This document shows positions 1 through 64,000 of a DNA stretch of 64,000 nucleotides, piece after piece. The notes beneath the pieces were generated by a model. The model saw nothing but the letters and a program-made list of their open reading frames with translations, did not search any database and had not been told where the DNA came from. The number at the start of each line of letters is the position of its first letter. Position 1 is the stretch's first letter. Both the position numbers and the translations under genes were made by a program. The DNA lies in assembly GCA_012514315.1 (NCBI GenBank), contig JAAZAN010000111.1, positions 1 to 64,000 on the forward strand. The letters run 5' to 3'. The stretch is from Chloroflexota bacterium. Its GTDB lineage: Bacteria; Chloroflexota; Anaerolineae; B4-G1.

Positions 1-272
1 GGGAGATTTGAGGGGCGCTGCTCCTAGTACGAGAGGACCGGAGTGGACGGACCGCTGGTGTGCCAGTTGTGTCGCCAGACGCACTGCTGGGTAGCTACGT
101 CCGGACGAGAGAACCGCTGAAAGCATCTAAGTGGGAAACTCGCCCCAAGATTAGATCCCCCACCGGATTAACCGGGTAAGACCGCCGGAAGAATACCGGT
201 TTGATAGGCGGGATGTGTAAGCACAGCAATGTGCTCAGCTAACCCGTACTAACGGTCGAGGGCTTAACACGT
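1..272 (+). rRNA. 23S ribosomal RNA, 3' end (5' part outside window)
   Basis: Sarcin-ricin loop AGTACGAGAGGACCGG near position 27 and typical 3' terminal 23S sequence ending ...CCCGTACTAACGGTCGAGGGCTTAAC; exact 3' end approximate. Confidence 0.96.
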
Positions 273-335
273 GATGTGGAGAACTTGGAGTTTTCGCACT
301 GTTCAGTTGACAACATAATATAGCGTTTTAGGAAG

Positions 336-459
336 TTCCCTGGTGATTATTGCGGTGAGGTCACACCCGGTCCCATCCCGAACCCGGAAGTTAAGCTCGC
401 CAGCGCCGATGGTACTTGGGGGGTAGCCCCCTGGGAGAGTAGGTCATTGCCAGGGAACT
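336..459 (+). rRNA. 5S ribosomal RNA
   Basis: TTCCCTGGTG...CACACCCGGTCCCATCCCGAACCCGGAAGTTAAG...GGGAGAGTAGGTCATTGCCAGGGAA; complementary ends; location just after 23S. Confidence 0.95.
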
Positions 460-546
460 TCTGTTTTCCAGCATTGATGCAGCGCCAGGTCGAGCTGCCC
501 TGTGACACACTAGGGCGCCTGTGTGACCGACCTATAGACGTTAAAG

Positions 547-580
547 AATCCCTCGGTGAAGAGCCGAGGGATTTCTCTTG
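547..580 (+). terminator. Putative rRNA operon terminator hairpin
   Basis: Perfect 10-bp stem AATCCCTCGG / CCGAGGGATT with 7-nt loop, followed by pyrimidine-rich TTCTCTTG. Confidence 0.65.
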
Positions 581-653
581 TCCGTATTCCGCGATGAACG
601 CGTGTGATGATCGCGAGCGATATTACATCTCGCGCGAGTAGATCGATAGAGCT

Positions 654-848
654 CTACTCCTCGGTGTCGCCAGCGTCTTCTTTGGATGTTTCCTTCGCAG
701 CCTTCTCTTCTGGGCCCGAAAGGCTCTTACGGAACTCCCGGATTCCCTCGCCGAGATCTTTGCCGAGCTTACCCAGCCGTCCCACACCGAAGATAAGCAG
801 GACGATCACCAGGACAATGATCAGTTCTACCGGACCAATTTTCGGCAT
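654..848 (-). CDS. tatA: TatA/E-family twin-arginine translocase subunit
   Basis: [43 protein letters not shown]: single TM plus amphipathic helix, canonical TatA/E. Confidence 0.92.
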
Positions 849-877
849 ATCGCTTCCCTCCTTTGGTTTGGATTCTC

Positions 878-905
878 ATTATAACACACCTTCCAGCAAG
901 TTCAA
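878..905 (-). promoter_or_regulatory. Sigma70-like promoter for tatA
   Basis: Minus strand TTGAAC-N16-TATAAT. Confidence 0.6.
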
Positions 906-910
906 CTGAC

Positions 911-939
911 TTGCCATTCTGGAGCGAAGATGCTAGACT
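911..939 (+). promoter_or_regulatory. Sigma70-like promoter for dnaX
   Basis: TTGCCA-N17-TAGACT about 30 nt upstream of the dnaX start. Confidence 0.5.
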
Positions 940-968
940 GACACGGCATCCACCTCAGGAGGTTCCCA

Positions 969-2780
969 ATGGCAGCGCAGGCACTGTACCGTAAGTGGCG
1001 ACCGTCGACCTTTGATGAGGTCGTGGGGCAGGACCACGTTGTTCGGACGCTGCGCAACGCGTTGATCTCTGGCCGGATCCACCACGCATACCTATTTGCC
1101 GGTCCCCGCGGAACAGGGAAGACAACAACGGCTCGTCTGCTGGCGAAGGCGGTGAATTGCCTGGCGCCTGAGGATCAGCGGCCGTGTAATCAGTGCGCTA
1201 TCTGTCAGGCGGTCAACGAAGGACGCCTTCTTGATTTGATCGAGATCGATGCAGCTTCCAACACGGGGGTTGACGATGTGCGGGAGCTGAGGGAACGGGT
1301 CGGCTTTCGCCCGGGCGAGGCGCGCTACAAGGTCTATGTGATTGACGAAGTGCACATGCTGTCGACCTCAGCCTTCAACGCGCTGCTGAAGACGCTGGAG
1401 GAGCCCCCGCCCCACGCTATCTTCGTTCTGGCAACGACGGAGTCGCACAAGATCCCTGCGACCGTGCTTTCTCGATGCCAACGGTTCGATTTCCGCCGCA
1501 TTCCGGTGGGTGAGATAGTGGCCCGGCTGAGCGCGCTGGCTGGGCGCGAGGGGATTCAGGCCGATGCAGAGGCTCTGCTGCTGATCGCGCGTCAGGCGAC
1601 CGGCAGCATGCGGGATGCTGAAAGCCTTCTGGACCAACTCGCTGCCTATAATGGGGGACAGGTCAATGCCGACGGTGTTCGCGCCGCTCTGGGAACGGGG
1701 GCGGGTGAGACTGTACTGCAACTGGTCGATGCTTTGGCCGACGGAGATGTGGCGCAGGGGCTCAGTGTGATCAACCAGGCGTTGGATCAGGGTGCGGACG
1801 TGCGTCAGTTCGCGCGTCAGATTGTCGATCACCTGCGCACATTATTGCTGATGCGCCTGGAGTCCGGTGTGGAGATGTTTGGCTTTGCAGAGGACCTTCG
1901 ACCGAGGGTAGAGGCGCAGGCTGGCCGCTTCCCGGTCGGGCGATTGGCGCGTTTGATCCGATTGTTTAACCAGGCCGCGCTGGAGGCCCGTGGCGGGTGG
2001 CAGCCACAGTTGCCTCTGGAATTGGCGGTCGTCGAGGCCGTTGACCCTGCGGATGCCCCGGGAGGCACATCGACCGCTCCAGCGGCTGCGCCGGGGCGGG
2101 CCCGGTCGGTGGTGCAGAATCCGAGGGAACGACAGGCAGGAACTGCCGCTGGTGAAGCCAGCGGGACGGTATCCGCGACACAAGCGCAGCGGCCAGCCCT
2201 TTCGGATGGACCGGGATCGCGCCGGACAGAGCAACCCGCTATAGCTATTCGCGAAGAGGGAGATGCCTATCGTGCAACGGCATCACGCGTCGGCGCGTCA
2301 ACACGTGACGCGTCAGTATCTGGTGTCCCAGGAACTGACAGGTCAGACGGTGACGTCCCGAACTGCCTCCCGTTGACCGTTGAGAGTCTGAAGTCGCAGT
2401 GGGACGATCTCCTCCGGGCATTGCGCGAGCGGAACCTGTCGCTGGAAGCACTGATGCGTTCGTGTGAACCGGTCGGAGTGGATGGGGATGTCATCGTGCT
2501 CGGCTTCGCGTACGGTCTGCATCGCGGTAAGGTGGAGACGAACGAGAACAAGCAGATGGTGGAGGATGCTCTCAGCGATCTGGCCGGGCGGAGGTGTCGC
2601 GCTCAGTGTGTGTTACTGAATGACGTGAACGGCACAGAGCCAGCGACGCGATCGGCGGCGCAATCTGAGGCGCCTGGCGGCGCCGATCTCTCGATCCAGG
2701 AACTGATGGAGCGGGATCCGCTGGTCCGGACGGCCGTCGAGGACCTGGGTGCACGGGTCGTGACATCCCGGCAGCAGTAA
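969..2780 (+). CDS. dnaX: DNA polymerase III subunit gamma/tau
   Basis: ALYRKWRPSTFDEVVGQDHVVRTLRNAL, Walker A GPRGTGKTTTARLLAKAVNC, zinc-binding Cys, DEVHMLSTSAFNALLKTLEEPP. Confidence 0.97.
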   Translation: MAAQALYRKWRPSTFDEVVGQDHVVRTLRNALISGRIHHAYLFAGPRGTGKTTTARLLAKAVNCLAPEDQRPCNQCAICQAVNEGRLLDLIEIDAASNTGVDDVRELRERVGFRPGEARYKVYVIDEVHMLSTSAFNALLKTLEEPPPHAIFVLATTESHKIPATVLSRCQRFDFRRIPVGEIVARLSALAGREGIQADAEALLLIARQATGSMRDAESLLDQLAAYNGGQVNADGVRAALGTGAGETVLQLVDALADGDVAQGLSVINQALDQGADVRQFARQIVDHLRTLLLMRLESGVEMFGFAEDLRPRVEAQAGRFPVGRLARLIRLFNQAALEARGGWQPQLPLELAVVEAVDPADAPGGTSTAPAAAPGRARSVVQNPRERQAGTAAGEASGTVSATQAQRPALSDGPGSRRTEQPAIAIREEGDAYRATASRVGASTRDASVSGVPGTDRSDGDVPNCLPLTVESLKSQWDDLLRALRERNLSLEALMRSCEPVGVDGDVIVLGFAYGLHRGKVETNENKQMVEDALSDLAGRRCRAQCVLLNDVNGTEPATRSAAQSEAPGGADLSIQELMERDPLVRTAVEDLGARVVTSRQQ

Positions 2781-2813
2781 ACGTTCACGGTAGCTGATCT
2801 CGTAGGAGGGACT

Positions 2814-3170
2814 ATGTCGAAGGGGAAAAGTCGTAGGATGGGTGGTCTGAAGGGCATGGGCGGCGGCGGGTCTAACATGCTTCAGCAGTTGCAGAGCCTT
2901 CAGGAAGACGTGTTGAAGGCGCAGGATGAGCTCGCCGCGATGAGTGTTACGGCGACGGCAGGCGGCGGAGCGGTTACAGCGGTTATCAGTGGCGAGCGTC
3001 GCGTTGTTTCTGTCACGATCCAGCCCGAAGTAGTCGATCCAGATGATGTGGAGATGTTGCAGGACCTGATCGTCGCGGCCGTAAATGATGGAATGGATCA
3101 GATCGACAAAGCTGCTGCCGAGCGCATGTCGGCGTTCACCGGTGGCCTCAATATCCCCGGACTGGCATAG
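2814..3170 (+). CDS. YbaB/EbfC family nucleoid-associated protein
   Basis: Size, VSVTIQPEVVDPDDVEMLQDLIVAAVNDG motif; between dnaX and recR as in many bacteria. Confidence 0.93.
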   Translation: MSKGKSRRMGGLKGMGGGGSNMLQQLQSLQEDVLKAQDELAAMSVTATAGGGAVTAVISGERRVVSVTIQPEVVDPDDVEMLQDLIVAAVNDGMDQIDKAAAERMSAFTGGLNIPGLA

Positions 3171-3184
3171 ATCGGAGTCGGACG

Positions 3185-3784
3185 ATGGAAGCGACCCCTG
3201 CCTCGGTCACGAAGCTCATTGATGAGCTATCCGAGCTGCCCGGCGTTGGTCGCAAGACGGCGGCGCGGCTGACGTTCTTTCTGCTACGCAACCAGAACGA
3301 CCTGGCTGAACGCCTGGCCACCGCGCTGCATGATCTCAAGGAACGCACACGGTTCTGTTCGGTGTGCTACAATATCACAGAGGATGATCCGTGCCCGATC
3401 TGCTCGAACCCCGACCGCGACCCCCGTGTTCTGTGTGTCGTTGAGGAACCCCTGGCGGTGATCGCGCTGGAACAGGCCGGGGTTTTTCGTGGCGTCTACC
3501 ATGTCCTGCACGGGGTGTTGTCGCCGTCCCAGGGTATGTTTGTCGAAAACCTGCGTATCGGTGAGCTGGTAACGCGCGTGCGAGGCGGGGATGTGGACGA
3601 GATCATCCTGGCTACGAATCCCACCAGTGAAGGGGATTGGACGGCCTCGTACTTGCTGACACAACTGCATCCGCTGGGAGTCAGGGTGACCCGCCTGGGG
3701 CGCGGCTTGCCGGTGGGTGGCGATCTCGAGTATGCGGATTCGGTCACGCTCACGCGCGCGCTTGAGGGACGCGAGACGATATGA
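3185..3784 (+). CDS. recR: Recombination mediator RecR
   Basis: LIDELSELPGVGRKTAARLTFFLL, C-x2-C...C-x2-C zinc finger, Toprim LCVVEEPLAVIALEQAG. Confidence 0.97.
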   Translation: MEATPASVTKLIDELSELPGVGRKTAARLTFFLLRNQNDLAERLATALHDLKERTRFCSVCYNITEDDPCPICSNPDRDPRVLCVVEEPLAVIALEQAGVFRGVYHVLHGVLSPSQGMFVENLRIGELVTRVRGGDVDEIILATNPTSEGDWTASYLLTQLHPLGVRVTRLGRGLPVGGDLEYADSVTLTRALEGRETI

Positions 3785-3834
3785 CATAGCCAGCGCAGAG
3801 ATGGCGCCCCGCAGCGCTGGCACCTCTTAGGCAC

Positions 3835-6213
3835 ATGACGCTCGTATACCTGGTCGTTGCCTGGCTTGCCGGTATTGTCTGCTGGTCATGGCTGGATCTT
3901 CCCTGGCCTATACTCCCCGTGTTGGGGCTGGCCGCGCTGACCGGCCGAGTCGCTGGGCGGAATAATGTGTCACTGCGGATCGGTAGCGCCTGTGTGTTCG
4001 CTTTCGTCCTTGGGGCAGGGCGCTTGCTGTTGGACTCCCCGCATGTGGATCAGGGCCGCATAGCGCTCTACAATGACACCGGCTGGGTGACAGTGGACGG
4101 GGTGGTGATTGAGGATCCCGACGAGCGTGACACGACGACCCATCTCGTTCTGCGTGTCGAACGCATGACGCTCGCGGATGGCGTCTGGCAAGACGCGAGT
4201 GGTCGGGTGCTGGTAATCGCATCGCGTTATCCTGCGTTCGAATATGGCGACCGCCTGCGCGTCCACGGGCAGCCGCGAACACCGCCGGTGTTGGACGACT
4301 TCTCTTATCGGGACTACCTGGCACGTCGGCATATCTACACGCTGATCCGTCGGCCCCGGATTACACGTCTGGCCGGGAACCAGGCATCCTCTCTGCTGCA
4401 CCTTCTATATCGTTTTCGTCACCACGCCAGGGCCGTCGTCGCTGGCATTCTGCCCGAGCCGCAGGCGGCTCTCTTGAGCGGTATCTTGCTGGGCATCGAG
4501 TCGGGTATTCCAGCCGATCTGATGGACGCGTTCTCGGCGACCGGGGCGACGCATATCATCGCGATCTCGGGATTCAACCTCACGCTTCTCTCCGGCGTGA
4601 TCTCCGGCGTGGCGCGGCGATTGGTGGGCCGGCGGCGCTCATTCTGGCTGGCCGTCGCCGTGTTGGGCATCTACACGGTATTCGTCGGCGGATCATCTGC
4701 TGTGGTACGCGCGGCCTGGATGGGCGTGATGGTGCTCCTGGCGCGCCATATCGGCCGTCCAGCGTACGCGCCGACAGCGATCGCGGCGGCCGCACTGGTG
4801 ATGACTGCCACGAATCCGAACTGCCTTTGGGACGTGGGTTTCCAGCTGAGCTTCGCTGCAACCGCGGGTCTCTTGCTTTACGCGCGCCCGTTGGAGCGAT
4901 GGGCCGCTAGATGGCTGGAGCGTGTGCTCTCTGAGGAGGTCGCACAACGGATGGTGGATCTGGTCAGTGACGGAGTGTTGGTGACACTCGCGGCGCTCGT
5001 CACGACGATGCCCGTCATCCTCTATCACTTCGGACAACTGTCGCTGGTGACGCTGCTGACCAACGTGTTGATTCTGCCAGTGCAGCCGGCGGTGCTCATG
5101 TGGGGAGGGTGCGCCACGCTGTTGGCATTGGTGGTGCGTCCGCTGGGCCAGGCGATGGCCTGGATCGCCTGGGTGTTCCTAACCTACACGATCGAGGCCG
5201 TGCGGCTGACCGCGCGGGTTCCGTACGCGGCAGTGCCGGTCCGGATCGGCCCCACTCCGCTCGTCATATACTATGCCGGTCTGCTCGCAGTGACGTGGTG
5301 GTGGTCACGATCGGCGGAGCGGCGTAAAGAGATCATCGCGGTGTGGCGACCGCGGCTGGCGGCTCGAGTAAGCGCCGGGGTAACGGTTGGGGCTGGCCTG
5401 GTCCTGTTGGTGCTGGGACTCGGCGCCTGGCGGACGCTGCCCGATGGACGGCTCCACGTAGTGTTCCTCGACGTAGGGCAGGGCGACGCGATCTTCATCC
5501 AGACGCCGTCTGGGCGGCAAGTGCTGATCGACGGTGGGCCGGGTGAAGCGGCGCTGTTGAGTCAGTTGGGACGCCGCATGCCGTTCTGGGATCGGACGCT
5601 GGATCTGGTGCTGCTGACCCATTCGGACGCCGACCACGTGACTGGGCTGGTCCCAGTGCTGCAGCGGTTCGACATCTCCGTGTTGATCTTCCAGCAGGAG
5701 GAAGTGCGTTCGGCGGTCTACGCCGCGTGGCTGGAAGCGGCGACGGTCGAAGGGGCGGTGATCCACACTGGCGAGGCGGGGTTGCACGTTGCGCTGGACG
5801 AGGGAGTGGAACTGACGGTGTTGCATCCATCGTCTACGGAGGCGAGTCCCAACGATAGTTCAGTCGTAACGCGGTTGACGTACGGAGATGTCTCGGTGCT
5901 GTTAACAGGCGATATTGGAGCAACGGTCGAACGGTCGCTGGTGGCACAGGGTGTGACGCTGGACAGCACGGTGTTGAAGGTAGCGCATCATGGAAGCTGT
6001 ACCTCGACGACACCGGAGTTTCTGGACGCGGTGACGCCGGATGTCGCAGTGATCAGCGTCGGGGCCGACAACGATCTGGGATTGCCATGCGAGGATGTGT
6101 TGATGCGGCTGGGGCCAGTCTATCGCACCGATGTGCACGGATCGGTGGAGCTGATTACGGATGGGAGCCGGGTCTGGGTGCAGACGGAGCAGGAGATGGG
6201 ACCGGTGGAGTAG
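3835..6213 (+). CDS. comEC: DNA internalization-related competence protein ComEC/Rec2
   Basis: DUF4131-like N-terminus, multi-TM Competence domain (ATHIIAISGFNLTLLSG), C-terminal metallo-beta-lactamase domain (VFLDVGQGDAIFIQTPSGRQVLIDGG, THSDADHVTGL). Confidence 0.95.
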   Translation: MTLVYLVVAWLAGIVCWSWLDLPWPILPVLGLAALTGRVAGRNNVSLRIGSACVFAFVLGAGRLLLDSPHVDQGRIALYNDTGWVTVDGVVIEDPDERDTTTHLVLRVERMTLADGVWQDASGRVLVIASRYPAFEYGDRLRVHGQPRTPPVLDDFSYRDYLARRHIYTLIRRPRITRLAGNQASSLLHLLYRFRHHARAVVAGILPEPQAALLSGILLGIESGIPADLMDAFSATGATHIIAISGFNLTLLSGVISGVARRLVGRRRSFWLAVAVLGIYTVFVGGSSAVVRAAWMGVMVLLARHIGRPAYAPTAIAAAALVMTATNPNCLWDVGFQLSFAATAGLLLYARPLERWAARWLERVLSEEVAQRMVDLVSDGVLVTLAALVTTMPVILYHFGQLSLVTLLTNVLILPVQPAVLMWGGCATLLALVVRPLGQAMAWIAWVFLTYTIEAVRLTARVPYAAVPVRIGPTPLVIYYAGLLAVTWWWSRSAERRKEIIAVWRPRLAARVSAGVTVGAGLVLLVLGLGAWRTLPDGRLHVVFLDVGQGDAIFIQTPSGRQVLIDGGPGEAALLSQLGRRMPFWDRTLDLVLLTHSDADHVTGLVPVLQRFDISVLIFQQEEVRSAVYAAWLEAATVEGAVIHTGEAGLHVALDEGVELTVLHPSSTEASPNDSSVVTRLTYGDVSVLLTGDIGATVERSLVAQGVTLDSTVLKVAHHGSCTSTTPEFLDAVTPDVAVISVGADNDLGLPCEDVLMRLGPVYRTDVHGSVELITDGSRVWVQTEQEMGPVE

Positions 6214-6754
6214 CCCGACTTGGGGCTAGAACTGCCCAGAGGAGCGAATCGTATCACGGTACCACCGAAGAAAGGCGGTCCCTCACACCAAGACACGATG
6301 GCACGCAGAGAGAGTTCATCAACGCTCGGCGCAAGCGCAGCCCCGAGGTTCCTCAGTATGCAGCGCGATACACGTTTTGGCAGATGGATCAACCGTTGGT
6401 ACGTGTACCCGAACAGCTCACCAGTTTCATGTCAGAGATGGACGCGGCGTGTCGAAGGAGAACGTGGAGCGATAGCAGATCTCGTGCCCGCGTGCGCTGG
6501 AGGTGACAGCCTGGCTCGCCGACAGCGGACCCACCGAGTCAGTTACGGGGTTCGCGACCACGCCGGATTGCGCTGCTGTCAGCCAGGCACAATCTGTCGC
6601 CAACCCACCGGCGCCTATGCATGCGGCGGCGTGGTATAGCACCCACGACTGATGCGGCAAGATCCTTCTGTCTTCAGGAGCAAAGCTGTGACGAAGGACC
6701 GCACTGGTGGCGCCCCTGTGTGTGTTGGTGATGCGCGGCGCCAAGGGTGTAGCG

Positions 6755-7168
6755 ATGCCGGAAATCACCACTTTTCTGATGTTCGATGGCGAGGCTGAGG
6801 AGGGTATGCGTTTCTACATCTCCCTGTGCGAGCAATCGGAGACGCTGAGCATCAGCAAGCGTGGGCCGGACCAGGACGGTGTTGAGGGGACTGTCCGACA
6901 CGCGACACTAACTCTGTCCCGGCAGGAGTTCAGGGCCATCGACAGCGCCGTTAAGCACGGCTTCACGTTTGCACCCGTCGTCTCTCTGTACGTGAGATAC
7001 GATACGGAGGAGGAAATCGACAGGCTGTTCGGGAGGCTGTCGCAAGGAGGAGACGTGCTCACGCCATTGGCGGCCTATCCATTTGAGGAGAAGTTCAGCT
7101 GGGTTGCAGATCGATATAGCGTCTCGTGGCAGCTCAGTCTTGCCTGGCCGATTAGCCCACGGAGCTGA
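6755..7168 (+). CDS. VOC-superfamily PhnB-like (3-demethylubiquinone methyltransferase-like) protein
   Basis: MPEITTFLMFDGEAEEGMRFYISLC...EFRAIDSA...FTFAPVVSLYVRYDTEEEIDRLFGRLSQGG...WVADRYSVSWQLSL; start set to internal ATG at 6755. Confidence 0.85.
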   Translation: MPEITTFLMFDGEAEEGMRFYISLCEQSETLSISKRGPDQDGVEGTVRHATLTLSRQEFRAIDSAVKHGFTFAPVVSLYVRYDTEEEIDRLFGRLSQGGDVLTPLAAYPFEEKFSWVADRYSVSWQLSLAWPISPRS

Positions 7169-7252
7169 GGGGGCGAGGCAGCCAAGACGCGGCGCCCGGT
7201 GGCGCCAGCACCGGTCTGGCATCTGTAACCAGGAGCCGGCTAGACAGAGGGG

Positions 7253-7360
7253 GTGAATATGCAGGCAGTGACTTCGCAGGACGGAACCTCCATTGCGTTC
7301 GGTCGGCTGGGTGATGGGCCGCCGGTCATCCTCGTGTGTGGCGGATCGACGGACCGGTCG
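7253..7360 (+). pseudogene. N-terminal fragment of an alpha/beta hydrolase
   Basis: MNMQAVTSQDGTSIAFGRLGDGPPVILVCGGSTDR resembles alpha/beta-hydrolase N-termini; similarity collapses after about 35 aa near a C8 tract. Confidence 0.6.
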
Positions 7361-7522
7361 CCGAGAGCCTGGGCTGCGTCGCGGAGGTCCCCCCCCGGAC
7401 TCACGAGGCGTCCGACGAGGGCGTGCTCCTGGTTGACGATCAGAGCCGCGCCGCTGCGGATGCTCTCCAGGCGGCGAAGGCGGCTGGAGAGCATCGTACA
7501 GGCGTTGTGAGACGCCGGCCGC

Positions 7523-8417
7523 CGTTTCTATATCTGTAGCGTGACGAATAGCCTGACTGCTGCTGCGGTCCTTCAACTGGTGGAGCAAGGAGTATGTCAT
7601 GCTCGACGCGCCTATCCAGACCTATCTCCCTCAGATACCTCTGGATATTGCTGTCACCGTTCGGCGCCTTCTCAATCACACCGGTGGCATTCCTGACTAT
7701 GGTGGGTTGCCAGCATATTATGAGGCATTGAAGGCGGATCCGACCCGCCCGTGGACACCGGATGAATTTCTCACCGCCACGTTGACGGAAGGATTGGTGT
7801 TCATCCCTGGAGAGGATTGGCGATATTCGAACATCGGTTTCCTCCTACTTCGTCAGGTGATCGAAACGGTCCGGCGGACCTCGCTCCGCACGGCGCTGCA
7901 AGAACGCATCTTCGCACCACTCGGTCTTCGGCGCACTTTCGTTGCACAGACGCTCGATGATGCACGGCAGTTGACTCCGGGCTACAGTGCGTTCTTCGCG
8001 CCAGACGACTCATTGCAGGATATTCAGTCATTGTATCATCCGGGGTGGGTGTCCCACGGCGTTGTGATCTCCACGGCATCGGATCTGGCCTTGGTCATCG
8101 ATGCGCTCTTTACGGGCCGGTTGATTACCTCACAGAGCCGCGATGCCATGTTTGAAGCAGTCGACGTGGCAGTGGACGCCCCGTTTTTCCGGCATCCGTC
8201 CTATGGTCTGGGAGTGATGATTGATCACGAGTCGCGCTATGGCGTCATGGCCGGGCATGGGGGTGGAGGTCCGGGGTACTCAGCAGGGGCGCTCGATCTA
8301 CCGGACGTTCACGGAAGGTGGGTTACCAGCGTCGCGTTGGCCAATCGCGACGGGAACGATCTTGGGTTGGAGATGGCGTTCACGATGGGGATGATCGTAG
8401 GCGATATGTTGGGTTGA
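7523..8417 (+). pseudogene. Serine beta-lactamase (class C/PBP4*)-family pseudogene
   Basis: Frame-1 remnant RFYICSVTNSLTAAAVLQLVEQG (SxxK expected, SVTN found), then +1 shift into MLDAPIQTYLPQIPLDIAVTVRRLLNHTGGIPDY...WRYSNIGFLLL (YxN box) up to 8417. Confidence 0.75.
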
Positions 8418-8526
8418 CTGCTGTTGCGGCGCCAACGCGTGTAGCGGCCTAATGTGATGTTGGGTCAATACGATACATCTCCTAGATGGGGGGTGAGGCG
8501 GATTCCTGGGCGACAGACGCACAAAG

Positions 8527-8551
8527 AGACCGCTCCAATAAGGAGTGGTCT
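8527..8551. terminator. Putative bidirectional hairpin between convergent units
   Basis: AGACCGCTCC-AATAA-GGAGTGGTCT, 10-bp stem with one G-T pair; no clear T-tract. Confidence 0.4.
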
Positions 8552-8621
8552 GACGTTACGGTGTTGTCCTGCAGGGACGCACTATTCTAGTCTTCAGAAG
8601 CGCCGGGTGATGACGTTCAGG

Positions 8622-9360
8622 CTATTCCCCGGCGCCACAGTGCCGCTCGAAGACGGCCAGCAGTGCCTCGATCTCCTCTTCGGCAAGATCCGCGGGTGTC
8701 CGTGCCAGCGCCCGTTGACCTTGAACGTCTTTTCCCTGGAACTGCTTCACCTCAACAGCCAGCAGCTCCACGTTGGTCATTTCCGCGTTGAGGAACTCCA
8801 CCAGGCGGCGATGCTCCTTCGGCGTGCGATCGGCCACGAACACGAGGCGCACGCGGTGGTCACGAAGGTTCCTGTCGACGCGTTCTCAGGACGCTTCGAT
8901 GGCGTCAGGCTCGGTGGTATCCAGAAGGTCCGCGATCTCGTCGTTGAGAGAGCCCGAGTCGTTCAGCTCGTTCGGCGGCTGCCTGACGGAGGCGGTCCAG
9001 GGCCCAGTACTCGCTGCCGTTCGCGGCATAATCCAGCATCCGGGCGATGACTTCTCGACGGGCGCGGGTGTCGCTGGCCCGTTTGCATTCCACGAAGGTG
9101 GGTATGCCATCCTGGTCCAGGAAGAGATGGTCAAGGCTCCAACGGGTTCCCCCTGCCACGTCCCCTGGAACGCCCAGCTCGCGCGCGACCAGGAGCCACC
9201 GTCTGGGGTTCTCCGGATCGATCTGGTCGCCGGGCAGCAGGTGGGGGTACTGGGCCAGGTAGTTCTGAGTTACGCTCTCGCGCACGTACTTGGTCTCCTC
9301 CAGTTCGACCAGGGCGTCCCCGCTCTTGCCAACCAGGTAGATCTTGGGTCTGTGGGCCAT
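8622..9360 (-). pseudogene. PD-(D/E)XK-like (NucS/DUF91-like) nuclease pseudogene
   Basis: Intact N-part MAHRPKIYLVGKSGDALVELEETKYV...LLPGDQIDPENPRRWLLVAREL...WSLDHLFLDQDGIPTFVECKRASDTRARREVIARMLDYAANGSEYW; frameshift near 8945-8960; in-frame TGA just before ERVDRNLRDHRVRLVFVADRTPKEHRRLVEFLNAEM. Confidence 0.8.
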
Positions 9361-9479
9361 ATCGGCCTCCAGTGGACCACCCTCCGAAGCAGAGGACATC
9401 GAGTGCGTGACGAACCTCCCCACATCAGCACGCCCGTTCAGCTGGACATGCCGACGCGGGGAGGCTCTGCTGCTCGCAA

Positions 9480-10793
9480 CTACTTGATATACCCCAGGTA
9501 CTCCTTCTGCAAATCCAAAATCACATCCAGCGTCTGCTCCGCCGCCCGGACGCTCCACACGATCGGATCGACCAGTAGCGCCTGCAGCACGATCTCCTTG
9601 GACCCGGTCAGCACGGCCTCGGCCGTCAGGTCGTGGATCGCGACCTGGTTCTGCAGCAGGCCGCCGACGCCTTTGGGGTAGTTCTCCAGCTGGACGCCGT
9701 GCACACCGTTCGCATCGATCACCGCAGGCGCCTCGACGACGATCCAGTCGGGTAAGCAGTCGATCAGGCCCATGTTCGGGACGTTCACGGCCATCTCCGG
9801 CATATGCGCGTCGGAAACGATGGCCTCGATGATGGGGATGACTCGCTCGATCATATCGGGTCCATCGCTGATGACCGCCTGCTTCTCCGCGCAGTACCGT
9901 TTGTACCAGGAGTAGAAGTCGAGAATGCCCCGGTGATCGACGACTTCGTAAGCCCACGGTACGTACTCACCGAAGTGGCTGTCGGTCGTAATCGGCAGGT
10001 AGCCAAAACGCTCGAGGATCTCTCGGAAAAGCCCGCGTTCGAGCCATGTCCGCTGCGACTCCGCATCGGAAGGCTCCTGCGGCCTATAGTGGTCGGGAAG
10101 ACTCTCGAAGTAGGCCGGTCCCTTCGCGCGGACATCCGGGTAGGCATCTTTTCCGGTGCCTTTGTAGGAGACCTCCAGGAGGATGCTGAAGTGGTTCAGC
10201 CCGCCCGCTGTGACCGAGAGGTTTTCGAACGGGGTGTCGAGAATCCTCGGCAAGTGGTGGGGCAAGGACCCAATCTCGTGGCACAAGCCAGTGAACTTCA
10301 GGTCAGGATACTTGCGGTGCACGGTTGTGCAGATACGGCTCATCGGGTTGCTGAAGTTGAATACGTGGGCATCGGGGCAGATTCGGCTCACGTCCTCGCA
10401 GATAGCGAGGATGGGCGGGATGATGCGCAGCGAGTGGAAGAGGCCCCCTGGCCCGCCGTTCTCGCCGTACACCTGGCGGATGCCGTGCTGCAGCGGCACG
10501 TGCCAATCCTGCTCCCACAGCTTGAACCGGTCGCCCACTTCGATCGAGCTGATGCAGAATCTGGCCCCCTCGAGCGCCTCTTGGCGGGATGTGGTGGCAC
10601 ACAACGTGAAGGGTAGATCGTGCTCCTCAATGTACTGTCGACCTGCGTTCTCGACCCGCGCCAGGGCCTGCGCGTTGATGTCGTGAAGGACGATGGTGCT
10701 GCCCTTCAACACGTCGCTCTTACAGATATCGCCAATGGTGCCCAGGCCGAACTGAGCGCTTCCCGCGCCGATCAATACGATGCGATTGGTCAT
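9480..10793 (-). CDS. GH4-family alpha-glucosidase/galactosidase (LplD/MelA-like)
   Basis: NAD-binding IVLIGAGSAQFGLGTIGDI, NFSNPMSRICTTVHRKYPDLKFTGLCHEIG (metal-ligand Cys/His), GLNHF. Confidence 0.92.
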   Translation of the reverse strand: MTNRIVLIGAGSAQFGLGTIGDICKSDVLKGSTIVLHDINAQALARVENAGRQYIEEHDLPFTLCATTSRQEALEGARFCISSIEVGDRFKLWEQDWHVPLQHGIRQVYGENGGPGGLFHSLRIIPPILAICEDVSRICPDAHVFNFSNPMSRICTTVHRKYPDLKFTGLCHEIGSLPHHLPRILDTPFENLSVTAGGLNHFSILLEVSYKGTGKDAYPDVRAKGPAYFESLPDHYRPQEPSDAESQRTWLERGLFREILERFGYLPITTDSHFGEYVPWAYEVVDHRGILDFYSWYKRYCAEKQAVISDGPDMIERVIPIIEAIVSDAHMPEMAVNVPNMGLIDCLPDWIVVEAPAVIDANGVHGVQLENYPKGVGGLLQNQVAIHDLTAEAVLTGSKEIVLQALLVDPIVWSVRAAEQTLDVILDLQKEYLGYIK

Positions 10794-10867
10794 TGTGTTG
10801 CCTCCTCTAAGTTGTCGCTGCTCACACCCGGCGTGCTTTCACTTCCCGCCGATGCTCTGGCTGAACT

Positions 10868-10896
10868 ATTCTAGCACGCGGGGCAGGAATGACCAA
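10868..10896 (-). promoter_or_regulatory. Sigma70-like promoter for the GH4 gene
   Basis: Minus strand TTGGTC-N17-TAGAAT. Confidence 0.5.
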
Positions 10897-10910
10897 GTCG
10901 CCCGTTCAGG

Positions 10911-10939
10911 TTGTCCGAATCGACTGCCTGGATTACAAT
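10911..10939 (+). promoter_or_regulatory. Sigma70-like promoter for the GT-C operon
   Basis: TTGTCC-N17-TACAAT, divergent from the GH4 promoter. Confidence 0.5.
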
Positions 10940-10948
10940 GCCACCGGT

Positions 10949-13900
10949 ATGTTCACTCCGTCCAGTCCTTTGTGTCCCCGAATCCGTCGGCTGGCAACGT
11001 GGTGCCTCCTGCTGCTTCTGGCCTGGGGTCTGTGGCTGTGGCAGCTGGATGCTAGCGACCTGACGTTCGACGAAGCGGCGACCTATCTGGTGACTGATCG
11101 CTCTCCGTTAGCCGTCGTCGAGTACCTGCGGGGTGCGACCTATGAGCATCCTCCTGTCTACTATCTGTTGATCCGCTTCTGGGTGGCGCTGGCCGGCAGC
11201 AGCGAATTCTGCTTGCGTGTTCCGTCGGTCGCCGCCGGACTGCTGTGTCTGCCGTTGGCGGGTTGGGTGATGCGGGCGGCGTGGGGACGCCAGGAGAGGT
11301 GTGCAGAGATCGCGGCGGCATTGGTGCTGGGGGCGATGCCCGGGATGGCCTACTACGCGCGTGAGGCGCGTATGTACAGCGTGGTGATGGTGTGGGCGCT
11401 CATCTCGTCCGGCCTGTTCTTGCGCGACTGGGCGACCGCGCGGAGATGGCCTTCCTTGACGGCGGTGGCTGAGCTCGCAACGGTCCATCTTCTGTCACTG
11501 GCGACGCATTACTACCTGTTCCTCTTCATTCTCGTGCAGCCCGCTGTGTTGGTGATACGACGTCGTTGGCGCCCGCTTGTCGCCTGGGTGGCAGTCCATT
11601 GTGCGCTGGCAATGGCGGCGCTGGTCTGGCTCAGTCTGGCGCCCGGCCTGCAGATGACGGCCGCTGGAATTAGGTTCGACATAGGGCGTCTCATTCCGCC
11701 GTGGTCGGAGCTGGAGCGTCTGCTGGGCAAGCTGCTGTTCAGCCCGGTCGTTGCCTACCAGGTGGGCCATCTGGTCGTCGTACTGTTGATTGTTGTGGCT
11801 GGTATGGTCGGTGCGCTCTGGGTGCGGCCCGCCGCTGGGGTCTACCTGCTGTGTGCGCTGCTATTGCCATTGGGCCCGGTCTTCGCCCTGCCGCGGGTTC
11901 CGGCGCCTCGCTACGTTGTCTTCTGGTTGCCGGCTATGGCGATCGCGGTTGGTTTCCTGACCGGGATGATGAGGCCTGTGGGCGCCGGGGCATTCCGTGT
12001 CGAGGCGCTTCTCGAAGCGCCTCGACCGAACGCGTCTCAACCGGATGCCTCCCTGCACCGCCTGCCCTGGCAAGGCGCGTCGCTATGGAGACAGGTTCTC
12101 ATGTGCCGGTTGAGCTTGCCGGGAATAAGCCTGCTTCTGCTGTCGGGCATGGTATTTGTGCTAGTGTCCGGCGGACTGCGCGAAGCGCTGAGCCTGGAGC
12201 GGTCTCGATATGGCCGCACGCTTGCGACGGTCCAGGCTAACGCTCGAGTGGATGACGCGCTCCTCTTCTATGGTCCCTGGCAGGAAGTTCAGTTGCGCTA
12301 CTACGATCCTGGGGGCCTGCCGCCGATCGTGAAGCTGCCGCCGCAGGCGCCGCCGCTGTTGGACCCGGCGCAGGCGGAGCCGGTTCTGGAGCGTCTGTTC
12401 GCACTGTCCACGCGCAGGGTGTGGGTGCTGCCGGCTTCCGTGGCCGATGTGGACCCGGAAGGGTTTGTCGCGGATTGGCTCACTACGCATACACACACCG
12501 TATGGCGGACTGACGACTTCGCGCTTCACCTTCCAGCGCTGGGCGCCGGGCGACCATTCCAGGAACTCGATCTGACGTTTGGTTCGAATCTGGATCTGGA
12601 GAGCATCGTGTTTGAGGGATCTGTTGTGCCAGCGGGTGAGCCGTTCCGCTTCACGCTATACTGGCGTCCCAGCGCTCCACTCGAACATGATGTGCGCGTG
12701 AGCCTGTCTCTGGTCGATGAGGGTGGGCGTGTGTGGGGAGTGAGGGAGAATGTGCCGGGCGAATGGGGGGCACGGCCGTCGGCCTGGCAGCCAGGGGAAC
12801 GGATTGCAGACTACGAGGGATTCGTCTTGCCGCAGGGCGCGCCCGCTGGGCGTTACACGGTGCGTCTGTCGGTTCGGGATAACGAGACCGGCGACACGTT
12901 GTTGGTCGCGGGACGGCGAGATGTCGAGCTCGTGTCATTGTGGGTCGCGCCGCCGATCTATCCACCGGTACTGACCGACGAGGATCAGTCCGACTGGATT
13001 GCGTTCTGCGATCCGGAGGGAGTGGAGTGTGTCACTCTCGTGGGCTGCGAGCCAGGTGGGGTGAGGTTTCAGCAGGGCTACGCCGTCCCTTTCTCGTTGA
13101 ACTGGCTGACGCCCGATACGCTTAGCGCCGATGTCCGGGTGCGGCTTACGCTGGCGTCGCGGGGTCCGTGGCCCTGGCGAGAGCGTGCTGTTCTGGCCAC
13201 CCGTGACGTAGCACTCCCCGAGCGATCACTGTCCCGTCTGGATGTGCTGGCGTCCGAACTGCTGGATGAAGCCCCGTACAGCGCCTTTCTGCCGATGGCG
13301 CAGGTCGATCGGGATCTGACTCCTATGCAGCGAGACTCGGTGTTCTGGGGGCAGCGTCTTCTGACGTTGATCGACGCGATCGGTCTGCCGGTGGATGTCC
13401 CGACGGGACAAGCGTCGGTTGAGTTGGAGGTGCTGGGAACGGATGGAACGGCATGGGTGACGGCCACGGGCGCACACGGGGTGTCGCTGTTCGACATCAC
13501 GATCGAGGGCCGCCCGGTGCAGCGGCGGCTGCCCGCTGGTCTGGAGGGCGTCGAGGTGGACTTCGGAGAAGAGGTGGGGCTACGGGGCTACCGGATCGAG
13601 GGAGACCCGCGGCCCGGCGGCGAAGTTCGCATCACGTACGGCTGGTACGCCCGGACGCGTCCCACAGCTATCTACGCGGTCTTCAATCATCTGATGACGG
13701 TGGATGGGAAGCCGGTAGCCCAGAAGGATGGTTGGCCGCAGGATGGACGACTCTTGACTACAGGATGGCAGGTGGGTGAGTACATTGAGGATCACTACGT
13801 CCTGTCGATCCCGACCGATGCGCCGCCCGGCCCGTATCGGCTCCACGCGGGGATGTATAACGCGGCGACCGGCGTGCGCACGTCAGCGCACCAAGAGAAC

Positions 13901-13951
13901 GTCCGCCTGACGAACGATGAGTTGGTGCTGGAGGTCACGGGTAACCGTTGA
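10949..13951 (+). CDS. GT-C/GT39-like glycosyltransferase with large C-terminal extracytoplasmic region
   Basis: Multi-TM; acidic first-loop motif TFDEAATYLV; HPPVYYLLIRFWVALAG; C-terminal beta-sandwich-like modules. Start moved to ATG 10949 from the promoter position. Confidence 0.8.
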   Translation: MFTPSSPLCPRIRRLATWCLLLLLAWGLWLWQLDASDLTFDEAATYLVTDRSPLAVVEYLRGATYEHPPVYYLLIRFWVALAGSSEFCLRVPSVAAGLLCLPLAGWVMRAAWGRQERCAEIAAALVLGAMPGMAYYAREARMYSVVMVWALISSGLFLRDWATARRWPSLTAVAELATVHLLSLATHYYLFLFILVQPAVLVIRRRWRPLVAWVAVHCALAMAALVWLSLAPGLQMTAAGIRFDIGRLIPPWSELERLLGKLLFSPVVAYQVGHLVVVLLIVVAGMVGALWVRPAAGVYLLCALLLPLGPVFALPRVPAPRYVVFWLPAMAIAVGFLTGMMRPVGAGAFRVEALLEAPRPNASQPDASLHRLPWQGASLWRQVLMCRLSLPGISLLLLSGMVFVLVSGGLREALSLERSRYGRTLATVQANARVDDALLFYGPWQEVQLRYYDPGGLPPIVKLPPQAPPLLDPAQAEPVLERLFALSTRRVWVLPASVADVDPEGFVADWLTTHTHTVWRTDDFALHLPALGAGRPFQELDLTFGSNLDLESIVFEGSVVPAGEPFRFTLYWRPSAPLEHDVRVSLSLVDEGGRVWGVRENVPGEWGARPSAWQPGERIADYEGFVLPQGAPAGRYTVRLSVRDNETGDTLLVAGRRDVELVSLWVAPPIYPPVLTDEDQSDWIAFCDPEGVECVTLVGCEPGGVRFQQGYAVPFSLNWLTPDTLSADVRVRLTLASRGPWPWRERAVLATRDVALPERSLSRLDVLASELLDEAPYSAFLPMAQVDRDLTPMQRDSVFWGQRLLTLIDAIGLPVDVPTGQASVELEVLGTDGTAWVTATGAHGVSLFDITIEGRPVQRRLPAGLEGVEVDFGEEVGLRGYRIEGDPRPGGEVRITYGWYARTRPTAIYAVFNHLMTVDGKPVAQKDGWPQDGRLLTTGWQVGEYIEDHYVLSIPTDAPPGPYRLHAGMYNAATGVRTSAHQENVRLTNDELVLEVTGNR

Positions 13952-15966
13952 GCAGACGGCAGCGATCCTGGCTCTGGGGCATGGTGGTTACTCTGCTGGC
14001 GGCCTGCGCGCTGCGACTGGTGACGTTCGGCCAGCTTCCACCCGGACTGTACCACGATGAGGCCTACAACGGTCTGGATGCGGTGGACGTTTTGGCCGGG
14101 GATGTCCCATTATACTTCGCCGCCAACAATGGCCGTGAGCCGCTGTTCATCTACATGATCGCGCTGTCTATTGGCGTTCTGGGGAGAAGTCCATTCGCGT
14201 TGCGTCTCCCTGCCTTCTTTGTGGGCGCCCTGACTGTGGCGGCTACTGGGGCGTTCGGACGCACGCTCTTCTCGCGGCGAGTGGGACTCATCGCGGCGGC
14301 GGTGCTGGCCGTCACGTTGTGGCATGTGCATCTGAGCCGTGTCGGATTTCGGGCGGTGTTGCTGCCACTGCTCAGTGTGCTGGCGGCCTGGCAGGCAACA
14401 CATGGGGTCAGGACCTGCAGGCTGGGGCATTGGATGGCTGCAGGAGGGCTGTACGGGCTGTCGTTTTATACGTACACCGCCTCCCGCTTCACGCCGGTGG
14501 CGCTAGGCGCCTTTGGCGTCTATCTTCTGCTTGTCCGCCGGCGATTCTGGAGCGGGTCGGTAGGCCGTGGGGTGGCCATCGCAGCCGGGACGGCTCTGCT
14601 GACGGTCTTGCCGTTGGCAGTCGTCACTGTTCTGCATCCTGCGATGGTGCTGGGGCGGCCCGGTCAGGTATCGATCCTCGACCCAGCCATTCACGGCGGC
14701 GACTTCTGGGGTGAGCTATTCAGGCAGTTCTGGCGCACGCTGGGCATGTTCTTCGTCCGGGGCGACCGAATCTGGCGCCACAATGTGCCGTGGCGTCCGA
14801 TCTTCGATCCTATCCTGAGCGTGGCATTTGTGATCGGGTTGGTGGTCGTACTGCGTCGCGCCCGCAGTGACGCGGCCGGGGGTTTTCTGCTGGTGTGGAT
14901 CGGAGCGATGGCAATGCCCACGTTCCTGGCCGAGGATGCCCCGCATTTTCTGCGGAGTGTCGGCGTCCTGCCCTTCGCCGCTTTCCTGCCGGCGCTGGGC
15001 ATAGACTGGATCGTGTGCCGCAGTCGGAGCGTCCGGCTGCGGGCGCTAATCGCTGTCCTGTTCCTGCTTTTCGCAGCGACGAGCACAGTGCGGGCTTACT
15101 TCTGGGACTACGCGCGCACCCCGACAGCAGCCTATTGGTTCGAGCAGGGGGCGACATCGCTGGCGGGCCGCGTGAACGGCTTTCTTGGCTCGGGCTGGGA
15201 TGGGCGCCGTATGGTGCGCAGTGGCACGGGTGAACGGTGCGTGGTGATCGATGCGCGGTTGTGGAATGAGTGGCCACAGGTTCGCTTCCTGGTTGGGCAG
15301 GAGTACTCGCCTGCGCAGGACTATCTGTCGCTTGGGCGTCCAGCGGTCGGGCGCCCGGTTGGGGTGTTTGTCTGGCCGTATGATGATTGGCGCTGGGCGT
15401 GGGAACTGCTGCCGACGCCGGCAGAGGTCATAGTGGAACAGGGGGCGCTCTCACAAGGTGATCTGGACCCCGAGCCCTATACGACCTACGTGGCCTTCTT
15501 GGGGGCGCCACCGGCGGCGGAAACACCGTCCGCAATGGCGCGCTTCACGTCGGGTATTGAGCTCCTGGCGGTCGAGACCGCGTCGATGCCCGATGGGCGG
15601 ATACGGGTCCGCCTAGTCTGGCGGGCGCCTACGGGGGGACCTGCGCCAGCAGAGTGGCAGACCGAGGCGCTCCTGCAAGCGGACTACACCGTGTTTCTGC
15701 ACTATCTGCGCGATGGGGAGAGAGTCGCCCAGGCGGACAGTCCGCCAGCTCAGGGCTACTATCCCACGACGCAGTGGCGGTTGGGCGATGTCGTGAACGA
15801 TGATCACTTCGTCGTACTCGACGCCGTAGGCGAGGCCCGTGAGCCGATCCCCGGGCGTGATGTCGTCCGGTTTGGCTTCTGGCAGCCGGAAAGCGGCGCC
15901 GTGCTGCCCTTGCTGGACGACGCTGGAAATGCGGTGGGTGATTGGGTCGAGGTGCCGGTACGATGA
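13948..15966 (+). CDS. GT-C/GT39-like glycosyltransferase family protein
   Basis: LPPGLYHDEAYNGLDAVDVL...NGREPLFIYMIALSIGVLGRSPFALRLPAFFVGALTV; multi-TM; C-terminal DYTVFLHYLRDGERVAQAD module; TTGA overlap with upstream gene. Confidence 0.82.
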   Translation: MSRRQRSWLWGMVVTLLAACALRLVTFGQLPPGLYHDEAYNGLDAVDVLAGDVPLYFAANNGREPLFIYMIALSIGVLGRSPFALRLPAFFVGALTVAATGAFGRTLFSRRVGLIAAAVLAVTLWHVHLSRVGFRAVLLPLLSVLAAWQATHGVRTCRLGHWMAAGGLYGLSFYTYTASRFTPVALGAFGVYLLLVRRRFWSGSVGRGVAIAAGTALLTVLPLAVVTVLHPAMVLGRPGQVSILDPAIHGGDFWGELFRQFWRTLGMFFVRGDRIWRHNVPWRPIFDPILSVAFVIGLVVVLRRARSDAAGGFLLVWIGAMAMPTFLAEDAPHFLRSVGVLPFAAFLPALGIDWIVCRSRSVRLRALIAVLFLLFAATSTVRAYFWDYARTPTAAYWFEQGATSLAGRVNGFLGSGWDGRRMVRSGTGERCVVIDARLWNEWPQVRFLVGQEYSPAQDYLSLGRPAVGRPVGVFVWPYDDWRWAWELLPTPAEVIVEQGALSQGDLDPEPYTTYVAFLGAPPAAETPSAMARFTSGIELLAVETASMPDGRIRVRLVWRAPTGGPAPAEWQTEALLQADYTVFLHYLRDGERVAQADSPPAQGYYPTTQWRLGDVVNDDHFVVLDAVGEAREPIPGRDVVRFGFWQPESGAVLPLLDDAGNAVGDWVEVPVR

Positions 15967-18900
15967 GCGTGCGCGGCGGAGTGTTGAGCACGGAGCGTGC
16001 AGCGATTATCCTACTGGTGTTGGTCGCGTTGCTGATATCCGGGCCGATCTGGGGGCCGGGTATGATCAACACTCGGGGGGGCGGTGATAGTCCGTTCTTG
16101 CTTCAGCGACTCGATCAGGTTGTCGTGAATATGCGTTCCGGCGTGTTCCCGGCGCGGTGGATGCCGGATGCGGCGTACGGGTTGGGCTATCCCTTCTTCA
16201 ACTACTACTCCGCGCTACCCTATTACCTGGGTGGTCTGTTCGTTCTGCTGGGGCTAGACATACTGACCACCCTGAAGCTGATTCAGACGCTGGGGTTTGT
16301 GGCGGCCGCGCTGGCCATGTTCGGGTGGATGCGCGGTCACACACGCAGTGCGTGGGCAGCCTGGCTGGCCGCAGTGGCCTACACGGCAGCTCCTTTCCAT
16401 CTGGTGAACGTCTATGTGCGGGGCGACTCGCTGTCGGAGTTCTACGCCTTCATCTTCTACCCGCTGATTCTCTGGGGGCTGGACCGTGCATTGGCGGCGA
16501 CGAGCACACAGACGGGCGCCTGGACGAGGATCCGTTCGCCGTTGAGTATGTGGAGCGCTGGCTTCTCCCGTTCCGCTGTTTGGCTCTGGCCGGCGCTGGC
16601 CTACGCGGGCCTGATCGCATCGCACAACATCTCGGCGCTGATCTTCTCGCCGTTTGTCGGGCTCTATGTCGTCTGCGTGAGCCTGGGCCAGCGGAGAGTG
16701 GCGGGCCGGATGCTGTTCACCGGTGTGCTGGCGCTGGGTATGGGGATCGTGCTTACCGCGTGGGTGTCGTTGCCAGCGCTCCTTGAGCGGGCCTCTGTAC
16801 AGTCCGATATGCTGACCGGTGGGTATTTCCACTATACCCAGCACTTCCGCACGATGGACTTGGTTCAGTGGCGCCCGTTCTTTGTGTACGACATTGGGAG
16901 CACGGGCGAGACACCGTTCGCTATGGGCCTAGCACAGGCTGTTCTGACGATCGCTGGTGGAGCAGTTCTGGTGGCGCGTGTTCTGAGACGGCAAGCTGGG
17001 GTGGTGGACGTGTTCATACTCGTTGGCCTGCTGCTTTCGACACTCATGATCACACCACTGTCGGAGTTGGCCTGGCGTCACCTGCCGTTGCTGCCCACCA
17101 TCCAGTTCCCATGGCGCTTTCTGTCGGTTCAAGCTCTGTTCACGGCCGCAACCACCGTTGCGCTGATCCCGGAGCGAGGGCCGCACCGTGGCGCATCTCT
17201 GGCGGCGCCGATCGCCGCGATGATCATCGCGGCGGTGCTTGTTCCTCTGCGGCCGGAGCGGCTTTCAATCAATCCTGAGGATGTCACGACTGAGCGGCTC
17301 CAGCTATATGAGTTGTTCACGGAGAACATCGGGACGACAATTCGGTATGAATGGCTTCCGCGGGCGGTGGCGCCGCGGCCCTTCACATCGGAGGCGCTCA
17401 TCGAACCTGATGCTATCCCTCGAGCGATCCCGCTGGATGGGACGGAGAGCGAGACGGTGCTCATTGAGCGAGGGGCGGCGCGCTCGACCTGGCGGACCTC
17501 AGGCGAGGGCGGCGACGCCGCGTTTCCGCTGCTGTACTGGCCTGGATGGCGTGCCCAGGTCGATGGGGTGTCCACGCCGGTTTGGTCGGTCGAGGGCTCG
17601 GGCTATCTAGCGCTCACTCTGCCGCCTGGCGAGCATATCGTCACGCTGCGGCTGTACCCGACCTGGACCCGAGCGCTCGCTGGGGTGGTATCGCTGTGCG
17701 GTCTGCTGACCATCGTGGCGTTGGTCATCCGTTGTCGGGAGGAGATCGACTGGCGGCCTGCGGGTATAGGCGTGGCCGCGGTGCTGCTGGTGGTCTTGGG
17801 GTTGCGCGTCATGACTGGCCGTCCGCAGCCTGTGTCGCAGACGGACCTGACGATGGACTTCGATCGGATGCCCTACCTGCATCACAATCCGGCAGGCATC
17901 ACGTTCGGAACGGTCGACGATGTCGTTGTCCGCTTGGACGGTTACACCCTATCGGCTGAGGTGTTGGCGCCAGGCGACACGCTGGCAGTCGGCATGGATT
18001 GGGCGGGCGCCGCTGAGAGTCACATTGCCCGTGTACGGTTGGTTTCGCCGGCCGTCCTGCGCCACGAGATCATGCCATTGGCTGAGGCGACTTGCGATCT
18101 GGGTTCCGATGATTGTGGCCTTGTGCTGCTCAAGACTCCCGCAGAGATCGCGAGAGGCGTCTATCTGCTCCAATTGTCCGTTCTCGCTCCCGACGGCCTG
18201 CGGGTTCCGGCACGCTCGTCGGATGAGCACACGTACGGTGTGCTCTATCTGAAGCCGGTGCGAGTGCCGGACGGCCCGGCGCTGCCCGTCGAGACCTCGG
18301 TCCTGGCCCCCTACGGCCCGGCGGTTCGTCTGCACGAGGCGACGATCGAGGCGGCTGGTTCGGATCACATTGGGGTCAGCCTGTCCTGGTCGACGCGGTA
18401 CCGGATCGGCGCGAACTACGGAATCTCCTTGAGGCTGTTGGATGCTCAGGAACACGCGGTTGCGGTCCTCGATACACAGCCGGGCTACGGATTCCTGCCC
18501 ACCAGTCTGTGGCGCCCGGGGGAGCTTGTCGATGATCACTATATGCTTGCGTTGTCCGACGGCGCAACTCCTGGGGATGGGTATCACCTTCTCGTCATCC
18601 TGTACCAGGTCTCGACTGGCGAGGCGGTGGGCCAGGCGCGTCTGGGCGATTTCTCGCTGCCGCTGGAGTCGGCGGTTCACATCCAGCGCCCGCCCCGCAG
18701 CGATGTGCTGCCTGCTCTGGAGCATGTCGTTGGCGTGGACTTTGGTGGCGCGATCCGGCTTGCGGGGTGCGATTTCGAACGGCGAGATGACCTGGCGCGC
18801 GTGACACTTTGGTGGCAGGCGCTATCGTCCGTGGAGGAGGATTACACGGTCTTTGTACACCTCTTCGATCCGCGCGACGAATCGGTGCCGGTGCAGAGTG

Positions 18901-19127
18901 ACGCTATGCCTCAGGCCGACGCCTATCCAACGTCCTGGTGGGTCGAGGGTGAGGTGATCAGCGAGACGGTGGCGCTACCGCTGGGGGGCGTGGCGGCGGG
19001 AAGTTATCGCATCGCGGTTGGAATGTACGATGAGGACCTTGTTCGACTTCGTGCTATTGGCCCCGATGGTGCGGCAGTCCCCGATGATCGGGTGGTTCTA
19101 CCCGTGGAGGTCAACGTCGAGTTGTGA
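15963..19127 (+). CDS. Multi-TM membrane protein of the '6-pyruvoyl-tetrahydropterin synthase-related' type
   Basis: GGDSPFLLQRLDQVVVNMRSGVFPARWMPDAAYGLGYPFFNYYSALPYYLGGLF...FHLVNVYVRGDSLSEFYAF; repeated C-terminal beta-modules; ATGA overlap. Confidence 0.75.
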   Translation: MSVRGGVLSTERAAIILLVLVALLISGPIWGPGMINTRGGGDSPFLLQRLDQVVVNMRSGVFPARWMPDAAYGLGYPFFNYYSALPYYLGGLFVLLGLDILTTLKLIQTLGFVAAALAMFGWMRGHTRSAWAAWLAAVAYTAAPFHLVNVYVRGDSLSEFYAFIFYPLILWGLDRALAATSTQTGAWTRIRSPLSMWSAGFSRSAVWLWPALAYAGLIASHNISALIFSPFVGLYVVCVSLGQRRVAGRMLFTGVLALGMGIVLTAWVSLPALLERASVQSDMLTGGYFHYTQHFRTMDLVQWRPFFVYDIGSTGETPFAMGLAQAVLTIAGGAVLVARVLRRQAGVVDVFILVGLLLSTLMITPLSELAWRHLPLLPTIQFPWRFLSVQALFTAATTVALIPERGPHRGASLAAPIAAMIIAAVLVPLRPERLSINPEDVTTERLQLYELFTENIGTTIRYEWLPRAVAPRPFTSEALIEPDAIPRAIPLDGTESETVLIERGAARSTWRTSGEGGDAAFPLLYWPGWRAQVDGVSTPVWSVEGSGYLALTLPPGEHIVTLRLYPTWTRALAGVVSLCGLLTIVALVIRCREEIDWRPAGIGVAAVLLVVLGLRVMTGRPQPVSQTDLTMDFDRMPYLHHNPAGITFGTVDDVVVRLDGYTLSAEVLAPGDTLAVGMDWAGAAESHIARVRLVSPAVLRHEIMPLAEATCDLGSDDCGLVLLKTPAEIARGVYLLQLSVLAPDGLRVPARSSDEHTYGVLYLKPVRVPDGPALPVETSVLAPYGPAVRLHEATIEAAGSDHIGVSLSWSTRYRIGANYGISLRLLDAQEHAVAVLDTQPGYGFLPTSLWRPGELVDDHYMLALSDGATPGDGYHLLVILYQVSTGEAVGQARLGDFSLPLESAVHIQRPPRSDVLPALEHVVGVDFGGAIRLAGCDFERRDDLARVTLWWQALSSVEEDYTVFVHLFDPRDESVPVQSDAMPQADAYPTSWWVEGEVISETVALPLGGVAAGSYRIAVGMYDEDLVRLRAIGPDGAAVPDDRVVLPVEVNVEL

Positions 19128-21493
19128 GATCCAGAGTCTCGTTCGGGACCCGTGGCGCGTGGTTGGCGGTACTCCTGCTGTTCTGCCTGTTTGTGCAGGC
19201 TGTAGCGCACGCCTTCAGCACCTCAATCACGTTCGATGAGGGGCCGCACCTGGCCGTTGGCTATACCACGCTGCGAACCGGCGACTTTCGACTGCAGCCG
19301 GTACACATCCATCCGCCGCTGGCCAATGTGCTGGCTGCTGCCCCGGTGCTTCTCCAGCGGGATCTTCCCGATCCACGATCTGTGGAGGGCTGGGGAATCG
19401 CGAGTCTATCCGCCATCACCGATGCTGTGGTCTGGCAGTATCCCGATCCCCGCCGGTTGGCGCTGGTAAGCCGCCTGCCGATCATTCTGATGTCGCTGGT
19501 CCTGGGCGCGCTCGTCTATCGGTGGGCGCGCGACGTCTTCGGACCGTGTGCCGGTCTGCTGGCACTGGCATTCTGCGCCTTCGACCCCAATATCATCGCG
19601 CACGGCTCGTTGGTGACAACGGATATGGCCGTAGTGCTGTGGGGGACCGCGGCGCTGTTTCTGACCCACCGGCATCTGCGGGTTGGGCGTAGCTCGTACC
19701 TGGTTGGGGCCGGGCTGGCGTTAGGGTGTGCTCTGGCGTCTAAGGTGTCCGCCATCTCATTGTTGCCGATCGCCGGCGTGCTCTGGCTGGTTGGTCGGCG
19801 CGGGACTTCGTGGCGGAGACGGTGGTTGAATGTGATCGTTCCATCAGCGCTGGCGTTTCTTACGCTGTGGGCGTGCTATGGATTTGAAGTGCGCTTGCTC
19901 ACCGGGCTCCCGATCTCGCTACCCGCAGCGACGCACGTGGATATCTTCCGTTCGCTGCAGAACCACTATGAACTGGGTCATCCGGCCTTTCTGTTTGGGC
20001 AGAACGGTGAGCGTGGATGGTGGTACTACTTCCCCGTCGCCTTCGTACTGAAGACGCCACTGCTGACGTTGGGCCTGACGTTTCTCACGGTGTTGCTAGG
20101 AGTGCGTGCGTTTCTGAGGCGCCTGCATTGGTATTCTGACCTGGGCGAGTATTCCCGCGCGGCGCTATGGCTTGTGCTCGTTCGTCGGTGCGGCGCTCTC
20201 GTGCTGTATCCTCTGGTCTACGTCGCGGCGACACCGTTTAGCAGCGTCAACATCGGCTACCGACATCTGCTGCCGATCCTGCCATTTCTGTTCATTGGCA
20301 TCTCGTCCATAGCGAATTCGGTAGCTCACGTTGCTCGACGTGCATGGCGAATTGCGATCTATGCTGGGTTGGTCGTGGGTCTCGCTGGGATTGTCTGGGC
20401 AGTGTATGGACGATCAGGCTCGCCTGATTACCTGGCATACTTCAACCCGCTGGCTGGCGGGCCCGATGGCGGCTACCGTTTCCTGGTAGACTCCAACCTG
20501 GATTGGGGGCAGAATCTGTGGCAGTTGCGGGACTGGACGCAGGCCCACGATGTTGAGCAGATCTACTACGCCCACTTCAGCCCGGCACGTCCTTCGGTCT
20601 ATGGGATCACGGCGGATTTTCTCCCTCCCGATCCGCGTGCCGTCCCGTTCGCGCTACTCAACCCAGCGCCGGGGTATTACGCGATCGGGGCGACGGTGCT
20701 TCAGGGTGTGTACACGCCGGACGTCAACACGTTCGCATGGTTCCGGACGCACGACCCTGTAGCGCGTCTGGGACATGCGCTCTTTGTCTACCGTGTACCC
20801 GACCGTCCAACGCCGAAGTGGGTGGCGATCTGTGCCGATCCTCAGCCGGCGCTAGCGCCAGAAGCTGTGCGATTGGGGTTGCTTGAGACGCAAGTGGTTT
20901 CATCCACGCGCATCATTCGACTTGAGTGCGAGCAGAGCCGGATCCATCCAGCAGGAGGGGGGAATGGTATGTACGTCCTTGCCGCGGGACAAGAACCGCC
21001 TCTGGACGGCGAACTGGAGGTTCGGGGACGTCGACCCGACGGGACGCCGCAGTATGATGTAGTTCGAACGAAAGGTCCGATCCCAGCTCCGCCGAAGCCT
21101 CTGTCCGTCTCGTTCGAAGGCCCGCTGGAGCTCCTGGGTTTTGAGGTGGACCCCTCTGGATGGGCTACTGACCGAGTGGTCGATGTGCGGACTCACTGGG
21201 TTGTACGGGGCAACGCGATGCGCCCGCTCTCACTAATGGCTCATCTCGTTGGCCCTGATGGCATTCCTGTCGCTATAGGCGACGGGCTTGGGCTGCCCAT
21301 TGACCAGTGGCAACCCGGTGATGTGATTGTGCAGCACCATGAGTTGGCAGTTGACGCTGGCGCATCTCCAGGTGAGTATCGGGTGCAGGTGGGTGCGTAC
21401 TGGCTGGACTCCATGGAACGCTGGCCTGTGTTGGATGGTGGAAATGGCGCCGCCGACCACGTTGTATTGACCATGATCGAAATACCGGACTGA
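19124..21493 (+). CDS. GT39-like (PMT-clan) glycosyltransferase, paralog A
   Basis: TFDEGPHLAVGYTTLRTGDFRLQPVHIHPPL, FDPNIIAHGSLVTTDMA, NIGYRHLLPILPFLF, DSNLDWGQ. Confidence 0.85.
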   Translation: MRSRVSFGTRGAWLAVLLLFCLFVQAVAHAFSTSITFDEGPHLAVGYTTLRTGDFRLQPVHIHPPLANVLAAAPVLLQRDLPDPRSVEGWGIASLSAITDAVVWQYPDPRRLALVSRLPIILMSLVLGALVYRWARDVFGPCAGLLALAFCAFDPNIIAHGSLVTTDMAVVLWGTAALFLTHRHLRVGRSSYLVGAGLALGCALASKVSAISLLPIAGVLWLVGRRGTSWRRRWLNVIVPSALAFLTLWACYGFEVRLLTGLPISLPAATHVDIFRSLQNHYELGHPAFLFGQNGERGWWYYFPVAFVLKTPLLTLGLTFLTVLLGVRAFLRRLHWYSDLGEYSRAALWLVLVRRCGALVLYPLVYVAATPFSSVNIGYRHLLPILPFLFIGISSIANSVAHVARRAWRIAIYAGLVVGLAGIVWAVYGRSGSPDYLAYFNPLAGGPDGGYRFLVDSNLDWGQNLWQLRDWTQAHDVEQIYYAHFSPARPSVYGITADFLPPDPRAVPFALLNPAPGYYAIGATVLQGVYTPDVNTFAWFRTHDPVARLGHALFVYRVPDRPTPKWVAICADPQPALAPEAVRLGLLETQVVSSTRIIRLECEQSRIHPAGGGNGMYVLAAGQEPPLDGELEVRGRRPDGTPQYDVVRTKGPIPAPPKPLSVSFEGPLELLGFEVDPSGWATDRVVDVRTHWVVRGNAMRPLSLMAHLVGPDGIPVAIGDGLGLPIDQWQPGDVIVQHHELAVDAGASPGEYRVQVGAYWLDSMERWPVLDGGNGAADHVVLTMIEIPD

Positions 21494-21497
21494 TAGC

Positions 21498-23666
21498 GTG
21501 GACGCGAAGGGTTGGAGTGGGGCTGATTGGGAGTCTGGGGGCATGATGGGGAAGCGAGTATGGAAGTGGGTTGTGATTCCACTGCTGTTCTTCAGTGTAG
21601 CCACCTCGGTGTTGACGTTCCCTATGGTCCTGAATCTGAAGGACGCTGTGCTGGACCCGGCTGATCCAATGCTCAATGCGTGGATTCTGGCGTGGGACGC
21701 ACATATCCTGCCGCGGGATCCCCTGGCGCTGTTTCACGCCAACGATTTCTATCCGTACTCCAACACGTTGGCCTATTCCGAGACACTTCTGGGACAGGCG
21801 CTGTACACGTCACCGCTCATCTGGTTGACCCGGAACCCAATCCTGGCTGTGAATGTTGTATGGTTGATGTCATTCATCACGTCCGGTTGGGGAATGTATG
21901 CACTGGTTTACCATTTCACGCGGCGGACCGGCGCGGCGCTTGTCGCAGGGATGATCTTCGCGTTCAACCCATTTCGTTTCGCGCATCTCGATCACATCCA
22001 GCTTCTCACGGCGCAATGGGTTCCGTGGGCGTTTCTCTTTCTCGACCAGTTGATCAGCCGACGCCGTTGGCGCGATGCTGTCTGTTTCACGTTCTTCCTC
22101 AATCTGCAGGTGCTGTCCTGCTATTACTACGCGTTGTTCCTCGCTGTTGCCGTCGTGGTGCTGCTGGCCGGATACTGGCTGCTGGACCGGAGGCGCTTTG
22201 ACCGCAGGGCCCTGCTTCTTCTACTGATTTCCGCAGGGATCACGCTCACGATACAGGTTCCTTTGAGTATGCCCTATTTCACGGTCTCCAGAGCGATGGA
22301 CTTCGAGCGCTCTTTGGATGATGTCATCCGTGGAGGGGCCGACCTGATGGACTTCATCACTGCCCCAGAGGGAAACCGCCTGTACGGGGATCTGACTGAA
22401 CGGCTGCGGGGAGAGGGGTGGTGGGAGCATGTCACATTTCCCGGCGCTGCTGCGTTTGTGATGGGGCTCATCGGGCTGGTTTGTGGGACGCGTGGTGAGC
22501 CGGGGGCCTGGAGAGCGAGAAGGCTTTACCTGCTTGTCACAGGCGTCTCGCTGGTTCTCTCCCTTGGGCCAGCCCTGCGTCTTGATGGCCGCATGCTGTT
22601 CTCCCCACTCCCGTATCGTCTGCTGTACGAAGCGGCGCCTGGGTTTCGAGCGGTCCGTCAGCCCGCGCGCTTTCATATGTTCACGATGGCGGGCCTCAGT
22701 GTTCTGGCCGGCTTGGGTGTCGCGTCTACTATCGCGCGTATCCGGCGGGCCAGCTGGCACAAGGGGCTCCTTCTGGTACTCGTCGGTCTGATCGGTGTGG
22801 AGAACCTGGCGATTCCTCTAGCGTTCGGCCGCGCGCCGCTGGCGGGAAGCATTCCGCCCGTATACGAATGGCTCGCTGCCCAGCCGGGCACCGAGCCGGT
22901 GCTTGAACTGCCGATCTTGATGGATGTGGGAGCGGTGGAATCGCCGCGGCTGTACTACTCTACGTTCCACTGGAAGCATCTGGTCAACGGATACGGTGGC
23001 TTCTTTCCACCGGTGTATGGTCACTTCCTGTTCTTCGATAGGGAGTTCCCCTCCCAACCCTATCCGTGGATCCTTGGGTTGGGCGTGCGATATGTCGTAC
23101 TGCATCGTTGGCAGTACGATCCGCACGAGCTGGAAGAGATGGATCGCGAGCTAGAAGGGTTTGGGGACCGGTTGCGGTTAGCGGTAGATTGCGGAGACGA
23201 TCAGGTGTATGAGGTCATCCAGCCAGGGACCGGTATGCCCAATCGACCCTTGTCGGATGTGAACTGGGGTGGATATGCCGTGCTCCTGGGGTATGTCCTG
23301 GATCCCCCCACTGTACGGCCAGGGGATCTGGTTGAGGTGAAGCTCTTCTGGCAGCGACGTGATTCGATGGCGGCGGATTACACGGTCTTTGTTCACGTTC
23401 TGGACGATGCTGGAGCGTTGGTTAGCCAGCACGATGGGCAGCCAGTGTACGGAGAGCGTCCGACATCCACGTGGAGACTGGATGAAGTTGTGGTTGATGT
23501 GCATCCAATCGTGATTCCGACGAGTACCTATCCCGGTGCGTATGAGGTGACCGTGGGAATGTATGACCTGGGTACTATGGATCGGTTGCCACTTCATGGG
23601 GTTGATGGTATGATGCTGACGGACTCGCTCCGTCTGGGGCGTCTGCAGGTGATGGATCAAGAGTGA
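21498..23666 (+). CDS. YfhO/GT-C-like multi-TM membrane protein
   Basis: DPMLNAWILAWDAHILPRDPLALFHANDFYPYSNTLAYSETLLGQAL; C-terminal ADYTVFVHVLDDAGALVSQHDGQP module; alternative ATG at 21543/21546. Confidence 0.78.
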   Translation: MDAKGWSGADWESGGMMGKRVWKWVVIPLLFFSVATSVLTFPMVLNLKDAVLDPADPMLNAWILAWDAHILPRDPLALFHANDFYPYSNTLAYSETLLGQALYTSPLIWLTRNPILAVNVVWLMSFITSGWGMYALVYHFTRRTGAALVAGMIFAFNPFRFAHLDHIQLLTAQWVPWAFLFLDQLISRRRWRDAVCFTFFLNLQVLSCYYYALFLAVAVVVLLAGYWLLDRRRFDRRALLLLLISAGITLTIQVPLSMPYFTVSRAMDFERSLDDVIRGGADLMDFITAPEGNRLYGDLTERLRGEGWWEHVTFPGAAAFVMGLIGLVCGTRGEPGAWRARRLYLLVTGVSLVLSLGPALRLDGRMLFSPLPYRLLYEAAPGFRAVRQPARFHMFTMAGLSVLAGLGVASTIARIRRASWHKGLLLVLVGLIGVENLAIPLAFGRAPLAGSIPPVYEWLAAQPGTEPVLELPILMDVGAVESPRLYYSTFHWKHLVNGYGGFFPPVYGHFLFFDREFPSQPYPWILGLGVRYVVLHRWQYDPHELEEMDRELEGFGDRLRLAVDCGDDQVYEVIQPGTGMPNRPLSDVNWGGYAVLLGYVLDPPTVRPGDLVEVKLFWQRRDSMAADYTVFVHVLDDAGALVSQHDGQPVYGERPTSTWRLDEVVVDVHPIVIPTSTYPGAYEVTVGMYDLGTMDRLPLHGVDGMMLTDSLRLGRLQVMDQE

Positions 23667-23682
23667 GAGGAGGGTCATACCC

Positions 23683-24762
23683 TTGAAGAGACTCAGGTCG
23701 ATAAGATGGTTGGTCATTTCACTACTGGCATGCACCGTGGTTGCGCTTCCTGCTGCGCAGGCCCATGATGGGAACTTCTATAACTTCGACTGGGAGGACT
23801 TCTGGAAAGAGTACAAAGAGTGGGGATATCCGGACGGGAGCCGTTTGCCCTGCAACGGAAGTGGCGAGTACTCGTGTACCTGGGCGTGGCAACCGTGGTA
23901 TGAGCACGGTACCGACATCCCCCGCTTCGACTCGGAACGGTATGCTGGGCGCACTGTGAGTGGATATGCGCTGATGATGTATTGGTATGGGGGGGGGAAG
24001 AATCTCAACGGCGGCGTGTTCCGCCGCGAGACAGTTCAGCCATGCCACACCTACCGGTTCACGATGTACGCGCGTTCAGGGCTTGAGGCGCAACATCCCC
24101 CTACCACCAATGCCCGGATGCAGGTGGGCATCTCGCCGACCGGCGATTATCCTGACCAAGTGGTGTTAACGCCTGACCGCATTGCTGCGATTACCTGGTC
24201 GGCCCCCAGTAACTCGCAGTATGCTTACGTGAATCAGTCGGTCCAGGCCGAGGCTCAGGGCAATACGATGACGGTCTTCACGCGAGCCGACACCGATCCC
24301 AACAACGAGCCGTACATATATTGGGATGAGGGATCATTCACCGAGGTGACCCGTCAAGGTAATCTAATTGATGCCAGCCAACCTCTGCCGGCGTCCACCG
24401 GGGGAATCTACAACGTGCAGGCAGCGGTGATCAACAGCCAGAGTGCCCAGGTATCGTGGAATACCGGCAGTAGCTCGATGCTTGGACAAGTGCTGTATCG
24501 CCCAGTGGGTTCCACGCAGACGATCAGCCCGACGGACACGATGACCTATCATGTCCACCTCCCCTTCGTCGTTGGTGGAGTGGTGAGCGATTGGCAATAT
24601 TCCCCCGTAGATGCGTGGGGGACTGCCCACGCGATCACGTTGGCGAGCCTTCAGCCAAGCACGATGTATGAGTATATCGTCGTAGCGTATGGGTACACGG
24701 GCGGGGCCTGCGGGACCCTGGTGTCGGAAACATCCGAACCACGGAAGTTCCAGACACCGTGA
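23683..24762 (+). CDS. Secreted hypothetical protein, jelly-roll-like plus FN3-like domain
   Basis: TTG start behind GAGAGGAGGG RBS; N-terminal signal peptide; paralogous to 45602-47110. Confidence 0.65.
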   Translation: MKRLRSIRWLVISLLACTVVALPAAQAHDGNFYNFDWEDFWKEYKEWGYPDGSRLPCNGSGEYSCTWAWQPWYEHGTDIPRFDSERYAGRTVSGYALMMYWYGGGKNLNGGVFRRETVQPCHTYRFTMYARSGLEAQHPPTTNARMQVGISPTGDYPDQVVLTPDRIAAITWSAPSNSQYAYVNQSVQAEAQGNTMTVFTRADTDPNNEPYIYWDEGSFTEVTRQGNLIDASQPLPASTGGIYNVQAAVINSQSAQVSWNTGSSSMLGQVLYRPVGSTQTISPTDTMTYHVHLPFVVGGVVSDWQYSPVDAWGTAHAITLASLQPSTMYEYIVVAYGYTGGACGTLVSETSEPRKFQTP

Positions 24763-24773
24763 ACTAGGTCAAC

Positions 24774-27233
24774 ATGCCCGGTGGGAGATTGACTCGCCGT
24801 TGGTCATCCAGTACGGGCGCGCGATGGCTCGCCGTGGCGTTGTTGCTGGTGATGTTCGCCCAGCTGACTGTTGGGGCCCGTCACCTGTCGATGACGTCCG
24901 ACGAGCCATCGCACATTACGGCGGGCATTACCTATCTGGCGACCGGTGAGCTGTGGGTTCCGCCCCGACATGGGCACCCGCCGCTGATCAATGCGATTGC
25001 TGCCTGGCCGCTTCTTCTCCAGCCAGACCTACCCCGGTTTCAGGACCTGGCTGGGTGGGGGAATGACTTCTCCTCGTACGTCCGTGCTACGTGGCCTCTG
25101 TTGGGGCCCATTGAACGGCTGGCATGCATCACCAGACTGCCCATTATACTACTTGCTTTGGTGTTGGGCGCGCTGTTGTTTCGCTGGACCTGCGAACTCT
25201 GTGGACCCGTCGCAGGGGTTCTCGCAGTGTTCTGCATGACCTTCGACCCCAACTTGCTCGGCCACGCCCAGTTGGATACGACGGATCTGGGTATGGCGCT
25301 GACGGGCTTCGCGGCGCTATACGTGAGCTGGAGGATCGCGCTGAACCAACGTGCCCGGAGCTCTCCGTGGTGCCGGGCACGTTGGTCAGGTCCGATAGTC
25401 GCCGGCGTTCTGCTCGGTCTGACGTTGGCGGGGAAAGGTTCCGGCTTCCTGTACGCCCCGGCCATGGTCCTCACACTTGCGTGGGGATACACACCTGCGT
25501 GGTGGTCCCATCGGCGCCTGTCAGGCCTCTGGCGATGGGTTGGTCAGTGCGCGATAATCGGCATCACCGCATTGGCGATCCTCTGGGCGATCTATCGCTT
25601 CGAGGTTGGCCCATTGCCAGGAGGGCGGATTCCCCTGCCCTTTCCCAGCCATATCGGTCTGTGGCGCACCATCCTGCGGGATGCCGAGCGAAGTGCATTC
25701 CTGCGGGGCGAGACGAAAGTGGGTGGTTGGTGGTGGTACTTCCTCTACTCGACGGCGATCAAGACACCTATTCCCTTGTTGCTTGGGATAGTGGCGGTGA
25801 TGGCGGTCGCTTTGAGACAGGGTGCGCGTTGGTGGTGGCGCACGTTGCCGCTTTGGGCATTCCCTGCGATGTATTGGCTGGTAGCGATGCGCAGCAATAT
25901 GAATATCGGACATCGTCACTTGCTGCCTACATACCCGTTTCTGTACATCTTGATCGGGCAACTGGTGACATCCGTTGTCCGGATGCGGAAGAGTGCGAGG
26001 GCCGTCACCGTGGGGATAGTGGCGGTTCTGCTGGTCTGGTACGCTGGCGAGGCAATCGGGATCTATCCGTTCTACCTGGCCTACTTCAATCAACTGGTCG
26101 GTGGGCCCCGGAACGGCTACCGCCACCTGGCCGATTCGAACGTGGACTGGGGGCAATCGTTCATCGCGCTTCGGGAGTGGATGGAGCGAGAGTCCGTTGA
26201 TGTTGTGCGCCTGAGCTACTATACCTATGTCGATCCTTCAGTTTACGGCGTGTGCTATGAGCCGCTGCCGCCTGCACTCGGGGCAACTGAGGATGCCATT
26301 TCACGCTTCGCTCCGCAGCCCGGAATGTACGCGATTAGTGCTACACCGCTCCAGGGTGTGATGACCGCTCAGGCCGATCTCTATGATTGGTTTCGTCATC
26401 GCGAGCCTGACGCTCAGATCGGCTATGGTCTGCTGATCTACGCGGTGCAGCCTGAAGACGTTGCGATCGAGTGGGTCGCTCAATGCTCGATGCCGGTGGC
26501 TCCTCTGTCGCCGGTTGATATCCACTCTGGAGAAGGGAGGCCGGTCCGCATCTCGTACTTCGATTGCACTAAGGGCTGGATCTATCCAACGGGAAGTATC
26601 CGTCCCGGTCACACTATTCTGGCCCGTGACAGCGATACGCTGACGAGGCCCTTCGTGCGCGAGAGGCTGGATAGGGGAAGGCTGGTCTATGAACAGCGAC
26701 TGCCTGGGGATGTGCCTGCCTTTGTGGTGTATGCTCACGATGCGAATGGCGCCGCTATGCCGACGGGGCAGACTGGCTGGGCGGCTCCTTCTGAATGGCC
26801 GCCCGCGCAAGTGACCTCTGAAGGGGATGAGACTCCGCTCCCGGCTGAGTTGGACGGCCCTCTGACGTTTCTGGGGCATTCGGTGAGTTCTGCGCCTCAT
26901 CTCGTGGGGGGGCAGGTCGCTATGGACTCGTACTGGCGCGTCGTGGGCTCTGCCGATGGACGCTGGCTCTCGATCATGGCGCATATCCTCGCGGATGACG
27001 GTCGCCTGATCTCTGGAGATGATGGGCTGGGCGTCCCCATCGATCAATGGCGAGCTGGAGACGTGATCGTCCAGCACCATGTCATGGAGCTGTCTGCGGA
27101 TGTACTTCCAGGGCGCTACTGGGTGGAGACAGGTGCATACTGGCTGGATTCCCACGAACGTTGGGGTGTTCTCAAGAATGGCCATGCAGTGGGCGATCGT
27201 CTGATTGTAGGAGAGATACGGGTTGAGCCATGA
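24774..27233 (+). CDS. GT39-like (PMT-clan) glycosyltransferase, paralog B
   Basis: TSDEPSHITAGITYLATGELWVPPRHGHPPLINAIAAWPLLLQPDLP, NIGHRHLLPTYPFLYI, DSNVDWGQ. Confidence 0.85.
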   Translation: MPGGRLTRRWSSSTGARWLAVALLLVMFAQLTVGARHLSMTSDEPSHITAGITYLATGELWVPPRHGHPPLINAIAAWPLLLQPDLPRFQDLAGWGNDFSSYVRATWPLLGPIERLACITRLPIILLALVLGALLFRWTCELCGPVAGVLAVFCMTFDPNLLGHAQLDTTDLGMALTGFAALYVSWRIALNQRARSSPWCRARWSGPIVAGVLLGLTLAGKGSGFLYAPAMVLTLAWGYTPAWWSHRRLSGLWRWVGQCAIIGITALAILWAIYRFEVGPLPGGRIPLPFPSHIGLWRTILRDAERSAFLRGETKVGGWWWYFLYSTAIKTPIPLLLGIVAVMAVALRQGARWWWRTLPLWAFPAMYWLVAMRSNMNIGHRHLLPTYPFLYILIGQLVTSVVRMRKSARAVTVGIVAVLLVWYAGEAIGIYPFYLAYFNQLVGGPRNGYRHLADSNVDWGQSFIALREWMERESVDVVRLSYYTYVDPSVYGVCYEPLPPALGATEDAISRFAPQPGMYAISATPLQGVMTAQADLYDWFRHREPDAQIGYGLLIYAVQPEDVAIEWVAQCSMPVAPLSPVDIHSGEGRPVRISYFDCTKGWIYPTGSIRPGHTILARDSDTLTRPFVRERLDRGRLVYEQRLPGDVPAFVVYAHDANGAAMPTGQTGWAAPSEWPPAQVTSEGDETPLPAELDGPLTFLGHSVSSAPHLVGGQVAMDSYWRVVGSADGRWLSIMAHILADDGRLISGDDGLGVPIDQWRAGDVIVQHHVMELSADVLPGRYWVETGAYWLDSHERWGVLKNGHAVGDRLIVGEIRVEP

Positions 27234-28785
27234 ACGTCGCCTGACTCTGTGGTGCATGATCGGCATTCTGTTGCTGGGCGCGGCGCTGCGCTTCGTCGCG
27301 TTGGAGCATTCCCCGCCTGGCCTGGCGCCGGATGAGGCCAGTAATGGCTACGATGCCTACTCTATCGCGCTGACAGGGCGAGATCAGCACGGCAACCTAT
27401 TGCCGACCGTGATGGCGAGCCTCAATGACTATCGGATGCCTGCGTTCATCTACGCAGCGACGCCTTTCGTAGGCGTCCTGGGATTGTCGGTAACCAGCAT
27501 TCGCATGACGGCAGCGATGTTGGGCTGGCTCGGCCTGCCCCTGATCTATTGGCTCGGCGCCCATATGGTGAATCGACGGGCAGGCCTCATCGCGGCTCTT
27601 CTGCTGGCCCTTTCACCGTGGCACTTCCCTCTGAGCCGGATTGGGTTGGAGTTCAGTATGGTCTCGCTGTTGGTCACCGCCTCCGTCGCTGCTGTCTGGG
27701 CGTGGCATATGGGTGGCCATCAGGTCGGGTGGGCGTTGGGCGCTGCGGTGCTGTTTGGCTTGACGCTATACACTCATTCTGCCATGAAGCTGCTGGCGCC
27801 AGCTATGATGGCCGGGCTTGCCGTGCTGCTGTGGCCCGAGGTCAGGCGCCATCCCCGCCAAGTCGCCCTGCTAGCTGGTATCTGCGGTGTGATGGCGCTG
27901 CCTATTCTCATCGATACATGGCGTATTCCCGAGATGATGCAGGCTCGCTATGCACAGGTGGCAGTTTTCGCCCCAGACCGTCCGTTCGGCGACGCCACGC
28001 GCGAAGCGTTGGCCAACTGGGCCGCTCAGATTTCCCCGTCGTTTCTTTTCCTGCTGGGCGACACGGATGCGCTTCGCCATCCACCCGGGATGGGGCAGTT
28101 GTACTGGATTCAGGCCCCGCTGTTGGCCCTGTCTCTGGTCTGTGGTGTATGTATGAGGCGCTATCGAAAGGCGCTCGGACTGCTTATTCTCTGGGTTGCG
28201 CTGGCGGGTGTACCGGTCGCACTGACGAGTCTGGACAGCCAGACGGGACATGCGACTCGCTCCGCCTCGGCCATTGTGCCGTGGCAGGTGTTGTCAGCGG
28301 CAGGCTTTGCCTGGGTCTGGGACCGATGGCGCAGATGGCACGCCGTTCTGATTGTCCTGTTCCTCTTGGGGTTGTTAGTGCAGGGAACGCCGTACATGAC
28401 CCATTACTTCACCGATTATCCCAGGGAGGTTGCTTTGCGTTTCGATGATGGGATGCGCCAGGTTGTGGAGACTATGGATGCGTTTGATGATGCTCACGAT
28501 GTCGTCGTCTTCACAGAGCAAGCGAGCTGGCCCTATCTGCATATTCTGTTCTTCACCCAGTATGATCCGGGTCTGCTGCAGACCGATCTGCCTGTGCGCG
28601 GCTCAGAACTGTTCGCGCCGGTGACACGAGTCGGCAAGTACGTTATCGGCGATGTCGAGAGGATGTATGGCGAGCTGAATCATGGGCTGTTTGTAATGCC
28701 GGAGTGGATGTTGCCTGGCGTCGAACCGTTGGCAGTGACCTATCGATCGAATGGAACATCGGCCTACAAAATAGTGGAAAAGTGA
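27223..28785 (+). CDS. GT39-like glycosyltransferase family protein
   Basis: LEHSPPGLAPDEASNGYDAYSIALTGRDQHGNLLP...; multi-TM; overlaps upstream ORF by 11 nt. Confidence 0.8.
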   Translation: MSHERRLTLWCMIGILLLGAALRFVALEHSPPGLAPDEASNGYDAYSIALTGRDQHGNLLPTVMASLNDYRMPAFIYAATPFVGVLGLSVTSIRMTAAMLGWLGLPLIYWLGAHMVNRRAGLIAALLLALSPWHFPLSRIGLEFSMVSLLVTASVAAVWAWHMGGHQVGWALGAAVLFGLTLYTHSAMKLLAPAMMAGLAVLLWPEVRRHPRQVALLAGICGVMALPILIDTWRIPEMMQARYAQVAVFAPDRPFGDATREALANWAAQISPSFLFLLGDTDALRHPPGMGQLYWIQAPLLALSLVCGVCMRRYRKALGLLILWVALAGVPVALTSLDSQTGHATRSASAIVPWQVLSAAGFAWVWDRWRRWHAVLIVLFLLGLLVQGTPYMTHYFTDYPREVALRFDDGMRQVVETMDAFDDAHDVVVFTEQASWPYLHILFFTQYDPGLLQTDLPVRGSELFAPVTRVGKYVIGDVERMYGELNHGLFVMPEWMLPGVEPLAVTYRSNGTSAYKIVEK

Positions 28786-28798
28786 TGGCAGGAGATCA

Positions 28799-30196
28799 AT
28801 GAAGATGTTTTTGTTGCGTCGCACTCCGATCAGGTTATCTCTCGCAGTCGCGTTGTTGGTGGGTGTATTGGGACTGATGCATGTAGCGGCGGCGGCTTCG
28901 TCCGATCAGCAGAGCAAGTCTGACTGCGCTGCCCTGCTGTCAGATGATGCTGTGTGGGCGGCTACCGACGAGGTGCTCGTTCCGGCCGGACCGTTCTCTA
29001 TGGGGTGTTCTGGGGATCTATCGAGCGTGAAATGCGACCAGGACGCACGCCCTATTCACACCGTGTACGTCAGTGCGTTCTACATCGATCGTACAGAGGT
29101 CACGAATAGCCAGTATGCTGCCTGCGTCGCTGCAGGTGCGTGTCGCGCGCCTCTCTCGCGAAGGTCCGCGACCCGGTCAGATTACTACACCAACCCCCTC
29201 TATCGGGATCATCCTGTCCTGCATGTCGACTGGGCTCGGGCGAATGAGTACTGTGTGTGGAGAGGAAAGCGACTGCCCACCGAGGCCGAGTGGGAGAAAG
29301 CTGCACGTGGGACAGACCTTCGATTGTTTGCGTGGGGAGATAGTTTTCCGACCTGTGAGCGGGCGAATCTGGCGCTGTATACCAGTACGGGGGAAGTGGT
29401 GCACTGTCAGCCGGACACGGTCGCGGTGGGTAGTTACTCATCTGGCGCCAGCCCCTACGGTGCATTGGACATGATGGGCAACGTTCGGGAATGGGTCAAC
29501 GATCTCTACGAGAGCCGCTACTACTACGATTCTCCCTACTTCAACCCTGTTGGCCCGGCTACGACGGACAAGATGGAGAGTCTGGTGCGTGGAGGGTCCT
29601 GGAAGGATCACATTGACGGGGGAAACAATACATGGGTTCGGATTGACGAGGCGGGGATCTACGATGGAGAGGCCATCGGGTTTCGATGCGCCAGACCGAC
29701 AATGGATCCGCCTCGTGCCCCTACGCCGACACCGACGCCCTATGCCTCTGTAGTAATCGGGCAGGATGGCGGCGCCTTCTGGTTAGCTGATTCAGAGCAC
29801 CTGACACTGCTCAGTGTGCCGTCTGGGACTTTGCCCGTGGATACGGTGTTCACACTCTCTCATAGCGCTCAATCCAACATCCAGGGTGAGCTGCAGGGTC
29901 TCGATCACTTCGTATACCTGGATACCCACCCGCCTCTGCCGGTATCTGGGATTGCCTCAATGGACGCTGCCGGGCCGCAAGTCGAGCTTACGCTGGGATA
30001 CTCTCGATTGAGGGGGGTGATTCCGGAGACTATCAGTCTGTACCATCTTGAGTCAACCGGTTGGCTCACGAGCGGCATCACTGTGGTCAAACAGCATAGC
30101 CATCATCTTGTGGCCTGGGTCGAGCGAACCGGGGTGTATGGTGTGCTGGGCAGAACAAACCGACGTTATTTGCCTGTCCTCGTGCGGGGTGACTAG
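28799..30196 (+). CDS. Formylglycine-generating-enzyme-like (SUMF1) secreted protein
   Basis: VPAGPFSMGCSGD...YIDRTEVTNSQYAACVAAGACR...WARANEYCVWRGKRLPTEAEWEKAARG...MMGNVREWVNDLY...GGSWKD...GFRCAR; Pro/Thr linker and C-terminal RRYLPVLVRGD. Confidence 0.92.
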   Translation: MKMFLLRRTPIRLSLAVALLVGVLGLMHVAAAASSDQQSKSDCAALLSDDAVWAATDEVLVPAGPFSMGCSGDLSSVKCDQDARPIHTVYVSAFYIDRTEVTNSQYAACVAAGACRAPLSRRSATRSDYYTNPLYRDHPVLHVDWARANEYCVWRGKRLPTEAEWEKAARGTDLRLFAWGDSFPTCERANLALYTSTGEVVHCQPDTVAVGSYSSGASPYGALDMMGNVREWVNDLYESRYYYDSPYFNPVGPATTDKMESLVRGGSWKDHIDGGNNTWVRIDEAGIYDGEAIGFRCARPTMDPPRAPTPTPTPYASVVIGQDGGAFWLADSEHLTLLSVPSGTLPVDTVFTLSHSAQSNIQGELQGLDHFVYLDTHPPLPVSGIASMDAAGPQVELTLGYSRLRGVIPETISLYHLESTGWLTSGITVVKQHSHHLVAWVERTGVYGVLGRTNRRYLPVLVRGD

Positions 30197-30224
30197 ACCG
30201 CACGCTCGGAGTTCCAGACAGGTG

Positions 30225-30253
30225 TTGACCGGATGATGTGACCATGGTATGAT
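30225..30253 (+). promoter_or_regulatory. Sigma70-like promoter for the DUF4956-CotH-VTC operon
   Basis: TTGACC-N17-TATGAT in the 126-nt gap between SUMF1 and DUF4956. Confidence 0.55.
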
Positions 30254-30322
30254 GACCTCCCGCGAGTTCACTGCGGACTAGAACGAGTCGACAAGTTGGA
30301 TCGATAGGTAGGTAAGGTCAAT

Positions 30323-30988
30323 ATGACGGTTCAAGCACCGTTTTCACTTGGCGCGCTCGCGCTGAACATGGCCATAGGGCTGATCCTGTCCCTCGTCGTG
30401 GCCTGGTACTACGAGTACTACGGTCAGTCGTTATCCAATCGCCGCAAGTTTGCACAGTTGTTGCCTGTCCTCACGTTGACGACAACCCTGGTGATCTCTA
30501 TCATCAAGTCGTCTCTGGCGCTGTCGTTGGGGCTGGTCGGTGCACTCTCCATCGTTCGGTTTCGCACGGCGATCAAAGAGCCGGAGGAGCTCATGTTCCT
30601 GTTCGTCGCAATTGCCATCGGCCTTGGGGTTGGCGCCGATCAGCGTTGGGCAGCGGCCATAGGTGTGCTTGTTGTGTTGGGCTACATGGCACTGCGAATG
30701 GTGTTTGAGCGTAAGCGCGACACCCACAACCTGTACCTGAATGTGATGGTCGAGGAAAATGAGGGACAGGATTCACTCTTCAGTCGAGTGAACGCCCGCC
30801 TGCTGGAACACCTGGACGCAGTCGATTTTCGTCGCCTCGATAGCTGCAATGGCACGCTGCAGCTTACATACTTTGTCCAGTGTCGCTCACCCCAAGCGCT
30901 GAATGACTTGATTGATGACCTGAAGCGAACCTTCCCAGTCACTGAGGTGAGCTTCATGCAGCAGGAACAGGTGTTGGGGGGTAGTTGA
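30323..30988 (+). CDS. DUF4956-family membrane protein
   Basis: Small multi-TM protein with ALSLGLVGALSIVRFRTAIKEPEELMFLFVAIAIGLGVGADQ; next to VTC/CotH genes. Confidence 0.85.
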   Translation: MTVQAPFSLGALALNMAIGLILSLVVAWYYEYYGQSLSNRRKFAQLLPVLTLTTTLVISIIKSSLALSLGLVGALSIVRFRTAIKEPEELMFLFVAIAIGLGVGADQRWAAAIGVLVVLGYMALRMVFERKRDTHNLYLNVMVEENEGQDSLFSRVNARLLEHLDAVDFRRLDSCNGTLQLTYFVQCRSPQALNDLIDDLKRTFPVTEVSFMQQEQVLGGS

Positions 30989-32667
30989 GAGTTACGTCAG
31001 GGGGTGATCGTGCCACACCCTCAGTGTCTGCCCAGCGCCCAACCGCGAGACCCAGCGCCGCCTTTCAGGCTGGGCTGCTGATTCTGGCTTTCTTGCTGGG
31101 ATTTGTAGTCTGTCAGGGCGATTGGCATCGCCCGCTGACCGCCTGGGTCGCCTCCTTCGTTCAGCGTCCTGCGTTCACCGTCACCGCGTTGCTTCATCGT
31201 TCGGAATTACCCTCGCTGGGGATTGACCTGTCCTTCCGGAACTACCAGAGCCTGCTGGAGGTGCGTTCCCACGCAGTGGCCCAGGGGTCTCATTCCGTGC
31301 AGGATCTGGACTACGTTCCGGCGACTGTTCGATTGGTTGGAGATGCATCGTCGGTCCTGATGCGTTTCCCGGCGGGATCAGTGGAGAGGTTGGCTGGCGA
31401 CAGATGGCCGTTTGAGGTACTGGTCGAAGACGGAGATCTGTTCGGCATGCGTCACCTGCGCCTGACGCCCGCTGACGAATTCGTTTTGATGACTTGGGGA
31501 TACCTTGAGACATTGCGGCAGAGCGGGCTTCTGTCTGTGCGCTACGAACCCGTTCGAGTAGTCCTGAATGGCACGCCCAAGGGGCTCTATGTGGTGGAGG
31601 AAGTGCCCACTATCGACTCGCTGGAGATGTGGGGGCGAGCCACAGACGTCATTGTGAGCTATGATCAGAGTGCGTACTGGGAGGCGAGAACCCGTCTTCG
31701 GGATGCACTGCCCGGCGGCGGGTTTCAGTATGCCCGGATTACCACGCTGTGCCCATCGACGCCGGCTGGGACGGATGAGGAGCTCACTGGCGCCGATCAT
31801 CAGTCAATGGCCATCTGTGACAGGGCGAGCGCCGACCTGCAGGCGCTACAAACGGGCGATCGCGCTCCGTCGGAGCTCCTGGATGCTGAGAAGGTGGGCG
31901 AGTTCCTGGCGCTGACCACGCTCTGGCGGGGGACGGCACAACTGGACTGGCGAGCTGTGCACTGGGTGTACGATCCGGTTGCGGCGCGCTTTGAGCTGAT
32001 TGGCACGGCCAGTATGTTCACACCCATAGCGCCTCTCCCCAGTACCTACACGGATGATCCCCTGATTCAGGTCGCCTACGTGCGCGCGCTCGAGAGGTTC
32101 AGCAACCCGGATTTCCTTGCAGAACTGCGAACGAGCTTACAAGCCGATCTTGAGGCGATGCAGCTCGCTCTAGGGACCGATCTGGGGTACTTTGAGCTAC
32201 CCTGGGCGGTGTTGGAGTCGAATCAGGATGTGATGCGACGTCAGATCACTCCCTCACAGCCGCTGTTTGCCTCCATCGGGGCAGATCAGGCCACGCTGAC
32301 GCTCAATCTGGTAAACACACAGCCGTTTCCCATCGAGATCCTCGATCTCGACATCGGTGAGAGCTTTCTGCTTCCGGTCTCCAGGTCGTGGGTAGATCCC
32401 GCGTCTCAGGATGGCCTGGTCAATGCTGGAGTCGCTGACGCTTCTGACAGTGTGGTTCTGCATGCCGCCAGAGCTGAGGGGCCGTATGTTGTTCTCCTGA
32501 GAGTACCATCGGAGTCCCTGCCTACCGATATTGGATGGGCCCAGCAGACTCCTGGGGCAATCCAGGTTATCACTCGAGTTGTCGGACGCCCGGCGCAACG
32601 GATTGCGGTGACTGTCTATCCAGATGATCCCACAGTGTTTCCCTCATCAGGAGAAACCCTGCCGTGA
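30985..32667 (+). CDS. CotH-like protein with apparently lost active-site residues
   Basis: Aligns by eye with the CotH paralog 33377-35989 (GYLETLRQSGLLSVRYEPVRVVLNGTPKGLYVVEEV; DPLIQVAYVRALERFSNPDFLAELRTSL) but HN and DTD motifs are replaced. Confidence 0.7.
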   Translation: MRVTSGGDRATPSVSAQRPTARPSAAFQAGLLILAFLLGFVVCQGDWHRPLTAWVASFVQRPAFTVTALLHRSELPSLGIDLSFRNYQSLLEVRSHAVAQGSHSVQDLDYVPATVRLVGDASSVLMRFPAGSVERLAGDRWPFEVLVEDGDLFGMRHLRLTPADEFVLMTWGYLETLRQSGLLSVRYEPVRVVLNGTPKGLYVVEEVPTIDSLEMWGRATDVIVSYDQSAYWEARTRLRDALPGGGFQYARITTLCPSTPAGTDEELTGADHQSMAICDRASADLQALQTGDRAPSELLDAEKVGEFLALTTLWRGTAQLDWRAVHWVYDPVAARFELIGTASMFTPIAPLPSTYTDDPLIQVAYVRALERFSNPDFLAELRTSLQADLEAMQLALGTDLGYFELPWAVLESNQDVMRRQITPSQPLFASIGADQATLTLNLVNTQPFPIEILDLDIGESFLLPVSRSWVDPASQDGLVNAGVADASDSVVLHAARAEGPYVVLLRVPSESLPTDIGWAQQTPGAIQVITRVVGRPAQRIAVTVYPDDPTVFPSSGETLP

Positions 32668-33380
32668 TGACGCATGCCGAGGCGCCCCGTTACGAGGTGA
32701 AAATGCCATGCCCGCTGCATTATCTGCACGGGGTATCTGCCTGGGTTCGGCTGGACTCCGCACATTGGTATGCACCTTACCCACAGCGTCAGATCAACAA
32801 CATCTACTTTGATACGCCAGACTGCCAGAACCTCAATGAGAACTTAGCGGGTTCGTCGGATCGGAGCAAGTTGCGACTGCGGTGGTATGGTTCCTCCCTG
32901 AATACTATCTCCAGGGCGCGGCTTGAGCTCAAGTACCGAGAGGGTGCAGTGATCTGGAAAGCAATCTGGCCGCTTGATGTTACCGCTGACCTATCTGGCC
33001 TGTCGTGGTCTGCAGTCTGTCGACTGCTTCGCGAGGCTGCGGATGTCGATGCCAGGTTGCTCCTGAACCAACCCGTGTTTCCTGCCTTGATCAACAGCTA
33101 TCGGCGTAGGTACTATGTTACACGAGATCGCACAGTCCGGCTGACCATTGATACCGATATCAAGGCATACTATCAGCGATCTACGAACCGTCCGAACCTG
33201 CGACGGCCGGTGTATGTGGCGGACCACGCTGTCGTTGAACTCAAGGCTGCGACAGACAATCTATCCTATGAGCGACTTGCCGAGGTCATCGGGCGGTTTC
33301 CGCTGCGCCCCGATCGTCACTCCAAGTACGCTCAGGGCATGCTCGCAGCGCCAGATTTTGAGGGAGTCGAGTTACTATGA
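32664..33380 (+). CDS. VTC-domain (polyphosphate polymerase domain, TTM fold) protein
   Basis: RYEVKMPCP, INNIYFDTPD, SKLRLRWYG, RLELKYREGAVIWKAIWPL, SYRRRYYVTRDRTVRLTIDTDIKAY, VVELKAA, SKYAQGML. Confidence 0.88.
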   Translation: MMTHAEAPRYEVKMPCPLHYLHGVSAWVRLDSAHWYAPYPQRQINNIYFDTPDCQNLNENLAGSSDRSKLRLRWYGSSLNTISRARLELKYREGAVIWKAIWPLDVTADLSGLSWSAVCRLLREAADVDARLLLNQPVFPALINSYRRRYYVTRDRTVRLTIDTDIKAYYQRSTNRPNLRRPVYVADHAVVELKAATDNLSYERLAEVIGRFPLRPDRHSKYAQGMLAAPDFEGVELL

Positions 33381-35989
33381 GAGCGCCTCGCGTATCACTG
33401 CCCATCGTAGTGATCATGCTGGTATTCGCTTTTGGCGCCGGTGTTCTTTTCACACGTCTTCCAGGTGATGGCACTCTGTCCTTGCAGTCTCAGACTCTCT
33501 CTCCTCAGCCGCCTACTCCTCTACCCCCCACACCTATCCCGCTTGATACACCTACGCCGATATCAGAGGGGGCTGGGAGCATCTTGGATACTCTCTACGT
33601 CGAGATTCCGCCGCGAGGGCTGGCCAAGATCGAGGCGAAGCGCGAGGAAGCTTTGCAGCTTGGAATTCTGCTGGCCAGTGGAGGCGACTACGTTCCGGCC
33701 ACCATCCGGGCGGGAAATGACGAAATCGCGGTCGAGCTTCGCCTCAAGGGCGACTGGGCCGATCACTTTGCTCACGACAAGTGGTCGTTTCGCGTGCGTA
33801 CTACAGGCGATCAGTATCTGTATGGTATGAGTGTGTTCTCCCTTCAGGATCCCTCCACACGAAGCTTCCTGAATGAATGGCTGTTTCTGGAGAATGCCCG
33901 TCGAGAGGGGGTGCTCACAGTCGGGTATCGTTTCGTTCATATTGTGCTTAACGGTGAGTACAAGGGGATCTACGCGGTGGAAGAGGGTTTCCGCAAGGAG
34001 TTGGTGGAATCACAGGATCGTCGGGAGGGCCCTATCATCCGCTATGATGAAGACCTGGTGTGGGAGTATCGCGCCTTCTACGATGACCAACTTGTCCCCT
34101 ACGGGGTCAACGCATTCCACATCATCGATGCATTCCAGTCAGGGCGGATCGCTGCAGATTCAGTTCTGTCTGCCCAGCGCGATGCTGCCGTCGGCCTCCT
34201 GCGTGCGCAATGGACCGGCGAACGATCGGCCGCTGACGTTTTCGATCTGGAGACGATGGGGCGCTTCCTTGCGCTCACAGACCTATGGTGCGCGCCACAC
34301 GGTTTGATCTGGCACAATCTGCGCTACTACTACAATCCAATCACAGCCCGCCTGGAACCGATCGCCTTCGATACCGATGCACTGGTCGGCGATCTGGAGA
34401 TGATGGGGCTGCCACTGAGCGCCTTTTACCATGACCCGATTCTGCAAGCCGCCTACGTGCAGGAGTTGTGGCGTATGAGTCAGCCGGGTTACGTGGAGGC
34501 GCTAGAAGCCGAGCTGGGGCCTCAGTTTGAGGCATTGCGGGCTGCGCTGGAACCCGAGTTCAGGGCGGACGTGCTTGCGCCTCCCTGGGATGCGTTGAGG
34601 CGCAGGCAGGAGCTGGCACGACAGGTGCTGACTCCGTACCAGATGGTGTATGCCTATGTACAGGGGAGTCAAGCTGGACCAACGGGCACTGTTCAGATCG
34701 ATGTCGGCAACCTGCTGGACCTTCCCGTTGAGATCGTCGGCATGTTTGCGGATGGCGAGGTGATTCCAGGCCAGAAGGGCTGGGTGGACCGGGACTCCTA
34801 TGATCTCATTGCCTCGCCATCGCAGCGCCAGGAAGAGGCGCTCGTTCTGCGGCCCCTGGATCATGAGGCAACCTTCATGCCCTACGTCCACCTGCGTATT
34901 CCGCTGCCGGATGGTGTGGAGGTCTCGAGCGACACAGAGTTTGAGATCGTTACCCGGCTGTGGGGTCTCACGCAGACGTTGACACAGACTGTGATGCCGG
35001 GTTATGCACAACCTTTGGCAGAGGGTCCGCAACCCGCCGCTCCTAGCGTCGAGCAGGCTCTGGAGCAGTACCCTTACCTTCAGCGAGTCGAGGGCGAGGA
35101 GATGTTCGCGATCCCCAGCGGCACGTGGGATGTAGAGGGCAACCTGGTGTTGCCTGAGGGTTTCGGTCTGCGATTGGGGCCTGGAACGACGCTGCGCTTC
35201 GAGCGGGAGAGCTTATTGCTGGCCAGTGGTCCACTTGACTTCCGAGGCGATGAGGACGCGCCGATTGTGTTTGAACCGGTCGATGATGAGTGGTGGGGTA
35301 TCGTTGTGTTGAATGCGGCAGCGCCCTCGACGTGGCGGTATGTCACCGTCGACCGCTCATCTCCGGTGGCGCGGGATGGCTGGACACTGACCGGCGGTAT
35401 CACATTCTATCAGAGTGCGATCCGCCTGGATCACTGTCGCATTATCAACGCGCTGGGTGAGGATGGAATCAATGTTGTGCGGGCTCAATTCCAGTTCGTC
35501 AACAGCGAGTTCGGACCAACTGTCTCCGATGCGTTCGATGGGGATTTCGCGTGGGGGACGGTTGAGCGGTGTGTGTTCCACAATGTGGACGCCGACGGTA
35601 TCGACGTCAGTGGGTCGCAGGTAGAGGTCAGCGATGTCCGGTTCATCAACATCGGTGACAAGGGACTCTCAGTGGGCGAGGGCAGCCAGTTGACCGCTCG
35701 GAACATCTACGTTGAGAATGCCGATTTCGGGGCCGCGAGTAAGGACCGGTCTCACCTCACACTGTCGAATGCCACGATCGTGGGCGCACGAGTGGCTGGT
35801 CTGGCTGCCTACATCAAGAAACCCAGCTATGGCCCGGCGTCGATCACGGCTGAGGCGGTCGCCTTCGTGGATGTCCCGGCTGACCGTGCTCTGCTCGTTG
35901 AGGTCGGGAGTTGGATCGACCTGGATGGTGTGAGGACCTATGGCGTCGACGTGGATGTCGAAGCGCTCTACGAGAAGTGGACGGAGTAG
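33377..35989 (+). CDS. CotH kinase family protein fused to a right-handed beta-helix
   Basis: LRLKGDWADHF...KWSFRVRT...VLNGEYKGIYAVEE...WHNLRYYYNPITARLEPIAFDTDAL; C-terminal repeats AIRLDHCRIINALGEDGINVV...VERCVFHNVDADGIDVSGS. Confidence 0.88.
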   Translation: MRAPRVSLPIVVIMLVFAFGAGVLFTRLPGDGTLSLQSQTLSPQPPTPLPPTPIPLDTPTPISEGAGSILDTLYVEIPPRGLAKIEAKREEALQLGILLASGGDYVPATIRAGNDEIAVELRLKGDWADHFAHDKWSFRVRTTGDQYLYGMSVFSLQDPSTRSFLNEWLFLENARREGVLTVGYRFVHIVLNGEYKGIYAVEEGFRKELVESQDRREGPIIRYDEDLVWEYRAFYDDQLVPYGVNAFHIIDAFQSGRIAADSVLSAQRDAAVGLLRAQWTGERSAADVFDLETMGRFLALTDLWCAPHGLIWHNLRYYYNPITARLEPIAFDTDALVGDLEMMGLPLSAFYHDPILQAAYVQELWRMSQPGYVEALEAELGPQFEALRAALEPEFRADVLAPPWDALRRRQELARQVLTPYQMVYAYVQGSQAGPTGTVQIDVGNLLDLPVEIVGMFADGEVIPGQKGWVDRDSYDLIASPSQRQEEALVLRPLDHEATFMPYVHLRIPLPDGVEVSSDTEFEIVTRLWGLTQTLTQTVMPGYAQPLAEGPQPAAPSVEQALEQYPYLQRVEGEEMFAIPSGTWDVEGNLVLPEGFGLRLGPGTTLRFERESLLLASGPLDFRGDEDAPIVFEPVDDEWWGIVVLNAAAPSTWRYVTVDRSSPVARDGWTLTGGITFYQSAIRLDHCRIINALGEDGINVVRAQFQFVNSEFGPTVSDAFDGDFAWGTVERCVFHNVDADGIDVSGSQVEVSDVRFINIGDKGLSVGEGSQLTARNIYVENADFGAASKDRSHLTLSNATIVGARVAGLAAYIKKPSYGPASITAEAVAFVDVPADRALLVEVGSWIDLDGVRTYGVDVDVEALYEKWTE

Positions 35990-35992
35990 GAA

Positions 35993-38014
35993 TTGGACAT
36001 GTCCGGACGTCCACTGCGGGCTAGGCCTGGACGTGCTCGGCGGGTATTCCTCGGGCTCTGTCTAGCGATCCCACCCGTGATCGCTGCACTGTGGGGCGGT
36101 GCCCTCACTGATTCCGCCTATGCGGGGTTCCGAAGGGCGGAGAACATCGCTGCGGGTCAAGGATGGGCGGTCCAGGGATTGGCGTGGCCCCTCGTGGTCG
36201 CCAGCCTCCTGCACCTGCCACTGCATTCGGCCGCCGTGTTGCTGAGCACGACTGGGTGGATCATTGCGGTTCTTGGCTGGTTCCTGATAGGGCTCAAGCT
36301 TGAACATCCCACCTTCTCTGTCGGGGCTGCCGTCCTGTTGGCGCTGCATCCATTGCAGGGCCGTGCGCTGGGGCTCGAGCCCGGCCTGGTGATGGGGCTG
36401 CTCGCGATGGCGACATATCTTGTGGTACAGGATCGTCTTGTCGGCGCGCTCATCATTGTACCGGTGCTCGTGGTCATTGGACCGCTGGCGCTCTCGTTCC
36501 TGGTCCCTTTACTCGTGTTCAGTTGGATCCGAAGAGGGTCTGGACTCAGATTGGAGCATGTCACTGTCTGTGCCGCCATCAGTGTGGCATGCTACGTCGT
36601 AGCAGCGATGGTTTCTGGCAGATGGGACGATCCAAGTCTGACGACCTCTTTCCTGGCTGTGATTCAGGTTCTCGTAGCGGCTGGCATCTCGATCTCTACC
36701 CGCAGGTTGTCCCGGTGGCCCCTTTCGAATGGGGTTGCCGCTCTGTGTCTCGCCGCCCTGGTGCTGGGACAGACGAGTGTCCTGGTGCAGGGCTGGCGAT
36801 TGCGGCCTGTCGATAGATCGATGCTGTACGAGACGCTGGCTCAATGGTTGAAGGAAGAGGCGTTGCCAGATGAGACCGTCGGTGTGCGTGATCCGGCGCA
36901 CCTGGGATATCTCTCTGGATACAGCACAATTCGCCTGCCTGACACCGGTCACACATCTGTGTTGCTTGCCACTATCGAGCGGATGCGCCCTGACTACTGT
37001 GTGGCGCTGGGCAGTCTGGCCTGGCAAGGTGCTGTGCGTCAGCCATGGTTCCAGGAACGATACGAGCAGGTTCATCAGTTCGTGAACTCCAGTGATTCAG
37101 CGACGTCACTCACGGTATATCGCTATGTGCAATCACGGTTCGATGAAGGGGACTTCGCCGAAGTATCAACGGCCTTTGTTTCCGACGCTCGTGAAGTCGT
37201 TGAGCTGACTGGCTACCGCCTGGACAGCCAACGTATCACACCAGGTGAGCCTCTCTACCTCACGCTCTACTGGCGAGCTGCTAGGCATTTGGACCAACCA
37301 CTATATCTCACCCTGCGCCTGGTCGATCCAGTAGCGGGAGAGAGCTGGCTGGAGATTGAGAACCGTGCACCAGGTGGACTGGCGACCGATCTGTGGAACG
37401 TCGCGACACAGATTGATGACCGCTATACGATCGTGCCTCCTGCGGGCCTACCTCGGGGGGATTACATACTGGACGTCGCGCTTTACCGGTCCAATGGTGC
37501 GTCACTGACAGTATCAGGCGGTGGCGCATCTGAGGAAAATAGGTTGGTTATTGCCCGGGTCACTTATCCTCCCAGCGTGAGTAGTCAACCGGTCAAGCCT
37601 GATCATGCTTCTGGTGCGACCTTCGGCGATGAGATCGAGCTAGTCGGATATGATATCAGAGAACGTGTCCGGCCGGGCGAGACGCTGCGCGTGGCGTTGT
37701 ATTGGCATGTCCTGAAGCCGGTCCCCCAAGACTACAAGGTCTTTGTCCATCTGATGGGCCCTCAAGGGGAGGCGGTAGTGCAGGATGATGGTGTGCCGGT
37801 GAACTGGACCTACCCGACGACGCGCTGGCAGCCGGGTGACACAATCCGAGATGAACACATTCTGACGCTGCCTCAGTCGGCTCCTCGTGGTGACTACCAG
37901 CTCAATATCGGTCTATACGATCAAGCGGACGGTGAGCGTCCCGTCGTTGTTGATGATGCTGGCAATGAGCTTGCGGACCGACTAGTAACGCTGATGTGCA
38001 TTCAGGTGCGATGA
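35993..38014 (+). CDS. GT-C-like multi-TM membrane protein with C-terminal beta-modules
   Basis: LTDSAYAGFRRAENIAAGQGWAVQG resembles GT-C first-loop D-A-Y-x-x-F-R-x-A-x-N; C-terminal QDYKVFVHLMGPQGEAVVQDDGVP module; alternative ATG at 35999. Confidence 0.7.
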   Translation: MDMSGRPLRARPGRARRVFLGLCLAIPPVIAALWGGALTDSAYAGFRRAENIAAGQGWAVQGLAWPLVVASLLHLPLHSAAVLLSTTGWIIAVLGWFLIGLKLEHPTFSVGAAVLLALHPLQGRALGLEPGLVMGLLAMATYLVVQDRLVGALIIVPVLVVIGPLALSFLVPLLVFSWIRRGSGLRLEHVTVCAAISVACYVVAAMVSGRWDDPSLTTSFLAVIQVLVAAGISISTRRLSRWPLSNGVAALCLAALVLGQTSVLVQGWRLRPVDRSMLYETLAQWLKEEALPDETVGVRDPAHLGYLSGYSTIRLPDTGHTSVLLATIERMRPDYCVALGSLAWQGAVRQPWFQERYEQVHQFVNSSDSATSLTVYRYVQSRFDEGDFAEVSTAFVSDAREVVELTGYRLDSQRITPGEPLYLTLYWRAARHLDQPLYLTLRLVDPVAGESWLEIENRAPGGLATDLWNVATQIDDRYTIVPPAGLPRGDYILDVALYRSNGASLTVSGGGASEENRLVIARVTYPPSVSSQPVKPDHASGATFGDEIELVGYDIRERVRPGETLRVALYWHVLKPVPQDYKVFVHLMGPQGEAVVQDDGVPVNWTYPTTRWQPGDTIRDEHILTLPQSAPRGDYQLNIGLYDQADGERPVVVDDAGNELADRLVTLMCIQVR

Positions 38015-40542
38015 AACAGACTGTCTCTATCCGTGCGATGGCCTATCTGGCATTTCTGATCGCGATGCTCGGCATAGCGCTCTGGTCGGCCAGCTCCTTC
38101 GAGCGTGGCGTGCTCGTTCTCCCAGCGGGGGGTCCTGGGGAAGAGCTGACATTCTATCCTGTGACTGGCGCGTACGACCGGAGTCTTCGGGTCAGCATCC
38201 ATCCCTCAGTCAGGCAGGCGCCAGTGGTCTTCACCACAGGAGGCAGTGTTCCGACCCTTACGGTGGGTACACTCTATGAACGTCCCATACTCATCGATAG
38301 CAGGGCGCCGGGTGTGACAGTGGTGCGTGCGCGGGAGTTCATCAACGGTGTTGCTGGTCCAGTGACGAATGCGTCATACGTTATCGGGGTCGAGAGCGCT
38401 CTGCCAGTCATCTCTGTCATTGCAGACCCAGTCGATCTCTGGGACGCCGACAAGGGCATCTTGACCAATACGTGGCAGCGTGGGCCGGAGTGGGAGCCTA
38501 CGGTTCACATTACCTACATTGATGAAGGCGACGGATTCAACGTCCCCGGCGGGTTGCGCATTGACGGACTAGAGCGTTTCGATGCGCCCAAGCAGTCATT
38601 CCGACTCTACTTCCGTGCGGAGCACGGGCACTCTCGACTGGAATATCCGCTCTTCTTCGGACATCCGCATCAAGAAGCACAATCGTACAAGCGGGTCCTC
38701 TTACAGGCGGGTGGACATACAGGGCGATGGACACTGATAGGTCACCAGTTGATCTCCGATGTGGCGACCGATCTGGGGTGTCACACAACGCAAGGGCGCC
38801 CTGTTCTGCTGTTTCTGAATGGTGAGCGGCAAGGCATCTATCGTCTGAGCGAGCGTGTCGATCGGTTCTTTCTGACAGATAACCTGGGCATCGAGTCCGC
38901 CGACGTGATTCGACATGACGATGTGAAGGAGGGGGATGATCGGCACTGGGAAGCGCTACTGGAATGGGTCTCAACGCACCCTCTTGATGATGCGGATAAC
39001 TGGACATATGTTCAGTCACTGCTAGATGTGGAGGATTTCACGACCTTCGCGGTCCTGCAGATGTACTTTGGCTTCCCGGTGAACGATTTCACCGTCGCAC
39101 GACCTCGCATAGTAGGAGGACGTTGGTTCTGGATATATGGAGACAACGACCTGGACCCGACGCTGAACGTCGACCTGGAGTCACCCCTGTTGAGCCCGTG
39201 TGGCCGATCCGATGATCTTGCCCTTCTTCTCTGCAATATGTTGGACAACTCGGACTATCGGGCCTACTTCGCGGCGCGTGCTGCAGATCTGCTCAACGTG
39301 CAGCTAGAGTCCAGTACGATGGAGGAGCGTGTCGCCCGTCTGGCGGCCGATCTGCGGCCTGAGATCGAGCACGAGGTAGGTCGCTGGCCGGTGTATACTG
39401 ACTGGGAGCTCAATGTGGCGGTCCTGCGTGATTATGTCGAAGGGCGCCCCGACCGGCTTCGGCAGCAGATCGCAGATTCACTCGGGCTGCATGGTACGGT
39501 GCAGCTGACTGCAACGTTCCCGGCTGAGGGCGGAATGATCTACATCAACGGCGCCAAGGCGGCGGCCTCACCCTGGCACGGGGAGTACTTCGCAGGCAGC
39601 GAACTCCAGCTTATCGCAGTACCGACACGGGGTTATGTGTTCGATGGATGGCGGCATGGCGACACTGTCGAGCCAACGACATTGATGACAGTCACACTGG
39701 ATAGTCCCCGCTCTCTGACTGCGCAGTTCGCCCCTGCGGTTGGTGATGACCTTGTCGCGCGTCCTAATGATGTGATTATCAATGAGTACTGGATCAACGA
39801 TGATGGTACTCGATACGCCACGCTGAACCAGCGTCCGATTGAGGGTGATTGGGTGGAGCTGTTGGTCAACCGAGACAGGGTTGATCTGCGAGGCTGGCGG
39901 ATTACCGACAATGATACGAAGGTTGGCACGGATGAAGGCTCGATCATTCTGTCGTCGCTGGATGTTCTGAAGGCTGTGCCAGGAGGAACGATCATTCTCA
40001 TCATCACTACCGAGAGCGATTCGAACAGTACCTACTTCCCGCAAGATGATCTGGACATTACCGATAGGCGACTGATATTCTACGTTGGCAATGGGAACCT
40101 TGATGTGACAACCGATCCGGGGTTCAACATCGGAACGGGCGACGATAGTCTGGCCCTTCTCGCGCCGGGTCTCGGCGAGGGGTTCGCTGATGATATTGGC
40201 ATCGACTTCGTTGCCGAGGGGACGCGTGTTACCCCATATTCGTTCGGGATTCTGGCGGATGGTGTGGTATTTGAGAATCCATTCCAGCACTTGGGATCTG
40301 ACGACGGTGCGATCTTCATCGGAAACGTCAACAATGACGATGGCGCCGAAAATTGGATCGTCGATCCGCCGGCGACGCAGACGGGCGACGCGACGGGTCT
40401 AGGCGCCGCCAATATCCTGACACCAGGCGCGCTGAATCACATGCAGGGCGGATCATTGCTTCATTCCGAATTTCTGTGGCTCTCCGTGGGAGCGGCAATC
40501 GTGGGGACCGCCTTTCTACATCTTCGTCTGCGGCGAAGTTGA
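38011..40542 (+). CDS. CotH kinase family protein with chitobiase-C-like, InlB-B-like and lamin-tail-like modules
   Basis: CotH core LPVISVIADPVDLWD...PKQSFRLYFRAEHG...LFLNGERQGIYRLSERVDRFFL...FWIYGDNDLDPTLN; QLIAVPTRGYVFDGWRHGDT; DVIINEYWIND...DWVELLVNRDRVDLRGWRITDN; C-terminal TM. ATGA overlap supports start 38011. Confidence 0.85.
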   Translation: MKQTVSIRAMAYLAFLIAMLGIALWSASSFERGVLVLPAGGPGEELTFYPVTGAYDRSLRVSIHPSVRQAPVVFTTGGSVPTLTVGTLYERPILIDSRAPGVTVVRAREFINGVAGPVTNASYVIGVESALPVISVIADPVDLWDADKGILTNTWQRGPEWEPTVHITYIDEGDGFNVPGGLRIDGLERFDAPKQSFRLYFRAEHGHSRLEYPLFFGHPHQEAQSYKRVLLQAGGHTGRWTLIGHQLISDVATDLGCHTTQGRPVLLFLNGERQGIYRLSERVDRFFLTDNLGIESADVIRHDDVKEGDDRHWEALLEWVSTHPLDDADNWTYVQSLLDVEDFTTFAVLQMYFGFPVNDFTVARPRIVGGRWFWIYGDNDLDPTLNVDLESPLLSPCGRSDDLALLLCNMLDNSDYRAYFAARAADLLNVQLESSTMEERVARLAADLRPEIEHEVGRWPVYTDWELNVAVLRDYVEGRPDRLRQQIADSLGLHGTVQLTATFPAEGGMIYINGAKAAASPWHGEYFAGSELQLIAVPTRGYVFDGWRHGDTVEPTTLMTVTLDSPRSLTAQFAPAVGDDLVARPNDVIINEYWINDDGTRYATLNQRPIEGDWVELLVNRDRVDLRGWRITDNDTKVGTDEGSIILSSLDVLKAVPGGTIILIITTESDSNSTYFPQDDLDITDRRLIFYVGNGNLDVTTDPGFNIGTGDDSLALLAPGLGEGFADDIGIDFVAEGTRVTPYSFGILADGVVFENPFQHLGSDDGAIFIGNVNNDDGAENWIVDPPATQTGDATGLGAANILTPGALNHMQGGSLLHSEFLWLSVGAAIVGTAFLHLRLRRS

Positions 40543-40604
40543 TGGGTGGGAGAGCGTACGTCGGTGAGGTGTGCATCCGGCCAACCGTGTCACAGGGCTT
40601 TGTT

Positions 40605-42998
40605 CTAGTCTCGGATATTGATGGGCCCCAGCACTACCTCGGTTCTCCCATCCTCTGCCTGTAGACGTGTTGCGGCATGCTCTAAGGGGCTATCGAGCCA
40701 GTACGCCCCAGTGACTAGGTGGTAGGCGCCAGGTACAGCTTCATCGGGGACCGTCATCGTATGGCGCTGCACGAACACGTCCCCTGCCTGCCACTGATCG
40801 ATGGACAGCCCAAGTCCATCGCCAACCGCGACAGGGCTGAAGTCCGCGGTGGTCAGATGCAGCATGAGCGACAAAGGCCGTTGTGGTGTAGCCAGAACGC
40901 GCCAGTAAGTCAGGACCTCGATCGGATCACCCGTTCGGGCTGTCTCGGGAGTCTCGAAACCGATGAACTCCAGCGTCTCCTCCAGGCTGGTGGTGGAGAC
41001 TGAAGGGATGATAGCTGTTGTTCCCCCCCACTCCCAGATAGCGAAGGGAGGGGATTCGGAGGCCGTGGGCTGCACGTAACTCAGATGCAGGCTCGAAATC
41101 GGCAGTTGTCTCACCCAGTCGGGCCACCAATCCAGCCGCTCGCTGTTCACTGGCCATCGCAGCCGGTCATCCCCAGGCACTGCACGAACATACCATCCCG
41201 CTTCCGCGCCCCCTGCGGGGAAAAGCCAGCTTTGTTCGCAGTCGAAGCAGGTAAGCCGCAGTGATCGCGAGCCGAATCCCTCTGCCACAATGTCTGGCGA
41301 CAGTGGAGTGACAGGTTGGCTGCATTGAGCCACCCACTCACCGTGGGTTTCCGCCACATCGTAGAGGAGCATCACGCGCCCAATCCTGGCCTGTGGTGCG
41401 CGATGCCGAAACCAGTCATATGTGGAGGGCAGGGCGAGTGGCACCCCATCGAGTGTTGTGGCGCTGATGGCATACATTCCGGGCGCCGGATTGAAGCGGC
41501 TTGGTAACACAGGGGGAGCATCGCGCATAGGTGCGATAGGCTCGTAGTTCACATCGTAAGCGGCCGGGTCGAGGAACGTGAACATCGAGAGCTTCACGGA
41601 GTCGACGTTGTTCTCTCGTTGATACCTGGCCAGCGCTTTGAGAGTTTGCCCCCAGTCCGTATTGGAGTCGGCCAGGAATCGGTATCCTTGGTCAGCGCCA
41701 CCCGCGATGACGTTGAAGTAGGCCAGATAGTCGGGCGCGATGAGCAGCGTGCCCACAATGTAGTAGATTGCGAATGTGCAGCATACAGCGTACCATGTGT
41801 ACAGGGTACGGCGTGGGTTTCCAAGGTCACGGAGAGCAGCCAATCGGGAGATGAAGACGAACAGAAAGGGAAGGATTGGTAGTAGATGGCGGTAGCCAAT
41901 GGTGATCGTGCTCGATAGGCTGAGCGCCCCGTAGATCAGTGGGAACAGGATAAGTGGCAACTCCCGACACGCCGAGCGTCGCCGTAATGCGAATGCGACA
42001 ACTGACGCTGAGCCGAGGACTAGAGTCGGGAGGGGTGTCTTGAGGATGAAGGCAATCGGGAAGTACTGCCATCGGCCGTGCATCCCATTCTGGCCCAAGA
42101 GGAAGTACTCCCGACCGTAGTCCATGTTTTCCAACAGACGCAGCCACCGCTCGATGTGACTTGCTGCCGGGAGGGGCAATGAGCCTCCGGCCACTTCAGG
42201 CAACGCCCTGAATTCGAACAGATACATCGCCCAGAGAACGAATGATGCCACAGTGACTATGCCCGCGTACGACCACATAGCTGAGAGAAGGGTTCGCGCC
42301 CGGCCCTGACGTACGCTGAACAGCGTTGTGACCACGAGGAGAAGAGCGAATGCCGGCAGCAGCAGCGCTGCAGTCAGCTTGGTCCCCAGCGCCAGGCCCA
42401 TCAGAATCGCCGTTGTCCACCAGCGGCCCGGACTGCGTTTTTCGAGGTAGCGAGCGAACGCCCAGCTTGCTGCGAAGATAAATGCTGTGGCGCCCATATC
42501 GGTGGTGGCGAGGCTGCCGTGTGCCAGTATGTTGGGGTCGAACGCGAAGAGGACGAGTGCGAGAATCCCTGATGCCCCGCCGAATGACTGACTAGCCCAA
42601 CGGTAGACGATCGACGCGAGCATCAACGTCATCAGTATTGCGGCGATGCGGCATGCGACGATCACCCGGTCGATAGGGCGATAGGCCAAGACTGTCTCCT
42701 GAGCTACGCGGACTAAGTCGCCATGAACCCAGCCGGGTGACTGCTCTGGGGGAACAAGATCCGGTACGAGAAGAAGAGGCCATGAATGCAGCGCCTTGGC
42801 CAGTGGAACGTGCTCGTCCAGCAAGCGCATTCTGCCGGTGCGGAGGTATTCGTGGCCACTGGTGATGTGAAAGCCCTCGTCGATCGTCGCGGAAAGCTGG
42901 GTCGCGGCGCCAAGCAGTTGGGCGAACAGTACCATGATCAATCCTAATGCAGCCATTTGCTGCCAGGACCGGGTATGCCTTGAGAACCACTGCCTCAT
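40605..42998 (-). CDS. GT39-like (PMT-clan) glycosyltransferase, paralog C
   Basis: TIDEGFHITSGHEYLRTGRMRLLDEHVPL, FDPNILAHGSLATTDMG, TIGYRHLLPILPFLFV, DSNTDWGQ; ATGA overlap with 42995-45367. Confidence 0.86.
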   Translation of the reverse strand: MRQWFSRHTRSWQQMAALGLIMVLFAQLLGAATQLSATIDEGFHITSGHEYLRTGRMRLLDEHVPLAKALHSWPLLLVPDLVPPEQSPGWVHGDLVRVAQETVLAYRPIDRVIVACRIAAILMTLMLASIVYRWASQSFGGASGILALVLFAFDPNILAHGSLATTDMGATAFIFAASWAFARYLEKRSPGRWWTTAILMGLALGTKLTAALLLPAFALLLVVTTLFSVRQGRARTLLSAMWSYAGIVTVASFVLWAMYLFEFRALPEVAGGSLPLPAASHIERWLRLLENMDYGREYFLLGQNGMHGRWQYFPIAFILKTPLPTLVLGSASVVAFALRRRSACRELPLILFPLIYGALSLSSTITIGYRHLLPILPFLFVFISRLAALRDLGNPRRTLYTWYAVCCTFAIYYIVGTLLIAPDYLAYFNVIAGGADQGYRFLADSNTDWGQTLKALARYQRENNVDSVKLSMFTFLDPAAYDVNYEPIAPMRDAPPVLPSRFNPAPGMYAISATTLDGVPLALPSTYDWFRHRAPQARIGRVMLLYDVAETHGEWVAQCSQPVTPLSPDIVAEGFGSRSLRLTCFDCEQSWLFPAGGAEAGWYVRAVPGDDRLRWPVNSERLDWWPDWVRQLPISSLHLSYVQPTASESPPFAIWEWGGTTAIIPSVSTTSLEETLEFIGFETPETARTGDPIEVLTYWRVLATPQRPLSLMLHLTTADFSPVAVGDGLGLSIDQWQAGDVFVQRHTMTVPDEAVPGAYHLVTGAYWLDSPLEHAATRLQAEDGRTEVVLGPINIRD

Positions 42999-45367
42999 GA
43001 GGACGAGACCTCGACTCTTCCGATCAGCATCCGGTCGCCAACGACCTCGTCAAGTGCCATAATGATGGGGAGGCGCTGCACGTCCGGTAGCGTGTAGGCG
43101 CCGATCTGTAGCCAGTAGACGCCCGGTAAGGCCTCAGGGGGAATCGAGAGCTCGTGGCGCTGCGCGATGATATCACCGGACTGCAGTTGGTCGATGGAGA
43201 CTCCCAGGCCATCACCTACCGCGATAGGGACTCCATCGTGACCCACTAGATGCGCCATCAGTGAGAAGGGCTGGACCGGAGGGCGCACGACGCGCCAGTA
43301 GGTTACCAGGACCATCGAGCTATCACTCGACACGGAATCCTCCGCCCCATGGGCGCCGAGAAACTCGAGGGCGTCGCCGACGGATACTGGCCCCTCGAGG
43401 GTGACACCTTCCTGCTCGGCACGCTGTGGGACCCAGTCGGCCGGCACGGCGGTGACCGAAGCCGGCGATAGCCCTACCAAGGGATTCTGCTCGAACCATT
43501 CATGGACCGCAAAGGGCGGAACGCTACTGGGCCGAGTCTGCTCGTAAGCTGTCCGTGCGTGCTGTAAGCGATCGGCCGTCCAGGCATTGTCCTGGAGAGG
43601 AACCACGTACCAGCCGTTTCCTTCCGGGTAGAGCCAGCTCTGAGTGCAGTCGAAATAGGCCACGCGGAGTTCGTCCTGCCCCAATCCTTCCGCCAGCAAC
43701 GCAGGAGTTAGCGGGGCCACAGGCACGGTACATTCTGCTGCCCACTGCGCCGGTGGACGCGGCTGAATCTTGTAGACGAACATCGCGTGTCCGATTCGCT
43801 CCATGGGTTCGATCTTGCGGAAGTAGTCGAACATCTCCGAGTCGGCCACCACCACGCCCTGCAACTGCGTCGTGCTGATCGCGTATATCCCCGGTGGGGG
43901 ATTGAAGCGTTGTGCCAAGACCGCCGGTGCATCCGGCCAGGGGGGCAGAGGCGTGTAGTTCAGCCCATACGCGTGGGGATCGTTGATGGTGTACTGGCTC
44001 AAGCCAAACTCGGCGATATTCTGCTCGTCCAGGTACCGCCGCAATGCTTTCCATGTCTGTCCCCAATCAAGATTGGAGTCCACCAGATAGCGATATCCTC
44101 CAGCCGGGCCTCCTGCAAGCAAGTTGAAGTAGGCCAGATGCCAGGGGGACAGCGTCAAGGTAACCACGGCATAACCGCTCAACAGTGCGTAGGGTATGAT
44201 GCGGGAGGGGCCTGATGGGAGACTGGCAGACCAAGATGCAAGGCGCGATACCCACACGAAGAGGAAAGGGAGGATCGGTAGCAGGTGTCGATAGCCAATG
44301 TTGATCCCGCTGGTCAGGCTGACGCCGAAGTAGGACAGCGGCAGGATGAGGAGCGCTATCTCCGTACGCCATCCTGGCTGTGGTAGCCATCGGAGCAAGG
44401 CGCCCGACAGCGTGAGCAGCAGTGCGAGCAATGTCAGCGTTGGTGTCTTGAGCAGAAACGCGATGGGAAAGTAGTACCACACGCCGTGGATGTAATTCTG
44501 CCCCATAAGGAAGGCTGAATGTCCCCATCCCATGTGTTCGCGGAGTCTGATCAGAGGCAGCAGGTGGCTCGGCGCTGGCACGGTGAACGGAACGCCGGGT
44601 ACAGCGCCAGTCTCGAAGCGGTAGAGTGCCCACAGCACGAGAAAGGCCGTCATCCCACCGATCAACGCCTGAATCAGGTAACCTTTCAGAGGCTTTCCAG
44701 GTGGCCGTGCCAGGATTATGAGCGCCCCGAAAACAGGCAGGAGGATGAGCGAACTCGACTTGGTCGTCAGTGCGAGCCCCAGTACAGCGCCCGCCGTCAG
44801 GCAGCGCCGCCACGACGGTCCGTGGGGCTGGCTGACCCAGCGCCAGAAAGTGAACATTCCTGCGAAGAGTGCACAGGCAGCCCCCAGGTCGGTCGCTGCC
44901 ACACCTGAGTGAGCCAGGATGTTAGGGTCGAAGGCGCACAGTATCAGGGCTACCAGCCCGGCCTGTGGGCCAAAGGCGTCTGTGGACCAACGGTACACCA
45001 GGGCAGCCAGCAGGATGCCCATGAGCATCGTCGGCGCCCGGGCTGCGAAGACCAGGGGCTCGATAGGTCGATAAGCAACTACGACGTGCTGAGCTACGCG
45101 GATCAGGTTGGCCTCTTGCCATCCTGGCACAGTGCGCGGATCAGCCAGACGGGGACGGGCTAGCAACAGCGGCAGGGCCTGCATCATCTTGACGAGCGGG
45201 GGGTGTTCCTCGACCAAGCGGTAATCGCCAGTGGTCAGGCAGGCATAGCCGCTCGTTATGTGGAGCGGTTCGTCCAATGTGATGGATGTCTGGCGTGCAG
45301 CCAGAGCGACCTGCGCAAACAGAGCCAGCAAGAACCCGTATGTTATCAGTCGCCGATAGCTACTCAC
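42995..45367 (-). CDS. GT39-like (PMT-clan) glycosyltransferase, paralog D
   Basis: TLDEPLHITSGYACLTTGDYRLVEEHPPLVKMMQALPLLL, FDPNILAHSGVAATDLG, NIGYRHLLPILPFLFV, DSNLDWGQ; GTG start. Confidence 0.86.
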   Translation of the reverse strand: MSSYRRLITYGFLLALFAQVALAARQTSITLDEPLHITSGYACLTTGDYRLVEEHPPLVKMMQALPLLLARPRLADPRTVPGWQEANLIRVAQHVVVAYRPIEPLVFAARAPTMLMGILLAALVYRWSTDAFGPQAGLVALILCAFDPNILAHSGVAATDLGAACALFAGMFTFWRWVSQPHGPSWRRCLTAGAVLGLALTTKSSSLILLPVFGALIILARPPGKPLKGYLIQALIGGMTAFLVLWALYRFETGAVPGVPFTVPAPSHLLPLIRLREHMGWGHSAFLMGQNYIHGVWYYFPIAFLLKTPTLTLLALLLTLSGALLRWLPQPGWRTEIALLILPLSYFGVSLTSGINIGYRHLLPILPFLFVWVSRLASWSASLPSGPSRIIPYALLSGYAVVTLTLSPWHLAYFNLLAGGPAGGYRYLVDSNLDWGQTWKALRRYLDEQNIAEFGLSQYTINDPHAYGLNYTPLPPWPDAPAVLAQRFNPPPGIYAISTTQLQGVVVADSEMFDYFRKIEPMERIGHAMFVYKIQPRPPAQWAAECTVPVAPLTPALLAEGLGQDELRVAYFDCTQSWLYPEGNGWYVVPLQDNAWTADRLQHARTAYEQTRPSSVPPFAVHEWFEQNPLVGLSPASVTAVPADWVPQRAEQEGVTLEGPVSVGDALEFLGAHGAEDSVSSDSSMVLVTYWRVVRPPVQPFSLMAHLVGHDGVPIAVGDGLGVSIDQLQSGDIIAQRHELSIPPEALPGVYWLQIGAYTLPDVQRLPIIMALDEVVGDRMLIGRVEVSSS

Positions 45368-45400
45368 GGAGGGAGAACGCCCATCGCATCGTGTACCGGC

Positions 45401-45428
45401 AGTATAGCGAGCCGGTCACAGGTGTCAA
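45401..45428 (-). promoter_or_regulatory. Strong sigma70-like promoter for 45367(-)
   Basis: Minus strand TTGACA-N16-TATACT. Confidence 0.7.
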
Positions 45429-45448
45429 GCTCTAGTCGGATAGTCGCC

Positions 45449-45477
45449 TTGCAAAAAGGCTCTGTGCTCACTATAAT
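45449..45477 (+). promoter_or_regulatory. Sigma70-like promoter for 45602(+)
   Basis: TTGCAA-N17-TATAAT, divergent from the 45401-45428 promoter. Confidence 0.65.
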
Positions 45478-45601
45478 GCCTCTTTCATGGCCGGTCACTC
45501 GGACGAGCAGCGCTCATCTCGGAGCGTACGATCTGAGCTGTGTGCTTGTGGATGGTGATGGACGATCTGAAGACCGAATGTCGTGCTAATATTCTGGAGA
45601 G

Positions 45602-47110
45602 GTGACTGAAATGAGGTTCATCCAACGATCCATCTGGCGCATGATGGGTGTGATATTACTTAGTATTGTGTTGTTGGGAGATGCAGGACTCACATTGAAG
45701 GCGAGTGAGCTATCGGGGGAGGCCGCGCCCCTCCCAGCAGGGCCTGCTCAAGGCAGCAACTTGCTGGCGAATGGGGGACTGGAACCGCCGTTCTACTGGC
45801 AGTCTCCCAATCACTATATCGCCCACGGCTGGAACCGCTGGTGGATCCACGGTACTGTCCTGCCGGAATTCGATAGCAGCCGAACTGGACGGCCGTTCAT
45901 GGAAGGCGAGTCCTCCCAGGTGTATTTCAAATGGGGCGTCAATTACACTGCCGGCGTCTATCAAGTGGTTGAGAATGTGATGCCGTGCATGCCCTACAGG
46001 CTGAGCGCGTGGGCGCGCAATGAATCGTTGTCCGGTGTCATCCCGCGCGCCCGGGTAGGTATCGATCCCCATGGGACGCGCTTGACGAGCGGGCCCAGCG
46101 AGGGGGCGGTTCTCACTCTCCCGGCCGCGACGGTCTGGTCACGAGAGCAGACGCAGATGTTCGTCTGGGAGGAACTGACGGTTCAGACCGAGCCGATGGC
46201 CAACACATTGACGGCGATACTCTATGCCTCGCCGTGGAATCCCGATGATGGGCGTGTTTTCTACTTCGACACCTTCTGGGACGCTGCCAGTCTGACGGCG
46301 CTATCGTTTCCTAACGGTCGCCTCCCGGATCCCACTTCTTGGACGCCGTCTGGGTTCATCTACAATGTGTCCGCCACACCCATATTGGACAGCATGCTCA
46401 TCACGTGGAACACGGCGCAGCCAGCATCCACCCAGGTGTGGTACACCGTCGGCAGCGCCAATGCCGCGATCAGTGGCGAAACGCAAGTATATGCTTCCGC
46501 GACCGCGTTGGATGCGACGCCGGTGACGTATCATCGTGCCATAGTCAGTGGACTGCAGACCGGCGACACGCTGCAATTCGTCGCTGCCTCCCGTCGCCCA
46601 GGCAGCGGTACTTGTGTCACCGAGGTGTCTGCCCCTCAGTTGGCGAATGCCTCACTTGCCACTGACCGTGTCCCACCACCGAGTTCCTGGGCGCCCTCTG
46701 GCGCGATTCAGAACCTGGCGACGAACCTGATCTCGGATACGCTGTTTGTGAGTTGGGAGACGCCGGGTTTCCCCTCAACCACACAGGTCTGGTATGATAT
46801 CATCACGGATACCGCGCCGTTCTCTCCTACCTCTGCGATGACCTACACTGTCTATTTTCCGATCGCTAGAGTCGACGCCGTTGATCGCAGTCGCAGCGAG
46901 TTCTCGACAGACCTGAATCTCGCGTTGGTCACTTATCATCAGGCCACTATCGGAAACTTGCAGGATGGAGATACGGTAATCCTGGTGGCCCTCTCCAGTC
47001 GCGTCGAGGGTTTTCAGGCCGTTACCGAAGTGTCGGAGTCGGTGCATGTGGAGATCGGCCGTTCGATGGAAGCCGACATGCCTTCGGCGCCGCCAGTTCT
47101 TGACGAATAG
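45602..47110 (+). CDS. Secreted hypothetical protein, jelly-roll-like plus two FN3-like domains
   Basis: Signal peptide; LLANGGLEPPFYWQ carbohydrate-binding-like start; FN3-like repeats; paralogous to 23683-24762. Confidence 0.65.
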   Translation: MTEMRFIQRSIWRMMGVILLSIVLLGDAGLTLKASELSGEAAPLPAGPAQGSNLLANGGLEPPFYWQSPNHYIAHGWNRWWIHGTVLPEFDSSRTGRPFMEGESSQVYFKWGVNYTAGVYQVVENVMPCMPYRLSAWARNESLSGVIPRARVGIDPHGTRLTSGPSEGAVLTLPAATVWSREQTQMFVWEELTVQTEPMANTLTAILYASPWNPDDGRVFYFDTFWDAASLTALSFPNGRLPDPTSWTPSGFIYNVSATPILDSMLITWNTAQPASTQVWYTVGSANAAISGETQVYASATALDATPVTYHRAIVSGLQTGDTLQFVAASRRPGSGTCVTEVSAPQLANASLATDRVPPPSSWAPSGAIQNLATNLISDTLFVSWETPGFPSTTQVWYDIITDTAPFSPTSAMTYTVYFPIARVDAVDRSRSEFSTDLNLALVTYHQATIGNLQDGDTVILVALSSRVEGFQAVTEVSESVHVEIGRSMEADMPSAPPVLDE

Positions 47111-49353
47111 TGACGCAACGTGGGCGCTTCTGTATTAGCCTGGTGATCTTCATTGGGCTGGCAGTGTGCTACAGCCTCATCACTCCAATTTTCGAGGCCC
47201 CTGATGAGGTGTGGCACTATGCGTACGTGCGGTATCTGGTGGAGCAACGTGCGCTTCCTCCACTGGATGATGCAGGGACCGGAGCCTATCAGGAGGTGGC
47301 GCAACCCCCACTGTTCTACGCTGTAGCGGGTCTGATGAGCGGCTGGGTGAGCGACGATGATCTGGTTGAGCTCATGTGGCATAACCCAGGATTCGGCTAT
47401 CACGCCAGTGGTACGGTCAGTGACAACAAGAATATGCTTGTCCACACGGATCGGGAGCGGCTTCCCGGAGCGGGCGCTGTTCTGGCTATTCGCCTGGCAC
47501 GCTGTGCGTCACTAGCCTTCGGTGTGCTCGCTGTTATCGCGGCCTGGGGATTGGGGCGAGAAGCGTTTCGCAACCAGCCGGGGCTGGCATTGGGTGTGGC
47601 GGGAGTCGTGGCCTTCACGCCGCAGTTTCTGTTCATCAGCGGTGTCGTCAGCAACGACAGCGCCGCGACAGCCCTCGCGACTTGTGCGGTGTGGGCTCTG
47701 GCGCGTGTCGTCAACCGTGGGATGAAACTGCGTCGCACACTGGTTGTCGGTGTACTGATCGGGCTGGCGGCATTGGCGAAGACCAGTAACCTGCTGCTCT
47801 GGCCGCTGGCTGGCGCGGTGCTTTGCCTGGCTGTGCGGCCACGGATCGATCGTGATCAACCTTTCCAACGACTGTGGCCTGGGCTTGGACGTGCTTTGTT
47901 GGCTCTTTCGGTTGCCGTCCTCGTCAGTGGGTGGTGGTATCTGAGAAATGCCCTTGTCTATGGCGACCCGCTCGGCGTTGGAGTGCATGTGGATACACCG
48001 TGGGGGAGACAACAACCGGCGTCGTTGCTCACACTCGTGGGCGAGCTGCCCAAGGTGTATCGTTCCTTCTGGGGGGCGTTCGGTTGGGGGCACGTTGAGT
48101 ATCCAACGGTTGTCTACTGGGTTCTGGGTGGATTCATAGCGCTCAGTCTGGTAGGGTGGATTGCGGCGTGGCGTCGGGCTCAGTCGTCGGGCCAGTGCTG
48201 GGTGTTTCTCCTGTCAGTGACGTGGTGCAGCCTGGTTGTGGCGGCGCTTGCACAATGGATGCGGCAGGTCGAGGCGCCGCACGGACGGCTGCTCTTCCCG
48301 GCTATCGGGGCATGGGCAGTCCTTGTTGTGGGGGGGTGGGCGGCCCTTCCGCGGCCACGCCTCACACGCTTCATCTCAAGCCCTCTGGCACTCATTGTAG
48401 GCGCGCTGACGGTCCTCAGTCTGTTGACACCCTGGCTGGTGATACGCCCCGCCTTTGCTCACCCCCGCCTGATCACCCGGGACAAAGCCGAAGAGATGGT
48501 CGGTGTGCGCGACCTGACGTACGACGGGACAGCCCGTCTGATCGGGGTCAGGCCTGACCGGACGACGGCGCTCCCGGGGGATACGTGGATTGTGCGAGCC
48601 TGTTGGGAGGCGATAGCCCCGATGTCTGCGGACTACACCGTGCTGGTTCATCTCGTGGGACGGGATAACGTGCGCGTGGGAGAGAGACACACGTATCCTG
48701 GACTGGGTCGCTTCCCGACGTCACTGTGGCCAGTCGGCCGAGCGTTCTGCGATGAGTACCGTGTGCAGGTGGAGCCGTGGGCGCCTGTACCGGAGCTATA
48801 CGACATTGTGATAGGGCTCTACGACGCGTCGACTGGCCAACGGTTGGTGACCCGAGATGTTCACGGTGCGAGAGTGGAGTACGCGGTTGTGGAGCAATTG
48901 CGCGTTGCTCCTGATCAGCCAGTTACCGTCTCGCCTGAGCATGCCGCAGACTACCAGTTGGGAACGGGGATCCGATTGATCGGGTACGACGTCTCCAGTG
49001 TGGTTGCAGCCGGTGACCCGCTGACCGTCACGTTGTATTGGCGGGCGGACGAACAGCCGGACGGAAGCTATACCGCCTTCGTTCATCTGCTCGATGCAGA
49101 TGGACAGCAAGTGGCCCAGCATGACAGTCTGCCCCGCTATGGGCGCTATCCGACCCAGGCCTGGCGTGTCGGGGATGTCGTACCAGATGAACACGTGCTG
49201 AGCATACCGCCGACTGCGTCCGACAATCTGCTGATGGATCGGCGCGTGCGCCTGGTGGCGGGTATGTATGATGCGGATACGCTCGAGCGTCTGCTTGCCG
49301 CTGACTCCGACGGACCGCTGACCGACAATCTGATCCGACTGACCTATCCTTGA
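47110..49353 (+). CDS. DUF2142/GT39-like multi-TM membrane protein
   Basis: PIFEAPDEVWHYAYVRYLVEQRALPPLDDAG...QPPLFYAVAG; C-terminal SADYTVLVHLVG and GSYTAFVHLLDADGQQVAQHDSLP modules. Confidence 0.78.
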   Translation: MTQRGRFCISLVIFIGLAVCYSLITPIFEAPDEVWHYAYVRYLVEQRALPPLDDAGTGAYQEVAQPPLFYAVAGLMSGWVSDDDLVELMWHNPGFGYHASGTVSDNKNMLVHTDRERLPGAGAVLAIRLARCASLAFGVLAVIAAWGLGREAFRNQPGLALGVAGVVAFTPQFLFISGVVSNDSAATALATCAVWALARVVNRGMKLRRTLVVGVLIGLAALAKTSNLLLWPLAGAVLCLAVRPRIDRDQPFQRLWPGLGRALLALSVAVLVSGWWYLRNALVYGDPLGVGVHVDTPWGRQQPASLLTLVGELPKVYRSFWGAFGWGHVEYPTVVYWVLGGFIALSLVGWIAAWRRAQSSGQCWVFLLSVTWCSLVVAALAQWMRQVEAPHGRLLFPAIGAWAVLVVGGWAALPRPRLTRFISSPLALIVGALTVLSLLTPWLVIRPAFAHPRLITRDKAEEMVGVRDLTYDGTARLIGVRPDRTTALPGDTWIVRACWEAIAPMSADYTVLVHLVGRDNVRVGERHTYPGLGRFPTSLWPVGRAFCDEYRVQVEPWAPVPELYDIVIGLYDASTGQRLVTRDVHGARVEYAVVEQLRVAPDQPVTVSPEHAADYQLGTGIRLIGYDVSSVVAAGDPLTVTLYWRADEQPDGSYTAFVHLLDADGQQVAQHDSLPRYGRYPTQAWRVGDVVPDEHVLSIPPTASDNLLMDRRVRLVAGMYDADTLERLLAADSDGPLTDNLIRLTYP

Positions 49354-49368
49354 TGATGAGTTCTGAGA

Positions 49369-51852
49369 GTGGCGATGACGTTCTCGACGGGCAATGGCGG
49401 GAGAGACCGCCCGGAACATCTGGACAGTGAGCCCCGTGCTCGGGTTGGATGGTCAAGGATCATCCAGTCGCGCGGCGTGCGTCGAGCTGTTCCATTGGTG
49501 TTACTGCTCGCGTTCTTCGCACAGCTAACCTGCGGCGCGAGATCACTCTCGTTGACGGTTGATGAGCCATATCACATCGTCCGTGGATACGTCTATCTGA
49601 CCAGTGGTGATTTCTGGATGATACCCCTGCTCGGACATCCGCCCTTTGTGGAGGGATGGGCCGCGCTTCCGTTGCTCGTTCAACCTGATCGGCCCGATCC
49701 TGTATCCGCGCCACACTGGCACGATAATAGCGTGCTCTACGTTCAAGACTTGTTGCCGCGATTGGGCTCGATCGAACAGGTTGAGGTTCTCACGCGGGTA
49801 CCGATCATGCTGCTCGCAACGGTCCTGCTGGCCGCTGTGTGGCGCTGGGGCGCTCAACTTGGTGGATGGTGGGCCGCGCTGTGGGCGGCGGTGCTGATGG
49901 TGTGGGATCCGACTATGATCGCCCACTCGCAACTGGATACGACCGACCTGGGTGTGACAGCGCTCGTCTTTGGTTTCGTTGTCCTGTTCTGGAATACCGT
50001 TGCCCGCCCGTCATGGTGGCGGCTTGCCGTGACCGGGGTGGTTGGCGGGCTTGCTATGGGTGCGAAGCACTCCGGCATAGTGATTGTGCCGTTAGCGGGT
50101 GCGTTTAGCATCTGGGCCTGGTCGTGTCCCAGGCAAATGAAGCGCGACAACGCCCAGCCATCCGGATGGATTGTGCCCTCCTTTGAGCGCCTGATAGGCT
50201 CTCTCTGGGTGTCTGTCACCATCGTAGCTATCGCCGTGGGTACCCTGTGGGCGATCTATGGATTCGAGATAGGGCGTCAGTCCGGGTTTCCGTGGGTCAT
50301 CCCGTTTCCCTCGCACATCTCTTCGCTATCGGCGTTGTTCTCTGATCGGGCTCGCACTTCGTTTCTCCGAGGTCATCTGAGGGAGGGGGGATGGTGGTGG
50401 TACTACCCCTATGTCTTCGCTATCAAGACGCCACTTCCCTTCCTGGCCGCGATGGGGTTTTGTCTGTTCCACTGGATGCGCCGTGGTTGGCGGGCCTGGC
50501 TTAACGATCTGCCAGTCTGGCTCTTCCCTGTCATCCTCTGGTTTGTCGCGATGCGCAGTGAGATGCACATCGGATACCGACATCTCTTGCCGACGTTGCC
50601 GTTCCTCTACGTGTGGGTTGGCAAGACACTGGCTTGTGCGGCGCCGCTGCGTCTCCGATTGTCGCGCTGGGGCCTGGCGTTGGGTGTGTTCTGGTACGCA
50701 CTGGGTGCATGGCAGGCCTACCCGTACACCCTGGCGTACTTCAACGAACTGATCGGTGGGCCGGCCGAGGGTTACCGGCACGTTGCTGACTCCAATCTGG
50801 ATTGGGGCCAGAGCTTCAAGGCGCTGGCTGAGGCCATGCGACGTGAAGGTATCTCACGGGTCAATCTCAGCTACTGGACACGGGTCGATCCGGCGTTGTA
50901 CGACGTCTCGTATACGCCTCTCCCACCTGTTCCTGGTACCGAGGATGCTGACTTCCCTAGCTATGCCCCACCTGCTGGCATCTACGCGATCAGTGTGACT
51001 GCACTGCAAGGTATTGTTGTGGCCGATCCCGAGCTCTATGACTGGTTCCGTCACATGACGCCGATGGCCCAGCCAGGCTACGGAATCAATATCTACAGAG
51101 TCGAGATGCTGCCCGAGTCCGGCGGCTGGGTCGCGCAGTGTATTACTCCCACGGCCCCGCTTCCTCAGGAAGAGATCGTGCGGGGATTTGGTGAGCCTGT
51201 CTCCCGTGTAGCCCACTTCGACTGTGACCAGGCGTGGCTCTATCCGGATGGAGGGGAGACGGGCGGATGGTTCGTCCTGCACGATGACGCAGCGCGAACT
51301 GAGAGCGATTGGATACAGACGCATCTCGCCAACGCCCGACTGAGCTACGGCAAGCATCGGCCCAGCCTGTTTCCGCCGTTCTCCATTTATGAGCACTCGG
51401 CACATTCGATGCCGCTAATCGAAGGACGAGCGACGGCGCCTGGGAGTGACGGCGAACTGGTGGCCCCCGCACACTTCGTTGGTCCTCTGAGTTTCCAGGG
51501 GTATCAGATTGGAGGCTCTAGTGATCAGGGCGTGGAGCTTCACACGTGGTGGAGTGTGAACGAGACGATAACCCGACCGTTCTCGCTGATGGCCCATGTG
51601 GTGAATGATGTGGGCCATCCTATCAGTGTGGCCGACGGGATGGGGGTCTCGATCACAGAGCTACGGCCTGGAGATTGGTTTGTGCAGCGCCATCAACTGG
51701 ACCTGACCTTAAGCGACGGCCTCGTCGATGGGACCCTCTGGTATCAGACTGGTGCATACTGGTTGGACACTTTGGAGCGATGGCCTGTTCTGCTTGGTGA
51801 TGAGGCGGTGGGCGATCGGCTCATTCTAGCAGAGGTGGATTCACTACACTGA
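49369..51852 (+). CDS. GT39-like (PMT-clan) glycosyltransferase, paralog E
   Basis: TVDEPYHIVRGYVYLTSGDFWMIPLLGHPPF, DPTMIAHSQLDTTDLG, HIGYRHLLPTLPFLYV, DSNLDWGQ. Confidence 0.86.
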   Translation: MAMTFSTGNGGRDRPEHLDSEPRARVGWSRIIQSRGVRRAVPLVLLLAFFAQLTCGARSLSLTVDEPYHIVRGYVYLTSGDFWMIPLLGHPPFVEGWAALPLLVQPDRPDPVSAPHWHDNSVLYVQDLLPRLGSIEQVEVLTRVPIMLLATVLLAAVWRWGAQLGGWWAALWAAVLMVWDPTMIAHSQLDTTDLGVTALVFGFVVLFWNTVARPSWWRLAVTGVVGGLAMGAKHSGIVIVPLAGAFSIWAWSCPRQMKRDNAQPSGWIVPSFERLIGSLWVSVTIVAIAVGTLWAIYGFEIGRQSGFPWVIPFPSHISSLSALFSDRARTSFLRGHLREGGWWWYYPYVFAIKTPLPFLAAMGFCLFHWMRRGWRAWLNDLPVWLFPVILWFVAMRSEMHIGYRHLLPTLPFLYVWVGKTLACAAPLRLRLSRWGLALGVFWYALGAWQAYPYTLAYFNELIGGPAEGYRHVADSNLDWGQSFKALAEAMRREGISRVNLSYWTRVDPALYDVSYTPLPPVPGTEDADFPSYAPPAGIYAISVTALQGIVVADPELYDWFRHMTPMAQPGYGINIYRVEMLPESGGWVAQCITPTAPLPQEEIVRGFGEPVSRVAHFDCDQAWLYPDGGETGGWFVLHDDAARTESDWIQTHLANARLSYGKHRPSLFPPFSIYEHSAHSMPLIEGRATAPGSDGELVAPAHFVGPLSFQGYQIGGSSDQGVELHTWWSVNETITRPFSLMAHVVNDVGHPISVADGMGVSITELRPGDWFVQRHQLDLTLSDGLVDGTLWYQTGAYWLDTLERWPVLLGDEAVGDRLILAEVDSLH

Positions 51853-51864
51853 AGGCAACCTGAC

Positions 51865-51892
51865 TTGCGAAATTGGCTGCATGTGGTAGAAT
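51865..51892 (+). promoter_or_regulatory. Sigma70-like promoter for the DEAD-box helicase
   Basis: TTGCGA-N16-TAGAAT, about 100 nt upstream of the ORF. Confidence 0.5.
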
Positions 51893-51944
51893 GCAGTGCA
51901 TCGACACATGTTGGCATCGTCAGCGAATACCGGCTGGTAGATTC

Positions 51945-51978
51945 GAGCCCTGCGGTGTGAAGCAGGGCTCTTTGTTGT
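51945..51978 (+). promoter_or_regulatory. Leader hairpin (terminator/attenuator-like) in helicase 5' UTR
   Basis: GAGCCCTGC-GGTGTGAA-GCAGGGCTC, 9-bp perfect stem followed by TTTGTTGT and a GAGGAG RBS. Confidence 0.6.
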
Positions 51979-51993
51979 GAGGAGTACTCCAGA

Positions 51994-53646
51994 TTGAACG
52001 ATTTCCAGATTTTGGGCTTGCGGACTGAACTACTGCAAGCAGTCAGTGAACTGGGTTATCAGACGCCGACCGCGATTCAGGCGCGCGCTATTCCGATCCT
52101 GTTGTCGGGTCGAGACATGATGGGCCAGGCCCAGACTGGCACGGGCAAGACGGCGGCCTTTGCTCTGCCCATATTGAATGGACTAGACCTGGATCTTGTG
52201 GGTGTGCAGGCACTGGTTCTGACCCCAACACGGGAACTGGCGGACCAGGTTGCTCACGCTATCCACGAGTACGGGCAGCATCGGCAGGTGCGCGTCCTGC
52301 CGGTCTATGGCGGGCAGTCCTATAGCCGTCAGATCAGTCGTCTTCAGCGGGGCGTTCATGTTGTGGTCGGCACCCCAGGTCGTCTGCTGGATCTGTTGGG
52401 GCAGGGCGTCCTGAACCTTAGCAGTCTGCGCTTCCTGGTGCTCGATGAGGCAGATGAGATGCTGAACATGGGATTCATCGAGGACGTCGAGGCGATCCTG
52501 AGTCAGACGCCTACGGCGCGTCAGACCGCCTTGTTCTCGGCGACGCTGCCTGAGCCGATCCGTCGGCTCTCCGACCGGTACCTTCGTGAACCGGAACTGG
52601 TTGTGACGAGCAGTACCCGATTGACTGTGGATCAGACAGAGCAGCGGCAGTATCTCGTTTCTGAGTCCGACAAGTTGGCCGCCCTCCTTCGCCTGCTGGA
52701 GATGGAGGAGGGGATCAGAAACATCCTGAACTTCGTCCGCACCAAGATCGGGGCTGGAGCACTGGCTGAGGCGCTGCTGGAGCGAGGTGTTCAGGCCGAT
52801 GCCCTACACGGCGACCTGACTCAGCCGATGAGGGAGACGGTATTGCGCCGCTTCAGGGATGAGACACTCCCAGTAATGGTAGCAACGGATGTGGCAGCTC
52901 GTGGTCTGGATATCGACGATATCTCCCACGTCATCAACTATGATGTTCCGTTGGACTCGGAGGCGTACGTTCACCGGATCGGGCGTACGGGGCGTGCCGG
53001 AAGGACTGGCGTGGCGATCACCCTGGTCACTCCACAGGAACGCTGGCGTATGGATCGGATTGAACGGTTCACGAAACAGGCCATCGCACGGGCCACATTG
53101 CCCGGGAAGGCCGATGTGCTGAACCGACGCAAGGAACGCTTTCTCAGCCGATTGAGTGATCGGTTCACACCGGAACTTGTCGATGATGAACGTAGAATGG
53201 TCGAGCGACTCGTCGAGGCCGGCTATGATCCTGCCGATATCGCTGCCGCAGCACTTCGCCTGGCTCGGGAAGGTGAGAGACAGTGGGCTGTGGACGAGAT
53301 CTCCGAAATCAGAGAGCCAGCAAGGCGTGAGGTAACAGCTCGTCGCACGGGGCGGCGGGATTCCAGGGCCGATGGAAGGCGCAGACAGCGAGCAAGATCT
53401 CGTTGTGAAGCGGGCATGGTGCGGATATCGATCAATCTAGGCAAGGAACAGGGCATCCGTCCCGGTGATGTTGTAGGCGCCATTGCCAATGAGGCGGGCA
53501 TTCCGGGCAAGGCGATCGGCGCTATCGACATTCAGCGGCAACAGACGTTCTTCGATGTGGTGGATCAACATGCGGAGCGTGTGCTGCAGGGCGCGGGTCG
53601 GTGGAAGCTGCGGGGGCAGCCTGTCATGCTGAAGTGCGTCGACTGA
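51994..53646 (+). CDS. DEAD/DEAH-box RNA helicase with DbpA-like C-terminal RNA-binding domain
   Basis: TPTAIQARAIPILLSGRDMMGQAQTGTGKTAAFALP, PTRELADQV, VLDEADEMLNMGF, SATLP, HRIGRTGRAGRTGVAI; C-terminal VRISINLGKEQGIRPGDVVGAIANEAGIPGKAIGAIDI. Confidence 0.95.
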   Translation: MNDFQILGLRTELLQAVSELGYQTPTAIQARAIPILLSGRDMMGQAQTGTGKTAAFALPILNGLDLDLVGVQALVLTPTRELADQVAHAIHEYGQHRQVRVLPVYGGQSYSRQISRLQRGVHVVVGTPGRLLDLLGQGVLNLSSLRFLVLDEADEMLNMGFIEDVEAILSQTPTARQTALFSATLPEPIRRLSDRYLREPELVVTSSTRLTVDQTEQRQYLVSESDKLAALLRLLEMEEGIRNILNFVRTKIGAGALAEALLERGVQADALHGDLTQPMRETVLRRFRDETLPVMVATDVAARGLDIDDISHVINYDVPLDSEAYVHRIGRTGRAGRTGVAITLVTPQERWRMDRIERFTKQAIARATLPGKADVLNRRKERFLSRLSDRFTPELVDDERRMVERLVEAGYDPADIAAAALRLAREGERQWAVDEISEIREPARREVTARRTGRRDSRADGRRRQRARSRCEAGMVRISINLGKEQGIRPGDVVGAIANEAGIPGKAIGAIDIQRQQTFFDVVDQHAERVLQGAGRWKLRGQPVMLKCVD

Positions 53647-53712
53647 ATCAAGGACCATCTGGCCGTCAGTCTTTCCGCCTGGATCGAGGCGGCGTTTCGG
53701 CGAAGGGCGCCT

Positions 53713-54276
53713 TCACTCCAGATTGGCGTGGCGGGCGAGCATCTGAGTCGGGGTGAGACGCAGCTCATCCATGAGCTGCACGGTGACCAGGTCGAGCAAC
53801 AGGCCCAAGGATTGCTCAAAGAGTGTTCCCATTGGCTGTATCGATCTCAGTCCTGAATCCTCAGCCAGCTTGGGGGTGGGAGCTGCTATCACGATGACAG
53901 TGTCTGCCTCGGTAGCCAGAGGGGAGCGATCTGTTGCAGTGATCAGGGCGATGTGCGCCCCTGCGGCCCGGGCGCACCGGGCGTGTCCGACCAGCGAAGC
54001 GGTCTGCCCTGAGGCGGACCCTAGAACAAGCGTATCCGCTGGTTCGATAGCCGGCGCGGTGACCTCTCCAACAACGTGGACGGTAATCCCTAGATGCATC
54101 AAGCGCATGGCGAATCCCCGCATCTGCAACCCGGACCGACCTTGCCCGTCCACGAATACTCGTGGCGCCGCGAGGATACTCGAGCGGAGTGTGCCTAGCG
54201 CCGCGCTGTCGACCGATTGAAGGGCGCCGGCCAGTTCCTGAAACAGGAGTGGTAGCAATTCACTCAGTGTTGCCAC
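53713..54276 (-). CDS. SIS-domain 6-phospho-3-hexuloisomerase-like protein
   Basis: VFVDGQGRSGLQMRGFAMRLMHLGITVHVVGEVTAPAIEPADTLVLGSASGQTASLV; HxlB-like length and C-terminus. Confidence 0.85.
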   Translation of the reverse strand: MATLSELLPLLFQELAGALQSVDSAALGTLRSSILAAPRVFVDGQGRSGLQMRGFAMRLMHLGITVHVVGEVTAPAIEPADTLVLGSASGQTASLVGHARCARAAGAHIALITATDRSPLATEADTVIVIAAPTPKLAEDSGLRSIQPMGTLFEQSLGLLLDLVTVQLMDELRLTPTQMLARHANLE

Positions 54277-54383
54277 AGAAATCCTTCTTTCTCGAGAACG
54301 TCGATGGATGGATGCACTCCACGTGCGACCCGCAGGGATATTTCACGAGAATGTCTCTCGACTGTGATTCCAGACAAGAGCAG

Positions 54384-54411
54384 AGTATAATGGCCAGCAA
54401 GCGGCTGTCAA
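54384..54411 (-). promoter_or_regulatory. Sigma70-like promoter for the hxlB-like gene
   Basis: Minus strand TTGACA-N16-TATACT, same architecture as 45401-45428. Confidence 0.65.
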
Positions 54412-54454
54412 CGCCCGGTTGATACAAGACAGGTGTTGAGCCGCCGAATACGAC

Positions 54455-55399
54455 ATGTGTGAGCCTACACGATGCGCCCATTCTGCGCCAGGCAGCTGGC
54501 CTCATTGGATCGTTCTCCCGGTGGTACTGGCCATTGTTTTGCTGCTGACAATCGCCGCGTCAACCGGAGTTGCTGATCAAACGCTCGATCTCACTCCAGA
54601 AGCGTGGTTATTCCTGCCGTCGGTTCGTCTGGACCCAACGCCTACCCCATACGCGTGTCCATCAACGTCGGACAACCAAGTCGTCCGGGGAACGGCCTTT
54701 CAGTATGACAGAGATGACCCGGTGCGCCCTGCCGTTGACCACGCCGACAAGAACCTGGCGTTGAGAGGCTACGTCCCCAATACCGATCCGCGTCTCCTGC
54801 GGCAACTGGTTGACTACGGCTCCGATGATCCAAGACAGCCGCCCCAGTTTGCCACCCTGTTCACGCCGTACCGCGTGCCCAGCCTTACGAGCTTCTATCA
54901 GGCGCACGACTGGTACTGGGCGCCGTCACCGGAGATCGGAGCCAGAGGAACGCCCATCACCCAGCCACAGGTCACGGCGCTCGGCCTGAACACCACGCCA
55001 GGTGAGACCCTGCGGGTTCCGGTATCGGGCTATGAGATTGGGATCGACGTCGAGGTCTTAGTCCTCTTTGCCGATAGCGATACTGTTGCACTGCGCTATA
55101 CCCGCGACGACAGTTCTGGCGCTCCGGGCTACACGGTGCACGTCGATCAGATATGCACGGATCCCAACCTTCTCGCGCTGTACAACGAGCTAGACCGTGC
55201 CGACGGACCACGCTACGTGTATCCCAATCCCTCGTATGACCTGCCGGTCCTGGCAGCCGGACAGCCACTTGGTACCGCGCGGGACACCAAGATCGTCGTG
55301 GCAATAGTGGATACTGGAGCATTTCAGGATCCGCGATCGTGTAATGAATGGTGGCAGATCAGGCCGGGGTACTCCTTGGGCTGTCCCTCGCACGAATAG
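54455..55399 (+). CDS. Secreted/membrane-anchored hypothetical protein
   Basis: N-terminal hydrophobic segment, FLPSVRLDPTPTPY linker; no recognised domain. Confidence 0.5.
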   Translation: MCEPTRCAHSAPGSWPHWIVLPVVLAIVLLLTIAASTGVADQTLDLTPEAWLFLPSVRLDPTPTPYACPSTSDNQVVRGTAFQYDRDDPVRPAVDHADKNLALRGYVPNTDPRLLRQLVDYGSDDPRQPPQFATLFTPYRVPSLTSFYQAHDWYWAPSPEIGARGTPITQPQVTALGLNTTPGETLRVPVSGYEIGIDVEVLVLFADSDTVALRYTRDDSSGAPGYTVHVDQICTDPNLLALYNELDRADGPRYVYPNPSYDLPVLAAGQPLGTARDTKIVVAIVDTGAFQDPRSCNEWWQIRPGYSLGCPSHE

Positions 55400-55489
55400 A
55401 CCTTCTGCGCTCATTGCCGGAGGCCGCTCTCTGTGCGGTGAGCTGGCCGATCGTTTGAGGTGCACGCAGCCGACAGACCGACACTTTGT

Positions 55490-55517
55490 TTGTCGCTGAT
55501 CTTGGCGATGGTATAAT
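55490..55517 (+). promoter_or_regulatory. Possible sigma70-like promoter for DUF2723 gene
   Basis: TTGTCG-N16-TATAAT. Confidence 0.4.
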
Positions 55518-55524
55518 CCGAAAA

Positions 55525-58497
55525 GTGACTGGCAGGTGGGTGCAGCGAAAGGCTCTGATGGTGCGGCGGGCAGCCGGTATCGCTGCAGGGCTGTTTCTCG
55601 TTCGTGTGGCGCTGGAAGCCACGCTGAGCCCTGTATCCGGCGCGTGGATAGTGCTCGCAGTTGTGGCTGGAGGGGTTTCAGGCTATTTCGGCGGGCGGCA
55701 GGTCGAGAGATGGGGTGGGTCTCTCTGGTCTGCGTACGTGCTCTTGGGCTACGTCGTCTGGCCGCAACGCGACCCCCTTGCGGCCGGCATCCTTCTCATC
55801 CTGGCGCTTTTGGTCTGGCTCCTCTCCGCCAGCCTCGATAGGCTGCCCCGTGCGGCGGTAACGACCACGGACGTACTGACTTTTCTGATCCCACTGATCA
55901 TCTATGGACTTACCGTATCTCCCGATGTCCTTCCGGCTGACTCGGGTGAGTTCCAGCTTGTTGCTGCTCGGTTGGGAGTAGCCCATCCGCCAGGATACCC
56001 GCTGTATACATTGGCTGGCCATCTCTTCACGCGTCTCGTTCCATGGGGAACACCTGCCTATCGGCTCAATCTGATGAGCGCAGTTCTGGCGGCGGGAACG
56101 CTGCTGCTGTTGAGTCGCGCGTCGCGCATTTGGGCGCGCAAATTGGGTCTGCCGTCCCATGTGGCTTTGGGTTCCGGTGTGGCCGCTGCACTCACGCTGG
56201 GCAGTGCGACAACTTTCTGGGCGCAGGCGACGATTGCCAACATCCGTATGCCTACGGCATTCTGTACTGCCTGGGCGCTCCATGCCCTGGCGCGCTATGA
56301 TGCGGCGGTGGGCCGGCATGCAGCGGATCGCGCACTGACCGCACTGGGACTTGCGCTCGGCCTGGGGTTGGGGCATCATCCATCGTTGGTATTTCTGGGG
56401 TTCTTCTTGGTTCTCTACGCAGTGTTGGTTGACCCGGCCCTGGTCCTGCGGCCGAGACGCTGGTGGCGGCCCATGTTGGCCGGACTTGTCGGATTGCTGC
56501 CTTATCTGTATCTGCCTATCGCTGGGTCCCGCGATGCTCTGTTGGCGCCGTCCAGGCTGGACACGCTGGATAGCTTTCTGCAGCACGTCCTGGCGCGGGG
56601 ATTCGCTGGAGACATGTTCGCGTATGCAAACACGAGCGACCTATCTCACCGGCTGACGCTTCTGCCCACGCTGTTCTCGTTCCAGTTCAATGGCCTGGTC
56701 CTCTTGGCTGCCGTGGTTGGTATGGTCGCGTTACTTTGCCGCTGTTGGCGTCTATTCGTCCTGGTCGCTGGCAGCATAGCGGTGCACACCTTCGTGACGG
56801 TGACTTACCGTGCACCCCAGACGGTTGAGTATCTGATGCCGGCTTACCTGCCCATCGCGCTCTCTGTGGCCTTCGTACCCTCGGCATATACTGCAGCAGG
56901 CCGTTCGAGGTGGGTAGTGCGCGGGTGGCGCATTGCCCAGGAGCTGCTGGTGGCTGCGACGACATGCGGGGCCCTGCTCAACGGTCACGCGCATGCGACT
57001 AGTTTTCTGGAGCTGGCGGCCGATCGCTCGACTCGTGAAGCGGTTCTGCCATTGCTGGAGCAGTCGCCTGCTGATGCACTCATTCTGGCCGATTGGCACT
57101 GGGCGACGCCGCTATGGTACTTGCAGCACGTCGAGGGACGCCGGCCTGATGTCGATGTGCAGTATGTCTACAATGTGTCAGGCGAGGAGTACTGGGTGAC
57201 GTGGGAGAGACGGATTCGTGAGGCGCCGATGGATCGGCCGTTGTTGTTGACTCACTTCTATACCTTTGACGGCTACACGACTGAACCCTGGGGATACGGG
57301 TTCGCGATTCGACCGAGACCGGTGACGACACCCCTCACCCCACTCGAGCCTCTGGATGTTGTGTTTGGTGACAGGCTGCGCGTGCTGGGATATCGAGTGC
57401 AGCCGTCAGATGTCAGCCCTGGCGACGTTGTTGAGTTGGATATCGCGTGGCAGGCGACGGGCTCGCTGGAGAATGCGCCGTCGTTTACCGTGCGTCTTGG
57501 AGGCGATGCGGGGGAGCGGCTTGCACAGGCTGATCAGGCTCTCGATCCGGATGTTGAGATCGGTGAGGTGCGTTTCGAGCGTCTGGTACTGCCGCTTTAC
57601 CCCAGCCTGGAAAGCGGGCGGCACTGGCTACAACTGGGAGCTTACACGGTGACCGCTGACGGATTTGAGGATTTGACCACGTCGACAGGGGCCACGAGTG
57701 TCGCGCTGGGCGGTCTTCTGCTGGCACCCAACATGGATCAGCCTTTCTCACTACATTCCAGGAACATACCATTCGCGCACGGGCCGGAGCTCGTCGGAGT
57801 TGACTACGATCGCACCGTACCGGATGTTCTACGTGTCTATCTGCACTGGCTCGGGCCGACCGCGCCAGGCTGGCAGATCGAGTTGAGTAGCTCTAATCGG
57901 CCACCACCGGCATCCGGACCTGAGTATGTAAAGGCGCTGCCGGAGGCGGAGGCTGGAGTTTATCAGACAGTCGTGGTAGACTTAGTTGGCGAAGAGACCG
58001 GTTCGGTCTGGCTGACGCTGATTGGACCTGCTGGGGAGGTGAAGCCAGCGGCGGGGCCTTGGGGATGGCGTGTGGAGCAGGTGCGGTTGCCAGAACCGCC
58101 GTTGGATGCGCGGTTTGTGCCAATCGGCGGTGAACTCGCTGTTGTCGACGCGACGGCACGAACGGCTGCGCCAGGAGGGACCGCGACGGTGGACGTTACC
58201 TTCGTGGGGCTGAACCCTCTGGTTAGCGACTACGCCGTGAGCGTGCGCCTGATGGATGAGGGGGGGCAGTGGCTTGCGCGGCACGATATGCAACCTGCAC
58301 AGGGCGCCGTACCCACGTTGAAATGGATCCGCGGAAGCAGGGTCGTGGATCGTCACCTGTTGCCCGTTCCGGAGGGAGATGTCGGTCAGACGGTACAGGC
58401 GGGCCTGGTGGTGTATGAACGATTCCGGGAGATCGTCTTGCCGCCACTCGATGGGCGGTTTCGTGACGTGCCTTTGGGCACCTGGGCACAGCCCTAA
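55525..58497 (+). CDS. DUF2723-family GT-C-like membrane protein
   Basis: LTVSPDVLPADSGEFQLVAARLGVAHPPGYPLYTLAGHLFTRLVPWGTPAYRLNLMSAVLA; C-terminal beta-modules. Start shifted to GTG 55525 because TATAAT lies within the longer ORF; ATG 55558 is an alternative. Confidence 0.82.
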   Translation: MTGRWVQRKALMVRRAAGIAAGLFLVRVALEATLSPVSGAWIVLAVVAGGVSGYFGGRQVERWGGSLWSAYVLLGYVVWPQRDPLAAGILLILALLVWLLSASLDRLPRAAVTTTDVLTFLIPLIIYGLTVSPDVLPADSGEFQLVAARLGVAHPPGYPLYTLAGHLFTRLVPWGTPAYRLNLMSAVLAAGTLLLLSRASRIWARKLGLPSHVALGSGVAAALTLGSATTFWAQATIANIRMPTAFCTAWALHALARYDAAVGRHAADRALTALGLALGLGLGHHPSLVFLGFFLVLYAVLVDPALVLRPRRWWRPMLAGLVGLLPYLYLPIAGSRDALLAPSRLDTLDSFLQHVLARGFAGDMFAYANTSDLSHRLTLLPTLFSFQFNGLVLLAAVVGMVALLCRCWRLFVLVAGSIAVHTFVTVTYRAPQTVEYLMPAYLPIALSVAFVPSAYTAAGRSRWVVRGWRIAQELLVAATTCGALLNGHAHATSFLELAADRSTREAVLPLLEQSPADALILADWHWATPLWYLQHVEGRRPDVDVQYVYNVSGEEYWVTWERRIREAPMDRPLLLTHFYTFDGYTTEPWGYGFAIRPRPVTTPLTPLEPLDVVFGDRLRVLGYRVQPSDVSPGDVVELDIAWQATGSLENAPSFTVRLGGDAGERLAQADQALDPDVEIGEVRFERLVLPLYPSLESGRHWLQLGAYTVTADGFEDLTTSTGATSVALGGLLLAPNMDQPFSLHSRNIPFAHGPELVGVDYDRTVPDVLRVYLHWLGPTAPGWQIELSSSNRPPPASGPEYVKALPEAEAGVYQTVVVDLVGEETGSVWLTLIGPAGEVKPAAGPWGWRVEQVRLPEPPLDARFVPIGGELAVVDATARTAAPGGTATVDVTFVGLNPLVSDYAVSVRLMDEGGQWLARHDMQPAQGAVPTLKWIRGSRVVDRHLLPVPEGDVGQTVQAGLVVYERFREIVLPPLDGRFRDVPLGTWAQP

Positions 58498-58539
58498 TGC
58501 AGGTCGTGGCATCGGCAGGCGCTGAGGCCCTGTAGACCT

Positions 58540-60045
58540 GTGTTCGAATGGAATGCTGCGATGATGACTCAAAGCTGGTTATTCCGTGTGTTCACCTCGC
58601 GTCACCGCTGGCTCAGCGTTCTGGCAACGTGGTTGCTCTGTGCTGGAGCGGCGGTGATTATCGGATACTTGCTGGCGGAGTTTGGTGTGGTGGTTGCGGC
58701 TGCCGGCCTCGCCGGGTTGCTCGCGGGCCTCTGGGTGTTGGGCGGTATTGAGAGGGCCTACCTGGCCGTCATCGGGGTCGTGTGTCTGTTGCCGTTTGCC
58801 TCGTTCCCGATCGATATCGGTTTCACCCCCACGCTCTTGGATGCGGCGCTAGGCGCCCTCTTCTTCATTTGGATTGTGAGGGTCGCGACCGGTAAGCAAC
58901 GTGAGTTCATCGGCACGCCGCTGGCGCTGCCCGTTACGGTGTTCATCCTGCTGGCGATCGGCGCGTTTGTTTTTGGACTGGCGCATGCGCCCCTAACCAG
59001 TTACCTCGTGCGTCACTTTGCCGAAGTGATGCTCAGTATCGCAATGTTCTTTCTTGTTGTGAATACTGTGCGTGATATCGAACGCCTTGAGCGGATCGTA
59101 CGGATGCTGATTGTATGCACGTTTGTTACTGCGGTTGTAGGTATTGCACTGTATGTGATAGCGGATCAAGTATCGCGCGATCTGGCGATTAGAGCACTGT
59201 CGGCGCTTGGGCGCCTTAAGTATCCTACGGGGCCTGGCGTTCTCCGCTACATTATGGAGGATCCTGAAAGGCCCCTGCGAGCGACCTCAACGTCGGTCGA
59301 TCCTAATGTGCTGGGCAGCCTGCTCAATATTGTGGTGGCTATTGCAGTGCCCCAGTTGTTCGCACGGCATCCAATCTTTCGTCGCCGCTATCTCCTGCCG
59401 ATGCTGGGCGCCACAGCGCTCTGTCTGGGGCTGACCCTGAGTCGAGGAGCTCTGGTCAGTATGAGCGTTGCGTTGGTGATCATCGCAACGCTCCGGTATC
59501 GGAGACTGTGGCTGATGCTATCGGGGGGGGCTGTCCTGATACTGCTGCTCCCTCAGACGCAGAGTTACGTCGCTCACCTGATCACAGGCTTCCGCGTCGG
59601 TGATCTGGCGACACAGATGCGATTCGGGGAGTATAAGGATGCGCTGATTCTGATCGGCCGCTACCCGTGGTTCGGTGTGGGATTTGGTGCTTCACCCGAT
59701 ATCGACACCTACATTGGAGTATCCAATGTATACCTGTTGATCGCTGAACAGATGGGGCTGATTGGGTTGGGTAGTTTTCTCTCGGTCATCCTGGTCTTTC
59801 TTATCAGCTTCTGGCGAAACCGCAGCCGGGCTGCGATGTCGCCCAGGTTAGAGCCGCTCTGGTGGGGACTTCACGCTGGGATTATGGGGGCGTTGGTGGG
59901 CGGTCTTGTTGACCACTACTTCTTCAATCTGGATTTTCATCATTCGGTTACGCTGTTCTGGCTGGTGATTGCTCTGGCAACTACCGCGACCACTTTGATC
60001 GGCCGCAGAGAGTGCGATGATGCCAGGCAGCCGGCCGGCAGATAG
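58540..60045 (+). CDS. O-antigen ligase family protein
   Basis: Multi-TM; large loop and LSRGALVSMSVALVIIATL...PWFGVGFGASPDIDTYIGVSNVYLLIAEQMGLIGL. Confidence 0.85.
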   Translation: MFEWNAAMMTQSWLFRVFTSRHRWLSVLATWLLCAGAAVIIGYLLAEFGVVVAAAGLAGLLAGLWVLGGIERAYLAVIGVVCLLPFASFPIDIGFTPTLLDAALGALFFIWIVRVATGKQREFIGTPLALPVTVFILLAIGAFVFGLAHAPLTSYLVRHFAEVMLSIAMFFLVVNTVRDIERLERIVRMLIVCTFVTAVVGIALYVIADQVSRDLAIRALSALGRLKYPTGPGVLRYIMEDPERPLRATSTSVDPNVLGSLLNIVVAIAVPQLFARHPIFRRRYLLPMLGATALCLGLTLSRGALVSMSVALVIIATLRYRRLWLMLSGGAVLILLLPQTQSYVAHLITGFRVGDLATQMRFGEYKDALILIGRYPWFGVGFGASPDIDTYIGVSNVYLLIAEQMGLIGLGSFLSVILVFLISFWRNRSRAAMSPRLEPLWWGLHAGIMGALVGGLVDHYFFNLDFHHSVTLFWLVIALATTATTLIGRRECDDARQPAGR

Positions 60046-60085
60046 CGCGTGGCAGATCCCAAATCGCAATTACGGAGGAACTGAG

Positions 60086-60454
60086 ATGGCTGGTGAATTT
60101 CGCATTGTGTTGCGCGCCGAGGACTACGACGCGACAGTGGCTTTCTACCGGGACGGTTTGGAGCTTCCTATCGATCATGACTGGGATAGAGGTCCGTTGC
60201 AGCGGGGGACGGTATTTCGGGCGGCATCAGGCCTGATCGAGATTCTGCCGCTCCAGGAAGGTGAGACGTTTGTTCCCCCCACGGGTCTGGAAATCGCCTA
60301 CGAGGTGGAAGATGTCGACGCCTGGTGCGAGCGGATTGCCGCTAAGGGACTGCCCATTCTGGGTGAGCTGGCCGACAAACCCTGGGGGCACCGGACGTTC
60401 TCAGTGACGGACCCGGTAGGCGTCAAAGTGATCCTGTATCGCATCATTGGGTAG
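60086..60454 (+). CDS. VOC (glyoxalase/bleomycin-resistance-like) family protein
   Basis: FRIVLRAEDYDATVAFYRDGLELPIDHDWDRGPLQRGTVFRA...KPWGHRTFSVTDPVGVKVILYRI; ATG 60086 behind AGGAA. Confidence 0.88.
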   Translation: MAGEFRIVLRAEDYDATVAFYRDGLELPIDHDWDRGPLQRGTVFRAASGLIEILPLQEGETFVPPTGLEIAYEVEDVDAWCERIAAKGLPILGELADKPWGHRTFSVTDPVGVKVILYRIIG

Positions 60455-60460
60455 GCGATT

Positions 60461-61180
60461 GTGATCAAGGCGATCACGTTCGATTTCTGGGGCACGCTCT
60501 ATCAGGACACCTTAGGTCAGGATGAGAGAGTCCTGTGGTTGCAGGAGGTGTTCACGGAGCACAGCCAGCCCCGTTCGCTGGAGGAAGTCGCAGCCGCGCG
60601 AGATCGTGCGTGGGCAGTGCAGGAGCGGGTATGGCTCGAAGAGCACCGATCGATATCAGCGGCTGACTGGCTGCATCTGGCGACTGACTCTCTGGGTGTT
60701 CAGCTTCCAGAGGCTGTTCTGAGTGAGACTGCCCGGTATCTCGAGGATTTCTACCTGGTGCGCGGTACTCGACCCCGGCCAATAGACGGGGTTCAGGATG
60801 TTGTCCCACGTCTGGCGCAACGATATCGCCTGGGGTTGATTTCGGACACGGGTTTGACGCCGGGGCGTGTGCTGCGCCAGGTCATGGATGATGATGGGCT
60901 TCTGACGCACTTCGGTGTGCTGACGTTCTCCGATGAGACTGGTGTGACCAAGCCGATCGCTGAAGTGTTCCTACGTACTCTGGCTGTCCTGGGGGTAACT
61001 CCTGAGACGGCTGCTCATATTGGGGACTTGCCCGAGACAGACCTGACTGGTGCGCGTGCGGTCGGAATGCGTTCCGTTCTATTCCTGGGCAAGAGCCAAC
61101 GAGAAGATGGTCGCCCACTGGCTGATGGGGTTTTCGAAGACTACCGTGAGCTGGAAAACCTGTTGTCGGATCTCGCGTAG
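60461..61180 (+). CDS. HAD-superfamily hydrolase
   Basis: ITFDFWGTLYQDT, LGLISDTGLTPGRVLR, HIGDLPETDLTGARAVGMRSVL. Confidence 0.9.
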   Translation: MIKAITFDFWGTLYQDTLGQDERVLWLQEVFTEHSQPRSLEEVAAARDRAWAVQERVWLEEHRSISAADWLHLATDSLGVQLPEAVLSETARYLEDFYLVRGTRPRPIDGVQDVVPRLAQRYRLGLISDTGLTPGRVLRQVMDDDGLLTHFGVLTFSDETGVTKPIAEVFLRTLAVLGVTPETAAHIGDLPETDLTGARAVGMRSVLFLGKSQREDGRPLADGVFEDYRELENLLSDLA

Positions 61181-61252
61181 TCTGCCCGCTGCTATCGAGT
61201 ACCTGAACAAGTAGACGGAGCTGTGAAGCCGTCTGAGCTTGAGATCGCAGTC

Positions 61253-61280
61253 TTGACGCATATGTTCACTCTGCTATAAT
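61253..61280 (+). promoter_or_regulatory. Sigma70-like promoter for prfA
   Basis: TTGACG-N16-TATAAT. Confidence 0.7.
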
Positions 61281-61338
61281 AGCGTTGGTGGGGAGGGGCG
61301 GCTCTCGAGAGGCCGCCCCAGTCCGTGATGAGGGATCT

Positions 61339-62403
61339 ATGCTGGAGAGACTGGACAAAATCGAGCAACGTTTTGATGATCTGACGAGTCTGTTGGCCGA
61401 TCCAGATGTCGTTCAGGACTATGAGCGAGTAGCTGAATATGCCAAGGAACGTTCGGAACTGGAGGACGTGATCTCGGCCTATCGGGCTTATAAGTCGACC
61501 GGGGATGAGCTGGAAGGCGCCGAGGCTATGGCGGAGGACGATTCTGACCCGGAGCTAAAGGAGCTTGCAGAGGCGGAGGTTGAGCGGCTGCGCAGGCAAC
61601 TGGAGGCGTTGGAGGCTCGCTTGCACGAGCTTCTGCTTCCCAAGGACCCGCGCGACGAGAAGAACGTCATCGTAGAGGTGCGTGCTGGCGCCGGCGGGGA
61701 CGAGGCCGGGCTCTTTGCGGCAGAGTTGGTGCGGATGTACACGCGCTACGCTGAACGCCACGGTTGGAAGACCGATCTGATCAGTGACCACCCTACGGGT
61801 GTTGGTGGCTATAAAGAGGCGGTGTTCGCGGTAAAGGGACGGGGAGCATATTCCCGACTCAAATATGAGAGCGGGGTTCATCGTGTCCAACGCGTTCCGA
61901 TCACTGAGTCATCCGGGCGAATCCACACATCTACGGCTACTGTTGCCGTCCTGCCTGAGGTGGATGACGTAGACATTCACATCGATCCCAAGGACCTTGA
62001 GATCGAAGCCTATGGTTCATCCGGTCCTGGCGGGCAGCATATGCAGAAGAATGCGACAGCGATTCGCATTGTACATGTTCCGACCGGAATGGTTGTATCC
62101 TGCGAGAGCGAACGCTCGCAGACCCAGAACAAGTTACGTGCAATGTCCGTGTTGCGTGCCCGACTCTATGAACAGGAACTTGAGAAGCAGACTGAGGAGG
62201 TTGCCGAGGCGAGGCGGTCGCAGGTCGGAACCGGAGAGCGTAGTGAGAAGATCCGGACCTACAATTTCCCGCAAAGCCGGGTTACCGACCATCGCATCGG
62301 GTTGACATCGTATCAGCTATCCTCCATTCTGGATGGCGATCTTGACGAGTTCATTGATGCGCTGGTCGAACGGGGGCGAGCGGAGTTGCTGCAGGGGTCG
62401 TAG
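61339..62403 (+). CDS. prfA: Peptide chain release factor 1
   Basis: GAGGDEAGLFAAELVRMY, RVPITESSGRIHTSTATVAVLPE, GSSGPGGQHMQKNATAIRIVHVPTGMVVSCESERSQTQNK. Confidence 0.96.
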   Translation: MLERLDKIEQRFDDLTSLLADPDVVQDYERVAEYAKERSELEDVISAYRAYKSTGDELEGAEAMAEDDSDPELKELAEAEVERLRRQLEALEARLHELLLPKDPRDEKNVIVEVRAGAGGDEAGLFAAELVRMYTRYAERHGWKTDLISDHPTGVGGYKEAVFAVKGRGAYSRLKYESGVHRVQRVPITESSGRIHTSTATVAVLPEVDDVDIHIDPKDLEIEAYGSSGPGGQHMQKNATAIRIVHVPTGMVVSCESERSQTQNKLRAMSVLRARLYEQELEKQTEEVAEARRSQVGTGERSEKIRTYNFPQSRVTDHRIGLTSYQLSSILDGDLDEFIDALVERGRAELLQGS

Positions 62404-62478
62404 TCTGGGCTAGCTGTTATGTCTGCATGAAAGTCTATCATCCAATCACTAACAGGAGGGAAAAAACCTAAACGGATC

Positions 62479-63417
62479 GTGAACACAAACGAGGACGTGC
62501 CCGACGCTCTTTCCTCGGCCCATCGCACTCGTGTGGGAGCACAACACGGTGTTCCGCATAGTGCTGGGCCTCATCTCCGCTATCCATCAAGTTCAGTACA
62601 GGCAGCGTTGCGTCAGTCTGCTGGACAGCTGCAGGAAGTCACGGACATCCCGCGTCTGGAGGCGGAGGTGCTTCTCGCCCATGTTTTGCAGAGTTCACGC
62701 ACTACTCTATTGGCTCATCCCGAACAGGCGCTGTCGGCGGACCAGTTCTGGCGCTATGCCGATATCGTCCGCCAGCGATCGACAGGCTACCCTTTGCCCT
62801 ATCTGACCGGAACTGCTGAGTTCTATGCGCTCTCGTTCGAGGTGACACCCGAGGTGCTGATCCCGCGGCCGGAGACCGAGATCCTGGTTGATCTTGCCCT
62901 GGCTCGCCGTCCAACTTGTGTTGTTGATGTTGGGACGGGGTCCGGATGTATCGCAATTGCGCTGGCCGCGCACCTGCCAGAAGCTCAGATCACCGGCATC
63001 GAGCTGTCACCCGCGGCGCTGGCCGTGGCTCAGCGGAATGCCGAGCGCCATGGTGTCGCCGATCGCATCCAATGGATTGTGGGTGACGTCCTGGTGCCCC
63101 GTCCTGGACCGGCTGACCTGATTGTCTCCAATCCCCCCTACGTCCGTACCAGTGAGATGGCGACTCTGCCGGTGTCGGTCCGGAGTTACGAGCCTGCTGT
63201 GGCCCTAGATGGGGGAGCGGATGGCCTTGTGACCATTCGGCAGTTGCTCAATCAGGCTCCCGCAGTATTGGGGCCCGATGGTTGTCTGCTGATGGAGATC
63301 GGCGTTGACCAAGCTGAGGCGGCCATCGATCTGGCTCGTACCGCGTTTCCCCAGGCCCAGATCTACATACATCCTGACTTGGCTGGACACGATCGCGTGT
63401 TGGAGGTCAGTCTGTGA
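62479..63417 (+). CDS. prmC: Peptide chain release factor N5-glutamine methyltransferase
   Basis: VLIPRPETEILVDLAL, VDVGTGSGCIAIALA, LIVSNPPYV; directly downstream of prfA. Confidence 0.95.
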   Translation: MNTNEDVPDALSSAHRTRVGAQHGVPHSAGPHLRYPSSSVQAALRQSAGQLQEVTDIPRLEAEVLLAHVLQSSRTTLLAHPEQALSADQFWRYADIVRQRSTGYPLPYLTGTAEFYALSFEVTPEVLIPRPETEILVDLALARRPTCVVDVGTGSGCIAIALAAHLPEAQITGIELSPAALAVAQRNAERHGVADRIQWIVGDVLVPRPGPADLIVSNPPYVRTSEMATLPVSVRSYEPAVALDGGADGLVTIRQLLNQAPAVLGPDGCLLMEIGVDQAEAAIDLARTAFPQAQIYIHPDLAGHDRVLEVSL

Positions 63418-64000
63418 TCGATTTGGTGGCATTGGATTTAGATGGTACACTCATTGGCGACGATCTGGTTGTCTCGCCGCGTGTCAGACGGGCGATCCAG
63501 GCTGTTCAGGACCGCGACGTCACGGTGACTCTGGCGACGGGACGTATGCACGCATTTGCGGTGCCTTTCGCGCACGAACTGCACCTTACTGCACCGCTTA
63601 TCTCCTACCAAGGGGCCCTGATCTGCCCGGCAGATTCGGACGCCCCGCTGTACCGGGTCACCATGTCGCGCGATCTGATGCGCGAGGCACTGGATTGGCA
63701 GATTGAGCGGGGTTGGCAGGTTGTGTTGTTTGCCAATGGCGCGGCCTACGTCGCGGATCGACGCAGGCCGCAGGAGTTCTATCGCGAACTTGTGGGCGAG
63801 CATTCAATCTGGGTCGATGATCTGCGAGATGTTCTGGTTGACTATGATCCGATGAAGTTCATCGTCTTTGTCAAGCCCGATACGGGCGCTCAGATCGAGG
63901 CGGAACTGCGTGACAGATTCGGCGACCGAATCGCCGTCACTCGATCACATGCCCTCATCGTCGAAGGTAATCCGCTGAATGTGTCCAAAGGGGATGCGCT
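63414..64000 (+). CDS. Cof-type HAD-IIB family hydrolase (truncated at window end)
   Basis: GTG start overlapping prmC TGA; MIDLVALDLDGTLIGDDLVVSPRVRRAIQAVQDRDVTVTLATGRM...NPLNVSKGDAL. Confidence 0.9.
   Translation, partial: MIDLVALDLDGTLIGDDLVVSPRVRRAIQAVQDRDVTVTLATGRMHAFAVPFAHELHLTAPLISYQGALICPADSDAPLYRVTMSRDLMREALDWQIERGWQVVLFANGAAYVADRRRPQEFYRELVGEHSIWVDDLRDVLVDYDPMKFIVFVKPDTGAQIEAELRDRFGDRIAVTRSHALIVEGNPLNVSKGDA

Follow-up and report, generated by a model that had tools for sequence, protein, structure and literature searches.

What does an operon do that joins a polyphosphate polymerase-type (VTC) protein, a DUF4956 membrane protein and several relatives of the CotH kinases? Six such genes lie in a 64,000-nucleotide stretch of a Chloroflexota contig (JAAZAN010000111.1), hereafter the window. 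Our preferred reading, to which we assign a probability of roughly 0.45 from the sequences, is that the VTC and DUF4956 proteins would make and pass on polyphosphate, and that a repurposed CotH/beta-helix protein would handle it at a surface glycan.

A six-gene operon and its closest relative

The six genes are tightly coupled on the forward strand (30323-40542), downstream of a good promoter match (Table 1). The coordinates and junctions given for them in the initial annotation were reproduced: by their ORF coordinates, neighbouring genes overlap by 4 bases or, at one junction, are 3 bases apart. The promoter-like site that it had placed just upstream was also found, as the single match to this pattern in the window against 0.02 expected. 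The genome to which the window belongs (90% complete) has one VTC gene, one DUF4956 gene and two CotH genes detectable by Pfam, all of them in the operon.

Table 1. Features of the operon and its promoter region (window positions).
Feature	Position	Strand	Basis
Promoter-like site, sigma-70 type, TTGACC-N17-TATGAT, TG before the -10	30225..30253	+	Pattern count in window
DUF4956: MgtC-like membrane protein, five TM-type helices and C-terminal ferredoxin/ACT-like domain	30323..30988	+	Pfam, AF2, Foldseek, alignments
P2: CotH-like, N-terminal anchor, without beta-helix, pseudokinase-like	30985..32667	+	P4 paralogy, residue table, G301 orthologue
VTC: triphosphate-tunnel polyphosphate polymerase-type	32664..33380	+	Pfam, profile against Vtc4, residues
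P4: anchor helix, CotH fold, beta-sandwich-type region, right-handed beta-helix	33377..35989	+	Pfam, alignments, AF2
P5: membrane N-terminus (GT-C-like, uncertain) and extracytoplasmic-type C-terminus	35993..38014	+	Sequence comparisons
P6: CotH domain, InlB-type repeat, weak lamin-tail-like stretch, C-terminal TM	38011 (or 37996)..40542	+	Pfam, residue table

A related MAG, G301 (the record of locus L067), has all six genes in unchanged order, spread over two contigs with the split inside the VTC gene, and the arrangement is therefore more than chance. Identity to the window proteins is 70% for DUF4956, 59% for P4, 47% for P6, 46% for VTC and 33% for P2. The P5 of G301 is 40% identical over the C-terminal part only (residues 279-673 of the window P5); it has a lipoprotein-like start and no membrane part.

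Two domain assignments did not hold. P5 had been taken for a GT-C partner of the CotH proteins; no GT-C/PMT Pfam model matched it up to E=1, and since its G301 counterpart lacks the membrane part, we rejected the idea of a conserved glycosyltransferase here. Many other GT-C-like genes in the window are similar to P5. The lamin-tail domain proposed for P6 was likewise dropped, scoring below the cut-off (15.7 vs 34.3 bits); an InlB-type repeat (PF18998) has better support as an additional domain of this protein. About ten GT-C/PMT-like membrane proteins flank the operon on both strands (window 10889-28785 and 40605-58497), several with a C-terminal region in common with P5.

A module shared by many phyla and independent of Pel

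That DUF4956, VTC and CotH genes tend to be neighbours had been stated beforehand as background, and our surveys found them together far beyond chance. Among 301 genomes of the same phylum, VTC was found in 28, DUF4956 in 23 and CotH in 16. CotH never occurred without both of the others, which all 16 CotH genomes carry. VTC and DUF4956 were found together in 22 genomes (Fisher p 6e-27 by genome, and 1e-17 by genus, a count that corrects for relatedness in part only). Of the 24 DUF4956 matches, 22 had VTC at a distance of at most 2 kb, and 15 had a Pfam CotH match at a distance of at most 5 kb. In 14 control genomes, VTC and DUF4956 were found in the same three.

Scanning 84,980 species genomes with a narrower alignment, the first query alignment being too divergent for searching, gave more than 580 relatives; the analysis covered the best 80. 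Among these best 80, VTC or CotH lay within 5 kb in 65 of the 70 loci with a called anchor; loci with full flanks had at least one of the two in 35/35 cases and both in 28/35, and the commonest order was DUF4956-CotH-VTC (20 loci). The CotH proteins were usually of 850-1000 aa, fused to a beta-helix and P4-like. By record titles, the carriers belong to Chloroflexota, Bacteroidota, Planctomycetota, Verrucomicrobiota, deltaproteobacteria, Nitrospina, Marinamargulisbacteria and Pelagibacteraceae; the cultured strain Dokdonia pacifica DSM 25597 (L092) also has the module. The conserved three-gene core across phyla is DUF4956, a CotH/beta-helix fusion and VTC. One Chloroflexota genome (G168) has two DUF4956-VTC loci (L046 and L047), only one of which includes CotH.

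In the papers that we found, the trio has been noticed only as an accessory of Pel biofilm loci. Genes for CotH, polyphosphate-polymerase and DUF4956 (and DUF4832) proteins adjoin pelDEADAFG in streptococci, clostridia and bifidobacteria (PMC7112168). Mutation of the CotH-like and the DUF4956-like gene in the Pel-linked trio of Streptococcus intermedius altered Pel levels and reduced aggregation, and the same study reports that it did not find the synteny of the trio outside Pel loci (PMC12345266). The Gram-positive genes resemble ours in that a TM protein with an ACT-type domain, a polyphosphate-polymerase-type protein and a secreted CotH-like protein adjoin; they differ in that CotH is usually fused to a beta-helix in the module described here and is triplicated in the window, and in the absence of PelG. 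PelG was found in none of 79 genomes tested (29 survey genomes with VTC or DUF4956 and 50 cross-phylum carriers), many of them drafts, which makes single absences weak but not the total. It is also absent from the window's own genome (90% complete), and no pel-type family was found among the window ORFs scanned. We therefore rejected a Pel accessory cluster; the module is Pel-independent and spread over many phyla, and the window operon is a lineage-specific, expanded form of it. Beyond Pel loci, our literature searches, which mostly did not extend to subscription journals, turned up no account of the module other than that of a Clostridium perfringens locus whose VTC-domain, membrane and CotH genes are listed, the trio being left uninterpreted (PMC2879425).

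Copies of the module in the SAR11 family Pelagibacteraceae (L132, L135 and L144) include two, L132 and L135, that lie among the surface-sugar genes NeuB and DegT; L135 is a five-gene set in the order phosphoesterase-DUF4956-CotH-VTC-pyrophosphatase. DUF4956 was found in 36 of 197 genomes of this family (about 18% of the sample), and we rejected the module on this count as the general cause of the SAR11 periplasmic phosphate buffer (PMC7250820).

Probable polyphosphate synthesis and its possible export

The VTC protein matched its Pfam model well above the cut-off (E 1e-23, 84.1 vs 23 bits) and, by profile, yeast Vtc4 (E 1e-21). We checked ten Vtc4 tunnel residues, the basic tunnel residues and the metal Glu among them. 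Equivalents of K200, R264, R266, K281, K294, R361, R373, E426, S457 and K458 are all present, as K13, R71, R73, K90, K99, R148, R159, E192, S220 and K221, and are invariant or nearly so in 79 sequences. With its polymerase active site kept, the protein is a probable polyphosphate-making enzyme, as had been proposed. Unlike in the yeast complex, Pfam reported no SPX or DUF202-type domain, and the membrane partner is DUF4956; polyphosphate translocation would be shared with yeast by analogy alone. Searches of mainly open-access literature returned no paper demonstrating activity of a bacterial VTC protein.

The DUF4956 assignment is firm (Pfam E 8e-17, 61.9 vs 30.6 bits), and the AF2 model (pLDDT 90) has five membrane-type helices followed by a C-terminal ferredoxin-like domain. 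In an alignment of sequences picked by family only, S76, R79 and R81 are invariant; K85 is invariant in a 48-member set, the search seed of which was part of the motif preceding it. We detected no homology between DUF4956 and the yeast VTC membrane domain, and the DUF4956 profile had no significant match among PDB sequences. DUF4956 may export polyphosphate, by analogy with yeast. The DUF4956 proteins of five loci in Chloroflexota-type MAGs (L093, L097, L100, L114 and L115) measure 448-527 aa and have an extended N-terminus with a signal-like start.

The C-terminal fold gave weak Foldseek matches to SbtB, CutA, the MgtC C-domain and ACT (E about 2e-3 to 6e-3), and with its membrane helices the protein resembles the MgtC family, the M. 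tuberculosis MgtC C-domain being among the matches; it differs in missing the Pfam MgtC cut-off (15.9 vs 31.4 bits). The domain is thus sensor-like, and regulation suits it equally well as conduction of polyphosphate. These fold matches and the weak MgtC match favour an account without any export, in which DUF4956 would be an MgtC-like regulator, its ACT/PII-like domain sensing nucleotide or phosphate status, VTC would make cytosolic polyphosphate, and the two would gate a separate surface glycan machinery. We consider this account unlikely, since the enzymes that accompany the module elsewhere are hard to explain without a phosphoanhydride outside the cytoplasm.

These enzymes are of two kinds. 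A family of secreted or anchored calcineurin-like phosphoesterases occurs at 19 loci; at 11 of these, the distance to a module gene on the same strand is at most 50 bp. Inorganic pyrophosphatases with signal peptides (recognised by eye and hydropathy) lie less than 80 bp from the module at five loci (L108, L124, L131, L135 and L144). Family I pyrophosphatases are normally cytosolic, and the signal-bearing copies are therefore the best genomic hint of a phosphoanhydride outside the cytoplasm. Both partners favour such chemistry and fit the extracytoplasmic phosphate polymer of the earlier proposal. Neither adjoins the window operon, and a weak search of its genome, with one divergent query, did not find the phosphoesterase.

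CotH proteins with altered catalytic residues

Three CotH paralogs had been counted in the operon. Pfam supports two of them, P4 (CotH 1e-6, 28.5 vs 23.8 bits, and Beta_helix 2e-7) and P6 (CotH 1e-23); P2 had no Pfam match and joins the family as a paralogue of P4 (E 3e-50) that matches an iterated CotH profile. The N-terminal membrane anchors of the CotH-type proteins agree with the extracytoplasmic location suggested for them. In P4, an anchor helix (residues 9-26) is followed by the CotH fold (about 67-420), a beta-sandwich-type region (about 421-555) and a right-handed beta-helix (about 556-860). Its AF2 model (mean pLDDT 86, the helix mostly above 95) had CotH (5jda, E 3e-12) as a Foldseek match.

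The CotH proteins here resemble the Bacillus CotH spore-coat kinase (5JD9/5JDA; PMC7821199) in fold, by profile (4e-21) as well as by structure, and in the conserved equivalent of Glu203. They differ in the added membrane anchor and beta-helix and at the equivalent of Asp228, a residue whose replacement in the D228Q mutant inactivates B. subtilis CotH (PMC7821199). In P4 this position is His308, and His stands there in 30 of 35 proteins of the beta-helix class, P4 included; to place D228 and D251 in the PDB sequence, we relied on their 23-residue spacing together with the alignments. An independent HMMER profile alignment to 5JD9 agrees with His at this position. The class was picked by a beta-helix motif and independently of CotH residues, which keeps the finding from being circular; His is likewise present in another dozen proteins that have the P4 architecture but lack the motif. 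P4 keeps the catalytic-loop Asn (N314) and the second Asp (D332, D251 in B. subtilis), as does the class, and its CotH fold has many conserved basic residues. The CotH proteins without a beta-helix in module loci mostly keep Asp/Asn/Asp.

In P2 the catalytic Asp, the Asn and the second Asp are all replaced by Ala, and by Pro, Ser and Ala in the G301 orthologue. P2 has the lowest identity of the operon's proteins, yet its gene is open and in place in G301, and it is thus retained; judged by its residues, P2 is a fast-evolving pseudo-CotH. Two CotH-VTC-CotH arrangements in proteobacterial MAGs (L071 7051-9440 and L075 9105-11987) have a second CotH without the catalytic Asp and Asn, possibly a recurrent pseudo-CotH like P2. 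P6 is less clear. Its CotH domain (about 197-486) keeps a GDNDLD motif that the G301 orthologue has lost; in the alignment its second Asp is kept, the Asn column holds Asp and the first column is a gap, and the orthologue has Gly for the second Asp.

These residues bear on the proposal that polyphosphate made by VTC is exported through DUF4956 and that it, or ATP, is used by the CotH proteins as active extracytoplasmic kinases of surface proteins or glycans. CotH is an established kinase family (PMC7821199), P6 of the window keeps a GDNDLD motif, and the triad persists in most CotH proteins of module loci outside the beta-helix class. Against it, P2 has lost all three residues, the P4 clade has His at an Asp whose Gln mutant is dead, and the second Asp is gone from the P6 orthologue. 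We regard this proposal as quite improbable; the initial view of the CotH proteins as plain kinases fed by polyphosphate is not borne out by P2 or the P4 clade and is doubtful for P6. A kinase reading, for P6 or through His-based chemistry in P4, keeps some probability, though less than was first assumed. With these residues, a vague notion of kinases becomes a set of testable claims about H308, the beta-helix ladder described below and the exported pyrophosphatase partner, the last predicting a phosphoanhydride outside the cytoplasm.

The beta-helix of P4

Among 33 aligned proteins, D696, N699, D718, D721, D723, D743 and K762 are invariant and D740, D761, S765, G767, E768, K789, D790, S792 and K815 nearly so; the first five sit inside the motif by which the sequences were picked and are invariant partly by construction, and the later residues lie outside it. 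In a wider set (A4) that adds seven proteins picked without the motif, D696, N699, D718, D721, D723, D740, D743, D761, K762, S765, G767, E768, K789 and S792 are all conserved at 90% or more. Apart from G767, these residues make up an Asp/Lys/Ser ladder, and they would lie in successive coils because their spacing is about 22 residues. After CotH, the P4 model matched the beta-helices of GH87, alginate lyase, AlgG and polygalacturonase, weakly (best E 1e-6, TM below 0.4) and at the level of the fold. The modelled helix thus resembles polysaccharide-active enzymes; its ladder could also bind a metal or ligand without catalysis.

These matches, and the densest run of conserved acidic residues in P4 falling within the helix, raise the possibility that P4 is primarily a hydrolase, lyase or epimerase of a surface polysaccharide that CotH and VTC merely tune. 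A Cthe_2159 carbohydrate-binding protein beside DUF4956/VTC in five Chloroflexota loci that lack CotH points the same way. We give this possibility low odds: the fold matches are weak, and the pairing of VTC with DUF4956 is tighter than that of either with the helix protein.

A proposed pathway to a surface glycan

In the preferred reading of polyphosphate handled at a surface glycan, VTC would polymerise phosphate from NTP at the membrane, and DUF4956 would regulate VTC or let the chain pass outward along its own conserved R-x-R/K residues. P4 would handle the polymer outside the cell: its CotH fold, with His for the catalytic Asp and with the metal Asn/Asp and the basic residues kept, may bind or transfer phosphate, and its beta-helix, of a polysaccharide-enzyme-type fold, may act on or hold the glycan. 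P2 would perhaps serve as a scaffold, and in other genomes the exported pyrophosphatase and the phosphoesterase could finish or reverse the process. Since the kinase residues of the CotH proteins are mostly lost or changed, building or trimming of a surface polymer is more likely than plain protein phosphorylation. The most likely product is a phosphate-modified or polyphosphate-associated surface polysaccharide.

More speculatively, and with little confidence, we extend this to a general bacterial system in which cytoplasmic polyphosphate would cross the inner membrane through DUF4956 and be installed on, or exchanged with, a surface glycan by the His-CotH and a beta-helix enzyme domain, with editing by the exported pyrophosphatase and phosphoesterase. 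If true, bacteria would have a VTC-like pathway of polyphosphate export, and the CotH fold a new chemistry.

A protein resembling the formylglycine-generating enzyme (FGE-sulfatase) is encoded directly upstream of the operon (window 28799-30196), and genes like it are found close to the module in L068 and L084. The operon's own contig (C53) also encodes, at a distance of about 27 kb downstream, a pyrophosphatase-like protein with no clear signal peptide (L066 7025-7564), which is probably a housekeeping enzyme and a coincidental neighbour.
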